Source: Amyelois transitella
Taxonomy: Eukaryota; Arthropoda; Insecta; Lepidoptera; Pyralidae
Length of the DNA: 64,000 bases
Assembly: GCF_032362555.1 (NCBI RefSeq)
Contig: NC_083536.1
Span: 12,276,001 to 12,340,000, forward strand
Direction: 5' to 3'
Part shown: piece by piece, positions 1 through 64,000 of the stretch
Layout of the letters: each line of letters begins with the position of its first letter
Numbering within the stretch: position 1 is the stretch's first letter
Program-made: the position numbers and the translations under genes
The notes under the pieces: model-generated
What the model was told of the DNA's origin: nothing
Database searches by the model: none
Seen by the model: the letters and a program-made list of their open reading frames with translations, nothing else

Positions 1-1305
1 GGCGTTTGCAATATCGAGGGATACTGCCACGGCCCCGCCCCCATTCGCCTTTGCCCTCTCCAAGAATGTTCTCAGCGACCCGATAGCATCCATCGTAGAC
101 CGCCCAGTTCGAAAACCAAACTGGTGGGTCGAGATGTTGGGTCCCTCCCTTTCTAGATGCTGGATGATCCGGGACGCTATAATGCGCTCTAGCGTTTTCC
201 CGACCTCATCCAGCATGACCAGGGGCTCCAACCACTGGGGGAGTCCTCAGGTCGACTCTCTTTCTTCAGGAGGCAGAGCCGACCCTCCTTCCAAATCCCG
301 GGGAACCGCCCTGTTCGAAGGCAGTCTTCGAACAGGTGCCGCAGACGGTCTCCAAGGTGTGTCAGCGCCACTAGTAGGACGCGGCCCGGGACCCCGTCTG
401 GGCCTGGAGCTTTTCTGCGTCCCCGTAGGCGGGTGATGGCCCAGTCCATCTCCGTGTCGCTGACTGGAGGTACTTCTTCTTCCACTGAGGACTCTCTCTC
501 GGCGGCCATTCTTGGCGGGGCAAACTCCGGAACTGTGGGGAACAGGCCCTCTACTACGGTGCACAGAAGCTCCGGTTCAAGGGAGGCCGTTGGGGGGGCG
601 CATTGCATTTTGTTGCGCACTAACTTGTATGGCCGCCCCCAGGGGTCCCTGTCCAGCGTAGCCAAGAATTCATTGTGTGCTCGGTCCTTAGCCTGCACTA
701 TAGCGGAGGATAGGGCCATTTTGGCCTCACCTAGTGCTGCGTACAGGAGCTCCGCCTCACCTGGCAACCTGTTCCTTCGCCGCCTGCATCGGGTGTATTT
801 CCGTCGGGCGTTATTACAGGTGCTGCGGAGAATCGCAATCTCTTCTTACCACCAGTAAACTTGTTTTTTCGCAGGCAGCGGACCCGACCTCCTCATGGAA
901 GCATCGCAAATATTCTGCAGGGATTTCCGAAACTGACAGGCCCTTTCTTCCACGTCGAGGGACCTGTCCGGCGTAGGCGTTTGCCAATTTTCCCACAAGG
1001 CCGCCTCTTCTGCTGCATCAGTATTGAGACTGACCAGGCTCCATTTCCGGAATCGGTTTCGCAGACTACTGTCTCTTCGGTTGAGTGGTTGCGCCAAACC
1101 CGTTTTGGAGACCGACATTCTGATGTACAAGTGGTCAGAGAGGGTCTCCACATCCTCCAGGACACGCCAACCCGTGACTCGTGTTGCGACGGATGGGGTT
1201 GCGAACGACAGGTCAACTATTGACCCTCCATTCCATCGCACACAGGTGTTGGCAGTACCCCGGTTTAGGACATGTAGAAACCCCTTCACTTCCACACCTC
1301 ACTGG
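1..1305 (-). pseudogene. R1-clade LINE ORF2 fragment (endonuclease to reverse transcriptase), decayed
   Basis: Reading leftwards, 1295-846 encodes the C-terminal half of an apurinic-type endonuclease (residues resembling NRGTANTCVRWNGG and the VLEDVETLSDH block that precedes the catalytic SDH). Positions 767-189 encode the linker and the first RT blocks (RDPWGRPYKLVRNKM; KAPGPDGVPG; LCLLKKESRPEDSPSGW). The frame then shifts near 230, and RT coding continues in another frame to the window edge. It resembles the SART-II RT at 17918-19939 more than the SART-I copies. R1-clade ORF2 proteins nick a specific target and reverse transcribe their own RNA; this copy cannot, because it has at least two frame changes and has lost the start of the endonuclease. 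The 5' limit, where it meets the Gypsy-1 LTR, is uncertain to about 100 bases. Confidence 0.8.
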
Positions 1306-1309
1306 CTCG

Positions 1310-1450
1310 ACAATGCACCTGTGCAACTGTCCCACTACGTCCACTCTCGCCGGCGGCTCTCGTGATACTGACGTAGTGACATTACACAAGTCACACGAGA
1401 CAGTGTATATATATATATCATATACATACATACACTACATCTCTCCCTTA
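1310..1450 (-). repeat. Gypsy-1 polypurine tract and 3' LTR (outer end unresolved)
   Basis: On the minus strand a purine run (TAAGGGAGAGA, 1450-1440) is followed directly by TGTAGTGTATG at 1439, the usual arrangement of a polypurine tract and LTR start in Ty3/Gypsy elements. The outer LTR end cannot be placed because no second LTR remains; it lies somewhere near 1310. It contains a TA-rich run at about 1404-1430. Confidence 0.55.
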
Positions 1451-1538
1451 TTAAATAAATTAAACAATAATGTTGAAAAATATATATTCATTGATTTAAT
1501 ATAATTCCTGATCATACATGTAATAAATTGAATCAAAC

Positions 1539-2309
1539 TTATTTATTTATGTCTTCCTTATCTGCATTCCTTGAACTTTCCGGTTGCTCTTCTGGAATTG
1601 CGGTCCATTGACCTTCTATCTTCTTTAAGTGTACTATGTTTCTCCTCAGTGATTGTCCTGTTTGATCATTTCTGACTATTACATCTCCATGATTGGAGCT
1701 CTCAACAGTATGGGGTGTCGTGTTGTACTCCGAGCTTAGTTTATTTGATTTTTCCATATTTTTGATGTAGACCTTATCCCCTTCACTTAGATTTCTCACC
1801 TGAGCCCTCCTTTTCCTATCTCCATATTCCTTCCCCTTTTCTTTTTGAATTTTGTCTCGATCTCTTACTTCCATATCTATATTTGAACTGTCTAAGCCAT
1901 GTAGGGAAGGGATTTTATCCTTATTTTGTCGTTTAAAAAATAGCTCCGCCGGAGATTTACCAGTTGTGGTATGTGGTGTACTATTATACATTGTAAGATA
2001 TTCCCACAAGCTTTCTTTCATATTCTTTTTTTCTAAAAGACTGATCTTGAGCCTCTTCAAAATATCTCGGTTCTGCCTTTCAACTTCTCCATTCTGTTGA
2101 GGCCAGTATGGAACTGTATTGAAAATTGTGATGTTACATTCCTTGCAGTAAGTTTTAAATTCATTACTGACGAACTGTTTCCCGTTATCGGCAGTGATTG
2201 ATACGGGATAGCCTAGCCTACTGAAAATTTCCTTGAGTAGCGTAATGATTTGTAATAGATTTTGTAATTTTAATTTCTTTATACCGGCTATAATAGTCGA
2301 CAACCACAA
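1539..2309 (-). pseudogene. Gypsy-1 integrase core and C-terminus
   Basis: The frame carries the second catalytic Asp of the integrase core (SITADNGKQFVSNEF), the region before the catalytic Glu (TVPYWPQQNGEVERQNRDILK), and a basic C-terminal tail with a chromatin- or DNA-binding type segment (VRNLSEGDKVYIKNMEKSNKLSS). It is frameshifted relative to the upstream pol frame, so the first amino acids before LLQIITLLKEIFSRLGYP are out-of-frame noise. It ends about 90 bases before the polypurine tract, as expected for pol at the 3' end of a Ty3/Gypsy element without env. Confidence 0.85.
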
Positions 2310-3912
2310 GTAAGTATTCTTGGTTGGGTAATGGACCTAACAAATCCATTGCTACATCGATCCAGGGGGCTACGGGGAGTTCACGTCGTTTCATGGGCAC
2401 TGGGGGATTAGGCATACCGACCAATGTGCAACTTCTGCATGACTTCACTAGGTTTTCTGTGTCCTTGTCAATTTTTGGCCACCACACTTTTGACCTAAGC
2501 CGACCTTTCATTGCTACCACCCCTGGATGTCCTTCGTGTGCTGCATCTAAAACATCCTTGCGCAATATGTGGGGAACAACTATTCGATGTCCTCTGAGTA
2601 GGATGTCGCCATAAAAACATAATTCATTTTCAAATACCTTGTAACTTTTCACCGATTCGTCCCACTCCCGTTCATAGATTGCCTTTTTTACGCTCATGAT
2701 CTCTTTGTCAATAATGGAAGCCTGAGTTATCTCCTTCAAAGCAATGGCTTTGGGTCTGGCTAGCTCCACTATCTGGTGAACGTGTTCGTCACTTCCTACG
2801 GATTTGCTTGTGGAGTTAAAAACGCACAATCGTGAGAGAAGATCCGCGATATTTGTTTTTCCTGGTTTGTAGATTACTGTAAACTTATAGGACTGTAATC
2901 TAAGTACCCATCGTTCGATCCGTGCGCAGGGTTTAGATTTAGGGGCAAATAATATCTCGAGTGGTTTGTGGTCTGTGATGAGTTCGAAATGTTTTCCAAA
3001 AAGAAAGATATCAAAATGTTCTACAGACCAAACGAGAGCCAAAGCCTCTTTTTCGGTTTGGCTGTATTTCCGTTCGCACTCAGTCAGTGTTTTATTACCA
3101 TAGGCAATTATTCGTGGACCCTTAGAGTCAATTTGAACTAACACAGCTCCGAGCCCAACTGGACTGGCGTCTGCGATCACCTGTGTTTGGTCCTTTACAT
3201 CGTAGTAACCTAATGATTGGATGCGAGACAAAGTTGATTTTAGTTCCTCAAACGCTTTTTCTTGCGAGTTGTGCCAATATGGACTTATATCGGAAGTTTT
3301 CCCGAGTTTTTTCCTCAAAATTTCTTTTAGTGGCTCTGTTTTTGTTGCGAAGTTGGGTATCCATTTATTAACGTAATTCGTCAATCCAAGAAAACTCTGT
3401 AGTTCTTCAATAGTGTTTGGAACTCTAAAGTTAGTTATACTGTCTATATATTTAGACAGAGGTCGTACCCCATTTGGTGTAAATTCATGTCCTAAGAAGT
3501 TTACTGTTTGTACGTTGTAGATACACTTCTTTTCATTTAGTAAAACACCATTTTCCTTAAGCGTATCCAATACTTCTCTAAGTCTCATATCGTGTTGTAT
3601 CTTATCGTTGCCATAAACTAATATGTCATCAATAAAATTAAAGACACCGTCGCATTTTCTCAATAAATTTTCCAAGGTCTTCTGGAAAATTTCCGGGGCA
3701 CAGCTGATACCAAACATAAGTCGTTTATATTGATATAATCCTTTAGCTGTGATAAAGGTAGTGATGTACCTACTGTTTGGGTGAAGCTCCAATTGGTGGA
3801 AAGCGTCTTTTATGTCCAGTTTACTGAAATACATAGCTTTACCAACCTTGGGCAAGAAATTATCCATACATGGGCAAGGGATGGTTTTCTCGCAGTATTG
3901 CCGCATTCGCAC
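2218..3912 (-). pseudogene. Gypsy-1 pol: RT, RNase H and integrase N-terminus
   Basis: This 564-residue frame continues RT (KVGKAMYFSKLDIKDAFHQL, then the catalytic FIDDILVYG, with I in place of the usual first Tyr of YxDD). RNase H follows (VIADASPVGLGAVLVQ, YSQTEKEALALVW, ITDHKPLE). Then comes the integrase zinc region (HEGHPGVVAMKGRLRSKVWW with CRSCTLVG) and the first catalytic Asp in WIDVAMDLLGPLP. It breaks off after VVDYYSRYKEIKITKSI, where a frameshift near 2250 moves integrase into the next reading frame. It lies directly downstream of the gag-protease frame, with a 53-base out-of-frame overlap caused by the first frameshift. Confidence 0.85.
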
Positions 3913-5113
3913 GTCTCATATCCACGCATAATCTTACATCTCCATTTTCTTTTATAATGGGAACCATGGGAGATATCCATTTCGAAGGTCCGTGTACCTC
4001 TTCGATTATGTCTTGATCAAGTAGTTCCCGAATTTTATCTTCTACTCTTTGTTCTAAAGGAATTGGTATTCGTCTATATGGTTGAGATACCGGGATGACG
4101 GCTTCATCAATAGGAATTTGCACGAGCACGTCTTTAAATTTGTGAAATGGCGATGCTCTATGGTTCTGATTAACACTATTAATCTCAATACCAATTTTAA
4201 GAACGCCTAGCCTTTTGGCCGTCTCTTTTCCTAATAGGTCTCGCGTACCCCCAGAGATAACATAAACTGTAGCTTTTTCCTTTCGATTTTGTATGGCAAT
4301 TTCTGTTTCAAATGATCCTTTAATTTTAAGTGGAGTTTCACTTCCGTAGGCAAATAAGGTTTTACTAGGCTTAGGTATCTGATTTCTCACGTTTGCACCT
4401 TGACTTTTCAAAGTATCCCATGTTTCTGCTGTTATCAGATTGACTTTGCAGCCGGAATCCACTAATATACTTATTGTTATACCACCTAACGAGCACTCGA
4501 CAGTTGCATCGTCTTCAACATTAAAAACATAGTCTACTTCTACTTTGCTTTTCTTATTGTCTTTTGCGTTCTGGGGATTTCCCCTTGTATAGATTGTTTT
4601 ATCTCTGGTTGTTTTATATTCTTCATGTTTCCGTTTTGTAGGTCCCTTTGGTGTTTTGCAATATTGTCTGAAGTGTCCTATTTTTCCACAATAGTGACAT
4701 TTTTTTCCTTTTGCTGGACATGTTTCATCATCTGATTGATGCCGGCTGCTGCCACACCTACCACAACTTTTTCTCTTGTAAGCTATTTGTGTATTCTGTG
4801 AAGTCTCTCCTTTTATGTTCTTATTTGTTATGGCATTAATTTCTTTATCTCCATCTTTTTTGTTTCCGTAGTTTTCAAGCTGATTATTTACAATTTCCAG
4901 AGTATTAGCTTCAGTTATGATTTTCTCCAGAGTAATACTGTCACCTATTGTTAGTATTTTCTTGTGAAGTTCTGAAGAAGCACATTTCTCTGTGATCTGA
5001 TCTATAAGATGATCTTCTTTTTTATCGAAACTGCATTTATCCGCTTGTTTCCTTAATCTGACCAAAAATCGTTCGAATTTTTCTCCTTCATCTTGTTTAA
5101 TTAGCCGGAACAT
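3860..5113 (-). pseudogene. Gypsy-1 gag C-terminus, protease and start of RT
   Basis: The 417-residue reading frame opens inside gag (FRLIKQDEGEKFERFLVRLR, the gag segment near the capsid C-terminus). It has two CCHC-type knuckles at about residues 117-153 (CGRCGSSRHQSDDETCPAKG; CHYCGKIGHFRQYC), then an aspartic protease with the active-site triplet in ILVDSGCKVNLI at about residue 213. The RT thumb-side start (VSQPYRRIPIPLEQRVEDKI, then WISPMVPIIKENGDVRLCVDMR) follows. The frame closes just after ENHPLP, where a one-base shift moves the remaining RT into another frame. Gag packages element RNA and the protease matures the polyprotein. The starting methionine is only the first one in the truncated frame, not a true start. 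Confidence 0.85.
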
Positions 5114-5818
5114 GTACTAGAGGATCGTTGGCAGATGAAGTAATATTTATTCTTTCCATGCTACACAATACGTAGTCGAGAATGCGATTATGGGTGCTAT
5201 TTTTAATGAAATTAAATTGTTTAAAGTTGCATTCCACTAATGTGTTAAAAATATAAATTGTTCTTCACCCGTTATCCCACTTGGTTGCAGGTTGCAGCAA
5301 TCGCCACGCCAATCTACATTAGGCAAGTTAAAGTCACCCATAATTAAAAATGAGTCATTAGGGCACGAGTTGTAAATAGAAGAAATTTTCTCGGAGAAGT
5401 TTCTCAATTGTAAATTAAGAAAAGAATTACCAAAATTTTCCTTACATAGATAAACTGTACACACGTGTAATTTATTAAATATCCTATTTTGGTTTTTAGT
5501 GTTAGAGGTTATGGTAACCCATACATCTTCGGCTGATGAATGCCATTCAGGCCGTTCAACAGCCGCTAAATCACGATGAACCACACGAAGAACTTCACCA
5601 CCGTATTGTTGCCCTGTCCTTTTATAATTCCTATCGCGCCTAAAAACAACATACCGATTATCAAAAAGCTCGCTACTGCCTATCTCATCCATCAACCAGG
5701 TTTCTGTCAAGGAAATAATATCAAAAGAAGTTTGAAGGAGATTTCTTTTAAAAAAATGTGTCTTTGTACGTAGCCCCCGCGTATTCTGATAAAATACATT
5801 GAACTCATTAGAGCACAT
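5114..5818 (-). pseudogene. LINE ORF2 start: apurinic-type endonuclease, cut by Gypsy-1
   Basis: ORF2 begins at 5818 with FNVFYQNTRGLRTKT and contains LTETWL (catalytic Glu block) and MGDFNLPNVDWRG (Asp-x-Asn block), the pattern of CR1/Jockey-group endonucleases. The frame closes at 5237, and the domain can be followed in a second frame to about 5114, ending in a region resembling SSANDPLV. There it meets Gypsy-1. RT is not present. It lies downstream of the FP-domain ORF1 pieces (6310-8384) on the same strand, so both probably belong to one LINE with the order ORF1-ORF2. Assignment to CR1 or Jockey is by general look only. Confidence 0.75.
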
Positions 5819-6309
5819 GATGTGATAATAGTATATAAAAACTCAAGTGAAACCTTATATCTGAGAAAACATAAATTGTAGGCATATATTTTAAAAATAC
5901 TAGTAAGTATATATAAATTTAATATGTCTTATATTTATTGACCAACGAAATAATTGAAAATACAATACCAGGATATTAAACTGCATTATATTATGTATGA
6001 TAACTGAGAAAATTACGGGCCGACGCAATTTCGTAATACATAACGGTACATTGTTATCGTAAGGCAGTGGTATGCAAAAAAATAAATACAAGCGTATGAT
6101 GGTCGTGCACAATGTCAGCCTACCCCCAAGCAATAACCAACCGATAAGCAAATCGGCACAGCTAAATAATTGGAATGCAAGCGCGGTTCTCAAACTGTTT
6201 ACATATAATAGAGAGTAGAAAAATGAATGATAATTTGTGTATAGTTTGGTGTAGAAAAATGAATATTGGAGGACAATAAACAATGAGATTTTTATTGGAA
6301 AGTAATAAC
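5819..6309 (-). other. AT-rich spacer between LINE ORF1 and ORF2
   Basis: About 490 AT-rich bases between the FP-domain ORF1 stop and the endonuclease ORF2. It has one open stretch (6283-5900) with low-complexity, hydrophobic translation and no recognisable domain. I see no RNA gene or repeat in it. Confidence 0.4.
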
Positions 6310-6592
6310 TTATATTATTTTCGTTAGATCTTTTTCGTTCTTTATAAGGAAAATAGGCGATGTATCTGACTTCCGGGCCATTATTTTTGAGTGCTTCACC
6401 CAGATGTAGCGAAAATCCTTTTCACGGGCTAGTGATCTTGCTTTGTTTAATAGGGTTTTGTTCTTCAAAGTGAGATGATCATTAACATAAACCGGCCCCG
6501 ACGCAGCAAAGCCCAGGTTGGAAAGCGTCAGCTGTTTACATTTTCGTGCAGACGCCACCAGATTCTCTTTGATGTACCGATTATTGAAGGCA
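6310..6592 (-). pseudogene. LINE ORF1, FP-type domain, C-terminal piece
   Basis: From about 6592 leftwards the translation gives AFNNRYIKENLVASARKCKQ, then LGFAASGPVYVNDHLTLKNK and FRYIWVKHSKIMARKSDTSP, ending at 6310. This is the C-terminal domain shared with the baculovirus FP protein and widespread in insect LINE ORF1 proteins, where it probably acts as a nucleic-acid-binding chaperone. The open frame extends right to 6726, but that part lies in the inserted RTE sequence and is chance. The N-terminal piece of the same ORF1 is at 7905-8384, separated by the RTE-like insertion. The two pieces are in the same frame once one target-duplication copy is discounted. Confidence 0.75.
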
Positions 6593-6604
6593 ATTACAAT
6601 TGAT

Positions 6605-7892
6605 GACTGACATTGACTGATGACAAAATATGGGATGCTCAAGCGGGATTTCGAAAGGGAATGGGATGTACTGATCAGGTCTTTTCCTTGCGGTGCATAG
6701 CCGAAAAGTTTTTGGCCAAGAGTCAAAAAGTCTATTGCACATTCGTAGATCTGGAAAAGGCCTATGACAGAGTTGAGAGGAATGAATTGTGGTCAGCACT
6801 TTCTATGCATGGGGTGAGCAGTCTCTTAATACGAGCACTGAAATCCTTATATGAGGATTCGAGTGCTTGTGTCAGGATAAACGGAGCGCACACTGAGTGG
6901 TTTAAGATTGAGAAAGGCGTTAGGCAAGGATGTGTTGCGTCACCGTGGCTGTTCAACCTATTTATGGATAGCTGTTTGACAGATTTGAAAGAGTCTAAAA
7001 GTGGATTAAGGATGAATGAGTTACTCGTCAAATGTCTGCTCTATGCCGACGATCAGGTTATACTGGCGTCATCAGCGGAGGAGTTACAGGAGATGGTAAA
7101 CTGTATGCATGAAGCTTTAAAAGAGAAAGGAATGAAAGTGAACGTAAGTAAAACTAAAACACTGGTTTTTGAAATGGAGAAAGAAATGACAGCATGTAAT
7201 ATTTTGATTGGAGGAGAAAAAGTGGAGCAAGTGAAAGAGTTTGTATATCTAGGATCAAAGTTTACATCAGATGGCAAGTATGATAGTGATATTGAAAGGA
7301 GAGTGAACGCGGGGAACATGGTGAATGGAGCTTTGCATGCCTTTATGAGCAGTCAGAAACTATCCAAAAAGGCTCGACTGGCTGTGCACAGGGGCGTGTT
7401 GGTCCCGACATTAATGTATGGGAGTGAAAGTTGGGTATGGCAAAAGAAGCATGAAAGCAGAATAAATGCAGTGGAAATGAGAGCGTTAAGGAGTATGATG
7501 GGTGTGAAATTGAGTGACAGGATAAGGAACAGCGTGATAAGGGAATGTTGTGATGTGAAAGAAGATGTAGTTACAGGAATAGAAAAGGGTATGTTAAGAT
7601 GGTTCGGTCATGTGGAGAGGATGAATGAAAGCAGGTTGACTAAGCAGATATACAAGGAGAGTGTGGAGGGAAAGGTCGGAGTGGGAAGACCTAGACGAAC
7701 GTATCTTGATCAAATTAAGGACGTCCTGGTAAAGGGTCAGGTCAAAAGTACCCGAAACCGCCGAGCTTGTATGAAGAGAGTTATGAATGTGGACGAAGCG
7801 AAAGAAGTATGCAGAGATCGTGGCAAGTGGAAAGAGGTAGTCTCTGCCTACCCCTCCGGGAAAGAGGCGTGATTTTATGTATGTATGTATGT
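6605..7892 (+). mobile_element. RTE-like LINE, 5'-truncated copy with 12-bp target duplication
   Basis: ATTACAATTGAT occurs at 6593-6604 and again at 7893-7904, an exact 12-bp target-site duplication. Between them lies the 3' part of an RTE-like LINE ending in an (ATGT)n tail (about 7877-7892), the kind of short simple-repeat tail typical of RTE elements. It is inserted in the opposite orientation inside a LINE ORF1. Its protein is identical, over the shared part, to the much longer copy at the right edge (61506-63988), so the insertion is young. Confidence 0.92.
6613..7872 (+). pseudogene. RTE-like reverse transcriptase, C-terminal 419 residues
   Basis: Open frame covering the RT from the palm onward: AQAGFRKGMGCTDQ, the first catalytic Asp in TFVDLEKAYDRVERNELW, GVRQGCVASPWLFN, and the catalytic YADD in CLLYADDQVILASS (about residue 140). 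The thumb and a C-terminal region follow, with a GRPRRTYLDQIKDVL box and the end PSGKEA. The frame is intact to its natural stop but lacks the endonuclease and RT finger regions because of 5' truncation. The first methionine is simply the first one after the truncation. It provides the intact C-terminus that the right-edge copy has lost to the Gypsy-2 insertion. Confidence 0.9.
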
Positions 7893-7904
7893 ATTACAAT
7901 TGAT

Positions 7905-8384
7905 TTCTCCGCACCTGCAATTCTAGTTGGTATTCTTGCTATATAGTTTATATCCTCCCTCCTAACAGGGTAGTCGCATAATTCACCGATTCTCTGAGCA
8001 AACTCGTAGAGGTTTTCATTCTTTTTTACAGGAATCCCACGAATCTCCACATTATTGGCTCGTGCCCACTGGTCCCTATCCTCAATATCCTTATTTAATT
8101 TGATAATTTCATCCTGTAAGGCAGGAACCAAGTCAGCTATCCTTTCAACGTGTGATACTCTGGCATCCAAGTCCGCGACTGTCTTCGTGAGGTTTTCCAT
8201 AGTATCGTGCGCCATTTCAACAGATGCTTTCAAATCGGAAACTTCCGTTTTTATAATTTTCGCGTCTTCTATAAGAGTTTTCAAAGGTACAAGTTGGAAA
8301 GCAATCTGATTAAGCTGTTCCTGGATTTGAGAGATTTTGCTCGAATTCTTGTGGATGTTGTTATGATTATGTTTATGTCACGTC
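7905..8384 (-). pseudogene. LINE ORF1, coiled coil and FP-type domain, N-terminal piece
   Basis: Read leftwards, this gives a heptad-rich coiled coil (DLKASVEMAHDTMENLTKTV, DARVSHVERIADLVPALQDE) followed by the conserved DRDQWARANNVEIRGIPVKK and DYPVRREDINYIARIPTR, then GAEKSIVI, at which point the RTE-like insertion interrupts it. An in-frame TGA near 8375 and no methionine beyond it indicate a decayed or truncated 5' end. ORF1 proteins of this kind trimerise by the coiled coil and bind RNA. The frame continues on the other side of the insertion at 6592-6310. Confidence 0.75.
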
Positions 8385-8410
8385 ACTATTATTGTGTAAC
8401 ATCACTAGGA

Positions 8411-8610
8411 GAAAGAAGATGGCGTCCCAACCGGGTTGAGGGCTAGCCATTACTCACGGCACTTGTATTTTCTTATGTTCATTTAATAAACTCAAGTTAC
8501 CTAATTCAAGGAAAGAAGATGGCGTCCCAACCGGGTTGAGGGCTAGCCATTACTCACGGCACTTGTATTTTCTTATATTCATTTAATAAACTCAAGTTAC
8601 CTAATTCAAG
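8411..8610 (+). repeat. 100-bp tandem duplication
   Basis: Two adjacent copies (8411-8510 and 8511-8610) begin GAAAGAAGATGGCGTCCC and end CTAATTCAAG. They differ at one base (g at 8477, a at 8577). Each holds an AATAAA-like motif. It sits between the LINE ORF1 remnant and the TTAGG array. I recognise no element family. Confidence 0.9.
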
Positions 8611-8614
8611 TCTA

Positions 8615-8641
8615 TTAGGTTAGGTTAGGTTAGGTTAGGTT
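8615..8641 (+). repeat. TTAGG telomeric repeat array
   Basis: Five TTAGG units plus TT, immediately before the first base of the SART-I copy. TTAGG is the common insect telomere repeat. Confidence 0.95.
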
Positions 8642-8827
8642 GGGGTGCTAAGTGCGGGAAACCTCCTCGAGTGCCCTGTCTCTTGAAGGCCTTGCTTCTG
8701 TTGCCTGATTCCAATGAATCCGGTGACAGCGGTGGGCTGACAAGGGACACGGGACGGTGCACCCCGGGCGACAGCAAATAACTCCCCGATTGACGGGGTC
8801 TTGTTTGTTGTTGGCCAATGTCCCGCA
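8642..8827 (+). ncRNA. HDV-like self-cleaving ribozyme at the SART-I 5' end
   Basis: Pairings seen by eye in HDV order are as follows. P1: GGGGTGC (8642-8648) with GCACCCC (8759-8765). P2: TGCGGGA (8653-8659) with TCCCGCA (8821-8827). P3: ACC (8661-8663) with GGT (8756-8758). Loop L3 starts TCC, and GGG (8766-8768) can form P1.1. The P4 hairpin uses CAAATAA with TTGTTTG and CCCCG with CGGGG (8775-8807). J4/2 contains GGCCAATG with the candidate catalytic C. L3 is enlarged. Cleavage would fall before 8642, exactly the element's first base. The SART-II version (12124-12305) keeps the same pairs with different bases in P2. Confidence 0.78.
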
Positions 8828-8998
8828 AAAGCGGGGTCCCCTGTGGGGCCTTCGCGAGTGTTTTGGTGGGCGGGGTCTATTTATTTAGACCCTCGCGTGT
8901 CGGGCGCCGCTCCCTCTTGTCTGCTTTCAGACGAGAGCGGATGTGGCGCAACTCTTCGCGCGGCGTTCCGGTTTCGGCCGGCGTCGGGCACCCCCCCC

Positions 8999-11017
8999 TG
9001 ACGCGGACCTTGGATCCGCAATTCCTCGGTGAGGTGGTGGCCGCTCTGTTCCCGCAGGAAGCGGCCTTTCAGCCCCCCAGTATGGCACCGCCACTGGCGG
9101 AAAGAAGCGAGGGCGTGGCAGCGATCCCGGAGGTGACCCGGGATGAGTTTGCTGCGGCCGTTACACGGCTGCGTGCGAAGAACGTCGCCCCGGGTCCTGA
9201 TGGAGTTCCGGGTCGTGCCCTCGTCCTCGCTCTGGACGTTCTGGGGGAACGGCTGAGGGGGCTGTTCACAGCCTGTTTCGAGCAGGGAAGGTTTCCCGCG
9301 GCGTGGAAAGTGGGCCGACTTGTCCTACTGCAGAAGGAGGGACGTCCGGCGGATTCTCCGACCGGGTTCCGTCCCCTCGTCGTGCTCGATGAGGCCGGCA
9401 AATTGCTGGAAAGGGTCATTGCTGACCGCCTCGTCGAGCACCTGGAGAGAGTCGGGCCGGACCTGGCGGATCGCCAATACGGGTTCTTCCGGAGGCGGTC
9501 GACAATTCACGCCGTGCTGAGGGTGAAGTCCTTGGCGCAGGATGCGGTTGCCCAGGGTGAGGTGGTCGTGGCGGTGTCTTTGGACATCGCCAACGCCTTT
9601 AACTCCCTCCCCTGGTCTTGCATTGTGGAGGCACTCCGATACCATGGGGTGCCGACGTACCTGCGTCGGGTCATCCAGGACTACCTCTCAGAGAGATGGA
9701 TAATCTTCCCTGACCGAAACGGTTGGACGAAGAGTTCAATGACGCGCGGTGTTCCACAGGGTTCTGTCTTAGGACCGCTCCTGTGGAACATCGGTTATGA
9801 TTGGGTGCTGCGGACGGTCACTCTGCCCTGGGTGGAGGTCGTCTGCTACGCGGACGACACACTCGTGACCGCCCGCGGCGCCACATACAGGGAGGCGTCA
9901 TTGCTCGCCACTGCGGGAGTCGCTGAAGTGGTGCGCCGGATCCGTCGATTGGGTCTGGAGGTGGCTCTCCACAAATCCGAGGCGCTGTGCTTCCATCCTT
10001 CCTCGGAGGAAGCCGCCTGCAGACGCCAGTCTGACGGTTGGAGGTGTTTCAATTGCCATCAAGCAATCGATGCGCTACTTGGGCATCGTTCTTGATGGCA
10101 GATGGAACTTCGGCGCCCACTTCGCGGAATTAGCGCCGCGCGTGACGACGGCGGCCGGAGCGCTGACTCGGCTCATGCCAAATCTGGGAGGTCCAGAAGC
10201 GTCCTGCAGACGCTTGTACATGGGGGTCGTGCGATCGATAGCCCTTTACGGGGCCCCCGTATGGGCGGATGCGCTCTCTCGCCAAAACCTCGCCTCCCTG
10301 CGGAGGCCACAGAGGCTGATAGCGACGAGAGCCGCAAGGGGATATCGCACGATCTCCTTCGAGGCAGCGTCTGTGCTGGCCGGTTCCATTCCCTGGGACC
10401 TAGAGGCGAAAACCCTCGCGTCGCTGTTCTTCTGGCGCGAGGAGGCCGTGGCTCAGGGTCACCGGTTGGCACCGAGGGAGATCGCAGGACGCCGCAATGA
10501 GCTGTGTCAGCGCTCCATAGAAGAGTGGTCCCAAAGGCTGGAGCAGCCGACTGCTGGGCGTAGAACCGTCGAGGCGGTCCGTCCGGTATTGGGACAGTGG
10601 TTGGCGAGGCAGCACGGTAGCCTGACTTACCGTCTGACCCAGATGCTCTCCGGGCATGGTTGTTTCGGAGGGTATCTGTGTCTGATCGGTCGGGAGCCGT
10701 CTGCTATCTGCCACCACCGTGACGGATGTGCTGACGAGGACGCCCAGCACACCTTGGAGGTTTGCCCAGCCTGGGACCAAGACCGCGCGGAGCTTCGCGC
10801 GGTCGTGGGGGACGACTTTTCTTTGCCGGCTGTCGTGAGACAGATGGTCGACAGCGAGAGGTCGTGGACAGCAGTGCAGACCTTTGCGGAGAGCGTCATG
10901 CTCCGCAAAGAGGCGGCGGAAAGGGTGAGAGAGGACACGTCCGACCTCCCCATACGCCGCCGGCGCACTGGGCGCAGGAGGCGGGCATACGCCCTGCACC
11001 TGCTGCCCCCACAATAA
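8999..11017 (+). pseudogene. SART-I ORF2 remnant: reverse transcriptase and C-terminal zinc region
   Basis: The coding remnant starts at LTRTLDPQFLGEVVAALFPQ and runs through RT: KNVAPGPDGVPG, FRPLVVLDEAGKLLERVI, VAVSLDIANAFNSLPW (first catalytic Asp), RGVPQGSVLGPLLWN and VVCYADDTLVTA (catalytic YADD). Near 10010 a small indel in the sequence after SEALCFH shifts the frame. Coding resumes at MRYLGIVLDGRWNFGAHF and ends at 11017 with the R1-type Cys/His region (CHHRDGCADEDAQHTLEVC) and a basic tail. The open frame reaches left to 8818 only because the 5' UTR happens to be open. The endonuclease is absent. Near-identical to ORF2 of the complete copy at 44029-47172. Confidence 0.9.
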
Positions 11018-11336
11018 GGGCCGGTCGGGCGGCGGAAACGGGATTCCGCTGCCTGGCGAAACGGCCCTGGGTCGAAGGCGCGCTTGTGCCAGGCGCGCCC
11101 TCCCCTAGCGGGTAGAATTGAAGGCCGATGGGTCACCCCGCTGGCCGCTCCGTGGAGAGCGGCCGAGCCGAGGCCGCCGTGGAAGCGGCCGCCGCGTCAG
11201 GAGTATGAGCGAGGGCAGCTCACACTCCTGGCAACGAAGCGGTAGGCGATGGCACCGTGTGGTTTTAGTGGGTTCAAGCCCCACATAACCCGTCCGGCTT
11301 CGAAGGTCTTTCCACACGTAAAAAAAAAAAAAAAAA
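11018..11336 (+). promoter_or_regulatory. SART-I 3' UTR with hairpin and conserved GGTTTTAGTGGGT motif
   Basis: A perfect 8-bp hairpin, GGCCGCTC/GAGCGGCC, lies at 11143-11164. The motif GGTTTTAGTGGGT is at 11261-11273 and is also present in the SART-II 3' UTR (20033-20045). The 3' UTRs of R1-clade LINEs are what their RT recognises to start reverse transcription, so these are likely recognition features. Poly(A) follows at 11320-11336. Confidence 0.65.
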
Positions 11337-11348
11337 GGTTAGGTTAGG
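11337..11348 (+). repeat. Short TTAGG array
   Basis: GGTTAGGTTAGG between the poly(A) of SART-I copy 1 (plus) and the poly(A) of a TRAS-like fragment (minus), so the two elements meet tail to tail. Confidence 0.95.
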
Positions 11349-12099
11349 TTTTTTTTTTTTTTTAAGTTTTCCCCTGGGTGTTACACCGCACCCAGGGGGA
11401 GTTTATTGCATGAAACTCTCTGCATGAAGACAGAGACATTTACAAACTTGGTTATTTAAGTAGTATGTGAATAAACTATTGCATTACTTTGTACTTATCT
11501 TAAAGTCTACTTCTTATAAACTATATTTTAATTAATGTAGTACATTGTTACATCTTAATAATCTTATCTTTGAATTTTACAACATCTTTATGTATCAATT
11601 TACCACTGTCTTTTATGCTTTTTACTATCTGTTATGTCTTATTATATCTTAATATACCATATATATCTTTCTTTATCTTTTTACATTTTATAACCAAATT
11701 AACACTATGTTTCATTCTTTTACTATCTTTTTTATACCGGCAATAAACGAATTTAATCTAATATGAATTTTTTACTCTCGCCAATAGCATGATTTGCTAG
11801 TGACGACTATCCTAATTATTCGTCCATATTTGTCAAAAGTAATTTTTACTGCTATGTCAATTGTTAAAATGTCATTCTTATAAACAGTAAAATGTATAAC
11901 TAATACTACTTTAAAAACTTTCTTACAATAGTAAAAGTGTATAGTGTTACTTTAAAATTCTGAGGGTAAAACAATAAAATTGCATAATTAAAATTTGTTT
12001 AAAATCTTGAGGGTGTTCTTAAAACAATAAAATTGTATGAAATATTTCCTTAAAGCTTGAGTACACTCTCTAAAACTGTTAAATTTGTATACAACTAAT
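11349..12099 (-). mobile_element. TRAS-A-like 3' UTR fragment, 5'-truncated
   Basis: On the minus strand this is an AT-rich 3' UTR ending in 15 A (11363-11349) and then CCTAACC. Its end resembles the end of TRAS element A (23865 onward), including a hairpin with a perfect 10-bp stem (CCCCTGGGTG/CACCCAGGGG, 11371-11398). Nothing codes for protein. It is flanked on both sides by TTAGG, so it is a 5'-truncated insertion into telomere repeats. An almost identical second copy at 15095-15843 arose by segmental duplication. Confidence 0.8.
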
Positions 12100-12123
12100 G
12101 GTTAGGTTAGGTTAGGTTAGGTT
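12100..12123 (+). repeat. TTAGG array
   Basis: GG, four TTAGG units, then TT, directly before the first base of a SART-II element. Confidence 0.95.
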
Positions 12124-12305
12124 GGGGTGCTACGGTCAGGAAACCTCCACGTTGGCTCAGTACCTTGAAAGCTTTGCTTCTGTTGCTTGATCTTTGATCC
12201 GGTGATAGCGGCGGGCTGACAAGACACTGGGCTGGTGCACCCTGGGCGATGGTTAATAACTCCCCGCTATTAGGGGTCTTGTTATCCATCGGCAAATGTC
12301 CTGAC
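12124..12305 (+). ncRNA. HDV-like ribozyme at the SART-II 5' end
   Basis: P1: GGGGTGC (12124-12130) with GCACCCT (12237-12243). P2: GTCAGGA (12135-12141) with TCCTGAC (12299-12305). P3: ACC (12143-12145) with GGT (12234-12236). L3 begins TCC. P4: GATGG/CCATC, ATAAC/GTTAT and CCCC/GGGG within 12248-12290. J4/2 reads GGCAAATG, close to the HDV core. All seven P2 pairs are kept although four base pairs differ from SART-I, which is compensatory change. Confidence 0.78.
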
Positions 12306-12548
12306 ACATGGACGGGCTGAATAGCCTAACCGGCTTCTGGGCAGACGCTTTTGCGTCCAGGTCCGTCTACCAGTTGCTCCCTCTTGTCTGCCCTCAGACA
12401 GAAGACAAGAAAACCTCAATAAAAAATAACCCTAATCCCAAGGTCGGGCGTGCCGATGGGATGAATGGCGGGGGGGGAGTCCCGTCCCAAGCGCCCACTG
12501 AAGAGGTGGAGGAGATCAGGGACCTCACCCTGTTAAAAAAGGAAACTC

Positions 12549-13713
12549 ATGAATATGGCGTCTAAGAAAACAATCATACCCCAGGAGGGTACCGACTCCC
12601 AAGGAGTCGGAGAATCCCTCCCCACGCCTTCGGGCGTGGGCTGCCCCACCGTATCTGGGGGGGGCACTTACCGCCAGAGGGACGCAAGTCCCTCCCAACT
12701 GTCGACACGGTCGACAAGCCGAGGGTCACTAATCCTCGCACCGACATCCGACGAGGACAACGATAGCCTTCCGGAGGTCATCATGACGGAAGATGACAAG
12801 AACGACAGGGGCAGTGTTCCCCGTAAGCGGAAGGCACTGGAGGGGTCTTGCACTAAGATCGCGAGGCCCCAAAATTAACACAGCTACGAGGGGCCGTCAC
12901 GCTGGTCGGCGCACACAGACATCGCCACCCAAGCCCGCCAGCAGCATCGTTGACGAACAACTTGACGTTGTACGGACGTCTGTTGGGAACGTACTGGAGG
13001 AAGCCGGTAAATCCGGCAACCTCAAAGGCACAGTGTGGCGATCTATGAAGGATGCCTGTCAGCACATCTTAGATGCAGCTGATAAAATAGAAATGCACCA
13101 GGAGGAGTCGGCAGCAGTCAGAATTCTGACTGCTGACAACAGAAGGATGCGGGAGCAATTGGCGCAGCTGGAGCAGGAGACGAGGGCTCTTCGGAAGGCC
13201 TATGCCGAAAAATCTACCGGGCCGTCCACCTCAGGACCAGTTACAATGGCGGAAATCAAGGACGTCCTTAAAGAGCTTGAGGTGTCCATTGAGAGGAACC
13301 TGTTCCTCAAAATAGGAGAAATGGTGACGACCCGGTTGAATGAAGCCGAAAAGAGGGGCATACTCGCCCCAGAACCAATTCTGCGCCCGCCACTGGCGGC
13401 TGACAGAAAGAAACAAAAAGCTGGGGATCTAGATGGCAGGGAGGGCAACACAGGGTCAACCCTCATGCCACCTGCAAGACCCGGACCGGTGCCGCAAACC
13501 AGGGCCAAGGCCAAGGCCAAAACCAAAGCTCGGCCACGTGAGCCAACGCCAGGCCCCTCCCGAATACCTCCCACTGAGGCGTCTCCGAACCCTGGAGGCA
13601 CGGAGGTGTGGACAACGGTAGCCAAAAAGAAAAAAGGGAAAAGAAAAGGGAAGGGGAAACCAACCCAAGCCCCCAAAGCGGCAGCAAAACCGCCACCAAG
13701 GAAGGCGTTCACC
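12549..13713 (+). pseudogene. SART-II ORF1 (Gag-like) N-terminal part, copy 1, frameshifted
   Basis: ORF1 starts in the ATG cluster at 12549-12555, giving MASKKTIIPQEGTDSQGVGE and then GCPTVSGGG, closely matching the ORF1 start of SART-I (PQEGT, VGESLP, GCPTVSGGG). A frameshift near 12875 ends the first frame (12878); the protein continues in another frame from about 12880. There is a coiled-coil stretch (ADNRRMREQLAQLEQETRAL) and basic, proline-rich segments (KKKKGKRKGKGKPTQAPKAA). R1-clade ORF1 proteins bind the element RNA and carry it to the target. The C-terminal CCHC knuckles are absent because the duplication junction at 13713 intervenes. The same frameshift occurs in the duplicate. 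Confidence 0.82.
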
Positions 13714-14763
13714 TCCACAAATCCGAGGCGCTGTGCTTCCATCCTTCCTCGGAGGAAGCCGCCTGCAGACGCCAGTCTGACGGTTGGAGGTGTTTCAATT
13801 GCCATCAAGCAATCGATGCGCTACTTGGGCATCGTTCTTGATGGCAGATGGAACTTCGGCGCCCACTTCGCGGAATTAGCGCCGCGCGTGACGACGGCGG
13901 CCGGAGCGCTGACTCGGCTCATGCCAAATCTGGGAGGTCCAGAAGCGTCCTGCAGACGCTTGTACATGGGGGTCGTGCGATCGATAGCCCTTTACGGGGC
14001 CCCCGTATGGGCGGATGCGCTCTCTCGCCAAAACCTCGCCTCCCTGCGGAGGCCACAGAGGCTGATAGCGACGAGAGCCGCAAGGGGATATCGCACGATC
14101 TCCTTCGAGGCAGCGTCTGTGCTGGCCGGTTCCATTCCCTGGGACCTAGAGGCGAAAACCCTCGCGTCGCTGTTCTTCTGGCGCGAGGAGGCCGTGGCTC
14201 AGGGTCACCGGTTGGCACCGAGGGAGATCGCAGGACGCCGCAATGAGCTGTGTCAGCGCTCCATAGAAGAGTGGTCCCAAAGGCTGGAGCAGCCGACTGC
14301 TGGGCGTAGAACCGTCGAGGCGGTCCGTCCGGTATTGGGACAGTGGTTGGCGAGGCAGCACGGTAGCCTGACTTACCGTCTGACCCAGATGCTCTCCGGG
14401 CATGGTTGTTTCGGAGGGTATCTGTGTCTGATCGGTCGGGAGCCGTCTGCTATCTGCCACCACCGTGACGGATGTGCTGACGAGGACGCCCAGCACACCT
14501 TGGAGGTTTGCCCAGCCTGGGACCAAGACCGCGCGGAGCTTCGCGCGGTCGTGGGGGACGACTTTTCTTTGCCGGCTGTCGTGAGACAGATGGTCGACAG
14601 CGAGAGGTCGTGGACAGCAGTGCAGACCTTTGCGGAGAGCGTCATGCTCCGCAAAGAGGCGGCGGAAAGGGTGAGAGAGGACACGTCCGACCTCCCCATA
14701 CGCCGCCGGCGCACTGGGCGCAGGAGGCGGGCATACGCCCTGCACCTGCTGCCCCCACAATAA
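12793..14763 (+). pseudogene. Chimeric frame: SART-II ORF1 joined to SART-I ORF2 C-terminus
   Basis: A continuous 656-residue frame fuses SART-II ORF1 (coiled coil, basic region, up to KPPPRKAFT) with the C-terminal third of SART-I ORF2 (from MRYLGIVLDGRWNFGAHF to the Cys/His region and basic tail). The joint at 13713/13714 coincides with the tandem-duplication junction, so the fusion is a by-product of the rearrangement. The first few dozen residues and a short stretch after the joint (STNPRRCASILPRRKP) are out of the native frames. No RT catalytic motif is included. I would not treat it as a functional protein. Confidence 0.85.
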
Positions 14764-15082
14764 GGGCCGGTCGGGCGGCGGAAACGGGATTCCGCTGCCT
14801 GGCGAAACGGCCCTGGGTCGAAGGCGCGCTTGTGCCAGGCGCGCCCTCCCCTAGCGGGTAGAATTGAAGGCCGATGGGTCACCCCGCTGGCCGCTCCGTG
14901 GAGAGCGGCCGAGCCGAGGCCGCCGTGGAAGCGGCCGCCGCGTCAGGAGTATGAGCGAGGGCAGCTCACACTCCTGGCAACGAAGCGGTAGGCGATGGCA
15001 CCGTGTGGTTTTAGTGGGTTCAAGCCCCACATAACCCGTCCGGCTTCGAAGGTCTTTCCACACGTAAAAAAAAAAAAAAAAA
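14764..15082 (+). promoter_or_regulatory. SART-I 3' UTR, duplicated copy
   Basis: Copy of 11018-11336 shifted by 3746, with the same 8-bp hairpin (14889-14910), GGTTTTAGTGGGT motif and 17-A tail (15066-15082). Confidence 0.65.
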
Positions 15083-15094
15083 GGTTAGGTTAGG
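15083..15094 (+). repeat. Short TTAGG array
   Basis: GGTTAGGTTAGG, duplicate of 11337-11348. Confidence 0.95.
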
Positions 15095-15843
15095 TTTTTT
15101 TTTTTTTAAGTTTTCCCCTGGGTGTTACACCGCACCCAGGGGGAGTTTATTGCATGAAACTCTCTGCATGAAGACAGAGACATTTACAAACTTGGTTATT
15201 TAAGTAGTATGTGAATAAACTATTGCATTACTTTGTACTTATCTTAAAGTCTACTTCTTATAAACTATATTTTAATTAATGTAGTACATTGTTACATCTT
15301 AATAATCTTATCTTTGAATTTTACAACATCTTTATGTATCAATTTACCACTGTCTTTTATGCTTTTTACTATCTGTTATGTCTTATTATATCTTAATATA
15401 CCATATATATCTTTCTTTATCTTTTTACATTTTATAACCAAATTAACACTATGTTTCATTCTTTTACTATCTTTTTTATACCGGCAATAAACGAATTTAA
15501 TCTAATATGAATTTTTTACTCTCGCCAATAGCATGATTTGCTAGTGACGACTATCCTAATTATTCGTCCATATTTGTCAAAAGTAATTTTTACTGCTATG
15601 TCAATTGTTAAAATGTCATTCTTATAAACAGTAAAATGTATAACTAATACTACTTTAAAAACTTTCTTACAATAGTAAAAGTGTATAGTGTTACTTTAAA
15701 ATTCTGAGGGTAAAACAATAAAATTGCATAATTAAAATTTGTTTAAAATCTTGAGGGTGTTCTTAAAACAATAAAATTGTATGAAATATTTCCTTAAAGC
15801 TTGAGTACACTCTCTAAAACTGTTAAATTTGTATACAACTAAT
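15095..15843 (-). mobile_element. TRAS-A-like 3' UTR fragment, duplicated copy
   Basis: Duplicate of 11349-12099, with a 13-base poly(T) (15095-15107) where unit 1 has 15, and the same 10-bp hairpin at 15115-15142. Confidence 0.8.
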
Positions 15844-15867
15844 GGTTAGGTTAGGTTAGGTTAGGTT
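15844..15867 (+). repeat. TTAGG array
   Basis: Duplicate of 12100-12123, directly before the SART-II 5' end. Confidence 0.95.
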
Positions 15868-16049
15868 GGGGTGCTACGGTCAGGAAACCTCCACGTTGGC
15901 TCAGTACCTTGAAAGCTTTGCTTCTGTTGCTTGATCTTTGATCCGGTGATAGCGGCGGGCTGACAAGACACTGGGCTGGTGCACCCTGGGCGATGGTTAA
16001 TAACTCCCCGCTATTAGGGGTCTTGTTATCCATCGGCAAATGTCCTGAC
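15868..16049 (+). ncRNA. HDV-like ribozyme, SART-II copy 2
   Basis: Same sequence as 12124-12305, displaced by 3744, with identical P1, P2, P3 and P4 pairings. Because it is a segmental duplicate it adds no independent covariation evidence. Confidence 0.75.
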
Positions 16050-16292
16050 ACATGGACGGGCTGAATAGCCTAACCGGCTTCTGGGCAGACGCTTTTGCGT
16101 CCAGGTCCGTCTACCAGTTGCTCCCTCTTGTCTGCCCTCAGACAGAAGACAAGAAAACCTCAATAAAAAATAACCCTAATCCCAAGGTCGGGCGTGCCGA
16201 TGGGATGAATGGCGGGGGGGGAGTCCCGTCCCAAGCGCCCACTGAAGAGGTGGAGGAGATCAGGGACCTCACCCTGTTAAAAAAGGAAACTC

Positions 16293-17840
16293 ATGAATAT
16301 GGCGTCTAAGAAAACAATCATACCCCAGGAGGGTACCGACTCCCAAGGAGTCGGAGAATCCCTCCCCACGCCTTCGGGCGTGGGCTGCCCCACCGTATCT
16401 GGGGGGGGCACTTACCGCCAGAGGGACGCAAGTCCCTCCCAACTGTCGACACGGTCGACAAGCCGAGGGTCACTAATCCTCGCACCGACATCCGACGAGG
16501 ACAACGATAGCCTTCCGGAGGTCATCATGACGGAAGATGACAAGAACGACAGGGGCAGTGTTCCCCGTAAGCGGAAGGCACTGGAGGGGTCTTGCACTAA
16601 GATCGCGAGGCCCCAAAATTAACACAGCTACGAGGGGCCGTCACGCTGGTCGGCGCACACAGACATCGCCACCCAAGCCCGCCAGCAGCATCGTTGACGA
16701 ACAACTTGACGTTGTACGGACGTCTGTTGGGAACGTACTGGAGGAAGCCGGTAAATCCGGCAACCTCAAAGGCACAGTGTGGCGATCTATGAAGGATGCC
16801 TGTCAGCACATCTTAGATGCAGCTGATAAAATAGAAATGCACCAGGAGGAGTCGGCAGCAGTCAGAATTCTGACTGCTGACAACAGAAGGATGCGGGAGC
16901 AATTGGCGCAGCTGGAGCAGGAGACGAGGGCTCTTCGGAAGGCCTATGCCGAAAAATCTACCGGGCCGTCCACCTCAGGACCAGTTACAATGGCGGAAAT
17001 CAAGGACGTCCTTAAAGAGCTTGAGGTGTCCATTGAGAGGAACCTGTTCCTCAAAATAGGAGAAATGGTGACGACCCGGTTGAATGAAGCCGAAAAGAGG
17101 GGCATACTCGCCCCAGAACCAATTCTGCGCCCGCCACTGGCGGCTGACAGAAAGAAACAAAAAGCTGGGGATCTAGATGGCAGGGAGGGCAACACAGGGT
17201 CAACCCTCATGCCACCTGCAAGACCCGGACCGGTGCCGCAAACCAGGGCCAAGGCCAAGGCCAAAACCAAAGCTCGGCCACGTGAGCCAACGCCAGGCCC
17301 CTCCCGAATACCTCCCACTGAGGCGTCTCCGAACCCTGGAGGCACGGAGGTGTGGACAACGGTAGCCAAAAAGAAAAAAGGGAAAAGAAAAGGGAAGGGG
17401 AAACCAACCCAAGCCCCCAAAGCGGCAGCAAAACCGCCACCAAGGAAGGCGTTCACCCCACCGAAGTCAGCAGCGGTGGTGGTGACCCTGAAGCCGGAGT
17501 CCGATATGGACTATAAATCGATAATGGCCAAGGTCACCACCATCAAACTACCGTCCATTGGGGTGGACCATGTTTCGGTGCGCAGGAGTGCTACGGGGGC
17601 TCGGATAATAGAGGTTCCTGGAGCAGACAGCGGGGCCGCAGCGGACGCTCTTGCTGAGAAGGTCCGGGAATTGATAGGCAACGAAGCGGAGATATCTCGG
17701 CCGTATAAAACGGCACAACTCAAGGTCTCCGGCTTCGATGAGGCAGTGACTCTGGAGGCCCTCAGAGAAGCTGCAGCTGCAGCTGGGAAATGCCCACCGG
17801 GGCAAATTAAGGTTGGCGCTATCTGTATGGCGCCAGACCA
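16293..17840 (+). pseudogene. SART-II ORF1 (Gag-like), copy 2, frameshifted and truncated
   Basis: Same N-terminus as copy 1 (frame 16293-16622, then a frameshift near 16619 into the frame that stays open to 17901). Past KAFT it continues with a typical R1-clade ORF1 segment: PPKSAAVVVTLKPESDMDYK, SIGVDHVSVRRSATGARIIE, and LREAAAAAGKCPPGQIKVGA, which precedes the CCHC knuckles in this family. The internal deletion removes the knuckles and attaches ORF2 sequence out of frame. The last ~20 residues (to EAI at 17901) are ORF2 DNA read in the wrong frame. Confidence 0.85.
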
Positions 17841-17844
17841 GACT

Positions 17845-19939
17845 GTTTTGAGAAGCGTTTCTGGCCACGCTAAACAGGGACCCATGGGGGAGGCCATATA
17901 GGATAGTTCGCAACAAAATGCGCCACGCCCCCCCCACGGCCTCCTTGGAACCGGACCTCCTCAATAAAATTGTTGAAGGCCTTTTCCCATCGGCCCAAGA
18001 ATTTGCTCCTCCGAGTATGCAGGTCCCCGAGCGGGAGTCCACCACGGCCCCAGTGCCACCGGTGACGGATGATGAGTTCGACCGGGGTATGACGCGTCTG
18101 ACAGCCTGCAAAAAGGCACCAGGCCCGGACGGTGTCCCCGGTCTGATTCTACCGGTGGTCGCAAAACACCTCGGGAGCCGCCTCAGACAATTATTCGACG
18201 ACTGTCTGTCGTCTGGGCGGTTTCCCAGGCCGTGGAAAGAGGGAAGACTCTGCTTGCTCAGAAAGGAGAGCCGACCCGAGGACTCCCCTTCGGGATGGAG
18301 GCCCCTACTGATGCTGGATGAGACTAGTAAGCTGCTGGAACGAATTGTCGCCTCCAGAATTATCCAGCATCTGGAAAATGTCGGACCAAACGTGTCGGAC
18401 CGCCAATTTGGTTTTAGAAAAGGACGGTCGACCGTTGACGCGATAGGGGCCCTCCGCGAATTCTCGGAGGACGCAATAAAAAGGAAGGGAGGAGCCGTGG
18501 GTGTCTCGTTAGACATCGCAAACGCCTTCGGCTCCCTCCCATATGAGGTAATAAAGGAGGCACTCCGATACCACGGAGTGCCTCTCTATCTGAGAAACCT
18601 CGTAGGGCACTACCTCTCTGAGAGGGTGGTGCTCTACGAGGACAGAGAAGGGAGGAAAGCCAGGGCGATGACCTGCGGTGTTCCTCAGGGGTCAGTGCTA
18701 GGACCCCTGCTTTGGAACATCGGCTTTGACTGGGCCATCCGCGGGAGCCTACTCCCCCGGATGACCGTCATCTGCTATGCGGATGACACGATGGTGGCCA
18801 TCTGGGGTGAGAAGCTGGAGAGCACCCTCAGGACAGCTGCAGTCGCAGCAGACCTGATGGTCACCCGCGTCAGGCTGCTGGGGCTCAGGGTGGCCCTCAG
18901 CAAGTGCGAGGTCATCGTCTTTGGCAAAAGGGGCTGGAAACCGCCTGAGGGAGCGTCCATTCCAATAGGTGGGGAAAGGGTCCAGGTGAAGCCGTACATT
19001 AAGTACTTGGGCATAACCATGGACCCACGCTGGGACTTCCGGGAGCACTTTAAACAACTAGCACCCCGGATAGTCGGCGCAGCATCGGCCATGGGCCGGC
19101 TGCTGCCCAATGTCGGAGGGCCTAGCGCCCGGTGCCGGAAACTATATGCGGGCGTAGCCCGGAGCATGGCACTATATGGGGCGCCAATCTGGGCAGATAA
19201 GCTCTCCAGAGCCAACGTGGCCCAGCTGCGAAGGCCACAAAGAGTGGTGGCCAACCGCATAGCTCGGGCCTACGTAACGGTGGCTTGGGCGGCGGCATGC
19301 GTATTGGCCGGCACCCCACCATGGGACATGGACGCAAAAATTCAGGCGGAGGTTTATTGGGAGCGGGCGAGAAGACGAGCTCTCGGGGAAAGGCCCGCCC
19401 CAAGAGAAGTGAGAGGGGCCCGTCAGTTGGCCGTAGACAGGTTGAAAGAGCGGTGGCGAGATGAGCTAGAAAACTCCCAGTATGGTATACGTACCATCGG
19501 GGCGCTCCTCCCATCGCTCGAAGAATGGATGGATAGAAAGTACGGCCAACTGACGTACAGAATGACGCAGGTGATGACCGGACACGGGTGCTTCGGTCAT
19601 TACCTGCATACAATAGGCAGAGAGCCAAGCCCGGTCTGCCACGAGTGTGGGGAGCCGGACGACACGGCTCAACACACCCTGGCAGAATGTGAGATGTGGG
19701 CCACAGAAAGGGTGGCCCTAGCAGTGGCCCTGGGCGACCGCGATCTCTCGCTGCACTGCATCGTCAGTAAGATGCTGGGCAGCGAGAGATGCTGGGACGC
19801 GATGTCCTGCTTCTGCGAGACGGTAATGTCGCAGAAGGAGACCGCTGAGAGGGAGCGTGAAGCGAGAGCTGAAGCGCTCCCATGCCGGCGAGGACGAAGA
19901 GGCAGACGGCGGGCGCAATACGCCCGCCGTTTACCCTAA
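17845..19939 (+). pseudogene. SART-II ORF2 remnant: reverse transcriptase and C-terminal zinc region
   Basis: ORF2 coding resumes after the deletion with FLATLNRDPWGRPYRIVRNK and stays open through 19939; the first methionine is at 17918. RT blocks: ACKKAPGPDGVPGL, GRLCLLRKESRPEDSPSGWR, VGVSLDIANAFGSLPYEVIK (first Asp), CGVPQGSVLGPLLWN, VICYADDTMVAIWG (catalytic YADD, about residue 288 from 17918). After the thumb comes the R1-type Cys/His region (CHECGEPDDTAQHTLAEC) and a basic tail (RRGRRGRRRAQYARRLP). The RT frame itself is intact over 673 residues, but no endonuclease is present. The protein differs clearly from SART-I, so this is a separate family. Confidence 0.9.
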
Positions 19940-20149
19940 TCGCGCCGTAAGGCGAAACCGGGGGGCGTCGTGGTAGAATGCTTGCGATCCCACGGCGCCC
20001 CCAACAACGGCTGGTGCGGAAACGCCGTAGGAGGTTTTAGTGGGTAGTCTGGGCCGATTAGCGACCCGGGAGTCCCACACTCCAGGGGAGATCCCCTTCC
20101 CCTGGGTCGCCTGTAAATGGGTTTCCTCCTACGAGAACAAAAAAAAAAA
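19940..20149 (+). promoter_or_regulatory. SART-II 3' UTR
   Basis: Contains GGTTTTAGTGGGT (20033-20045), shared with SART-I although most of the surrounding sequence differs, a GC-rich region with inverted repeats (CCAGGGG ... CCCCTGG near 20080-20106), and an 11-A tail. Probably the RT recognition region. Confidence 0.6.
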
Positions 20150-20166
20150 GGTTAGGTTAGGTTAGG
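20150..20166 (+). repeat. TTAGG array between convergent elements
   Basis: GG plus three TTAGG units between the SART-II poly(A) on the plus strand and the TRAS-C poly(A) on the minus strand (20167-20187 as T). Confidence 0.95.
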
Positions 20167-23100
20167 TTTTTTTTTTTTTTTTTTTTTATACTAGCACCCT
20201 TGAAACAGTACTTCAAGGCCTATGCCTACTTTGAGTCTTTTCCATGCCAGTTCTCGCATTTTTGCCTCTCGTACTTTCATACTCATACCATATTGTCCTT
20301 GCACACTTCATCTTTTGCACTGTCTACGGGTGGGAAGCCCGTCTATCAAATTAACTAATTTTGTTTTCGTTTTCCTTCTCTCTTTTTTGCTCATGGGAAA
20401 TAATTCAACAAGTTTCTTTATTTATTAGATACTTACATTTATACTACAGTTTTTTCCTTATACATACATTTTTTAATTTCTATTTAGACATATAACTATA
20501 TATTATATACTTATGTGCTTATGGTGTTTCACCGTATACACCTATATTATACTAATACAATATTATTTTATACGGCGGACACCACAGTTTTATTACTAAC
20601 ATTCTTCTTATTAACTACATTTACAATATATTCACTAAACTGTAAGAAATTTTTTCTGTTTTTATTTCTAATAATTCCTGCTAGGTTTTCCAGGTTTATT
20701 TTGCAGCCTATCTTATGCTCTAACTCTATTCTTTGCCGACCAAAGACCGGGCATTCCGTGAGTAGGTGGGGGACCGTTTCGTTAACTCCCGGATCGCACT
20801 CGCATTCCGGGCTATTTCGGCATTTAAATTTGTACAAGTAATCCGCAAAGCCGCCATGTCCGGTCAGTATTTGCGTTATCGGGCCGCTTAAGTTTATCTG
20901 TCGAACGACTTTGTAAGCGTCGGATGCCACAGGGAAGAAGATCTTTGTAGTACCGGCGGTCTCGCCCAACCTGTATCTGTCGTCCCATACGCCAAGGGAC
21001 CTCTTACGGAGTGTTCCCTTGACATATGAGACAGGACAGAGGTCGTAATCCGCTTTCCTTTTGGTGTTTACAGCGGCTTCCTTGGCCAGCTGATCGGCCC
21101 TCTCGTTTCCCTCCAGCCCCGCGTGTGCCTTGATCCAGAAAAGCTTTAACGACTTATTCTGGCGGGTGATTGCTTTCAGGTTCTCCTTTGTTTCTACTGC
21201 TAAAGGATGAAGGGAAACGGGGCTTGTTACCGTTTGTAACGCTGCCATGGAGTCGCTGTAGACTCCAAAAGTATTTGCGTTATACTTTTTGACTCTCCTC
21301 GTGGCCTCACATATCGCCAAGAGCTCAGCCTGATAGACCGTGCAATACGACGACAGACAAAACTTGACGGACCTGGTCTCCGCCTCGCCTCTCCATATGG
21401 AGATCGCTGCGCCGACCCCCCCGTCAATCTTGCTGCCGTCTGTGTAGATTCTGACATCAAAATTGATGTTAGCCTCCACCTGTTGTCGGTCTGCCAGGCC
21501 GGTAAAACCCAAGTCGATACGCTCGGCCGGATGAGGAGCGTCAAGGGCAGATGCCATTCGCTCGATCTCCCAGTCCCCCAACTCCGGCTGCCGCGCACCC
21601 CTCTTGATCTCGTACAACGAAGCAGCTTCGCGTATACGGAGATCGAGGGGGAGCAGACCGGCCAATACCAGTGCTGAGTTAAGAGAGACCGTGCGATAAG
21701 CTCTGCATATCTTTTGAGCGAAGCCGCGCTGCACCGCGTCCAGCTGTTTGCGGACACCGATCTTCTCCGCTGCGGCACCCCACACGCTCGCGGCATACAA
21801 CACGACCGGTTCCACGGCGGCGTTGTAGATCACCCGCACAATCTCTGGGTTTAAACCCCAATTTGTTTTTGCCGCCTTGGCCAGTTTCCTGTATATGCCT
21901 GTGGCTTTTTTGCAGGCGCTTGCCACATGTGCATTAAATGTTAGTTTGGAGTCGATGGTGACCCCCAGCAGCTTGATCTGGCTTACTGGCTGAATGGCAG
22001 CCCCGCCCATGCTGAGGCGCGGAGCGTCGTATTTAAGCTTGCGCGTAATAACTAAAACATTAGTTTTGTGTGCTGCGAATTGGAGCTTGTTACGGGCGCC
22101 CCACGCCTCAACATGGTCGAGAATACCGTTCGCCTCCATTTCTATATCCAGGGCTGTGGCTCCATCGAATACCAGCACCACGTCATCGGCAAACGCCTGG
22201 CAGTGGACATTCATTTCGGACAGGGTTTTTAGCAGCGGGTCCAACAGCAGATTCCAAAGGATTGGGCCAGCGATGGATCCTTGTACGCAGCCCTTTGTCG
22301 TGCTTGTCTCACTCTCTGCCCCTCCATATTTTATACGGACCCTCCTGTGGTGAAGGTAGTGGTCCATCACTCCTCTTATATTGTCTGGGCACCCCTCCTC
22401 CGCCAGTCTGAGTCTTATGGCCGGCCACCAGGCGTTATCGAAGGCTCCCTCTATGTCCAGTGAAACCATAGTCACTATCCTCTTTTGGTTTATCTTCCTT
22501 TTGATGTGTTGCATAAGGGCATAGAGGGAGTCCTCGGTACTCCGTTGGGTCATAAAGCCATATTGATTGGGACTCATCCTTGGAAGGAGGCAGTGCTTCA
22601 ACCGCGCTACCAGCATTTTCTCATATATTTTTCCGAGGATGGGAAGAAGTCCAATTGGTCTAAAGGATTTGGGTGACTTATAATTGTCCTTTCCAGGTTT
22701 TTTCAGGACAATGATTGTGGCCTTCTTCCATTGCTTTGGGAAGCATTTCAGGGCTAGACATCTGTTCAGCAGTTCCAGATATAAGTCTGGGTCCTCCTGG
22801 ACGAATCTGATACAGATGTCAGCCGTAAAGCCATCCTCTCCCGGAGCCTTCTTTGGGTTGAATGATCCAGCGGCAGCCTCTAGCTCAGCCTGTGTGAACG
22901 ATGGGTCGCATTTTGTATTATGTTTTCCATCATTCAGTTTCGCCGCTTTTTCCCTCATTTCTCTTTGGTACTGGCTGTCGCTGTCCTCTTTATCCTCGGG
23001 ATAGAATGTCTCAGCAAGATATCTTGCTGATTCATCCATGTTTAGAGGATTACCTTCTCTCTCCAGTGGGCTGTCTTCTTCCCTTTTGGAAGTCCTCTTT

Positions 23101-23842
23101 ATAACTCTGTAAATCCCATCCCAGACACTCTCCCTCTCCTGTTTAGTACAGAAATTTTTCCAGCTTTGAGTCTGGGCCTTCACCACCTCACTCTCATATC
23201 TTTCTTTCTCTTTCAGGTACTCGTCAACCACGGCCGCTCTCCGGACTGGTGCTGCGTTTCGGATTCGGCGTCTTAACCTTACCACAACGGTTTTCCTCTC
23301 AGCGAGTTCTTTAGTCCACCACGGTACGGTGAGTTTCTCATTTTCCTTTTTCTTCGGGATAGACTGGTTGCATGCATCTGCTATTACTTTGTTTATTTTG
23401 TCTACAACTGTTTCTATCTCTGCTATATTTTTTATTTTTGATATTTCCTTTTTAGTTAAGTTGTTTTCCTGTTTCAACATTTTTATTTCCTCAGTAAATT
23501 TTTTCCAATCAGCCTTCCTTGTGTTGTATTTTCGCGTGGTTCGTTTAATAATTATACCTCTAGATTTTTTCAGGTTTACTTCGAAGATAATGCCGTTGTG
23601 GTCCGAGCTAACCAGATCCTCAGCCACTCTCCAATCCTCGGTCAATCCCAGCACTCCGGTCGAGCAAGCCGTAATGTCGACGAAACTCCTGAGTCTTGTG
23701 CCACCCCTGATGGTGTCGAAAGTTGGCACATCACCATTGTTGAGTATATGAAGGCCCATCTCATGGAGCGCGCTGGCCACCTCCTCACCTCTGTGGTCCA
23801 CTTCCTGGCTTCCCCACCATGTGCTCTTCGCATTGAAGTCGC
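20167..23842 (-). mobile_element. TRAS-like LINE C, 5'-truncated
   Basis: Minus-strand LINE of the TRAS kind bounded by TTAGG on both sides. Its 3' end is 21 A followed by CCTAACC. Its 5' end is truncated inside the endonuclease (just before DFNAKSTWWGSQEVDHRG) and sits against CCTAACC. It is the same family as element B (28535-43351); the ORF2 proteins align along their length with scattered differences. Confidence 0.92.
20568..23842 (-). pseudogene. TRAS-C ORF2: endonuclease end, reverse transcriptase, RNase H, zinc region
   Basis: The open frame (1077 residues from the first Met at 23801, open a little further to the truncation) carries the endonuclease C-terminus (DFNAKSTWWGS; SSDHNGIIFEV), then RT (NPKKAPGEDGFTADICIRF, GLLPILGKIYEKML, MVSLDIEGAFDNAWWPAIRL, KGCVQGSIAGPILWN, CQAFADDVVLVF with FADD at about residue 537). 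RNase H follows (RIYTDGSKIDGG, QAELLAICEATR, VYSDSMAALQ, WIKAHAGLEGNERADQLAKE, about residues 780-910). It ends in a Cys/His segment (CRNSPECECDPGVNETVPHL) and a lysine-rich tail. No frame is broken after the truncation. RNase H removes the RNA strand during cDNA synthesis. Confidence 0.92.
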
Positions 23843-23864
23843 GGTTAGGTTAGGTTAGGTTAGG
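23843..23864 (+). repeat. TTAGG array
   Basis: GG and four TTAGG units between the truncated 5' end of TRAS-C and the poly(A) end of TRAS-A. Confidence 0.95.
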
Positions 23865-25366
23865 TTTTTTTTTGTTTTTTAAGTTTTCCCCCGGGTGTTA
23901 CACCACACCCAGGGGAGTTTATTTCCAATATTCTCTATCGTAGACAGAGCCATTTTTAAGCACATTTGTTTACATAGTATATGAAAACTTAAGCTATACT
24001 ATCGGGCGCTCGAATTATTTGCCAATAAATATGTAACATATTCACAGTGTACTTCCCTTCGCAGCAAAAATATGCTTCCTTTCTCACCATACAATATCAC
24101 TTTTTTTTGTTTAATATAAAAATCATTAGTCGTAAACTTATAGCCATTGAAAATAAAATTATTAATTATTAGATCACAAAATTAGTTTAATTATCTTGAA
24201 TAGCGTTCAGACCGTTACAAAACACCTATTTACCTCCCTTTTAGCGCTTGAAAATATAATTAACGCCTTTGTATCTCTACTGTACCGCTTAAGGAGTCCG
24301 TTGATGCTTATTTACCCCTCTTGTATCGCTAAGAGATCCTGTTACCGCTATAATAACTTTCTTATAGCACTAATTGTACCTCTTAGCCAATTACCATAAC
24401 TCTTGTATACCGTCATTATACAACCTTAAGTAATATAAAAATTGTGCCCAATTCGGGGGTAAAGTAGGGTTAGAGCGCGCTCTAACACTAATTTGTTACA
24501 CCCATAAACCACTTTAGAATCTAGTTAGCGCTTTTATAGACTTATTATAAATCTTACTTTAGCGCCTAATTGTTACTTGGGTTGTTACTTGGGTTAGTAC
24601 TACTCTTATAGTCTGCTTCTTTACACTAAAAAGTTTATAATTAAATTTTTGATACATATTAATTTTTGTTTTCTAAATTAACAATTTGTCCTAATTTTAT
24701 TTTAGCTAAACGATTCCAACAAGTTATTGTTGGATCGCGCAGAGCAGTAAAAGTTTCTTGCTTTTTATACATTCTGTTTCTTTATTTCTTTGTTTCTTAC
24801 TAAGTCAAATCGTATTGCCTACTTTGTCTACTGATAATCTTCCAATACTGGAAATATAAATTTACCAACAAGCATGATTTGCTATACATATCAATATTTA
24901 TGTGCATCAATTAATGATTTGTCTTTTGTTTTTTAAAATTGTATACATTCCTATTAAAATTAAAGTGTTCTTAAAAAGTCAACTTATTTTAAAATATTAT
25001 TATCACAGCCAAGTCGGTTATCCTCGTCATTACACTAACATACCTATTTTCTATTTACGTCTAATCTTTTCTGTTAATTGTTGTTAAACTTTATTGCTAT
25101 ATAACTAAAATAATAGTGACACATTTTAAAAAAAGCATAAGAAAATAAGCATATATACAAGCTACGTGTGTCTTCGCTCCAACGGATAATTATTATCTGT
25201 TGGTACGGAGCCACCCATGTGCGCTTGTTGCGTGCTGAATTTCGCTTCAGGTTTCACCAACGTGACGTAACATGCCCAGGATTATTGCTATATTTAATAA
25301 TGCAATATTATCAAACTATCAATATTGGACAGCCACGACACGCCGGTAAATCCGCGAACTCAACGC
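23865..25366 (-). other. TRAS-A 3' UTR, AT-rich, with terminal hairpin
   Basis: About 1.5 kb without a coding frame. Near the 3' end a hairpin (CCCCCGGGTG loop CACCCAGGGG, about 23888-23915) parallels the perfect hairpin of the fragments at 11371-11398 and 15115-15142. Further up, short blocks with CGCTTA and TACCGCT recur around 24230-24420. Otherwise I see nothing in it. Confidence 0.6.
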
Positions 25367-26755
25367 TCACGCGTATGCTATCCTGGATCTGGCGAGAGCC
25401 TCCCACCTCTGCCTGACCTGACACGCGGAGCTAAAAGCATTGTGATTGCTCACCGCGTTTCCGTCCGCGCGGCAGTTCAGGCATGATGGGACGGCTCCCG
25501 CCATCCAGCCCTGGCACACCGCCCTCTGATGCTCTCCGCCGCAGTGGCAACACCTCTCCACCTTCTCTTTGCAGTGGCGCCTGCCGTGACCGTAGCCCAG
25601 GCACATCGAGCATTGGACCAGGGGAGAATAATCCTCCACCTGGATCCGCTGCATGTCGATGCGCACTGAGCCGGTCCCGACCAGCGCGCGCCACAGCTTT
25701 GGGGGGACACTGATTACGGTGTGCTCCAGTAGAGGGTTTCTTGCCTTCTTTCTAAACTTAATTTCAATGGTTTTGTCCTCTTCCTTGAGATCGTTAAATA
25801 TTTTACCATTTTGCCCCGTTAATTTTGATATTATTTGCTCATTTGTGTGTTTTAATACATTTTTAAGGATGAGTAATGGGTTCTTGTTTTCTACTATTTT
25901 TACTTGCAAGTTATTTATTTTTTCTATTCTATTTTTGAGTTTCTGTCTGCCTTCCTTTGTCTCACAGCTTATGATTACCTTTCTGTCACGCGTTTTCCTC
26001 ACCCTTTCAATCTTCACCCAATCTCCGCCCTCACCTGCCACTTCTCTTATCCGTTCCATAACCACGTCACCCGTGTCCATTCCTGTCTTGTCGTCGACAA
26101 TAACGGAATGGAGGGTGACGGGCTTATCCCGAGAAGAGGCTGCAATCTGTGCGTATGTTTGCGGGTTTTTTATTGCAGGTAAGTTGTCTTGAGTCCGGTG
26201 GTCCATCAGTTTTTTAATTTCCTGTATATCCTTGGAGTTCTCCTCGAGCCTCTCCATCAGGGGCTTCAGGAAGTCCTTCAGGTCAATGTTACTTGTCGCC
26301 TCCTGAGGGATGGGGGAGGTCTGTGTTCGCACACTAGGACGTTGACCCGGCGTGAGACTTTTCAGTTCTTGATATATTCCCAGGTCGCACGCCAGGTCAT
26401 CCACCTCTCCTAACTTGCTCTGGATGGAGTCCTTTGTAGCTCTCTTGAGCCTTAGCGCGTGCTCAAACTCGTCCTTTATGTCGTTAAGGAGGCTTCGGAT
26501 GCGACCACAAAGTTCATCCCTATCGTCATCCGTCAATATTTTCTGGCGTTCTCCCTCTTTAAGGTAGGGTGTATTTGGAAGATATTGCAAGTATCTTTCC
26601 CTTCTTCTTGTGTTGGGAGTGGCCCACTCTTCCTCTGGTGGTAATCTAGCGGAGGAATCTATTGGGGAGTCGCTAGGCAATTCAGTGGGCGATGTGTTAT
26701 TGTCGCAGTAATTCAGTGGCTTTTTAAAAGTCACCGACCTGGGTGTTCGTATCAT
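25367..26755 (-). CDS. TRAS-A ORF1 protein (Gag-like, CCHC knuckles)
   Basis: Intact 462-residue frame. The N-terminal part is polar (RRERYLQYLPNTPYL, then a helical stretch DELCGRIRSLLNDIKDEFEH). A middle coiled-coil-like segment (LKPLMERLEENSKDIQEIKK) follows, then an R1/TRAS ORF1 domain (VTLHSVIVDDKTGMDTGDVV; WVKIERVRKTRDRKVIISCE; HTVISVPPKLWRALVGTGSV). Three Cys/His knuckles end it (CSMCLGYGHGRRHC, CCHCGGEHQRAVC, CLNCRADGNAVSNHNAFSSAC, from about residue 380). The family binds RNA and, in TRAS, directs the particle to telomeres. In B, ORF2 overlaps the end of ORF1; here the stop is followed directly by noncoding DNA. The start is the first methionine after the 5' UTR. Confidence 0.88.
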   Translation of the reverse strand: MIRTPRSVTFKKPLNYCDNNTSPTELPSDSPIDSSARLPPEEEWATPNTRRRERYLQYLPNTPYLKEGERQKILTDDDRDELCGRIRSLLNDIKDEFEHALRLKRATKDSIQSKLGEVDDLACDLGIYQELKSLTPGQRPSVRTQTSPIPQEATSNIDLKDFLKPLMERLEENSKDIQEIKKLMDHRTQDNLPAIKNPQTYAQIAASSRDKPVTLHSVIVDDKTGMDTGDVVMERIREVAGEGGDWVKIERVRKTRDRKVIISCETKEGRQKLKNRIEKINNLQVKIVENKNPLLILKNVLKHTNEQIISKLTGQNGKIFNDLKEEDKTIEIKFRKKARNPLLEHTVISVPPKLWRALVGTGSVRIDMQRIQVEDYSPLVQCSMCLGYGHGRRHCKEKVERCCHCGGEHQRAVCQGWMAGAVPSCLNCRADGNAVSNHNAFSSACQVRQRWEALARSRIAYA

Positions 26756-28527
26756 TTTAATATGTTAAAAGTAAATTTGTAAAAGTTGTATATAGAATTT
26801 GTAAAGTAGAGAATAAAGCTAAAAGTTGTCGAGTACCAGTCAACGTCAATACTGCAGCCCTGTATATGGGGGCTACAATATGTATATGTGTAATAAATAA
26901 AGTAAAATATAAAATAAAATAAAACACTTAAGCTAATGCGATTTAAATACTTAACTAATAGGTGCCGCCGCAATTTATGCAAGTCAACTTAGTCAATAAT
27001 GCAGCCCTATAGTTTTGTTAATTGTCTATTATTATTTTGCCAATTGTCTATTTGTCTAATTATTATGCCTATTTCTTATCCTAGATTTTATTTGCTATTT
27101 TTGTAGCATAATAAATTATGTACTAAACCATATACCACCCAATAATATGCTAAAAGTTAAGATTTAATTTTCTTGTTAGGCTCTGTCTAACCCGCAAAGG
27201 TCCCATGCAATTCAATGCACTCCGATATCAACAAACGCCGAGACAATAGCATTCCACAGCGAGCCGAGAACAATAGGCTGGCGGAATGCCGTCCACTACG
27301 TCACTAGGAGGCGTGACCTGCGGAGCGGTCGACGGCCGCACCCGACCTAGAAAAATTTTTAAATAGCAAATAATTAATTAATATATTATATAATTCTGGT
27401 TAATAAAGTGGTGTTATAATAGCTTAGTACAATACTACAATACAAAACAAATACAAATCAAATTTATCATATAAGTACACTTGTCAGGCTCTGCCTACCC
27501 CGCAGCGAGCTCCCGCAACAACACAATACAAGATCACGACCTTGACATTCCACGGCGCCGAGAAACAGTAGGCTCGTTCGATGCCGTGTTACGTCACAAG
27601 GAGGGCGTGACCCACCTGCCGAGCGGACGGAATAACCTGTTACAAACTTGTTTTTGCGGTTTAGGCCTATTTCGATTTTGTACAGTTTGTCAATTTATTT
27701 AAAAACTATAGGCCTCCCAGTTTTCACAATTTGGAATAATTTAGATGATTTATTGTTCTTTCGATATTTAACAAATTTGCAACAATCAATAGTCTCTTAA
27801 CGCAAACACAAACGGTTTTTTCTTTGTTTCCTTTTTTTTGTCAACTGTAAATTTCGTTTTCGACGCCAGCCCTTGTCCCGATCCCAATGATTCTTGGAAG
27901 GTAAGGTCCTCCACCAGTCCCTCACAGGTTGGCGTATGCAGCTCCTCACCCCAATCCGCCGATTCGCCGAAAAACGCCCCCAAACGTCCGATTTCATCGC
28001 CCACTCCACTTCCCGGCTTCCGTATCCTGGCTTCCCGATGTGACCGGAGCCTGGTGATTACTTCAGTCGATTCTTTATCTGTCGGCCTATTTTACTTTCC
28101 GATCTCAGCTTTATGGTGCAACGGTTTACCGAGCTGTTTGCCAGGGAAGAGATTGGTGTCTCGGGGGCTCGAACGAAGGGTCTCGCTGTGGCGGCGTCCT
28201 CGGCCTCAGGAATCTGGGACTCTGTCCAGGGAAGGTCACCGTCACTGCCCACCTTTCTGCAATTCTCGTTCGCGAAGTCACCGATATAAAACGAAAGTTT
28301 TGGCCGACGAAACGCGAGGAGGCGTCTAGCCCGCAACTTTATTTTGATGTATTTTGTTTATTTTTCGTCCGATTTTGAAAATTTTTTCACAGTTCGTTTA
28401 GTCACTTCAGCGCGATTCCAATAATATATCACAGTTGTGTAACTTTGTCAAAAACGATTTATTAGTTGTTTTCGAGCGCGGAGCGGTTAGAATTCGTGAC
28501 GCTCGGTACAGCGGCCAGAGCGCAACT
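26756..28527 (-). promoter_or_regulatory. TRAS-A 5' UTR with repeated ~150-bp blocks
   Basis: Two related blocks, about 27174-27335 and 27481-27635 (307 bases apart), share GGCTCTGyCTAaCCCGCA, a GCATTCC/GGAATGC inverted pair, and CGTCACnAGGAGGsCGTGACC. A third relative is in element B at 41148-41325. Two further motifs (GCAGCCCTGTATATGGG near 26853 and GCAGCCCTATAGTTT near 27000) recur in B near 40874 and 41000. The distal part (27780-28527) matches B at 42600-43350. The TGACGTA core looks like a CREB/ATF-type site, so the blocks may be promoter modules. Confidence 0.65.
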
Positions 28528-28534
28528 GGTTAGG
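28528..28534 (+). repeat. Single TTAGG unit between TRAS-A and TRAS-B
   Basis: GGTTAGG separates the 5' terminus of A from the poly(A) (28544-28535 on the minus strand) of B: two TRAS-like elements head to tail with one repeat between them. Confidence 0.9.
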
Positions 28535-28661
28535 TTTTTTTTTTCCAGTTCTATCATTTATACCTCTCGCACTTTCATACTCATCCCATTTCCTTGCACA
28601 CTTCTTCTTTTGCTCTGTCTACGGGTGGGACGCCCGTCTATCAATTTTCTAATACTTATGT
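28535..28661 (-). other. TRAS-B 3' UTR, terminal piece
   Basis: Resembles the TRAS-C 3' UTR (20220-20370): both contain TACGGGTGGG(a/c)(a/c)GCCCGTCTATCAA and ACTTTCATACTCAT. It holds a short hairpin (GGGTGGGACGCCC) at about 28623. The remaining part of this UTR is at 34963-35191. Confidence 0.75.
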
Positions 28662-29039
28662 TGTTTCGTATTTAATCTGTGGTTGGATACTTCCTTTTTG
28701 AATGTTGAGGGCGCCACCGGACTAATGTGTGGTAGAAAGTACCAGTTTTAGCCACCGAGAGAAAAAGTGGCGCTAGAGTAGTCTGCTTCAAGCGCGCTCG
28801 CAATCACCATCGAAACTTTTAATAAATTTTGTTTTAAGTGATTTTGGACAGAGTTGTGTGTGTGGTATATCTTCAATTACCCGGAGGCCTCCGTGAGGAA
28901 CTGGGAAATCTGCCGTGCAGAGGAAAGGTGAGTCGTACTCAAATTTCATTGGGGATTTGTCCAACCCGGGCAACCACATTACATACCTACCTACTCTAAT
29001 TTATCTCCTTTATTAAATACAGTCCATTGTTATCCCACA
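28662..29039 (+). repeat. BEL/Pao 5' LTR
   Basis: 378 bp, TG...CA ends. It would carry promoter and poly(A) signals; AATAAA-type motifs are visible around 28820 and 29010. Confidence 0.95.
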
Positions 29040-29147
29040 TTTCTGGTTCTTCGAGCCAAGATTAATCTTATTTTGAGACATACTTTTGCTTTTTGTGGAC
29101 TAAGTGTACATACGTAATTTGCCGGCAAGCCGGCAAGTGTTATCAAC

Positions 29148-32100
29148 ATGGCGGAAAGCGAAACTTTGCAAATTAAAATAAATACATTGTTAGCAAAAAA
29201 AGAATATCTTTTCATTAAAATGCAACGTATATATGATATGTCTGGAAAGATTGAGAGTAACTTAGATCGATTGCCTTCATTTTTGGTCCAATTCTCCGAT
29301 ATGGAAAGTGTTCGGAGGCGATTTGAAACGGCCATTTTTGATTTATACGAACTAGAATTACAAAAACAACCGAAGGCAAAATTAAATAATCGTGAACTCG
29401 AAACTTTCGACGAGATGTACAATGCGTGTCAGTTAATCGTAAATAAATACAAGACAGATAAATCTCCAGTAGATTATTCAGTAAAAAAGGATTTAGTGGT
29501 CCCAGCATTACCTAAGATACAATTATTTCAATTTGACGGTCAAATTGAAAATTGGACAACCTTTTATGACACGTTTGTATCATTAGTTCATAACCGAAAC
29601 TTTACTGATATCGATAAATTTCATTATTTACTGTCATGCGTTAAAGGTTCAGCTTTAAATATAGTTAAACAACTACCTATTACATCTGCTAATTACGCGG
29701 TAGTTCGGCAAAGTTTAATCGACAAATATCACGATAACAGAACTCTGGCGTGTAGGTACTTTGATAAAATGCTTAACTACTATACGCCGCTCACTAAAGA
29801 CACGACGGCTAATCTCACATTATTTATTGAAACTTTTGACCATTCATTAAAGGCTATTCAAGCGTTAAATATAAAAAACTTGAATGATTTTTTAATTTGT
29901 CATTTAGCATTACAAAGACTAGACCCTCATACAAGAAAATTATTTGAGGAAAGTAGGGATCAACATTCTTTACCTACATTCTCCGAACTTATTGATTTCG
30001 TAAACAAACAAGTAAAAGTTCTAGAACATACACTTTCTAGCACCTCTGTAATATCTAAACCTACCAATATGCATAAAAGTAGTCATTATGTAAATAAGAC
30101 ATCGTCTTCAAGATCAGTACTTACGACTTCACGAGTTCAAAATCGTAACAATCGTAATAATAATAACTCTAATATAAACATGACTTGTCCACATTGTAAT
30201 CAAAGTCATATGATATATCGATGTGACCAATTTCGTAAATTGTCCGTCGATGATCGCAAGGACCGTGTCCGTTCATTGAAGCTCTGCACTAATTGTCTCA
30301 AACCCGATCATGAGTCTAATTTGTGCAAAAGTACAATCACTTGCGGAGTGTGTGCTTTGTCGCATCATTATTTATTGCATCAAGATACAGGTAAAGCGGA
30401 ACGTACAATCGCAGCGGCCGTGCCGCCAAGTACTTCGTCCGCGCAACCGTCTCCGTCACACACACAGCAAGCGCTCGTTTCTTCTCACTCCGTGAGTGAC
30501 CGAACGATTCATCACGCACTACATTGTGTAGATGAAAATAAATACGGGGTAGTCTTAGGAACTACACTTACGCACATCACTGATATTGATGGGCAATATC
30601 AAAACTGCCGTGCAGTCTTAGATTCCGGAGCTCAAAGTTCATTCATCACTACAGAGTGCGCTCAGAGGTTAGGTTTGCCGCGTAAAAAATGCCCATTTAC
30701 TATTAATGGTTTAGGCGGGAACATAGTGAAAAATCAAGGGATGATTTCATGCACAATAAAACCAAAACATTCAGACGGTCCTACATTTAACGTCAACTTA
30801 ATCGTAGTATCCAAGGTCTCATCTGATATGCCTAATGTCAATTTTCCTAAACATGTAATTAATGAATATAATTCTTATCAACTAGCAGACACATTTTTCT
30901 ACAAAAAATCGCGAATTGATATTTTATTGGGTAATGACATTGTGCCAGATCTTATCACGGGTAAGCCGATATTAATTAATTCAAACATTCCAAGCGTAAT
31001 TGAGACTGTTTTTGGTTGTGTTGTAAGTGGTAAATTATTCCCACACAGAGAGAATAATTCCCAAAATTTTCATTTATCTGTCTCGCATAATGAGGAATGT
31101 TCATTAGATAAAATATTGCATAAGTTTTGGGAACTGGAGGAAGTGCCGTGCACACCTGTCGTTAGTTCTATGGACCAACTTGCTGAGAATATTTTTGTTA
31201 ATAATCATTTTCGAGAATCGAACGGGCAGTATGTCGTACCACTACCGTTCGTAACCGACCCCGCGCCACTGGGTGATTCCCGCGCCGCGGCCGAACGTAG
31301 GTTATTGTATACCGAGCGTAAACTTGCGCGTACTCCCGAGTTACATCAGAAATATAACGAATTTATGCGTGAATATGAAAAACTTGACCACATGGAACGT
31401 TATCAGGGCGATATTCCTAGCAAATATATTATTCCACATCATAGTATTTTACGTCCAAGTAGCGCGTCAACTCCATTACGTGTCGTGTTCGATGGATCGG
31501 CAAAAAGTAGCAACAACGTTTCGTTAAACGATAATTTATTGATTGGTCCGAAGTTGTATCCTGACATTACTGCTATCATATTAAAATTCCGTTTTTTTGA
31601 ATATTGTTTAGTGAGTGATGTTTGCAAAATGTACCGAGCTATATTATTAAGAAAGGAAGATAGATGTTATCAACATATTTTGTACCGGTATTCGCCTAAC
31701 GATCCCATAAACTTATATGAATTAAAAACGGTTACATACGGACTTAGCTGTTCACCCTTTTTGGCGATCCGCACACTGCACCAATTGGCTGAAGATGAAG
31801 GGAAACGTTTTCCACTCGCTGCTCAAGTTTTACGTGAATGTGTATACATGGATGACATTTTGTATTCTTGTGAGTCTTATGATAAAGCGTGTTTAGTTCA
31901 AGACCAACTAATAGGTATTTTTGAAAGCGCAAATTTTACTTTAAAAAAGTGGATGAGTAACTGTAAGGATTTACTGTTGAGAGTTCCTGAAGAGAATAGG
32001 GAAGGTTCTGTAACATTTATTAAAGATGATATCGATAGTAGTATCAAAGTATTGGGTCTAAAATGGATTCCCACTTTAGATTGTTTTATTTTTTCAGTTA

Positions 32101-34409
32101 ATAAGACAGACAGCGTTTCTACTAAGCGATCCGTTCTGAAGTTATTAGCGTCTATATATGACCCCGTGGGTTTTATCTCGCCATGCACTTTCTTAGCTAA
32201 ATTAATAATGCAGGATCTTTGGAAATTAGGTATTGGTTGGGATGAAAAGTTGCCAGATAATATTAGTACAACTTGGCAATGTTATATTTCAGAACTTCCG
32301 ATATTGGCGGAGTTACGCATTGAACGTCATATGTTATTACCGGGACAATCGGACTGTGACTTAGTTGGCTTTTGTGACGCGTCGTCTAGTGGCTACGCTG
32401 CCTGCGTTTACGTCATCAGTCGCGATTGTGACAATAATGTTAAAGTTCGCTTAGTTACCGCCAAATCTAAAGTCGCTCCCATAAAACCCATAACAATTCC
32501 GCGATTAAAATTAATGGGCGCTGTTTTGTTGAGTAAATTAATAAAATCTGTCTGTGATATTTTTACAAGAGTTAAAATAAACAAAATTACTGCTTTATCA
32601 GATTCAACAATCGTGTTGTCGTGGTTACAAACGGAACCATATAAATTGAAAACTTTTGTTTGTCACCGTGTGACACAGATAATAGAAGTTTTACCTCCTC
32701 ATTATTGGCGTCATGTCTGCAGTGAAGATAATCTAGCAGATCTTTGTTCCCGCGGAGCATCTCCGTCGCAACTTATCAGTTGCACTCAGAAATGGTTATA
32801 CGGGTCAGATTGGATGAAAAAGGATTATAAGGATTGGCCTATTTGTACCTTCGTTATCGAAAATAATAGCAAACTACCAGAAGTGAAATTAGTAAATTTA
32901 TTTTCAAATAATAGCTTGTGTCAAGAAACTAAACAAGATTTTTGTATACGAATGTTTAGTCTGTTTTCATCTTTCACGAAATTACAAAGATCGTGTGCTT
33001 GGATTTTAAGATTAAAAAATAAGGATAAAATATCCACAACTTTATCGACAGTTGAATTAAATGAAGCACTGGACAGGTTAATTCGTTTAGTTCAGAGTGC
33101 ATATTATGAATCTGAATTACAGTTATTAAAGAATTATAAACATGTAGCTTCGCTTCGAAAATTATCGCCATTTATTGATACCTCCGGCTTTCTCAGGGTA
33201 GGGGGTCGTATAGGTTATTCTGAACTTCCATATAATGCTAAACATCCACGTCTGTTACCGAAGGATAGTCAATTTACTAGATTATTAATAGAATATTTAC
33301 ATAAAAAATATTTACATGTAGGTCCACGTACCTTACAAAACATTATTAATGAAAATTACTGGATTCCATCCGCTCGTAGCGTAATAAGATCCGTTTTATC
33401 CAAATGTAAAATTTGCTTTAAATGCAAACCGTCTTTGTTACAACCTGAGATGGCACCGCTACCACCTACCAGGTTGTTACCCCACAAAGTATTTGCTCAC
33501 GTTGGAGTAGATCTCGGTGGTCCATTCTTAATCAAAACTAGTTTATATCGTCATGCTAAAGTTTCTAAAGCTTATTTAGCATTATTCATCTGTTTTTCCA
33601 CAAAAGCAGTACATCTAGAGGTGTTATCTTCTTTGTCCGCCGAATGTTTTCTCGCTTGTTTAGATCGCTTTGTTGCTCGTCGGGGTCTTTGCTCGGCACT
33701 TTATTCAGACTGTGGTACCAATTTTATAGCATCGAGTAAGCATTTGAACGAAATTCAAAAGTTTTTGCGTGATAACGAGAATGACATCACTGATGGCTGC
33801 GCCAAAAGACAATTAGTGTGGAGGTTTAATGTTCCAAGTGCTCCTAACATGGGTGGACTCTGGGAAGCTGGCATAAAGTCAGCTAAATATCATTTATTAC
33901 GTAGCGTAGGTGAAAAGTCCTTAACGTTTGAGGAACTAACTACTGTATTTTGTAAAGTTGAAGCAGTTTTAAATTCGCGCCCGTTGTGTCCACTGCCAGC
34001 TAGTGACAACCCTAATGAATTTAACGTCTTGACTGCCGGACACTTTCTAATCGGCAGAAGTTTAACCTCCTTACCAGAGTATAATTTCCAAGAAGTGCCC
34101 GAAAATAGACTGTCACGATGGCAGTATGTACAAAAGTGCTCTCAAATTTTCTGGAAACGCTGGAGTCACGAATATTTAAATACACTTCAACAAAGAGCAA
34201 AATTGTTTAATTCATCCACCAACCTAAATGTTGGAGATTTAGTTCTGGTTAAAACCGATAATGCCCCTTCATGTAAATGGCCATTAGGGAAAATAGAAAA
34301 ATTACATCCCGGTCCTGACGGTGTTGTCCGTTGTGTTACCTTGCGCACTGAAAAGAGTGTTCTGCAAAGACCAGTCAATAAACTTAGTCCATTACCCTAT
34401 ACCAATTAG
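29148..34409 (+). CDS. BEL/Pao Gag-Pol polyprotein
   Basis: A 1753-residue frame starting at the first ATG after the leader (AACATGGCGGAAAGC). Gag with the insect BEL capsid-type region (LPKIQLFQFDGQIENWTTFY, VKGSALNIVKQLPIT) covers about residues 110-290. Cys/His knuckles follow (CPHCNQSHMIYRCDQF; LCTNCLKPDHESNLC; CGVCALSHH, about 345-410). The aspartic protease (CRAVLDSGAQSSFITTECAQ) is at about 488. RT has LRVVFDGSAKSSNNVSLND and YMDDILYSCES (about 899). RNase H-like region: GFCDASSSGYAACVYVISRD. Integrase: zinc region HKKYLHVGPRTLQNI ... CKICFKC, then VGVDLGGPF, YSDCGTNF and AVLNSRPLC; a BEL-type C-terminal domain (LSRWQYVQKCSQIFWKRWSH) ends it. No env. All catalytic motifs look intact. 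Confidence 0.96.
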   Translation: MAESETLQIKINTLLAKKEYLFIKMQRIYDMSGKIESNLDRLPSFLVQFSDMESVRRRFETAIFDLYELELQKQPKAKLNNRELETFDEMYNACQLIVNKYKTDKSPVDYSVKKDLVVPALPKIQLFQFDGQIENWTTFYDTFVSLVHNRNFTDIDKFHYLLSCVKGSALNIVKQLPITSANYAVVRQSLIDKYHDNRTLACRYFDKMLNYYTPLTKDTTANLTLFIETFDHSLKAIQALNIKNLNDFLICHLALQRLDPHTRKLFEESRDQHSLPTFSELIDFVNKQVKVLEHTLSSTSVISKPTNMHKSSHYVNKTSSSRSVLTTSRVQNRNNRNNNNSNINMTCPHCNQSHMIYRCDQFRKLSVDDRKDRVRSLKLCTNCLKPDHESNLCKSTITCGVCALSHHYLLHQDTGKAERTIAAAVPPSTSSAQPSPSHTQQALVSSHSVSDRTIHHALHCVDENKYGVVLGTTLTHITDIDGQYQNCRAVLDSGAQSSFITTECAQRLGLPRKKCPFTINGLGGNIVKNQGMISCTIKPKHSDGPTFNVNLIVVSKVSSDMPNVNFPKHVINEYNSYQLADTFFYKKSRIDILLGNDIVPDLITGKPILINSNIPSVIETVFGCVVSGKLFPHRENNSQNFHLSVSHNEECSLDKILHKFWELEEVPCTPVVSSMDQLAENIFVNNHFRESNGQYVVPLPFVTDPAPLGDSRAAAERRLLYTERKLARTPELHQKYNEFMREYEKLDHMERYQGDIPSKYIIPHHSILRPSSASTPLRVVFDGSAKSSNNVSLNDNLLIGPKLYPDITAIILKFRFFEYCLVSDVCKMYRAILLRKEDRCYQHILYRYSPNDPINLYELKTVTYGLSCSPFLAIRTLHQLAEDEGKRFPLAAQVLRECVYMDDILYSCESYDKACLVQDQLIGIFESANFTLKKWMSNCKDLLLRVPEENREGSVTFIKDDIDSSIKVLGLKWIPTLDCFIFSVNKTDSVSTKRSVLKLLASIYDPVGFISPCTFLAKLIMQDLWKLGIGWDEKLPDNISTTWQCYISELPILAELRIERHMLLPGQSDCDLVGFCDASSSGYAACVYVISRDCDNNVKVRLVTAKSKVAPIKPITIPRLKLMGAVLLSKLIKSVCDIFTRVKINKITALSDSTIVLSWLQTEPYKLKTFVCHRVTQIIEVLPPHYWRHVCSEDNLADLCSRGASPSQLISCTQKWLYGSDWMKKDYKDWPICTFVIENNSKLPEVKLVNLFSNNSLCQETKQDFCIRMFSLFSSFTKLQRSCAWILRLKNKDKISTTLSTVELNEALDRLIRLVQSAYYESELQLLKNYKHVASLRKLSPFIDTSGFLRVGGRIGYSELPYNAKHPRLLPKDSQFTRLLIEYLHKKYLHVGPRTLQNIINENYWIPSARSVIRSVLSKCKICFKCKPSLLQPEMAPLPPTRLLPHKVFAHVGVDLGGPFLIKTSLYRHAKVSKAYLALFICFSTKAVHLEVLSSLSAECFLACLDRFVARRGLCSALYSDCGTNFIASSKHLNEIQKFLRDNENDITDGCAKRQLVWRFNVPSAPNMGGLWEAGIKSAKYHLLRSVGEKSLTFEELTTVFCKVEAVLNSRPLCPLPASDNPNEFNVLTAGHFLIGRSLTSLPEYNFQEVPENRLSRWQYVQKCSQIFWKRWSHEYLNTLQQRAKLFNSSTNLNVGDLVLVKTDNAPSCKWPLGKIEKLHPGPDGVVRCVTLRTEKSVLQRPVNKLSPLPYTN

Positions 34410-34579
34410 TTTCTTAAACTTTAAATACCTAAGTAAATCTTAGTTTTTTAATTATTATTATTTATTTATTTTTAAATATATTGTTATATATACCTTTGTC
34501 AATTTTCATGACTTATTATCTCTTTAAAGTATACTTTCTTAATTATTAGAAACCATAACTATGGTTTCGGTAGGGGGTA

Positions 34580-34957
34580 TGTTTCGTATTTAATCTGTGG
34601 TTGGATACTTCCTTTTTGAATGTTGAGGGCGCCACCGGACTAATGTGTGGTAGAAAGTACCAGTTTTAGCCACCGAGAGAAAAAGTGGCGCTAGAGTAGT
34701 CTGCTTCAAGCGCGCTCGCAATCACCATCGAAACTTTTAATAAATTTTGTTTTAAGTGATTTTGGACAGAGTTGTGTGTGTGGTATATCTTCAATTACCC
34801 GGAGGCCTCCGTGAGGAACTGGGAAATCTGCCGTGCAGAGGAAAGGTGAGTCGTACTCAAATTTCATTGGGGATTTGTCCAACCCGGGCAACCACATTAC
34901 ATACCTACCTACTCTAATTTATCTCCTTTATTAAATACAGTCCATTGTTATCCCACA
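34580..34957 (+). repeat. BEL/Pao 3' LTR
   Basis: 378 bp, matching the 5' LTR without a visible difference, followed by the TATGT target duplication. Confidence 0.95.
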
Positions 34958-34962
34958 TATGT

Positions 34963-35191
34963 TTTTTTTTTTTTATTGTTTCACTCTCTCCTTTTTGCTC
35001 GTGGGAAATAATTCAACAATTTAATTTATTTATTCAACAGTTTCTTGCTTACATTTACTTATACTAAATTTATACTTCTTACATATATACTTTTCTTTAT
35101 AGTTACATTTTTATTTCCTATTTAGATATGCCTATATACTTATATGCCTATGGTGTTTCACCGTATACTCCTATATTATAATGGCACAATA
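34963..35191 (-). other. TRAS-B 3' UTR, proximal piece
   Basis: Sequence between the ORF2 stop and the BEL insertion. It contains TTTGCTCGTGGGAAATAATTCAACA-type sequence also found in TRAS-C near 20390, confirming shared 3' UTR. A T-run (34961-34974) abuts the target duplication. Confidence 0.75.
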
Positions 35192-38100
35192 CTAATCTAT
35201 ACGGCGGACATCACAGTTTATTTTGCTACTATTTTTCTTATTTACTACTGTTACAATGTATTTCATAAATTTTAAGAAATCCTTTCTATTTTTATTTCGG
35301 ATGATTCCTGCTAGGTTATCTAAAATTATTTTACAGCCTATCTTATATTCTAAGTCTGCTCTTTGCCGACCAAAGATCGGGCAATCCGTGAGTAGGTGGG
35401 GGACCGTTTCGTTGACTCCCGGGTCACACTCGCATTCTGGGCTATTTCGGCATTTAAATTTGCACAGGTAATCCGCAAAGCCGCCGTGACCGGTCAGTAT
35501 TTGAGTTATCGGGCCGCTTAAGGTTATCTGACGCACCACCTTGTAAGCGTCAGATGCCACAGGGAAGAAGATCTTTGTGGTGCCGGCGGTCTCGCCCAAC
35601 CTGTATCTGTCGTCCCATACCCCAAGGGACCTCTTACGGAGTATTCCCTTGACACATGAGACGGGACAGAGGTCGTAATCCGCTTTCCTTTTGGTGTTTA
35701 CAGCGGCTTCCTTGGCCAGCTGATCGGCCCTCTCGTTTCCCTCCAGCCCCGCGTGTGCCTTGATCCAGAAAAGCTTTATCGACTTATTCTGGCGGGTGAT
35801 TGTTTTCAGGTTCTCCCTTGTTTTTACTGCTAAAGGATGAAGGGAAACGGGGCTTGTTACCGTTTGTAACGCTGCCATGGAGTCGCTGTAGACTCCAAAA
35901 GTACTTGCATTGTACTTTATGACTCTCCTCGTGGCCTCACATATCGCCAAGAGCTCGGCCTGATAGACCGTGCAGTAAGACGACAGACAAAACTTGACGG
36001 ACCTGGTCTCCGCCTCGCCTCTCCATATGGAGATCGCTGCGCCGACCCCCCCGTCAATCTTGCTGCCGTCCGTGTAGATTCTAACATCAAAATTGATGTT
36101 AGCCTCCACCTGTTGTCGGTCTGCCAGGCCGGTAAAACCCAAGTCGATACGCTCGGCCGGATGAGGAGCGTCAAGGGCAGATGCCGTTCGCTCGATCTCC
36201 CAGTCCCCCAACTCCGGCAGCCGCGCACCCCTCTTGATCTCGTACAACGAAGCAGCTTCGCGTATACGAAGATCGAGGGGGAGCAGACCGGCCAAAACCA
36301 GTGCTGAGTTAAGAGAGACCGTGCGATAAGCTCTGCATATCTTTTGAGCGAAGCCGCGCTGCACCGCGTCCAGCTGTTTGCGGACACTGATCTTCTCTGC
36401 TGCGGCACCCCACACGCTCGCGGCATACAACACGACCGGTTCCACGGCGGCGTTGTAGATCACCCGCACAATCTCTGGATTTAAACCCCAGTTTGTTTTT
36501 GCCGCCTTGGCCAGTTGCCTGTATATGCCTGTGGCTTTTTTACAGGCGTTTGCCACATGTGCATTGAATGTTAGTTTGGAGTCGATGGTGACCCCCAGCA
36601 GCTTGATCTGGCTTACTGGCTGAATGGCAGTCCCGCCCATGCTGAGGCGCGGAGCGTCGTATTTAAGCTTGCGCGTAATAACTAAAGCATTAGTTTTGTG
36701 TGTGTTGTGTGTTTGAGCTTGTTACGAGCGCCCCACGCCTCAACATGGTCGAGAATGCCGTTCGCCTCCATTTCAATATCTAGGGCTGTGGCTCCATCGA
36801 ACACCAACACTACATCGTCCGCAAAAGCCTGGCAATGAACATTTTTTCTGGATAGGGTTTTCAACAGCGGGTCCAGCAACAAGTTCCATAGGATTGGGCC
36901 AGCGATGGATCCCTGTACGCAGCCTTTTGTCGTACTTGTCTCGCTCTCTTCACCACCATATTTTATCTTGACCTTCCTGTGGTGAAGGTAGTGGTCCATC
37001 ACTCCTCTTATGTTGTCTGGGCACCCCTCTTCCGCCAATCTGAGCCTTATGGCCGGCCACCAGGCATTATCGAAGGCCCCCTCTATGTCCAATGAAACCA
37101 ACGTTACAATCTTCTTTTGGTTTAACTTCTTTTTGATATGTTGCATAAGGGCATAGAGGGAGTCCTCGGTACTCCGTTGGGGCATAAAACCATATTGATT
37201 TGGACTCATTTTTGGCAGGAGACAGTGCTTCATTCTTGCAACCAACATTTTTTCATAAATCTTGCCTAGGATGGGGAGAAGTCCTATTGGCCTGTAGGAT
37301 TTTGGTATTTTATAGTTGTCCTTTCCTGGCTTCTTAAGGACGATCACTGTGGCTTTCTTCCACTGTTTTGGGAAGCATTGGAGAGCTAGACATTTGTTCA
37401 GTAGTTCGAGGTAAAGTTTTGCGTCCTCCTGGATGAACCTGAGACAAATATCTGCTATAAATCCCTCCTCTCCTGGAGCCTTTTTGGGATTAAAAGATCC
37501 GACAGCGGCCTCTAGCTCTGCGTGTGTAAACGGTGGGTCGCATTTTGTAGGATGTTTACCATCGTTTAATTTCTCTGCCTTTTCCCTCATTTCTTTTTGG
37601 TACTGGCTATCACTGTCTTCTCTGTCCTCTGGGTAAAATGTCTCCGCGAGAAATTTCGCGGATTCCGCCATATCCAGGGTCTTCCCTTCCCTTTCCAGAG
37701 GGCTGTCCTCTTCCCTTTTGGAAGTCCTCTTTAATACCCTATAGATCCCATCCCAGACACTCTCCCTCTCCTGTTTGTTGCAGAACTGTTTCCAGCTTTC
37801 AGTCTGGGCCTTCACAACCTCACTCTCATACCTTTCTTTTTCTTTCAGGTACTCGTCGACCACGGCCGCCCTTCGGATTGGTGCTGCATTCCGAATTCGA
37901 CGTCTCAGCCTTGCCACGCTGGTCTTCATCTCAGCAAGCTCTTTCGACCACCACGCTACGGTTAGTTTATCGTTTTTGTTTTTCTCGGGAATAGAGTAGC
38001 TACAAGCTTCTGTGATTACTTTATTTATTTTTTCTACTACTATTTCTATTTCATCTATATTTTTTGCCCTTGTTATTTCTTCTATTGTTATATTGTTTTC

Positions 38101-38905
38101 TAGTTTTAATAATTTTATCCTTTCATTGAATTTATTCCAGTCGGCCTTTTTCGTATTGTATTTCCTGGTGGTACGTTTTATAACTAAACCTCTAGATCTC
38201 TTAAGGTTAATTTCAAATATAATACCGTTGTGGTCCGAGCTTATCAGATCTTCGGCCACCCACCAGTCTGGTCAGGCCCAGCACCCCCGTCGAGCAAGCC
38301 GTAATGTCGACGAAGCTCCTGTATCTTAATCCCCCTCTGATGGTATCGAATGTCGGAACATCACCGTTGTTTAGTATGTGAAGGCCCATCTCGTGGATCG
38401 CACTGGCTACTTCCTCTCCTCTATAGTCCACTTCGTGGCTGCCCCACCACGTGCTCTTTGCGTTGAAATCCCCCCCCCCCACCACTACGAGCTTCGGCTT
38501 TAGCACCGCCATTATTCTTTTTAGGTGCTCCAGGTGTGGTTCAGTGGGCTTGTCCGGCTCGATGTATACAGAGATTAGTGCGATCCTCCAGGCCTCGGTC
38601 AGTATCTCCACCACAGCCACGTTACACGTGGTTAAAGATGGGTGTTGGACTACGGTCATATTAGCGTCAAATACCGCTATCGCTGCCTTGACGGTTGTGT
38701 TATCTTTGGCCTCCGCCTGGAATACTCGCACCCCCTTGTAACTCTTCATACCCTTCTCCCTGCCGACATAGGGTTCTTGTACTAGCGCCACTGCTATTTT
38801 CCTCCTGTCTGCCTCAATTCTGAGCTCGTCGGTTGCCAGTCTTTTCCTCTGCAGGTTCGCTTGTGCAAACCTGTAGGGAAGTTTTCTCTTCTGGTCGCCC
38901 TTAGC
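35192..38905 (-). pseudogene. TRAS-B ORF2: endonuclease, RT, RNase H, zinc region; two frameshifts
   Basis: Three frames together make a full ORF2. Frame 1 (38914-38213): endonuclease start (FAQANLQRKRLATDELRIEA, VALVQEPYVGREKG, VVVGGGDFNAKSTWWGS). Frame 2 (38259-36682): SSDHNGIIFEINLKRSRGL, RT blocks NPKKAPGEEGF, VSLDIEGAFDNAWWPAIRL, KGCVQGSIAGPILWN and CQAFADDVVLVF. Frame 3 (36640-35192): RT C-terminus, RNase H (YTDGSKIDGGVGAAISIWRG, SDSMAALQ, AHAGLEGNERADQLAKEAA) and a Cys/His region (CRNSPECECDPGVNETVPHL). Frame changes fall near 38265 and 36705. A run of 11 C (38470-38480) lies within the endonuclease Asp-Phe-Asn block and adds a glycine compared with the usual GGDFNAK. ORF2 overlaps the last codons of ORF1. 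Confidence 0.92.
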
Positions 38906-40517
38906 AGTACGCAACCGATGATCTGGCTATGGCGTCCCACTTTTTCCGCACCTGGCAAGATCCATCAAATGCATTGTGTTCCTTATCTCTTAGGTTTGCT
39001 CTCTCACAGTTTTTGCATTTTGGCGGTATGGAAGCACTCCAGTCTGCGCACTCCGACCTCAGGTGGGGTCCTCCGCAATGGCTGCACAGGTCTGCAGACT
39101 CCGTGCAGTAGCGCTTGCTGTGGCCGAAGCCCAGGCAGCGCGAGCACTGCACCAGCGGGGATTGGTCTTCGATCCCTACACACTGCAGGTCTATGTGTGC
39201 CGACCCCTTTCGTGTTGCTCTTTGCCAGACGATCGGAGAGACGCTGATCACCGCGTGACAGGTGTGCGGGTTCCTTGCCCTTTTCCTGTATCTCATGCGC
39301 ACTCTATCTTCATCTCCGTTTAAGTCAGCAAAGAAGTCCCGATTCTGGTTCCTGAGGGCTTTCACAATATCCTCGTCCGAGTGTATTTTCAGGACTCCCT
39401 TTAGAACCAGGAGCGGGTCCCTATTCTTTACTTCCACTTCAATGTTGTCCCTTTCCTTTTCCAACTTTTTCTTAAATTTATTTCTTTCTTCAATCGTTCC
39501 CAATCCCACTATCACCTTCCTGTCCTTGGCCTTCCTAACATTTTTCACCTCTATCCATCCCTCCTTTGCCTCAGCCGCCTTCCTCACCCTCTCCATCAGC
39601 GCTTCTCCCGTTTCTGTTTGGTCCTTGGCTGTAATGACCACCGAGTGGAGTGTCCTCCTAGCTCCTCCCGTGCTTTCCCGGGTTTGCGGGCAGTTAGCGG
39701 CTACACTCGCGTAGGTGGTGATTTTCTCGAGTGCATCCTTTTGTTTACTCATTTCCTTTCTTAGGTTTTCAGCCATCTTTGTGTTTTCCTCCAAAAGTCT
39801 TGCATGTTCTTCTATTTTGGCCATGTATCGAGTAAGTTCTTCTTTAGAAGCCATGCAGACCTTTCCGCTTCCCTGGAGTACTTGTGCTGAAGAGGGGGAA
39901 GGGGAAGGGGAAGACTCCCCCATCCCCCCTGCGGCCCGGTCGCTCCCAATCTCCTCAAAGAGGGTCAGGAAACGGTGGATGACGATTGTCAACTCATCTC
40001 TTACCTCCGTGTTTATATTTCCTGCCCTCCCTAGCAGCCTTATGGCTTTGGAGTGAAGGGCTTTGGCATCGGCTCCTTTTCCTATCGGGGTGATCGCCAC
40101 TGCTCCCCCTGTCATTGCTGCCTTTTTTGTTGTGACACTTCCCTCCAGAGAATCGATTTCAGCAACCGGGTCCAGGGTTATCTGCTCCCTCTCCCTTTCC
40201 CTCTCCCTCTCCTTTCTTTGCCTGGTTGCAGCCCTTGTTGATGTTCCGATTATCATGGTTGGGCTGTCCACCGATTTAGTCCTACATACTTGTTTGGCAG
40301 GGCCGGCCTGCCTCGTCTTTGTCGTTGTTGAGGACGCCCTAACCACGTTCGGGCCAGATTTTGGGAGTGGGACCGTAATACCTTCCCCATAGTTCAGGGC
40401 GACTGTCCTGACAGATGAGGTTGTCCTTTTTGGGGGCGTCACTTTAACGGTTGGGGACTTGTCAGGTGTTGATCTGCTTGTCGCAGCCTTAACGGGCGTC
40501 CTACCCATGCAGGACAT
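38901..40517 (-). CDS. TRAS-B ORF1 protein (Gag-like, CCHC knuckles)
   Basis: Intact 538-residue frame. Basic, Ser/Thr-rich N-terminus, then an Arg/Glu-alternating tract (RQRKEREREREREQ at about residue 100), a coiled-coil-like region (LTRYMAKIEEHARLLEENTK), and the R1/TRAS ORF1 domain (LHSVVITAKDQTETGEALME; VKNVRKAKDRKVIVGLG; HAVISVSPIVWQRATRKGSA). Three knuckles follow from about residue 450 (CSRCLGFGHSKRYC, CSHCGGPHLRSEC, CKNCERANLRDKEHNAFDGSC). The TAA at 38903-38901 lies within the ORF2 frame, so ORF2 overlaps it, a common LINE arrangement. Homologous to TRAS-A ORF1 throughout the C-terminal half. Confidence 0.92.
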   Translation of the reverse strand: MSCMGRTPVKAATSRSTPDKSPTVKVTPPKRTTSSVRTVALNYGEGITVPLPKSGPNVVRASSTTTKTRQAGPAKQVCRTKSVDSPTMIIGTSTRAATRQRKEREREREREQITLDPVAEIDSLEGSVTTKKAAMTGGAVAITPIGKGADAKALHSKAIRLLGRAGNINTEVRDELTIVIHRFLTLFEEIGSDRAAGGMGESSPSPSPSSAQVLQGSGKVCMASKEELTRYMAKIEEHARLLEENTKMAENLRKEMSKQKDALEKITTYASVAANCPQTRESTGGARRTLHSVVITAKDQTETGEALMERVRKAAEAKEGWIEVKNVRKAKDRKVIVGLGTIEERNKFKKKLEKERDNIEVEVKNRDPLLVLKGVLKIHSDEDIVKALRNQNRDFFADLNGDEDRVRMRYRKRARNPHTCHAVISVSPIVWQRATRKGSAHIDLQCVGIEDQSPLVQCSRCLGFGHSKRYCTESADLCSHCGGPHLRSECADWSASIPPKCKNCERANLRDKEHNAFDGSCQVRKKWDAIARSSVAYC

Positions 40518-43351
40518 CTCGCTGGGAGGTACACGTCAAATATAATCTAATAAGTCTATAATAGCTATGGAGTCAATCACGTTATCTATCAGGGTGATAG
40601 GTCCGTAGATATAAGTAAAAATAAAATTAAAAAGTACACAAAATAAAAACAGAAAGTAAAAGGTAAAACACCTTCAAAACAGTGTACGTCAATCGCGTTT
40701 CCTATCGAAGTGATAGCTCCGTAAAATAATAGGTACAAAATATAAAAGGTAAAAGTAGAAAATAAGACACTTCCAAAACAGTATTGGTTGAGGTATATAC
40801 ATATGCCAGTGGTTGATAAGGCTACCCCAACTTGTCTGGTTAATAATATCAACCGATGTCTCTGTTTATTGCAGCCCTGTATATGGGAGCTGCAATATTT
40901 GGATACTTAATTAATATACTAACTCTAATAAATTTCTAAAATATACACTAGCGAAAACCGATACTGTTGCAATTTCAGCTGGTCAGATTTATTATTGAAT
41001 GCAGTCCTATAGTTTCGCCAAAGCGTCTATTTGTCCAGTCTACGTTCTTGTTTTAATTTAATTACTATTTTTATGGTATAGTAGACTATGTAATGAACAA
41101 TATACCATCCAATAAAATACAAAAATCGAGGTTTTAAAATTAACTTGTTGGGCTCTGTCTAACCCGCAAAGACTCATACAAATCAATGCGCTCCGATTTC
41201 AAAACAAACGAGACAACAATCGAGACAATGGCATTCCAACGGGCCGAGAACAATAGCCTCGTTCAATGCCTTCTATTGCGTCACTGGGGGCGTGGCCTAC
41301 GGAGCGGACGACGACCGCACCCGACCCAATACGTATTTGTTTTGATGTACACTTAAAATGAATATGGATGGAATTTTTCTATTGTTATAAGTTACTGTTA
41401 TTTCTATATTATTTTTGCGTGAAATATATATATTTATATATCTATATATAATTGCTTTTTAGGATTTTAGCTGTGGTGTTATTTTATTATTATTGTAATT
41501 GTTTTGTTTAACTTTTATAATTATTGGATATTACTTGTAATGTGTCTGGGGAACTGTATATATAGTATATATATGTAATAATACGTGGGTCTTTTGAGTT
41601 TATTAAATTCTGTTTTGTATGATAATGTGGTTGTATGTGTGTTATATGTGTCAAAATATATTCTATATAAAATAGTATGGATGGCAGGAACTTATTTAAA
41701 AGATTTTAGTCTATTTTACTATTACGATATGTGGGCCGTACGCGTGTATAGGTCTTCTCCGTTGAAGTTGTTGCGCACCGCGACACGTAATAAGTCAGCA
41801 GTCTCGTCGACCCCGCTCCGTTCTCCCGTTACCAACTTAACTTTGCGGTCTAGGCCTATTGCCGCTTTGAACAATTTCGATATTATCTACTATACTATGC
41901 TGTTTTTGGTATTTCTACTTTAAGATATCACAGATATCTAGTCGTGACTTGTATTTTTAATAAAATTTTCTCCCAATTACAATGCGTTATTTACTAAGGA
42001 GGGCGACTTCTCCTTTGTTTACAATTTTGTCAAGTGTAATTGCCGCCTCTCTTCCAATTTTTTGGGAGAATTGAAGGATGGCTTACTCCTGTCTATTTGG
42101 GGATAGTAGACGTGGGATATTGAGAAAAATCCGGTACCGGGGATTTAAGATTTGGGTAATAAGAAGCCTTTCGGTTCTTGATTTTTTAAACTTTATTTGG
42201 GGATGACCAAAAGGGTTTTAGGGTCTAAAAACAATTAGGGACTTATTTTTGAAGGTGATTTTATACAATTGTGCTATTGAAATTTTGAAAAAGCTATGTA
42301 ATAAAAAGTCAATTTTGGTTTTTTACTTACGTAAATCTAGTTTAGTTATGGGAGTTTGGAGGATAATTATTTTATATCTTAGGGGTTTCTGATCAGATCT
42401 AATCCAATTTTTTGTGGGTGACAGGGAGATAAGCGATCCCTCAATGATAAATTTTTGAGACAAAATTTCCTTAATTTAGGCCCAGTTTTGCTCCCCCGAA
42501 GTTGGCGCACGTCGATTTCGGGAAGAAAAGTCTCCGCTGCCAGCTGACGGGGTGTCCAAAGTTGGTGTTCTGGGTATATATGTTATCGTCTACAGCTGAT
42601 ACACCGAATTCCAGCACTTTTCACGCGTATTTCCTAAGGGTTGAGCGGTAATTGGGGAAAAATCGCTGATTGGCTGACAGCTTTTTTCGTCCTGGTTGCC
42701 GAAATCGTATCCTGATCTTGCTGGTTTTGGGGTGGTGTCACCCCAAGCAGGTCCGCCGCTGGTAAGCACGTACAGCTTCTCGCCCCAACCCACCAAACCA
42801 CCGAAAAACACACTCCAACTTCCGGTCTCCTCGCCTCCCCCTCTTCCCGACGTCCGTAGCCGGTCTCCCGACACAGTTGGACTCCAGTACTCGCACCACC
42901 CTATTTCCCACCGATCAGCCCTTGTCGCGTTCCAATTTCGGCTATTTTGTTCAGCGGGGAACCGAGCAATCGGCCGGGAAACAAAGTCGGTGTTTCTGAG
43001 CTCAACTAGAGGGTCCAGCTACGTCGGCGTCCTTGATCTGAGAGTTCCGGGACTTCGCACATACAAGGTTACAGCCTCCACCTACACTTGCACAGTTTTA
43101 GTTCACTAAGTCCCCGATATTAAACGCGACTTTGGGGCGGTGAAACGCAAGAAGGCGTCAAGCACGTAACTTTGTCCTGGAATAACTCACTCGTTTTTAG
43201 TCCAATCTTAAAATAAATTTCACTGTCACTTTACTCGCGTCAGCGCGAATTCAATGATATATCACACTGTATTAACTTTTACAAAAGCAAATTTTTAGCG
43301 CGGAGCGGTCTAAATTCGTGGCGCTCGGTACAGCGGACAGAGCGCAACTCC
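40518..43351 (-). promoter_or_regulatory. TRAS-B 5' UTR
   Basis: About 2.8 kb without a convincing gene. It contains one copy of the repeat block described for TRAS-A (41148-41325, with GCGTCACTGGGGGCGTGGCC), a TA-rich run around 41425-41450, and a GC-richer distal part (42590-43350) related to 27780-28527. The terminus carries complementary GCGCTC/GAGCGC segments at about 43319-43346. LINE 5' UTRs normally hold an internal promoter. Confidence 0.65.
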
Positions 43352-43363
43352 GGTTAGGTTAGG
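43352..43363 (+). repeat. Short TTAGG array
   Basis: GGTTAGGTTAGG between the 5' end of TRAS-B and the poly(A) of element D (17 T at 43364-43380). Confidence 0.95.
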
Positions 43364-43380
43364 TTTTTTTTTTTTTTTTT

Positions 43381-43682
43381 AAAGAAATAATAATACTACG
43401 GCGCGTGGCCTGTACTTTTTTTTGTTTAAATGTTTTTTGTTAGTTTAATGTTACATCTGCTGTCCGGTGATAATGACAGTTTCGTCGACAATTTTTTTTT
43501 AAACTAAAAACTAAAGACTATTCTTAACTAAGGTTTTTTTTTTTTTTTTTTTTTGTTGTCATTTTTTTTTTTTTTTCTGTCATTTTTTTTTTTTTTTTGT
43601 TCTTTTTGTCTTGTCATATCATTGCCGCCGGCCCCGCCGGTGGCTGCTGTCCGTGTTTTGTTTTGAGGGGGATGTTTTAGGC
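43381..43682 (-). other. Element D 3' UTR with spaced A-tracts
   Basis: Read on the minus strand it has long A runs (about 16 to 22) separated by TGACAG or TGACAAC units (about 43532-43600), then a stretch with no coding potential, then the terminal poly(A). The copy of the target duplication at 43672-43682 marks where SART-I entered. The lysine-rich open frame across it is an artefact of the A-tracts. Confidence 0.7.
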
Positions 43683-43705
43683 TTTTTTTTTTTTTTTTTT
43701 TTTTT

Positions 43706-44028
43706 AACGTGTGGAAAGACCTTCGTCTACCCGGCCGGCTACGGGAAGTCGGTCGGGTTATGTGGGGCTTGAACCCACTAAAACCACACGGTGCCATCGC
43801 CTACCGCTTCGTTGCCAGGAGTGTGAGCTGCCCTCGCTCATACTCCTGACGCGGCGGCCGCTTCCACGGCGGCCTCGGCTCGGCCGCTCTCCACTGAGCG
43901 GCCAGCGGGGTGACCCGTCGGCCTTCAATTCTACCCGCTAGGGGAGGGCGCGCCTGGCACAAGCGCGCCTTCGACCCAGGGCCGTTTCGCCAGGCAGCGG
44001 AATCCCGTTTCCGCCGCCCGACCGGCCC
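43706..44028 (-). promoter_or_regulatory. SART-I 3' UTR (complete copy)
   Basis: Same hairpin as in copy 1 (GGCCGCTC/GAGCGGCC, 43882-43903); only the loop base next to the stem differs. The GGTTTTAGTGGGT motif is at 43785-43773 on the minus strand. Confidence 0.65.
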
Positions 44029-47000
44029 TTATTGTGGGGGCAGCAGGTGCAGGGCGTATGCCCGCCTCCTGCGCCCAGTGCGCCGGCGGCGTATGGGGAG
44101 GTCGGACGTGTCCTCTCTCACCCTTTCCGCCGCCTCTTTGCGGAGCATGACGCTCTCCGCAAAGGTCTGCACTGCTGTCCACGACCTCTCGCTGTCGACC
44201 ATCTGTCTCACGACAGCCGGCAGAGAAAGGTCGTCCCCCACGACCGCGCGAAGCTCCGCACGGTCTTGGTCCCAGGCTGGGCAAACCTCCAAGGTGTGCT
44301 GGGCGTCCTCGTCAGCACATCCGTCACAGTGGTGGCAGACAGCAGACGGCTCCCGACCGATCAGACACAGATACCCTCCGAAACAACCATGTCCGGAGAG
44401 CATCTGGGTCAGACGGTAAGTCAGGCTACCGTGCTGCCTCGCCAACCACTGTCCCAACACCGGACGGACCGCCTCGACGGTTCTACGCCCAGCAGTCGGC
44501 TGCTCCAGCCTTTGGGACCACTCTTCAATGGAGCGCTGACACAGCTCATTGCGGCGTCCTGCGATCTCCCTCGGTGCTAACCGGTGACCCTGGGCCACGG
44601 CCTCCTCGCGCCAGAAGAACAGCGACGCGAGGGTTTTCGCCTCTAGGTCCCAGGGAATGGAACCGGCCAGCACAGACGCTGCCTCAAAGGAGATCGTGCG
44701 ATATCCCCTTGCGGCTCTCGTCGCCATCAGCCTCTGTGGCCTCCGCAGGGAGGCGAGGTTTTGGCGAGAGAGCGCATCCGCCCATACGGGGGCCCCGTAA
44801 AGGGCTATTGATCGCACGACCCCCATGTACAAGCGCCTGCAGGACGCTTCTGGACCTCCCAGATTCGGCATGAGCCGAGTCAGCGCTCCGGCCGCCGTCG
44901 TCACGCGCGGCGCTAATTCCGCGAAGTGGGCGCCGAAGTTCCATCTGCCATCAAGAACGATGCCCAGGTAGCGCATCGATTGCTTGATGGCAATTGAAAC
45001 ACCAACCGTCAGACTGGCGTCTGCAGGCGGCTTCCTCCGAGGGCCATGGAAGCACAGCGCCTCGGATTTGTGGAGAGCCACCTCCAGACCCAGTCGACGG
45101 ATCCGGCGCACCACTTCAGCGACTCCCGCAGTGGCGAGCAATGACGCCTCCCTATATGTGGCGCCGCGGGCGGTCACGAGTGTGTCGTCCGCGTAGCAGA
45201 CGACCTCCACCCAGGGCAGAGTGACCGTCCGCAGCACCCAATCGTAACCGATGTTCCACAGGAGCGGTCCTAAGACAGAACCCTGTGGAACACCGCGCGT
45301 CATTGAACTCTTCGTCCAACCGTTTCGGTCAGGGAAGATTATCCATCTCTCTGAGAGGTAGTCCTGGATGACCCGACGCAGGTAGGTCGGCACCCCATGG
45401 TATCGGAGTGCCTCCACAATGCAAGACCAGGGGAGGGAGTTAAAGGCGTTGGCGATGTCCAAAGACACCGCCACGACCACCTCACCCTGGGCAACCGCAT
45501 CCTGCGCCAAGGACTTCACCCTCAGCACGGCGTGAATCGTCGACCGCCTCCGGCGGAACCCGTATTGGCGATCCGCCAGGTCCGGTCCGACTCTCTCCAG
45601 GTGCTCGACGAGGCGGTCAGCAATGACCCTTTCCAGCAATTTGCCGGCCTCATCGAGCACGACGAGGGGACGGAACCCGGTCGGAGAATCCGCCGGACGT
45701 CCCTCCTTCTGCAGTAGGACTAGTCGGCCCACTTTCCACGCCGCGGGAAACCTTCCCTGCTCGAAACAGGCTGTGAACAGCCCCCTCAGCCGTTCCCCCA
45801 GAACGTCCAGAGCGAGGACGAGGGCACGACCCGGAACTCCATCAGGACCCGGGGCGACGTTCTTCGCACGCAGCCGTGTAACGGCTGCAGCAAACTCATC
45901 CCGGGTCACCTCCGGGATCGCCTCCACGCCCTCGCTTCTTTCCGCCAGTGGCGGTGCCATACTGGGGGGCTGAAAGGCCGCTCCCTGCGGGAACAGAGCG
46001 GCCACCACCTCACCGAGGAACTGCGGATCCAAGGTCCGCGTCAGGGGGGCCGCATACGGCCGGAGCTTATTCCGGACCAGCCGATACGGGCGCCCCCAAG
46101 GATCGCGGTCCAAGGTACCCAGCAGCTCCTCGCGTGCTGCCTCCTTGGCAGACGCTATCGCGGTCCTCAGCGATCTCTTCGCCTCCACTAGTGTCGCGCA
46201 CAAGGCGGCCTCTTCGGACTCGTCCCTGCGCCTTCTCCTCCGGTATCGGGCGTACTGGCGTCTAGCCCTGAAACAGGCTTCTCGCAGACGCGAGAGCTCG
46301 GGCGACCACCAGTACACCCACCTTCTGGGAGGACGAGTACTGGCCCGGGGCATCGAGGCGTCGCAGATTTCTGCTAACGCGCCCCGGAACCACTCGGTTT
46401 CGTCCTCTACCACCACATTCGCCGGCGCACGGGACCAACCTTTTACAATGGCCGCCTCGCGGAGAAACTCCTTGTCGAGGCGCTTCAGCTGCCACCTCGG
46501 GCCAGCCTCGTTCGGAGTTCGGCTTGGGCCGCTCGGAGCGACCGAGGACGCGGAGAGATCAAACCGTATGTAACGGTGATCAGAGAGCGTCTCCACGTCC
46601 TCCAACACGCTCCAGCCCTCGACACGGCGCGCTAGGTCTGGGCTCGCGAACGTAACGTCCGGTCGCGAGCTACCGTTCCATCGCACGCACGTGGGTGCCG
46701 TCCCCCGATTCACTACCGCTAGCCCGTTAGTGATGAGCCACTCCTCGATAAGTGCACCCCGCGCATCTGTTGCGGGGGATCCCCATGCCGTTGATTTGGC
46801 ATTGAGATCTCCAGCAACCAGCACGGGGAGAGGGTGACTCCTCAGGACCAGCGCCTCGACCTGGGTCAGGAATGACTCGAACTCGTTGAGCGGACGGTTG
46901 GGCGAGAAATAAACTCCAACCACAACCAAGTCACCCAGACGAGCCGAGACCATTCCATGACCTCGCACGACACATGTAGGAGGCGAAGAGCTCGCCGAAG

Positions 47001-47172
47001 ACACGATCGCCACCGCACTGTCTTCGTCCCGCACCCAGTTATCCCGGGGCGGGATGAAGTACGGCTCAGAGACCACCGCCACGTCTATCAACCACTGCGC
47101 CATGCTCTGACACAACAGGTCCTGTGCACTGGTGCAGTGGTTTATATTCGCCTGGAGAACTTTGAGGGCCAT
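44029..47172 (-). CDS. SART-I ORF2: endonuclease-reverse transcriptase
   Basis: Intact 1047-residue protein. Apurinic-type endonuclease at residues 1-225: QANINHCTSAQDLL, VVSEPYFIPP (catalytic Glu), VAGDLNAKSTAWGSP (Asp/Asn), VEDVETLSDHRYI-type end (SDH). Linker RDPWGRPYRLVRNKL. RT at about 380-720: NVAPGPDGVPGRAL, FRPLVVLDEAGKLLERVIAD, AVSLDIANAFNSLPW, GVPQGSVLGPLLWN, VVCYADDTLVTA (YADD at about 658). The C-terminal R1-type Cys/His region (CHHCDGCADEDAQHTLEVC) precedes a basic tail. There is no RNase H, unlike the TRAS-like elements. The start ATG follows the ORF1 stop after five bases (TAA, TAATT, ATG), suggesting translation coupled to ORF1 termination, as described for silkworm SART1. The endonuclease should nick telomeric DNA. 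Confidence 0.95.
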   Translation of the reverse strand: MALKVLQANINHCTSAQDLLCQSMAQWLIDVAVVSEPYFIPPRDNWVRDEDSAVAIVSSASSSPPTCVVRGHGMVSARLGDLVVVGVYFSPNRPLNEFESFLTQVEALVLRSHPLPVLVAGDLNAKSTAWGSPATDARGALIEEWLITNGLAVVNRGTAPTCVRWNGSSRPDVTFASPDLARRVEGWSVLEDVETLSDHRYIRFDLSASSVAPSGPSRTPNEAGPRWQLKRLDKEFLREAAIVKGWSRAPANVVVEDETEWFRGALAEICDASMPRASTRPPRRWVYWWSPELSRLREACFRARRQYARYRRRRRRDESEEAALCATLVEAKRSLRTAIASAKEAAREELLGTLDRDPWGRPYRLVRNKLRPYAAPLTRTLDPQFLGEVVAALFPQGAAFQPPSMAPPLAERSEGVEAIPEVTRDEFAAAVTRLRAKNVAPGPDGVPGRALVLALDVLGERLRGLFTACFEQGRFPAAWKVGRLVLLQKEGRPADSPTGFRPLVVLDEAGKLLERVIADRLVEHLERVGPDLADRQYGFRRRRSTIHAVLRVKSLAQDAVAQGEVVVAVSLDIANAFNSLPWSCIVEALRYHGVPTYLRRVIQDYLSERWIIFPDRNGWTKSSMTRGVPQGSVLGPLLWNIGYDWVLRTVTLPWVEVVCYADDTLVTARGATYREASLLATAGVAEVVRRIRRLGLEVALHKSEALCFHGPRRKPPADASLTVGVSIAIKQSMRYLGIVLDGRWNFGAHFAELAPRVTTAAGALTRLMPNLGGPEASCRRLYMGVVRSIALYGAPVWADALSRQNLASLRRPQRLMATRAARGYRTISFEAASVLAGSIPWDLEAKTLASLFFWREEAVAQGHRLAPREIAGRRNELCQRSIEEWSQRLEQPTAGRRTVEAVRPVLGQWLARQHGSLTYRLTQMLSGHGCFGGYLCLIGREPSAVCHHCDGCADEDAQHTLEVCPAWDQDRAELRAVVGDDLSLPAVVRQMVDSERSWTAVQTFAESVMLRKEAAERVREDTSDLPIRRRRTGRRRRAYALHLLPPQ

Positions 47173-47177
47173 AATTA

Positions 47178-49409
47178 TTAAGAGGCCCCCGTTTCCATCG
47201 CCTCGGCGCTCTGAGCCGCACGAGCAGGCTGCGTCTGGGCCGTAGCCGCGGACGCACCCCGCTTCCCACCTCTCCTTTTTTTATTTTGGCGCGTGCTGGA
47301 GCACGCCTTGCTCCCCACGCGGTGCCCCGTCGGCTTGCCTGCCCCCGCGCACAAGATGCACTTGGGGGCGGCATTGCACGCCGCGGCCTTGTGACCCGGC
47401 TCGCCGCACCTGTAGCACAGCAGGCTCCTGTCGGACTCGGCAGTGCACCGCTGCGAGACATGACCCGTCTCTAGGCAGCGGAAGCACTGCATGGGCCTAG
47501 CCGGCAGCAGTTTTACCTGCGCCGAAACCCATCCGACTAGGAGTCTGGTGCCGTTGGCGGTCAGCCGTTTGGCCGCCGCGATGGGACACCTTACCCAGGC
47601 CGTGCGAACGCCCGAGCGGTCCTCCCGAATGTCCCCGACTCGGATTTCCGATTCGGGGCATTGACCCGCACGAGCGATTGCGCTACATACCAAGGCTGGT
47701 GTGGCGGAGTCGCACAGCTCCAGCACGCGCACATCCACACTCTTTAGAGGCCTGGATACCTCTGCTACCTGAGGATCCAGGACCTCCTTCAATTTGGACG
47801 CCAGGAGGTTGGCCTTGTCGTCCTTTTCAGTGCCCGCTATCTCTAAGATGCGGGCACCGGTTGCCGCCTTTTTAAATTTGACCCCGGGTATACCCAGGGC
47901 GCCGAGGTCCACTTTATCCATGGCCAGATCCATGATCTGACCATATGTCGCTCCCCGCTTTTCCGCGTCCGGCCGCAGCCTGATCACAACCGCAGCCGAC
48001 CGCGGTGGGCGGAGTTTGGGCGGTTGTGGACCCTTCTCTTTTTTGGCCGCAGCCTGGTTACCCCGGGGTGGGGCAGCGGCAGCGGCAGACTTCCTCCTGG
48101 CACCCTTCTCCGGCACCTTTTTCCAGGGCTCTTCGCTTGGCCCAGGAGCCGGAGGCAGAGCGGTTGGCCGTGACGCCGGCGCAGCCGTTACGGCTGCGTA
48201 GGATGATGAGTTGGCCGACCTCGTTGACGACCGTGGTGGAGTCACCAACGGTACCGGCTCAGGCGCCGTAGGGGCAGAGTTCCCTTTATTGCCCTTTCCC
48301 TTCCTACCCCGTTTGCCTTTGCCCTTTTTGGGCTTGGGTTCAGGGGTCGGTTGGGGGGGCGCCTTCCGCCACACGGCCGTACGGCTTGCCGGAGCCGGCA
48401 CCGGCACCTCCTCCACATCGGTGTCGGAGACCGGGAGCATGTCGGCCACCGAGGCAGCCAACCCATCACCCGACGTCTCTTTCGCCGGCGTACGGCGTTT
48501 ATCGGCTGCCAGTGCGGGCCGCAAACTTTTCGCCGGCAGGAGACGGTCCTGGAGGCCCTCAAAACGGGCGTCCAGTACAGGACTCATCGTGGAGAGAATG
48601 AGGCGCTGCAGCACCTCAGTCTCCTCCTGCCGGAATTCTGTCAAAGGGGCAGGCGCAAGGGCCGCCCGTTCGGGACGCTCACTATTAATGGCAGCTCTGA
48701 GCTGCGCCACTTCTTTCTCAAGTGAGGAGACCTTTGCTTCCATGCGCTCGCATATTACGCGCAGGCGCTCAGCCTCCTCACCTGTCGACCCAGAGCTCAG
48801 AGCCGACATCACCTTCTCTAGGGACGCCGCAGCGTCCTTCAGGCCCTTTTGAAAGGTACCCTTGAGGTTCCCTGAATGGGCCGCAATTTCCCGGATGATT
48901 TTTATATTGGTTGCGGCCTGGTCCCCAAGGGTGCCCTTGTCTGCGGGCGATGACGCCTGCAGCGTCTCCGCCTTTTTGGCCATCTCGGCCACCGCCTTTT
49001 CAGCCTCATCGCGCTTTGCCGCCACTAACTCCCGACGGGCGTCAGCGGACAAAGTCGACTTCGGCCGACCACCTTTTTTCGCCGCTTTCGCGGCCTTCAT
49101 AATTGGCGCCTTGGGCGCTTTCGGTGCCGGCATTTCTGCACTGGCACCATCCTCCCCCTCACGGCCCCTTTTTGGAGCCCGCTGTCGGGGTTGCACCTCC
49201 AATAAGCTTTCTACGCTCACCCATTCCGCCTCGGAGAGTGAGCCAGCCTCTGGCTGCGACGTCAATATTAAGGGACTTGCGTCCCTATGTCGGTTCTTGC
49301 CCCCCCCAGATACGGTGGGGCAGCCCGCGCCCGAGGACGCGGGGAGGGATTCTCCGACCGCGGCGCGGCCGGTACCCTCCTGGGGTAGTGAAGTCTTAAG
49401 AAGCGACAT
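47178..49409 (-). CDS. SART-I ORF1 protein (Gag-like, CCHC knuckles)
   Basis: Intact 743-residue protein. N-terminus LLKTSLPQEGTGRAAVGESL and GCPTVSGGG, shared with SART-II ORF1. Ala/Lys-rich region (APKAPIMKAAKAAKKGGRPK), coiled coil (EEAERLRVICERMEAKVSSL), and a basic, Pro-rich middle (KPKKGKGKRGRKGKGNKGNS). The conserved R1 ORF1 domain (AVVIRLRPDAEKRGATYGQI; GVKFKKAATGARILEIAG; VSRPLKSVDVRVLELCDSAT) follows. CCHC knuckles end it from about residue 640 (CFRCLETGHVSQRC, CYRCGEPGHKAAAC, CILCAGAGKPTGHRVGSKAC). Expected to bind the element RNA and localise it to telomeres in the nucleus; basic clusters are candidate nuclear signals. Followed closely by ORF2. Confidence 0.94.
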   Translation of the reverse strand: MSLLKTSLPQEGTGRAAVGESLPASSGAGCPTVSGGGKNRHRDASPLILTSQPEAGSLSEAEWVSVESLLEVQPRQRAPKRGREGEDGASAEMPAPKAPKAPIMKAAKAAKKGGRPKSTLSADARRELVAAKRDEAEKAVAEMAKKAETLQASSPADKGTLGDQAATNIKIIREIAAHSGNLKGTFQKGLKDAAASLEKVMSALSSGSTGEEAERLRVICERMEAKVSSLEKEVAQLRAAINSERPERAALAPAPLTEFRQEETEVLQRLILSTMSPVLDARFEGLQDRLLPAKSLRPALAADKRRTPAKETSGDGLAASVADMLPVSDTDVEEVPVPAPASRTAVWRKAPPQPTPEPKPKKGKGKRGRKGKGNKGNSAPTAPEPVPLVTPPRSSTRSANSSSYAAVTAAPASRPTALPPAPGPSEEPWKKVPEKGARRKSAAAAAPPRGNQAAAKKEKGPQPPKLRPPRSAAVVIRLRPDAEKRGATYGQIMDLAMDKVDLGALGIPGVKFKKAATGARILEIAGTEKDDKANLLASKLKEVLDPQVAEVSRPLKSVDVRVLELCDSATPALVCSAIARAGQCPESEIRVGDIREDRSGVRTAWVRCPIAAAKRLTANGTRLLVGWVSAQVKLLPARPMQCFRCLETGHVSQRCTAESDRSLLCYRCGEPGHKAAACNAAPKCILCAGAGKPTGHRVGSKACSSTRQNKKRRGGKRGASAATAQTQPARAAQSAEAMETGAS

Positions 49410-49766
49410 ATCATATATTTCCTTTTTTACAAGGGTTCGGTCCCTGAAAGATTGGGCGCTCGAGACGGGGTTCCCCCCCCGCCATTCATCCCCTAGGCAC
49501 GCCCGACCGTGGGATTGGGGTTATTTTTTATTGAGGTTTTCTTCCTCGCGGCGCTGGCCATGATAGCACAGTACCCTCGGCCCCATCAGTTGGGGTAACG
49601 AGTTGCCCGACGCCGGCCGAAACCGGAACGCCGCGCGAAGAGTTGCGCCACATCCGCTCTCGTCTGAAAGCAGACAAGAGGGAGCGGCGCCCGACACGCG
49701 AGGGTCTAAATAAATAGACCCCGCCCACCAAAACACTCGCGAAGGCCCCACAGGGGACCCCGCTTT

Positions 49767-49952
49767 TGCGGGACATTGGCCAACAACAAACAAGACCCCG
49801 TCAATCGGGGAGTTATTTGCTGTCGCCCGGGGTGCACCGTCCCGTGTCCCTCGTCAGCCCACCGCTGTAACCGGATTCATTGGAATCAGGCAACAGAAGC
49901 AAGGCCTTCAAGAGACAGGGCACTCGAGGAGGTTTCCCGCACTTAGCACCCC
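49767..49952 (-). ncRNA. HDV-like ribozyme, complete SART-I copy
   Basis: On the minus strand the same helices as at 8642-8827: P1 GGGGTGC (49952-49946) with GCACCCC, P2 TGCGGGA with TCCCGCA (49773-49767), P3 ACC/GGT, and P4 including CCCCG/CGGGG. Cleavage would release the RNA at 49952, exactly where the target duplication ends. Confidence 0.78.
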
Positions 49953-49957
49953 ATGTT

Positions 49958-52900
49958 TTAGGCTTCCTCCAGCCCCGCTTCGAAAGCGAGTATACTGTCC
50001 CTCGTTACGTCGTCACCGTTCCAGATCGCCATTTTGAGGTTGTAGTCCCTGATGGAAGCGTCGGTTGCTCTCTCTGCACGTTGGATAAAACGAGCTACTG
50101 CGTCGTTCTTTGTGTTATCCACGTAGTACACACAGGTCTTCGTGTGTCTGGAGATCGCAACCACCGCGTGCGGGACGCTCATAAGCAGATTGGATTTTTT
50201 TGATGTTGTACGTACAATCACCACTGTCTCGAACGTTCGACCTTGTGCTTCATGTATAGTAAGGGTGCAAGAGCCCGAGTTGGTTCCGTATCCCTGGCCA
50301 ATTAGGAGTTCCTTCTCAGCCTGGGTGTGGGTAAGATACAATGTATCATTCAACTTCGGGATAACAGCCCCTCCATACTCCTTCAGCTTCAGGGAGCGCG
50401 TGAGATTTTTGGCCGAGTAGATGCCGCTATAGATTTCTCCTAGGGCATATGCCACGTCTTGCGGGTTTCTGTACGTACACAACAATTCTTTCGTGACAGA
50501 CGTGATTTTGTGGGGTCTGCAGTATTTCAGAAGAAACAGGTTGTGTCGGTCGATATAGGGAAGCTGGTTTTGGTCTCCGATCAGCATGGTCTCGCTGGCT
50601 CCTGCGATCTTGATGGCCATTACTATAGATCCAAAATGATTCATTAGGGCTTCGTCTACCACGAGGCGGTTGCACGTTTCACCCTTCTTCATTCCGTTCA
50701 CTAATAGTGAAGCCATGGTTCGAACTCGCTGTTTAGCTCGTTCTTCCCCGATCTTCGGTGTCAGTTTGTCCCTGAGATCTTTGACTGCTTCCCTTGTGGC
50801 GGTCACGATGAGGTCGCTTTCTATGTTGACATTAGCGACTACCCATGTGGTTTTTCCACATCCGGGCACTCCGTTCACCCATGTGAATGTTGGTACCGCC
50901 AAGCATTCCAGCCTGTTGCCTTCTGTCAGGTCCCCGAAGATGGTTTTAGCCATTTCGAGGATTCTGTCTTCCAGCATTACTCTGGTGCACTTGGCGACCA
51001 CAACCTTCGGGTCTTTTGGAGGATTTATGGCCCGAATGTGGCCCTCCTCTTCCGGCTGGCTCTTTTCGAGTTCTATGAAGCCCTCGGTTGCGCAGTATGC
51101 CGCCATGTACTCCCCCAACGCCTTCCCGTGTATCACACGTTGTGCGTCGAGGTCGTAAACTGCAGCCTCCGCTTCCTCTAGCTTCACTTCGAGCGATTTT
51201 ATGTTGCCACGCTTGTAAGTCCGCAATATTGCACTGCAGATATCTTCATTGACTTTGCGCGTGGCAACCGTTATCGCTATGAACTCTCGTAGAGCGTTCT
51301 CCATATGGGCCAGCTGATCGTTCGCCGGCTTCAGCCAGGGGGGGGTCACAAGTCCCATGTCCGCTCTGGTTCGCTGGGTGGTCTGCGTAACCTCTTGGCG
51401 GGACGTCGATGGGGTTGTGAATTTTGCCACTGCCGTTTCCTGTAGTACCGTTCTTCTGAGTTTGCTCATTTTCTCTCCCACTGGGCCTGCGATCGCCTGG
51501 GCCATTCGGTTTAGGAGCGAGGTGACCGTGGACTTCTTCCTATCTTCGTCCTGGTCGGTGACTATCCGCTTCGACTGGCGACTCTCCTCCTCGAGCGCTT
51601 GTTGCAGCCTCTCCGATCCGCTGGAGTCCCGAGATTGACTCGGAAGTCCCCCGCGATTCGCAGCGGCCTCGCTTTCGCCCTGTCCGCGTCTCAAAAGAAA
51701 ACCGAGATCTTGACCTCTGTTTTCGTATACCACTACCTCGTGGTGTTGCGAGGCTGTAAGGGCACCCAGGTGGTCCCGGGTTTCGCCCGTGTGGTGAGAC
51801 ACTGCCATGACGTCCACGCTTAGCACTTTAGGAGTGTGAGTATCTCCCGTTCTCCAGTTCCCTATGTCCTTCAGCACGCTGCATACCTTCTGGAAGGCTG
51901 TGGAGTTGTCGTCAGTGGCGAACAGTGCGATGGTTTTGTTCTTCCTCCGCACTATCCGACACCGCTGACCCCCCACTGATACCGTTGGTAAGGCGTCGTA
52001 GATTTTACGACGCATGGTAGTTTTGCTTGTGCTTCCGTTCAATAGGAGACCGAGTCCCGGTGAGATGTAGACGTTTGTCTTCGCCCTGTCGTTGCAGAAG
52101 GCCACTCCCACTCGTTCCGAGTTGTTGTTCATGAACATGGCAACTCCTCGGACCCTGAGCCTGGGCTTGCCGGCCTCGGCAGAGTGCAAGAGATTTGGCA
52201 ATAGGTCTTCGCTGCCAAATGAGCACTGCTGCCCTTGTGTGTGTGTGGTTTGTGTTTGTGTTTGTGTGTTCGAGGAGGGTTGCGCCTCGCCAGCCGTGGC
52301 CTTGTTGCGCTTTGTTGCGATTGCTGCGACTTCCTCGATGTATTTGAGGAAGTGGTCCTTTGTGCTTTTGTTATGGAGCAGGTCGCTCAGCACTTCCCTT
52401 CCCAACTTTTGGTTGCAGACACACTCCAGGTTGTAACGGGCAGTTTGAAACCTGGGGCAGTCGAGTATTATGTGCCATACCGATTCGCTGACGTTCGGGT
52501 CGCACTCGCATCCGGGACTGTCTTTCAACTTGAACCGGTACAAGTATTCTCCGAAGCCGCCGTGACCCGTCAGAATTTGAACGTGCAGGTGGTTTAGATT
52601 CGTTCCTCGCACGAAGCTGTAAGCTTTACTTACATCGGGGAAGAACGTTCTCGTTACCGCACCTTGGGAGGCAGTATCGAATCTGTCTTGCCATCTGGCA
52701 ATAGATTCCTCCCTGATCTTTCTTCTGACGTATGACAGCGGGACTTCTGCGTAATCGGGAGAGAGATTCTCTTTCGAGGCTCCCTCTTTGGCAAGCTCGT
52801 CCGCCCTTTCGTTTCCTGCCGTGCCCACGTGGGCTCTGAGCCAGAACAGGCGAACCCTTCTCCCTCGCGACCGTATTACTGCTATGCTCTCTCTGATAGC

Positions 52901-54994
52901 CTTTGCCAGAGGATGGGTGAGCCGAGTACTGCACAACAATTCCAACGACGATCTTGAGTCGCTAAGGATGTTGATCGCTTCCTCTTCGCTCTCCAGCGCT
53001 CTGGACACCGCCCTGTGGAGTGCATACAATTCAGATTGGAACACGGTACACGTGGGGTCCAGGCTGAAGACTTGGCTGTGTATCTCCTTCCCACTTTCCC
53101 ACCACGTTAGTGCCGCTCCCACCTTGCCCTCCATTTTACTCCCGTCGGTATACACCTGTGGGCCAGTAATCTGGAGGGCAGTTTGGGTGGCATCTGTCAT
53201 ATCCTCGAGCAGAGTGTACTCTAGTTCGATTTGAGAAGCCGGGTGTGGTAAATCTTTGGCTTTAACAATCTCCTCGAGTTTACGATGCGGTGGTAGGAAA
53301 TCGACGGAGAGCCCTTTCTTCGCCTCGTATAGGGACGCAACTTCCTGGATTCTGAGATCGAGCGGTAGGATTCCCGCTAGGATTAACGCTGCCGGCAGTG
53401 ACGTTGTTCTGTATGCCTTGCAGATCCTTTGCGCGAAACCCCTCTGGAGTGTGTCTAGCGCTTTTCTGTTTGTGATGTTCTCAGACGCTTTTGCCCATGC
53501 GCAGGCCCCATACGTTACGATAGGTTCTATCACTGCAACGTACAGGGTTCTGATGATTTCTGTGTTCAGTCCCCAGGTGACTCTCGCGGCGCATGTCAGT
53601 TGTTTGTATATGCTGGCCGCTTTTGTGCAGATGTTTCGCACGTGAGTGTTGAAGTTGAGCCACCTGTCTATGGTGAGTCCTAGGAGTTTAATCTCGTCGA
53701 CCAGAGTCAGAGTCGTTCCGGACATGGTGATATGGGGGGGGGTGTACTTCAGTTTTTTTGTCAGCAACATGACTTGCGTCTTGTGTGCTGCGAAGTTCAG
53801 CTTGTTTTCCTTCCCCCACTCTACCGTCATCTCCAATACTCTGTTGACGCGATCCTCCATTCCCTCTACGGTCTTACCGGAGAACACCAGAACTCCATCG
53901 TCTGCGAACGCCTGGCAGTAAACTTCCTCTGACGATAGCCTATGCAAGAGGGGATCCAAGATAATGTTCCAGAAGGTAGGGCCCCCGATCGAGCCTTGAA
54001 CACATCCTTTCGTGGTATCCCTTTCGCTGGTTTCTCCCGCATAGTTGACGACTATCTTTCTGTCCTTGAGGTATGAGTCCACCATCAGGTATAAGTTTTT
54101 GGGGCAGCGTCTGAGCCTCAGCTGGTTCATTAGAGCCGGCCACCACGCGTTGTCGAAGGCCCCCTCTATGTCCAGTGACACGATCAACACGGATCTCCCC
54201 GCTTCCTTTTCCGCATTGACGTGTCCGATCAGGTCATAGAGAGCGTCCTCTGTTCCGCGTTGCGGCAAGAAACCGTACTGCCTTGGATTGAGGGTTGGGA
54301 GTAGGTGCCACTGTAGTCTTCTCACAAAAAGCTTCTCTAACGTTTTCCCTAGCACTGATAACAGGCCTATTGGGCGATAGGACTTCGGGCTGGTGTAATC
54401 TTCTTTGCCCGGTTTGTTGAGAATGACTACATGTGCGATTTTCCACTGTTTGGGGAAGTAGGAGATGGCTAAGCACTTGTTGGCTATCGCCATGAACACA
54501 TCCCGTGAGCAGCGGATCGCTCTGGCGCAGATGTCCGAGGTGAATCCGTCCGGTCCCGGTGCCTTCTTGGGGTTCTGCTCTTGCAGCACGGCCTCCAGTT
54601 CGGCTTCGGTGAATGGCGGGTCATCCTCTTTCAATTCTCCCAACCTCTCTTGAGGTGTTTCTTGTACAATTTTCCGGAGTTGAGTGTGGTGCGGGGTGTC
54701 GGTTTCCACCGTGTCGTCAGGGTAGAAAGTGTTCGCTAGTAGCACTGCCGACTGCTTGGGATCCAAAGTCTTTCCATCCGGTCCTCTAAGCAGTAGCTCC
54801 TCTTTTCTACCTGATGTTTTCCTGAGGACACGGTAGATTCCGTCCCACATGCTCTCTTTCTCCTGCTTTGTACAGAATTCCTTCCAACTCCGAGTTTGGG
54901 CCTCGGCAGATTGCTTGGCGTATAACGCCTTGGCCTCATTGTACTCTTGCAGCACGTGTTCCTTCCGGTGGGGAGCAGCGTTCTTGATCCTCTT
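49958..54994 (-). CDS. Element D ORF2: RT-RNase H fused to an SF1 viral-type helicase (5' end missing)
   Basis: One open frame of about 1,680 residues, numbered here from 55018 (its first eight codons are RTE tail). TRAS-type linker (KEFCTKQEKESMWDGIYRVL), RT (NPKKAPGPDGFTSDICARAI, VSLDIEGAFDNAWWPALMNQ, KGCVQGSIGGPTFWN, FADD at about 371) and RNase H (VYTDGSKMEGKVGAALTWW, about 620-745) are followed by a Cys/His region (CECDPNVSESVWHIILDC). TRAS-C stops soon after this point. D continues through a Gln/Thr linker (about 915-935), about 300 residues I cannot assign, then a helicase: GVPGCGKTT (Walker A, about 1383), VVDEAL (about 1454), LIGDQNQLP (about 1479), TYRNPQDVA, HEAQGRTFE (about 1588), VAISRH (about 1620). 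These match the alphavirus-like SF1 helicases of tobamo- and virga-like RNA viruses; no motif is broken. The stop is 49960-49958. Confidence 0.93.
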   Translation of the reverse strand, partial: KRIKNAAPHRKEHVLQEYNEAKALYAKQSAEAQTRSWKEFCTKQEKESMWDGIYRVLRKTSGRKEELLLRGPDGKTLDPKQSAVLLANTFYPDDTVETDTPHHTQLRKIVQETPQERLGELKEDDPPFTEAELEAVLQEQNPKKAPGPDGFTSDICARAIRCSRDVFMAIANKCLAISYFPKQWKIAHVVILNKPGKEDYTSPKSYRPIGLLSVLGKTLEKLFVRRLQWHLLPTLNPRQYGFLPQRGTEDALYDLIGHVNAEKEAGRSVLIVSLDIEGAFDNAWWPALMNQLRLRRCPKNLYLMVDSYLKDRKIVVNYAGETSERDTTKGCVQGSIGGPTFWNIILDPLLHRLSSEEVYCQAFADDGVLVFSGKTVEGMEDRVNRVLEMTVEWGKENKLNFAAHKTQVMLLTKKLKYTPPHITMSGTTLTLVDEIKLLGLTIDRWLNFNTHVRNICTKAASIYKQLTCAARVTWGLNTEIIRTLYVAVIEPIVTYGACAWAKASENITNRKALDTLQRGFAQRICKAYRTTSLPAALILAGILPLDLRIQEVASLYEAKKGLSVDFLPPHRKLEEIVKAKDLPHPASQIELEYTLLEDMTDATQTALQITGPQVYTDGSKMEGKVGAALTWWESGKEIHSQVFSLDPTCTVFQSELYALHRAVSRALESEEEAINILSDSRSSLELLCSTRLTHPLAKAIRESIAVIRSRGRRVRLFWLRAHVGTAGNERADELAKEGASKENLSPDYAEVPLSYVRRKIREESIARWQDRFDTASQGAVTRTFFPDVSKAYSFVRGTNLNHLHVQILTGHGGFGEYLYRFKLKDSPGCECDPNVSESVWHIILDCPRFQTARYNLECVCNQKLGREVLSDLLHNKSTKDHFLKYIEEVAAIATKRNKATAGEAQPSSNTQTQTQTTHTQGQQCSFGSEDLLPNLLHSAEAGKPRLRVRGVAMFMNNNSERVGVAFCNDRAKTNVYISPGLGLLLNGSTSKTTMRRKIYDALPTVSVGGQRCRIVRRKNKTIALFATDDNSTAFQKVCSVLKDIGNWRTGDTHTPKVLSVDVMAVSHHTGETRDHLGALTASQHHEVVVYENRGQDLGFLLRRGQGESEAAANRGGLPSQSRDSSGSERLQQALEEESRQSKRIVTDQDEDRKKSTVTSLLNRMAQAIAGPVGEKMSKLRRTVLQETAVAKFTTPSTSRQEVTQTTQRTRADMGLVTPPWLKPANDQLAHMENALREFIAITVATRKVNEDICSAILRTYKRGNIKSLEVKLEEAEAAVYDLDAQRVIHGKALGEYMAAYCATEGFIELEKSQPEEEGHIRAINPPKDPKVVVAKCTRVMLEDRILEMAKTIFGDLTEGNRLECLAVPTFTWVNGVPGCGKTTWVVANVNIESDLIVTATREAVKDLRDKLTPKIGEERAKQRVRTMASLLVNGMKKGETCNRLVVDEALMNHFGSIVMAIKIAGASETMLIGDQNQLPYIDRHNLFLLKYCRPHKITSVTKELLCTYRNPQDVAYALGEIYSGIYSAKNLTRSLKLKEYGGAVIPKLNDTLYLTHTQAEKELLIGQGYGTNSGSCTLTIHEAQGRTFETVVIVRTTSKKSNLLMSVPHAVVAISRHTKTCVYYVDNTKNDAVARFIQRAERATDASIRDYNLKMAIWNGDDVTRDSILAFEAGLEEA

Positions 54995-55069
54995 ACATAC
55001 ATACATACATACATACATAAAATCACGCCTCTTTCCCGGAGGGGTAGGCAGAGACTACCTCTTTCCACT

Positions 55070-55186
55070 TGTAGTGTAGCCCTAATTGTAATATGTTATA
55101 CTATTATATACTATATACTTGATGATCAATAAATCAGTATCGATTCAGCTTTTGTTTAATTTACACGCATTCCCTCCTATATTAGA
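55070..55186 (+). repeat. Gypsy-2 5' LTR
   Basis: 117 bp, short for a Ty3/Gypsy LTR; contains AATAAA (about 55129). It ends in GA instead of the usual CA. Confidence 0.94.
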
Positions 55187-55383
55187 TGGCGACCCTTGCC
55201 TAGTCTGTCTCCGCGCTCGCGACCCGATACCGCGCCTTTTAAGGACTACGGAATTTTATCATCGTGTGTGGCCGTGTGGCTCTCTGTGATCAAAAATGCA
55301 TTTGGAAGAGTACAATAATAAGATTCGTGAAGCGATCACAACGCTATTGTTACACGGAGGAAATTTGGTAAATTTCACGAAAA
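55187..55383 (+). other. Gypsy-2 leader with putative primer-binding site
   Basis: TGGCGACCCTTGCC right after the LTR is in the position and style (TGG start, complementary to tRNA CCA) of a primer-binding site; the tRNA was not identified. Confidence 0.6.
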
Positions 55384-55668
55384 ATGGGTGCATCTCAATC
55401 TAACAAGAACGAGGATGTGGTGATTGCCCAAGTTGCATCTGGAGGGAGTAATACGACCCAATTCGAGAAATATATGAACACCAATAATATAATCTTGGTC
55501 TTACTGCTGGTTTTGGTGGCCACGGGCGGCCTGATATTCATATACAGAATTTTTAAAAATTGGCAGGGATTTGTGATACGACAAGAAGTTAGAGATGCAA
55601 TATTGACCAGATATTCTAGTATCATACGACGGCAGCAGGATAGGGGTGATCCTGTGTTCCAGGCCTAG
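55384..55668 (+). CDS. Small predicted myristoylated membrane protein in the Gypsy-2 leader
   Basis: A 94-residue frame starting ATGGGTGCATCTCAA, giving MGASQSNKNE, a consensus N-myristoylation start (Gly2, Ser5). After a polar stretch comes one strongly hydrophobic segment (IILVLLLVLVATGGLIFIYR, about residues 35-54) and then a basic cytoplasmic-type tail (KNWQGFVIRQEVRDAILTRY and RRQQDR). It lies between the primer-binding site and gag, on the sense strand, with about 500 noncoding bases before gag. I do not recognise a family. The layout suggests a small protein anchored in membranes, perhaps for assembly or release of particles, but that is inference from topology only. The open frame in a young, otherwise intact element supports its being real. 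Confidence 0.65.
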   Translation: MGASQSNKNEDVVIAQVASGGSNTTQFEKYMNTNNIILVLLLVLVATGGLIFIYRIFKNWQGFVIRQEVRDAILTRYSSIIRRQQDRGDPVFQA

Positions 55669-56170
55669 CGTGATTGACGATGACGACCAACTACGTGACT
55701 AGCAGACCCAGTCCTGATGTTCATCCTACTACGTGCGTTTTAAATCTCTCGGGTGTGTACAGTGTGATATATATAGTGATGCGTTACGTTAATAAAAATT
55801 AAGAGTTGTTGCGGTATAGAAGTCGGGACTGAGTGCGAATACGGCAGAATTTACGGATTACGATACCTACCTATTTAGTGGACATTAAGTAATTATACCT
55901 CTATATTAAATTACCAATATACTTATACGTTTTATACTTATATACAAATTATTCTTATCCATATTAAAGTGTTAAAGCTAAAGCATAATTGTGGTATAAA
56001 TAATATTTCATAATGATAAGTACTTAACAAAATTATTACTTTACCGTGTATTGTTTACATAGCGATGTCCATATATGATACGTCTCGGTGCCACTACTAC
56101 TGGAGCTCACGGGAATTAATATGGTACGTAATTTTATATTACTTTTTCTATTGCTATTTTATACTAAGTT
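55669..56170 (+). other. Gypsy-2 spacer between small ORF and gag
   Basis: About 500 AT-rich bases with no frame of note. A splice-based or internal-initiation route to gag expression could lie here but I see no decisive site. Confidence 0.4.
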
Positions 56171-57406
56171 ATGGAAAGAGAATTATTAAAATGCTTGGAA
56201 GATATCATACAAATAAAGAAGTATTTGATTAAGAAAGGAAAATCTAGGTACAAGGGAAACGTTATAAAAAATAAATTAAGTGAGTCAGATTTAATTTTGA
56301 AACGTTGTGATAGTATTGTAAAAGTTTTGTGTCAAGAGAAAGGATTGAGTAGTAAAACAGTAGATAGTATTAACTCCATAACAACTGAAATTCGTAGTGT
56401 GTACGACAATATTAAACTTTTATGTTCAACTCCTAAAGAGGAAATAAGTAGTGATAGTGATAGTAATTATAGTGAAACTGCTGAATTTTTAGACTCAAAA
56501 ATGGAGTTTGATTTGAAGACGGCCTGTGAGTTTATCTCTGTAATGAACAGTAATGAAAATAATACGAAAAACATGATTGACTCGATAGAAATGTATGCTG
56601 AAATGTTGTCCAATCCAGGAAAACAAATTTTGATAAAATTTGTGCTGAAAAGCAGACTTACAGAAAATGCTAAACTTCGTATGCAAAAGGAATATTCATC
56701 TGTAAGTGACCTTGTTAAAGACTTAAGAAAATTTCTTTTATCTAAAAAATCTTTTACATCAATTCATTCGCGATTGCAAAATGTTACTCAGGGTTGGCGT
56801 ACAATTGATCAGTATGGGGCAGAAATCGAAAAATTGTTTTCCGATTTGACAATTTCGCAAGCAGAGGGTAATTCAGAAAAATACGCTGTTTTGAAACCTT
56901 TGAATGAAAAGTTGGCGGTGAAACGGTTTTCAGATGGACTGCGGGATTCCCGTCTGAGCACCATCATTACAGCTCGAAACTACGAGCATCTCAAGGACGC
57001 GATCCAGGCGGCTAAAGACGAGGAGGTAGCTGCAACGTCTTCGACGACGGCCTCAGCAGGTATCATGCAGATCTCGCGCCGTGGAAGAGGTATGTATCCT
57101 CAATATACTCGCATGCAGCATGGCAGATTCCAACATTCGAGGTATCAGCATAACAATGTAAGAAATTTTAGACAAGGAAATCAGTTTCGTGGCAGTCAAA
57201 ACACTTCGTTTAACAATTTTAATAGAGGACATTTTAATAATAGAAGCGGTCAGAATCGTACTCGTTATAATACCCGTGGTAGGGGACATATGAAAAATTC
57301 TTCGAATCGTGGTTCGAATCATCGTGTATTTTACAATGAACAAACGAATGAGGAGGTTCAACCCGAAACATCTAGTACAAATGAATTAAAGTTTTTTCGA
57401 TCTTAA
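56171..57406 (+). CDS. Gypsy-2 Gag with RG-rich C-terminus, no zinc knuckle
   Basis: 411 residues. The N-terminal half is helical and charged; the middle matches a gag capsid region in general form (FISVMNSNENNTKNMIDSIE, SVSDLVKDLRKFLLSKKSFT, QNVTQGWRTIDQYGAEIEKL, VKRFSDGLRDSRLSTIITAR). The last ~100 residues are rich in Arg, Gly, Asn and Gln (ISRRGRGMYPQYTRMQHGRF; RGHFNNRSGQNRTRYNTRGR) and contain no CCHC box, so RNA binding is probably by this basic RG-type tail. Gag stops at TAA 57404-57406. The downstream pol frame opens at 57390, giving a 17-base overlap in the +1 frame. Confidence 0.9.
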   Translation: MERELLKCLEDIIQIKKYLIKKGKSRYKGNVIKNKLSESDLILKRCDSIVKVLCQEKGLSSKTVDSINSITTEIRSVYDNIKLLCSTPKEEISSDSDSNYSETAEFLDSKMEFDLKTACEFISVMNSNENNTKNMIDSIEMYAEMLSNPGKQILIKFVLKSRLTENAKLRMQKEYSSVSDLVKDLRKFLLSKKSFTSIHSRLQNVTQGWRTIDQYGAEIEKLFSDLTISQAEGNSEKYAVLKPLNEKLAVKRFSDGLRDSRLSTIITARNYEHLKDAIQAAKDEEVAATSSTTASAGIMQISRRGRGMYPQYTRMQHGRFQHSRYQHNNVRNFRQGNQFRGSQNTSFNNFNRGHFNNRSGQNRTRYNTRGRGHMKNSSNRGSNHRVFYNEQTNEEVQPETSSTNELKFFRS

Positions 57407-60400
57407 ACATAACATTTTGACTTTAGATGGTAAAACAAAATTTTTGTCTTTTTATGTTAATAGGAAATTACATTTTTATTTGGTTGATAGCGGTGCATCT
57501 TTATATGTCATAAAAAGAGATTCTTTACCTATAAACGTAACTTTAAATAAAGACGACACTATCGTGAACGGAATAGGCGGACAAATTCGTTCGGCAGGAT
57601 ATATTTATCTTAATTTGGAGCATAATAGTGATCATTCTAGAATAGTATTCAATCATAAGTTTTACGTATTCGATAGCATACCATTACAGGCAGATGGAAT
57701 TTTAGGCTTAGACTTTCTGTGTTACTACGGTTCAAATATCAATCTGAGCTCAAATGTAGTCACTGTATCCCAAAACGGAATGGAATGTTGTTTGCCACTT
57801 TATGATTCAATCGATTATTCTAGAGAAGTGTTACTTATCCCAGCACGAAGCGAATCATTCCATCATGTTTATGTTTCTTCTAGTAGTGACAAGGATTATG
57901 TTGTTTATCCAAAGCAATTAGCGGAAAATTTGTTCATGGCAGGATCTATAGTTAGAGTAACAAATAATAGAATACCAATTAAAATATTAAACACCAATGA
58001 ACATCAAATTGAGTTGCCTACATTTCAACCAGAATTACATTTGTTGTCAGATTACGATACATATAAATTCGAGTCTTGCTCAAGAAACTCAGAACGAGCA
58101 AAACGTTTATTAGATTTAATAAATTTAAAAAATTTAAATACTGAAGAACGAGATTCAATTCAACTTTTGTGTTCCAAATATGCAGATATTTTCTTTTTGC
58201 CAGGAGATAAGTTATCTTCTGCAAATGTTAATGAACAGTCTATTACATTAAAACCAAACACGACACCAGTTTATGTCAAGCAATACAGGTTACCACAATC
58301 TTTAAAAAAAGAGATAGACAATCAGATAAAAAATATGTTAGACAATGATATCATTGAGGAGTCTAGAAGTGAGTGGTCTAGTCCAATAATGTTAGTTCCA
58401 AAGAAATCGGATGGCAAAGACAAAAAATGGCGTTTTGTTGTTGACTACCGAAAATTAAATAATTGCATTGTTGATGATAAATTCCCGTTACCCAATATAA
58501 CAGACATATTGGATTCATTAGCAGGTTCAATTTACTTTACACATTTAGATTTATATCAAGGGTATTTTCAAATAAGCTTAGATAAAGACAGTAGAAACTG
58601 CACATCGTTCACAACGAGCACAGGAAAGTACCACATGAAAAAATTACCCATGGGATTGAAAACTAGCCCAAGTGTTTTCAGTCGTGTAATGTCTATAGCG
58701 ATGTCAGGATTAAACTATGAAAAATGTTTCATATATTTAGATGACCTTGTAATTTTTGGCCGTAACCTTGAAATTCATAATCGTAATTTAACAGATGTGT
58801 TTGAAAGGCTTCGAAAAATTAATTTGAAATTAAATCCTCAAAAATGTGTATTCTTAAAGAAAGAAATACTGGATCTAGGACATTTGGTTTCTGAAAAGGG
58901 TGTACTTCCTGACCCAGCTAAAATTGAAGTAGTTAAAAATTATCCAAAACCTACTAATACCGACGAAATCAAAAGATTTGTAGCCTTTTGTAATTACTAC
59001 CGTAAATTTATAAAAAAATTTGCTGAAATAACTGCACCTTTAAACAAGCTTACAAGGAAAAATGAAGTATTTAAGTGGACGGAAGAGTGTACAGTTGCAT
59101 TTGAAAAATTAAAGGAAAAATTAAGTTCACCCCCTGTTTTAGATTTTCCGGATTTTTCCGAAGGTAATGAGTTTATTTTACAGACTGATGCTTCCGGTAT
59201 TGCTGTCGGAGCAGTGTTGTGTAATAAAAATATGAAACCTATAGCTTATGCCAGTAGACCCTTAAACAAAGCGGAATTAAATTACCCTACGATTCAGAAA
59301 GAATTACTTGCTATAGTCTGGGCAATAAAGTATTTTAGACCATATTTATACAATAGAAATTTTACAATTTTAACAGATCACAGACCATTAGTTTACTTAT
59401 TTTCAATGAAAGACCCATCCAGTAGACTTTTAAAATTCAGACTTCTTTTAGAAGAATACGATTTCAAGATTAACTATATAAAAGGTAAAGATAATAGTGT
59501 TGCAGATGCTTTGTCTAGAGTTTATATTACGTCAGATACATTGAAAAGCATGAACGAAGACATTATAATGGTTTTGACTAGGAGACAACGTAAAAATTTG
59601 GAAGAAAGTAGTGAAAGTTCTATTTTAAGTAATCCCACTGATGAAAGGTCTGATCAGCCTCGAGTTGTGGAATTGTTTAAAATACCGAACGATTACATGG
59701 AATTGACTTTTATAGAAAAAAAGGATTTAGATAAATTGAGGAGCAAAAATAACGTAGATTTAGAAAAAGAATGTTTCATTTATTGCAAAATAAAGAATAC
59801 TATTTATATAAACATTGACTTTAGGGCACATTTTACGCGAGCCGAATTTGTGACTAAGTTAATGGAATTTTGTAAAATAATCAAAGTAAAAGAACTATGC
59901 ATAGTAAAAAATAATGAGATAAAAACATTCATAAATGATTTGTTACAAGAAATAAATAATAGAACGAATTGGACCGGTCCACGATTTTATATAATAAAGA
60001 GTGTTAAGAGAATAGAGAATGACGAAGACAAACAGTATATTTTGCATGACTTCCATTTGTTACCAACCAGTGGACATGCTGGAATTCGTAGAATGACTAA
60101 TAACATTAAGAGGTTATTTTTTTGGCCTGGTTTAGATAAGGATATTAAGGATTTTGTAAATAAATGTAGCAAATGTCAAAAAATGAAGCATTGTAGATAT
60201 ACCAAGGCGCCAATGGAGATAACTACAACTGCTTCCAATGCTTTTGAGAAAATTTATTTAGACCTTTGTGGACCTTTAGAGAGAGACTCAGATGATAATC
60301 GCTATATCTTGACAATCCAATGCGAATTAACAAAGTTTGTCGAAGCTTATCCTTTAAAAAATAAAGAGACGGTAAGTATTGCACATGCGTTTGTCAATAA

Positions 60401-61070
60401 TTTTATACTTAGGTTTGGAATACCAGATACTATTGCAACAGATCGCGGAACGGAGTTTGTCTCATCTACAATGGAACAGGTTTGTAATTTATTAGGTATA
60501 GAAAAGTTAACATCTACAGCTTACCACCACGAATCGCTAGGAGCTATTGAAATTTCTCATAAGAGCCTAGGTGCGTTTTTACGCATACATTGTGATGATC
60601 AAAAAGATACGTGGAGTCAATGGCTTCCATTTTGGTGTTATAGCTACAATAATACTGTTCACACAGAGACGAACTACACACCGTTTGAATTGGTATTTGG
60701 TAAACCTAGTAAAATTCCCTGTAGAGTTAGAAATAATAATAATATAGAACCCTTGTATAATCCAGAAAATTATCCTTTACATTTAAAGCATCGTTTACAA
60801 GTATCTCTTCAAGATGCTCGTAAGAATTTAATTTATAGTAAAGAAAAGAGGAAATGTTTATATGATAAAACATTAAATGATGTATCATATAATACTGGAG
60901 ATTTAATATTAATTAAAAATGAAGTAGGTAAAAAGTTAGATTGTAAATTTTTCGGTCCTTTTACTGTCATAGAAGATTTAGGATGTAATGTGAAAATTGC
61001 AAAAGATGATAATAAAGTAGACGTAGTACACAAAAATAGGACAAAAAGGTTTATTATGTCATATCAATAA
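57390..61070 (+). CDS. Gypsy-2 Pol: protease, RT, RNase H, integrase
   Basis: The frame is open from 57390; no ATG is near and the track methionine at 57417 would be TTG, so expression as a Gag-Pol fusion by +1 frameshifting at TTT TTT CGA TCT TAA is likely. Protease: YLVDSGASLYVIKRDS at about residue 25. RT: VDYRKLNNCIVDDKFPLPNI, YFTHLDLYQGYFQI, YLDDLVIFGR (about 440). RNase H: TDASGIAVGAVLCN (about 590), TIQKELLAIVWAI, LTDHRPLVYLF, SVADALSRV. Integrase: HDFHLLPTSGHAGIRRM (about 877) with CSKCQKMKH, LDLCGPL, IATDRGTEFVSS, and the Glu in HHESLGAIEIS. Residues counted from 57417. Frame intact to 61070. Confidence 0.93.
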   Translation, partial: SFFDLKHNILTLDGKTKFLSFYVNRKLHFYLVDSGASLYVIKRDSLPINVTLNKDDTIVNGIGGQIRSAGYIYLNLEHNSDHSRIVFNHKFYVFDSIPLQADGILGLDFLCYYGSNINLSSNVVTVSQNGMECCLPLYDSIDYSREVLLIPARSESFHHVYVSSSSDKDYVVYPKQLAENLFMAGSIVRVTNNRIPIKILNTNEHQIELPTFQPELHLLSDYDTYKFESCSRNSERAKRLLDLINLKNLNTEERDSIQLLCSKYADIFFLPGDKLSSANVNEQSITLKPNTTPVYVKQYRLPQSLKKEIDNQIKNMLDNDIIEESRSEWSSPIMLVPKKSDGKDKKWRFVVDYRKLNNCIVDDKFPLPNITDILDSLAGSIYFTHLDLYQGYFQISLDKDSRNCTSFTTSTGKYHMKKLPMGLKTSPSVFSRVMSIAMSGLNYEKCFIYLDDLVIFGRNLEIHNRNLTDVFERLRKINLKLNPQKCVFLKKEILDLGHLVSEKGVLPDPAKIEVVKNYPKPTNTDEIKRFVAFCNYYRKFIKKFAEITAPLNKLTRKNEVFKWTEECTVAFEKLKEKLSSPPVLDFPDFSEGNEFILQTDASGIAVGAVLCNKNMKPIAYASRPLNKAELNYPTIQKELLAIVWAIKYFRPYLYNRNFTILTDHRPLVYLFSMKDPSSRLLKFRLLLEEYDFKINYIKGKDNSVADALSRVYITSDTLKSMNEDIIMVLTRRQRKNLEESSESSILSNPTDERSDQPRVVELFKIPNDYMELTFIEKKDLDKLRSKNNVDLEKECFIYCKIKNTIYINIDFRAHFTRAEFVTKLMEFCKIIKVKELCIVKNNEIKTFINDLLQEINNRTNWTGPRFYIIKSVKRIENDEDKQYILHDFHLLPTSGHAGIRRMTNNIKRLFFWPGLDKDIKDFVNKCSKCQKMKHCRYTKAPMEITTTASNAFEKIYLDLCGPLERDSDDNRYILTIQCELTKFVEAYPLKNKETVSIAHAFVNNFILRFGIPDTIATDRGTEFVSSTMEQVCNLLGIEKLTSTAYHHESLGAIEISHKSLGAFLRIHCDDQKDTWSQWLPFWCYSYNNTVHTETNYTPFELVFGKPSKIPCRVRNNNNIEPLYNPENYPLHLKHRLQVSLQDARKNLIYSKEKRKCLYDKTLNDVSYNTGDLILIKNEVGKKLDCKFFGPFTVIEDLGCNVKIAKDDNKVDVVHKNRTKRFIMSYQ

Positions 61071-61388
61071 TACATCGTTAAGTACTTACATTATGTTAAC
61101 ATTTATTAAATATGTAAAAAAAAAAAAAAAAAAAAATTGTACTTACCTTGTAAAATGTAGTCGTCAACAGTATACCTAAATACATACCTATATCTATAAT
61201 ATAATCGTCTAATATTAAGATTATCTGTGTTGTTTAGCACATAGGTATACTTTGTATTAATTAATATTCTTACAGTAGGTAATTTTCGTCGACGAAACCT
61301 ACACGAATACCTATATAACATTGTATTTGTTTATAATCATAAAAATAAAACTAATATTTTTATTTTTATTCTTTTTGCACCCCCGTGG
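61071..61388 (+). other. Gypsy-2 3' noncoding region
   Basis: About 320 bases between pol and the 3' LTR with an internal run of 21 A (61116-61136). The bases before the LTR (GCACCCCCGTGG) are not a typical polypurine tract. No gene seen. Confidence 0.6.
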
Positions 61389-61505
61389 TGTAGTGTAGCC
61401 CTAATTGTAATATGTTATACTATTATATACTATATACTTGATGATCAATAAATCAGTATCGATTCAGCTTTTGTTTAATTTACACGCATTCCCTCCTATA
61501 TTAGA
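61389..61505 (+). repeat. Gypsy-2 3' LTR
   Basis: 117 bp, identical by eye to the 5' LTR, followed by CACT. Confidence 0.94.
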
Positions 61506-63988
61506 CACTTGCCACGATCTCTGCATACTTCTTTCGCTTCGTCCACATTCATAACTCTCTTCATACAAGCTCGGCGGTTTCGGGTACTTTTGACCTGACC
61601 CTTTACCAGGACGTCCTTAATTTGATCAAGATACGTTCGTCTAGGTCTTCCCACTCCGACCTTTCCCTCCACACTCTCCTTGTATATCTGCTTAGTCAAC
61701 CTGCTTTCATTCATCCTCTCCACATGACCGAACCATCTTAACATACCCTTTTCTATTCCTGTAACTACATCTTCTTTCACATCACAACATTCCCTTATCA
61801 CGCTGTTCCTTATCCTGTCACTCAATTTCACACCCATCATACTCCTTAACGCTCTCATTTCCACTGCATTTATTCTGCTTTCATGCTTCTTTTGCCATAC
61901 CCAACTTTCACTCCCATACATTAATGTCGGGACCAACACGCCCCTGTGCACAGCCAGTCGAGCCTTTTTGGATAGTTTCTGACTGCTCATAAAGGCATGC
62001 AAAGCTCCATTCACCATGTTCCCCGCGTTCACTCTCCTTTCAATATCACTATCATACTTGCCATCTGATGTAAACTTTGATCCTAGATATACAAACTCTT
62101 TCACTTGCTCCACTTTTTCTCCTCCAATCAAAATATTACATGCTGTCATTTCTTTCTCCATTTCAAAAACCAGTGTTTTAGTTTTACTTACGTTCACTTT
62201 CATTCCTTTCTCTTTTAAAGCTTCATGCATACAGTTTACCATCTCCTGTAACTCCTCCGCTGATGACGCCAGTATAACCTGATCGTCGGCATAGAGCAGA
62301 CATTTGACGAGTAACTCATTCATCCTTAATCCACTTTTAGACTCTTTCAAATCTGTCAAACAGCTATCCATAAATAGGTTGAACAGCCACGGTGACGCAA
62401 CACATCCTTGCCTAACGCCTTTCTCAATCTTAAACCACTCAGTGTGCGCTCCGTTTATCCTGACACAAGCACTCGAATCCTCATATAAGGATTTCAGTGC
62501 TCGTATTAAGAGACTGCTCACCCCATGCATAGAAAGTGCTGACCACAATTCATTCCTCTCAACTCTGTCATAGGCCTTTTCCAGATCTACGAATGTGCAA
62601 TAGACTTTTTGACTCTTGGCCAAAAACTTTTCGGCTATGCACCGCAAGGAAAAGACCTGATCAGTACATCCCATTCCCTTTCGAAATCCCGCTTGAGCAT
62701 CCCATATTTTGTCATCAGTTTCATTCCTGACTCTATTAATCAATACCTTAGCATACAATTTGCCGACGACGCTAAGCAGGCTTATACCACGATAATTTTT
62801 GCAGTCCAGCTGTGACCCTTTTCCTTTGTAAAGTGGCACGATAACAGCCTTACACCAATCTTTTGGTACTCGGCCGCTTCTCCAACACAAATTGAAAAGG
62901 CAGTACAACTGACTAGCTACTACGCCTTTTCCTGCTTTAAGCATCTCGACCGACACTCTATCACACCCAGCAGCCTTTCCCGCTTTCATACTCTTAAGTG
63001 CTTCCACAATTTCGAACATTTCAATTTCGCCTTCCATCTCATTCTCTTTTTCTTCGCTATAGCAGAAATCTTTCTTATTTCCTTCCTTTTTTTCAAATAA
63101 ACTTTCAAAATAGTCCTTCCATATCTTTAGTACACATTCTTCTCCTTTCACAACGCTACCATCCTGGCATCTGATCCTAGTCAGCTCTCTGGTTATAGTA
63201 TTTCCTCGGGCTGACCTTACGGATTTCCAGAATACTTTCAGATTTGACTGAAAGTCTTCTGATAGCCTTTTATCAAAATCCTCTTTATACTCTTCTTTCT
63301 TTCTAATCACAGCTTTCTTAACCAAATCTTTCATTTTCTTATATTCCTTACGTGCTTCATTCACATCTTCATCTATAACCTCTTGCATTCTTAAGTTAGC
63401 TTTTGCTGCTAACAAATCCAGCCATGCTTTCTTCTTTAATCGCACAAGTTCTTGCACATCTTTACTCATCCACGCATTTTTGTGATTTTTTCCTTTCCTT
63501 CTTCTACTTTCACCACACACTTCAACAGCTACTTTCACAATTCTTTCTTTAAATTCCTTCCATCCATCTTCAATATCGCTCATTTCCTCTAAATCTTCAA
63601 ATTCATCCTTCAGTCTATTAATATACTTCTTACCTACATCCATATCTTGCAAATTTTCTACTTTTACTCTTTCCAAAGCGCTGGTTTGCTCCCTTACCCT
63701 GTGCCGCCAGCGATTGAAGATACCCCTTATCCGGGATATCACCAGTAAATGGTCCGAGTCAATGCCAGCACCGCGATATGCACGGGTATCCAGCACTTTG
63801 TTCTTCAATCTTTCATCTACAATCACAAAGTCTATCATACTTTTTAAAATACCTTCCACTCTTGTGTAGGTGTGGATCTCTTTATGTTGAAACATTGAGT
63901 TCGACACAAAAAGATCCCACTCTAGACAAATTTCTAATACACTTCTTCCATTATCATTCACCTTTTCGTCACCAAACGCACCAAGCAC
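61506..63988 (-). pseudogene. RTE-like ORF: endonuclease end and reverse transcriptase, 3' end displaced by Gypsy-2
   Basis: Open for about 830 residues from the right edge. Endonuclease C-terminus (ENxG-type start GDEKVNDNGRSVLEICLEWD, SMIDFVIVDERLKN, SDHLLVISRIRG), a lysine-rich linker, then RT: SMKAGKAAGCDRVSVEMLKA, KDWCKAVIVPLYKGKGS, CKNYRGISLLSVVGKLYAKV, TFVDLEKAYDRVERNELW, GVRQGCVASPWLFN, CLLYADDQVILASS. It ends with GRPRRTYLDQIKDVL and VCRDRGK, after which the LTR of Gypsy-2 replaces the last 13 residues (present at 55019-55066 beyond the insertion). From TDDKIWDAQAGF onward it is residue-for-residue the same as the copy at 6613-7872. The first methionine shown is internal; the true start is beyond the window. 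Confidence 0.93.
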
Positions 63989-64000
63989 CTTTTCATATCC

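Follow-up and report, generated by a model that had tools for sequence, protein, structure and literature searches.

A telomeric TRAS-polarity LINE of Amyelois transitella with a fused virus-type superfamily 1 helicase

The window, by which we mean the whole stretch of 64,000 nucleotides analysed here, harbours a copy of a TRAS-polarity, RNase H-bearing telomeric LINE fused to a viral superfamily 1 (SF1) helicase, an identity that we regard as almost certain. The helicase LINE inserts in (CCTAA)n telomeric repeats and its near-identical copies are located mostly near chromosome ends. Fusion of a helicase to a reverse transcriptase (RT) has been known since 2015; the telomeric siting of the element conflicts with a claim made in the literature.

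The ORF listing of the window contained a minus-strand frame open from 55054 to a stop codon at 49958-49960 (1698 codons), within which the following features of the second open reading frame (ORF2) of the element were placed.

49961..54994, minus strand: ORF2 fragment of the helicase LINE with RT, RNase H, zinc-knuckle-like motif, spacer and SF1 helicase; 1678 codons, stop codon at 49958-49960 (profile search)
53672..54409, minus strand: reverse transcriptase domain RVT_1 (profile match 3.8e-39)
52778..53155, minus strand: RNase H domain (RNase_H profile match 1.4e-12)
52457..52510, minus strand: zinc-knuckle-like motif CECD...H...C of ORF2, named by inspection, with no profile
50879..52303, minus strand: spacer of ~475 amino acids, beginning at the point where the window's helicase-less relatives end, beside a CA-rich tract at ~52229-52275
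50123..50878, minus strand: viral SF1 helicase core (profile and PDB matches)

The RVT_1, RNase_H and Viral_helicase1 profiles all matched within this one open frame, confirming the proposal of the initial annotation that RT and RNase H run without a break into a helicase. Homology of the window ORF2 to its helicase-less relatives breaks off near residue 897, leaving an added part of ~780 amino acids. The spacer returned zero matches in PDB, Pfam and NCBIfam searches, and single-sequence structure prediction gave pLDDT values too low to use for both the helicase with its N-terminal flank (34.4) and the spacer (39.6).

When the frame was read from 54994, the helicase matched Viral_helicase1 (PF01443) at 2.9e-34 over profile positions 3-227 of 228, and scored 119 bits for this profile versus 33 bits for AAA_19. 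A search of PDB with the helicase core identified the tomato mosaic virus (ToMV) replicase helicase (structures 3vkw and 3wrx) as the best relative (8.1e-32) and alphavirus nsP2 as the second chain (1.2e-5), with no cellular helicase among the five PDB chains at E<=1, whilst NCBIfam yielded just weak TraA/RecD-like matches far under the cut-off. The alignment with the tobamovirus helicase extends over the full length of the SF1 core, including GVPGCGKT and SRHTK, although in ToMV the helicase is a domain of the viral replicase without fusion to an RT, whereas that of the LINE is fused to one. Judged by its sequence, the LINE helicase is of the virga/tobamo viral SF1 type and not cellular, cellular helicases being excluded as best matches, and the virus-type assignment made earlier is upheld. 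A scan of the helicase against viral contigs confirmed zero relatives. The strings GVPGCGKTT (50846-50872), DEALM (50642-50656), GDQNQLP (50558-50578), EAQGRTFE (50228-50251) and SRHTK (50138-50152) could all be placed in the window, and correspond to motifs I, II, III, V and VI in the numbering of the initial annotation. Motifs I to VI had been described as intact, which stands for these five; motif IV was not located singly.

The surroundings of this frame are more complex than had been supposed, and comprise the following features, in order along the window.

43352..43363, minus strand: CCTAACCTAACC, telomeric repeat directly beyond the 3' terminus, after which the next TRAS-polarity LINE begins with its 5' end
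43364..43380, minus strand: poly(A) tail of the helicase LINE
43381..43671, minus strand: rest of the helicase LINE 3' UTR, matching the 3' UTRs of other copies
43672..43682, minus strand: target-site duplication copy 2, GCCTAAAACAT
43683..49952, minus strand: SART-polarity LINE inserted in the 3' UTR of the helicase LINE (ORF1 47181-49520, EN-RT 44032-47280, poly(A) 43683-43705)
49953..49963, minus strand: target-site duplication copy 1, GCCTAAAACAT, 11 bp, with the stop codon within it
54995..55069, minus strand: terminal 3' part, with its (TATG)n tail, of the LINE that splits the helicase LINE; this LINE is RTE-like by inspection and its body resumes at 61506
55070..61505, plus strand: Gypsy-like LTR element (class by inspection) inside the RTE-like LINE, with 117-bp terminal repeats at 55070-55186 and 61389-61505

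Position 49958 is hence the stop codon of the helicase LINE and not the end of the element, and the SART-polarity LINE sits right behind it. The 5' end of this insert was defined via a second copy at 8641 that is preceded by (TTAGG)n. Beyond the insert, the 3' UTR matches those of the copies on contigs C30, C23 and C32 (at 0.72 Mb), amongst further copies, C32 being the contig of the window. The poly(A)-CCTAACC junction that had been placed directly at the end of the frame is real, but is located at 43352-43380, 6.6 kb away, because another LINE has inserted directly after the stop codon. Assignment of the poly(A) at 43364 to the SART-polarity insert was considered and ruled out by the duplicated site and by the agreement of the 3' UTR with those of other copies. 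The site used by the SART-polarity LINE, at 49953-49963, is a lone CCTAA in non-telomeric DNA, with a polarity opposite to that of its usual target.

Position 54994, previously taken as the start of the element, is instead the edge of the nested RTE-like LINE. The rest of the helicase LINE copy, with the endonuclease and the final part of ORF1, lies past the window at C32:12340891-12343609 (L033), where (CCTAA)5 adjoins the truncated ORF1 at the 5' limit of this copy. The window copy is a 5'-truncated telomeric insertion that was broken twice afterwards and is dead; being truncated and split by two nested insertions, it cannot yield a fusion protein as it stands, and the suggestion that it encodes a single functional polyprotein does not survive.

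The genome (327 Mb in 33 contigs) was searched for further copies, the resulting counts of helicase loci being lower bounds. A total of 13 Viral_helicase1 matches were retrieved, corresponding to at least 12 helicase loci, since two matches at C19:1.80 Mb belong to one element. The order RT, RNase H, spacer and helicase was also found at C2, C14, C30 and C32:0.72 Mb, with nucleotide identities of 99.0-99.8%, so that the same RT-helicase junction is present in other copies and an assembly break at 52000-52400 in the window, raised as a possible objection, is excluded. A repeat-rich array such as this could mislead assembly, and a chimeric contig or a frame open by chance would then account for the fusion; given the recurrence of the junction at these four loci and the continuity from RT to spacer at C20 and C31, we give this explanation practically no weight.

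The C14 copy encodes an ORF1 of 922 codons and an ORF2 of 2028 codons with zero stops, and the C30 copy likewise has ORFs of 922 and 2028 codons without stops, its ORF2 extending across two adjoining loci. In both, ORF2 comprises endonuclease, RT, RNase H, spacer and SF1 helicase. The C2 copy is open over 2026 codons, the C23 copy has lost most of its RT-to-spacer part, and that at C32:12.37 Mb is partial, with a deletion and a split by an insertion. The helicase frame is free of stops in all of the readable end copies, namely C2, C14, C23, C30, the window and the partial C32:12.37 Mb copy, whilst older internal copies contain stops or deletions. Two further C32 copies, at 0.72 and 0.739 Mb, match the window copy at 99.0% and 99.6% identity in the stretches compared. 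An RT search, in which 92 matches were scored of 4609 candidates, revealed the same lineage at C31, C20 and C32:6.6 Mb; the C31 and C20 copies lie 16 and 46 kb from contig ends and continue from RT into the spacer with a 99.4-99.5% match (the first part of the spacer in C31, the spacer in C20), and on this sequence continuity they likely carry the helicase as well. The C14 and C30 copies (L012 and L014/L015) are identical over 5034 ORF2 columns and 4342 upstream bases, which points to a very recent jump or to exchange between chromosome ends. Six of the 12 helicase loci are on C32, including internal ones at 0.72, 0.74, 1.53 and 11.14 Mb; speculatively, this contig may be a repeat-rich sex chromosome.

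The nearest contig end was 8-70 kb away at six of the 12 helicase loci (C2, C14, C23, C30, the window and C32:12.37 Mb) and 0.72-1.94 Mb away at the other six. Terminal stretches of at most 75 kb, in which the former six lie, make up 1.5% of the assembly (binomial P 1e-8, with loci treated as independent). Telomeric repeat was present at the contig ends of C2 (left, 3.9 kb), C23 (right, 7.7 kb) and C30 (right, 6.4 kb); the C14 contig begins within the helicase LINE and C32 has a non-telomeric right end, hence distances on these two are to the contig end only.

The poly(A) could be located for seven of the 12 helicase loci and, in six of these (the window, C30, C23, C32:0.72, C32:0.739 and C32:12.37), CCTAACC follows directly, that of C32:12.37 being seen via a displaced tail on L020. 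No poly(A) was found for the copies at C32:11.14, C19:1.94 and C32:1.53. All five of the located 5' ends (C30, C23, C32:12.37, C32:0.72 and the window copy) are adjoined by (CCTAA)n, and the C23 copy is flanked by 180 bp of telomeric repeat on its 3' side and 235 bp on its 5' side. The copies at C32:0.72 and C32:0.739 are near-identical and lie 0.72-0.74 Mb from the end, yet are flanked by CCTAACC. Both junctions thus agree with the insertion into telomeric repeats that had been suggested from the window alone. An exception to the target rule is the older helicase copy at C19:1.80 Mb (L024), in which non-telomeric sequence adjoins the poly(A).

Elements of the TRAS type insert in the (CCTAA)n strand and those of the SART type in the (TTAGG)n strand, according to the portion of PMC7265360 consulted. 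The helicase copies have TRAS polarity, with poly(A) followed by CCTAA, and those flanked by telomeric repeat are opposite in polarity to SART (poly(A) followed by TTAGG), so that in polarity the element fits the TRAS-type label given to it earlier. TRAS1 and TRAS3 of Bombyx mori have in common with the helicase LINE the (CCTAA)n insertion polarity and the two-ORF layout (PMC7265360 and PMC4686597, in the sections compared), but are without the helicase that it carries. SART1 of Bombyx mori is likewise a telomere-repeat LINE, and SART-polarity elements interleave with the helicase LINE in the window, but its insertion polarity is opposite.

A tree of 20 RTs (16 different), built with in-genome sequences only, grouped the helicase RTs with five helicase-less ones (support 99/97), with a lineage of two outside of this group (90/92), whilst six RTs around the window's SART-polarity element formed a separate group (100/100). 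RNase H was present in all three of the helicase-less TRAS-side proteins scanned (window 20571, L019 and L015), and a profile search returned zero RNase H matches in the window's SART-polarity element. Helicase-less relatives are also located at telomeres in the same genome; the helicase is therefore not a requirement for targeting and would instead serve as an aid.

The literature compared comprised parts of PMC5563155, PMC4686597, PMC6338049, PMC5803895, PMC10088271, PMC4700185 and PMC7265360. TRAS-type LINEs with a C-terminal SF1 helicase are described in the sections seen of Lazareva 2015 (PMC4686597) and Morozov 2017 (PMC5563155), as the initial annotation had noted of the fusion type, and an R1 LINE of S. 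frugiperda with a helicase in those of Geisler 2018 (PMC5803895). These TRAS-superfamily LINEs of the R1 clade resemble the helicase LINE in having an ORF1, an ORF2 with endonuclease (EN), RT and a C-terminal SF1 helicase of virga/tobamo-like type, and conserved motifs. The same architecture was found here, with a C-terminal viral-type SF1 helicase accompanied by ORF1, EN and RT in C14 and C30, the EN of the window copy lying past the nested insertion. The spacer of Lazareva-type LINEs exceeds 300 amino acids and is without known relatives, as is the ~475-amino-acid spacer of the helicase LINE. This literature already covers the long spacer and the conservation of the motifs, as well as transcription across many lepidopterans and closeness to Hubei virga-like viruses. 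The TTAGG telomeres, the TRAS and SART arrays and the host range on record together point to a lepidopteran host. RNase H is explicit in the present element, whereas the 2015 figure legend (PMC4686597), the part to which this comparison applies, gives EN, RT and a zinc finger.

The helicase LINE differs from its published relatives in its telomeric-repeat flanks near chromosome ends. A passage of PMC6338049 (2019), citing Kondo 2017 and Geisler 2018, denies that TRAS elements with a helicase can be found close to (TTAGG)n, and the siting of the helicase LINE at telomeres contradicts this statement. The character string 'telomer' does not occur in the main text of Geisler 2018 (PMC5803895), and full-text literature searches, judged for most hits from the listing and with most subscription papers outside their scope, brought up no account of helicase TRAS copies sited at telomeres. 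This siting also undercuts the published argument that helicase TRAS copies are a specialised non-telomeric class. A host antiviral role, in which a protein with RT and helicase makes chimeric viral cDNA that feeds antiviral RNAi, was proposed in PMC6338049 (Morozov 2019), in part on the premise that such copies are sited away from telomeric repeats and hence specialised; the premise fails in this genome, and we consider such a role very improbable here.

Selection was assessed from single-base differences of the window copy relative to other copies, pooled and counted irrespective of direction, with C32:0.739 (151 codons; one synonymous and one non-synonymous difference) excluded from the pooled counts. 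Across ORF2, comparison with C14, C30, C2, C23 and C32:12.37 gave 19 synonymous and six non-synonymous differences, relative to an expected non-synonymous fraction of 0.71-0.76 (p 8e-8 to 1e-6). The helicase alone had six synonymous and three non-synonymous differences from the five end copies (nine changes; p 0.009-0.02), or 10, seven and one stop with C32:0.72 Mb included. The coding differences of the end copies thus reflect purifying selection. In four older internal copies the helicase had 32 synonymous differences, 50 non-synonymous differences and two stops (p 0.002-0.03), a pattern that decay following a former period of constraint would produce.

These counts bear on whether the helicase might be a neutral passenger in copies too young to have decayed. 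Identities of 99.0-99.8% between copies, and the stops or deletions of older internal ones, would accord with this; the synonymous excess within the helicase (with or without C32:0.72 Mb), together with the conservation of its motifs across insect transposon helicases documented in the available part of PMC5563155, renders it improbable. Purifying selection is equally compatible with a helicase retained chiefly to suppress RNA silencing (siRNA or piRNA) directed at the RNA of the element, and not to serve integration. According to a published figure legend, the helicase of a P. xylostella LINE moderately raised the cell-to-cell movement of a suppressor-deficient plant virus, and TRAS1 is piRNA-controlled, as cited in the published work seen. 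However, by its authors' own account, in the text available, the plant-virus assay was not unequivocal, and a diffusible suppressor would have no need of fusion to ORF2, such that we view suppression as a rather unlikely main function.

We instead favour a helicase that acts in telomeric insertion. The endonuclease would nick telomeric DNA and the RT would prime on the nick, whilst the helicase, as a part of the ORF2 protein that also carries them, would open RNA-DNA or structured duplexes in the repeat array as target-primed reverse transcription proceeds; an intact helicase would therefore help its own RNA to jump. Viral SF1 helicases unwind both RNA-DNA and double-stranded DNA, as stated in the part of PMC5563155 consulted. 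Taken as a whole, that is the identity of the element together with a helicase working in cis in this reaction, we judge the proposal to have slightly less than an even chance. The wider idea that an RNA-virus helicase has been recruited to telomere biology, where its substrates would be telomeric DNA or RNA-DNA structures at the time of insertion and it would help to build chromosome ends, is put forward tentatively, and we lean against it. Since the C14 and C30 copies are identical over 5034 columns, end-to-end exchange may explain some copies in place of independent jumps. The roles suggested in the initial annotation, namely unwinding hybrids, displacing silencing complexes or helping template switching, were conjectural and are retained as such. 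The role of the helicase is now testable with existing telomeric retrotransposition assays, in which the sister lineages of this genome that lack the helicase offer natural controls.

Several other telomeric LINEs were observed in the window. Two more helicase-less TRAS-side LINEs occupy 20167-28521 and ~35192-43351, and their apparent 5' ends share GTTGCGCTCTG, or a near version of it, beside telomeric repeat. TRAS- and SART-polarity elements converge at 11320-11363 and 15066-15107, where their poly(A) tails face each other and are separated by just ~12 bp of telomeric repeat. Within ~11605-17900 a stretch is present twice, starting at 11605 and 15349 (~3.74 kb apart), and the first copy contains an ORF (12787-14763) in which the start of a LINE gag is in frame with the end of a SART-polarity RT protein.
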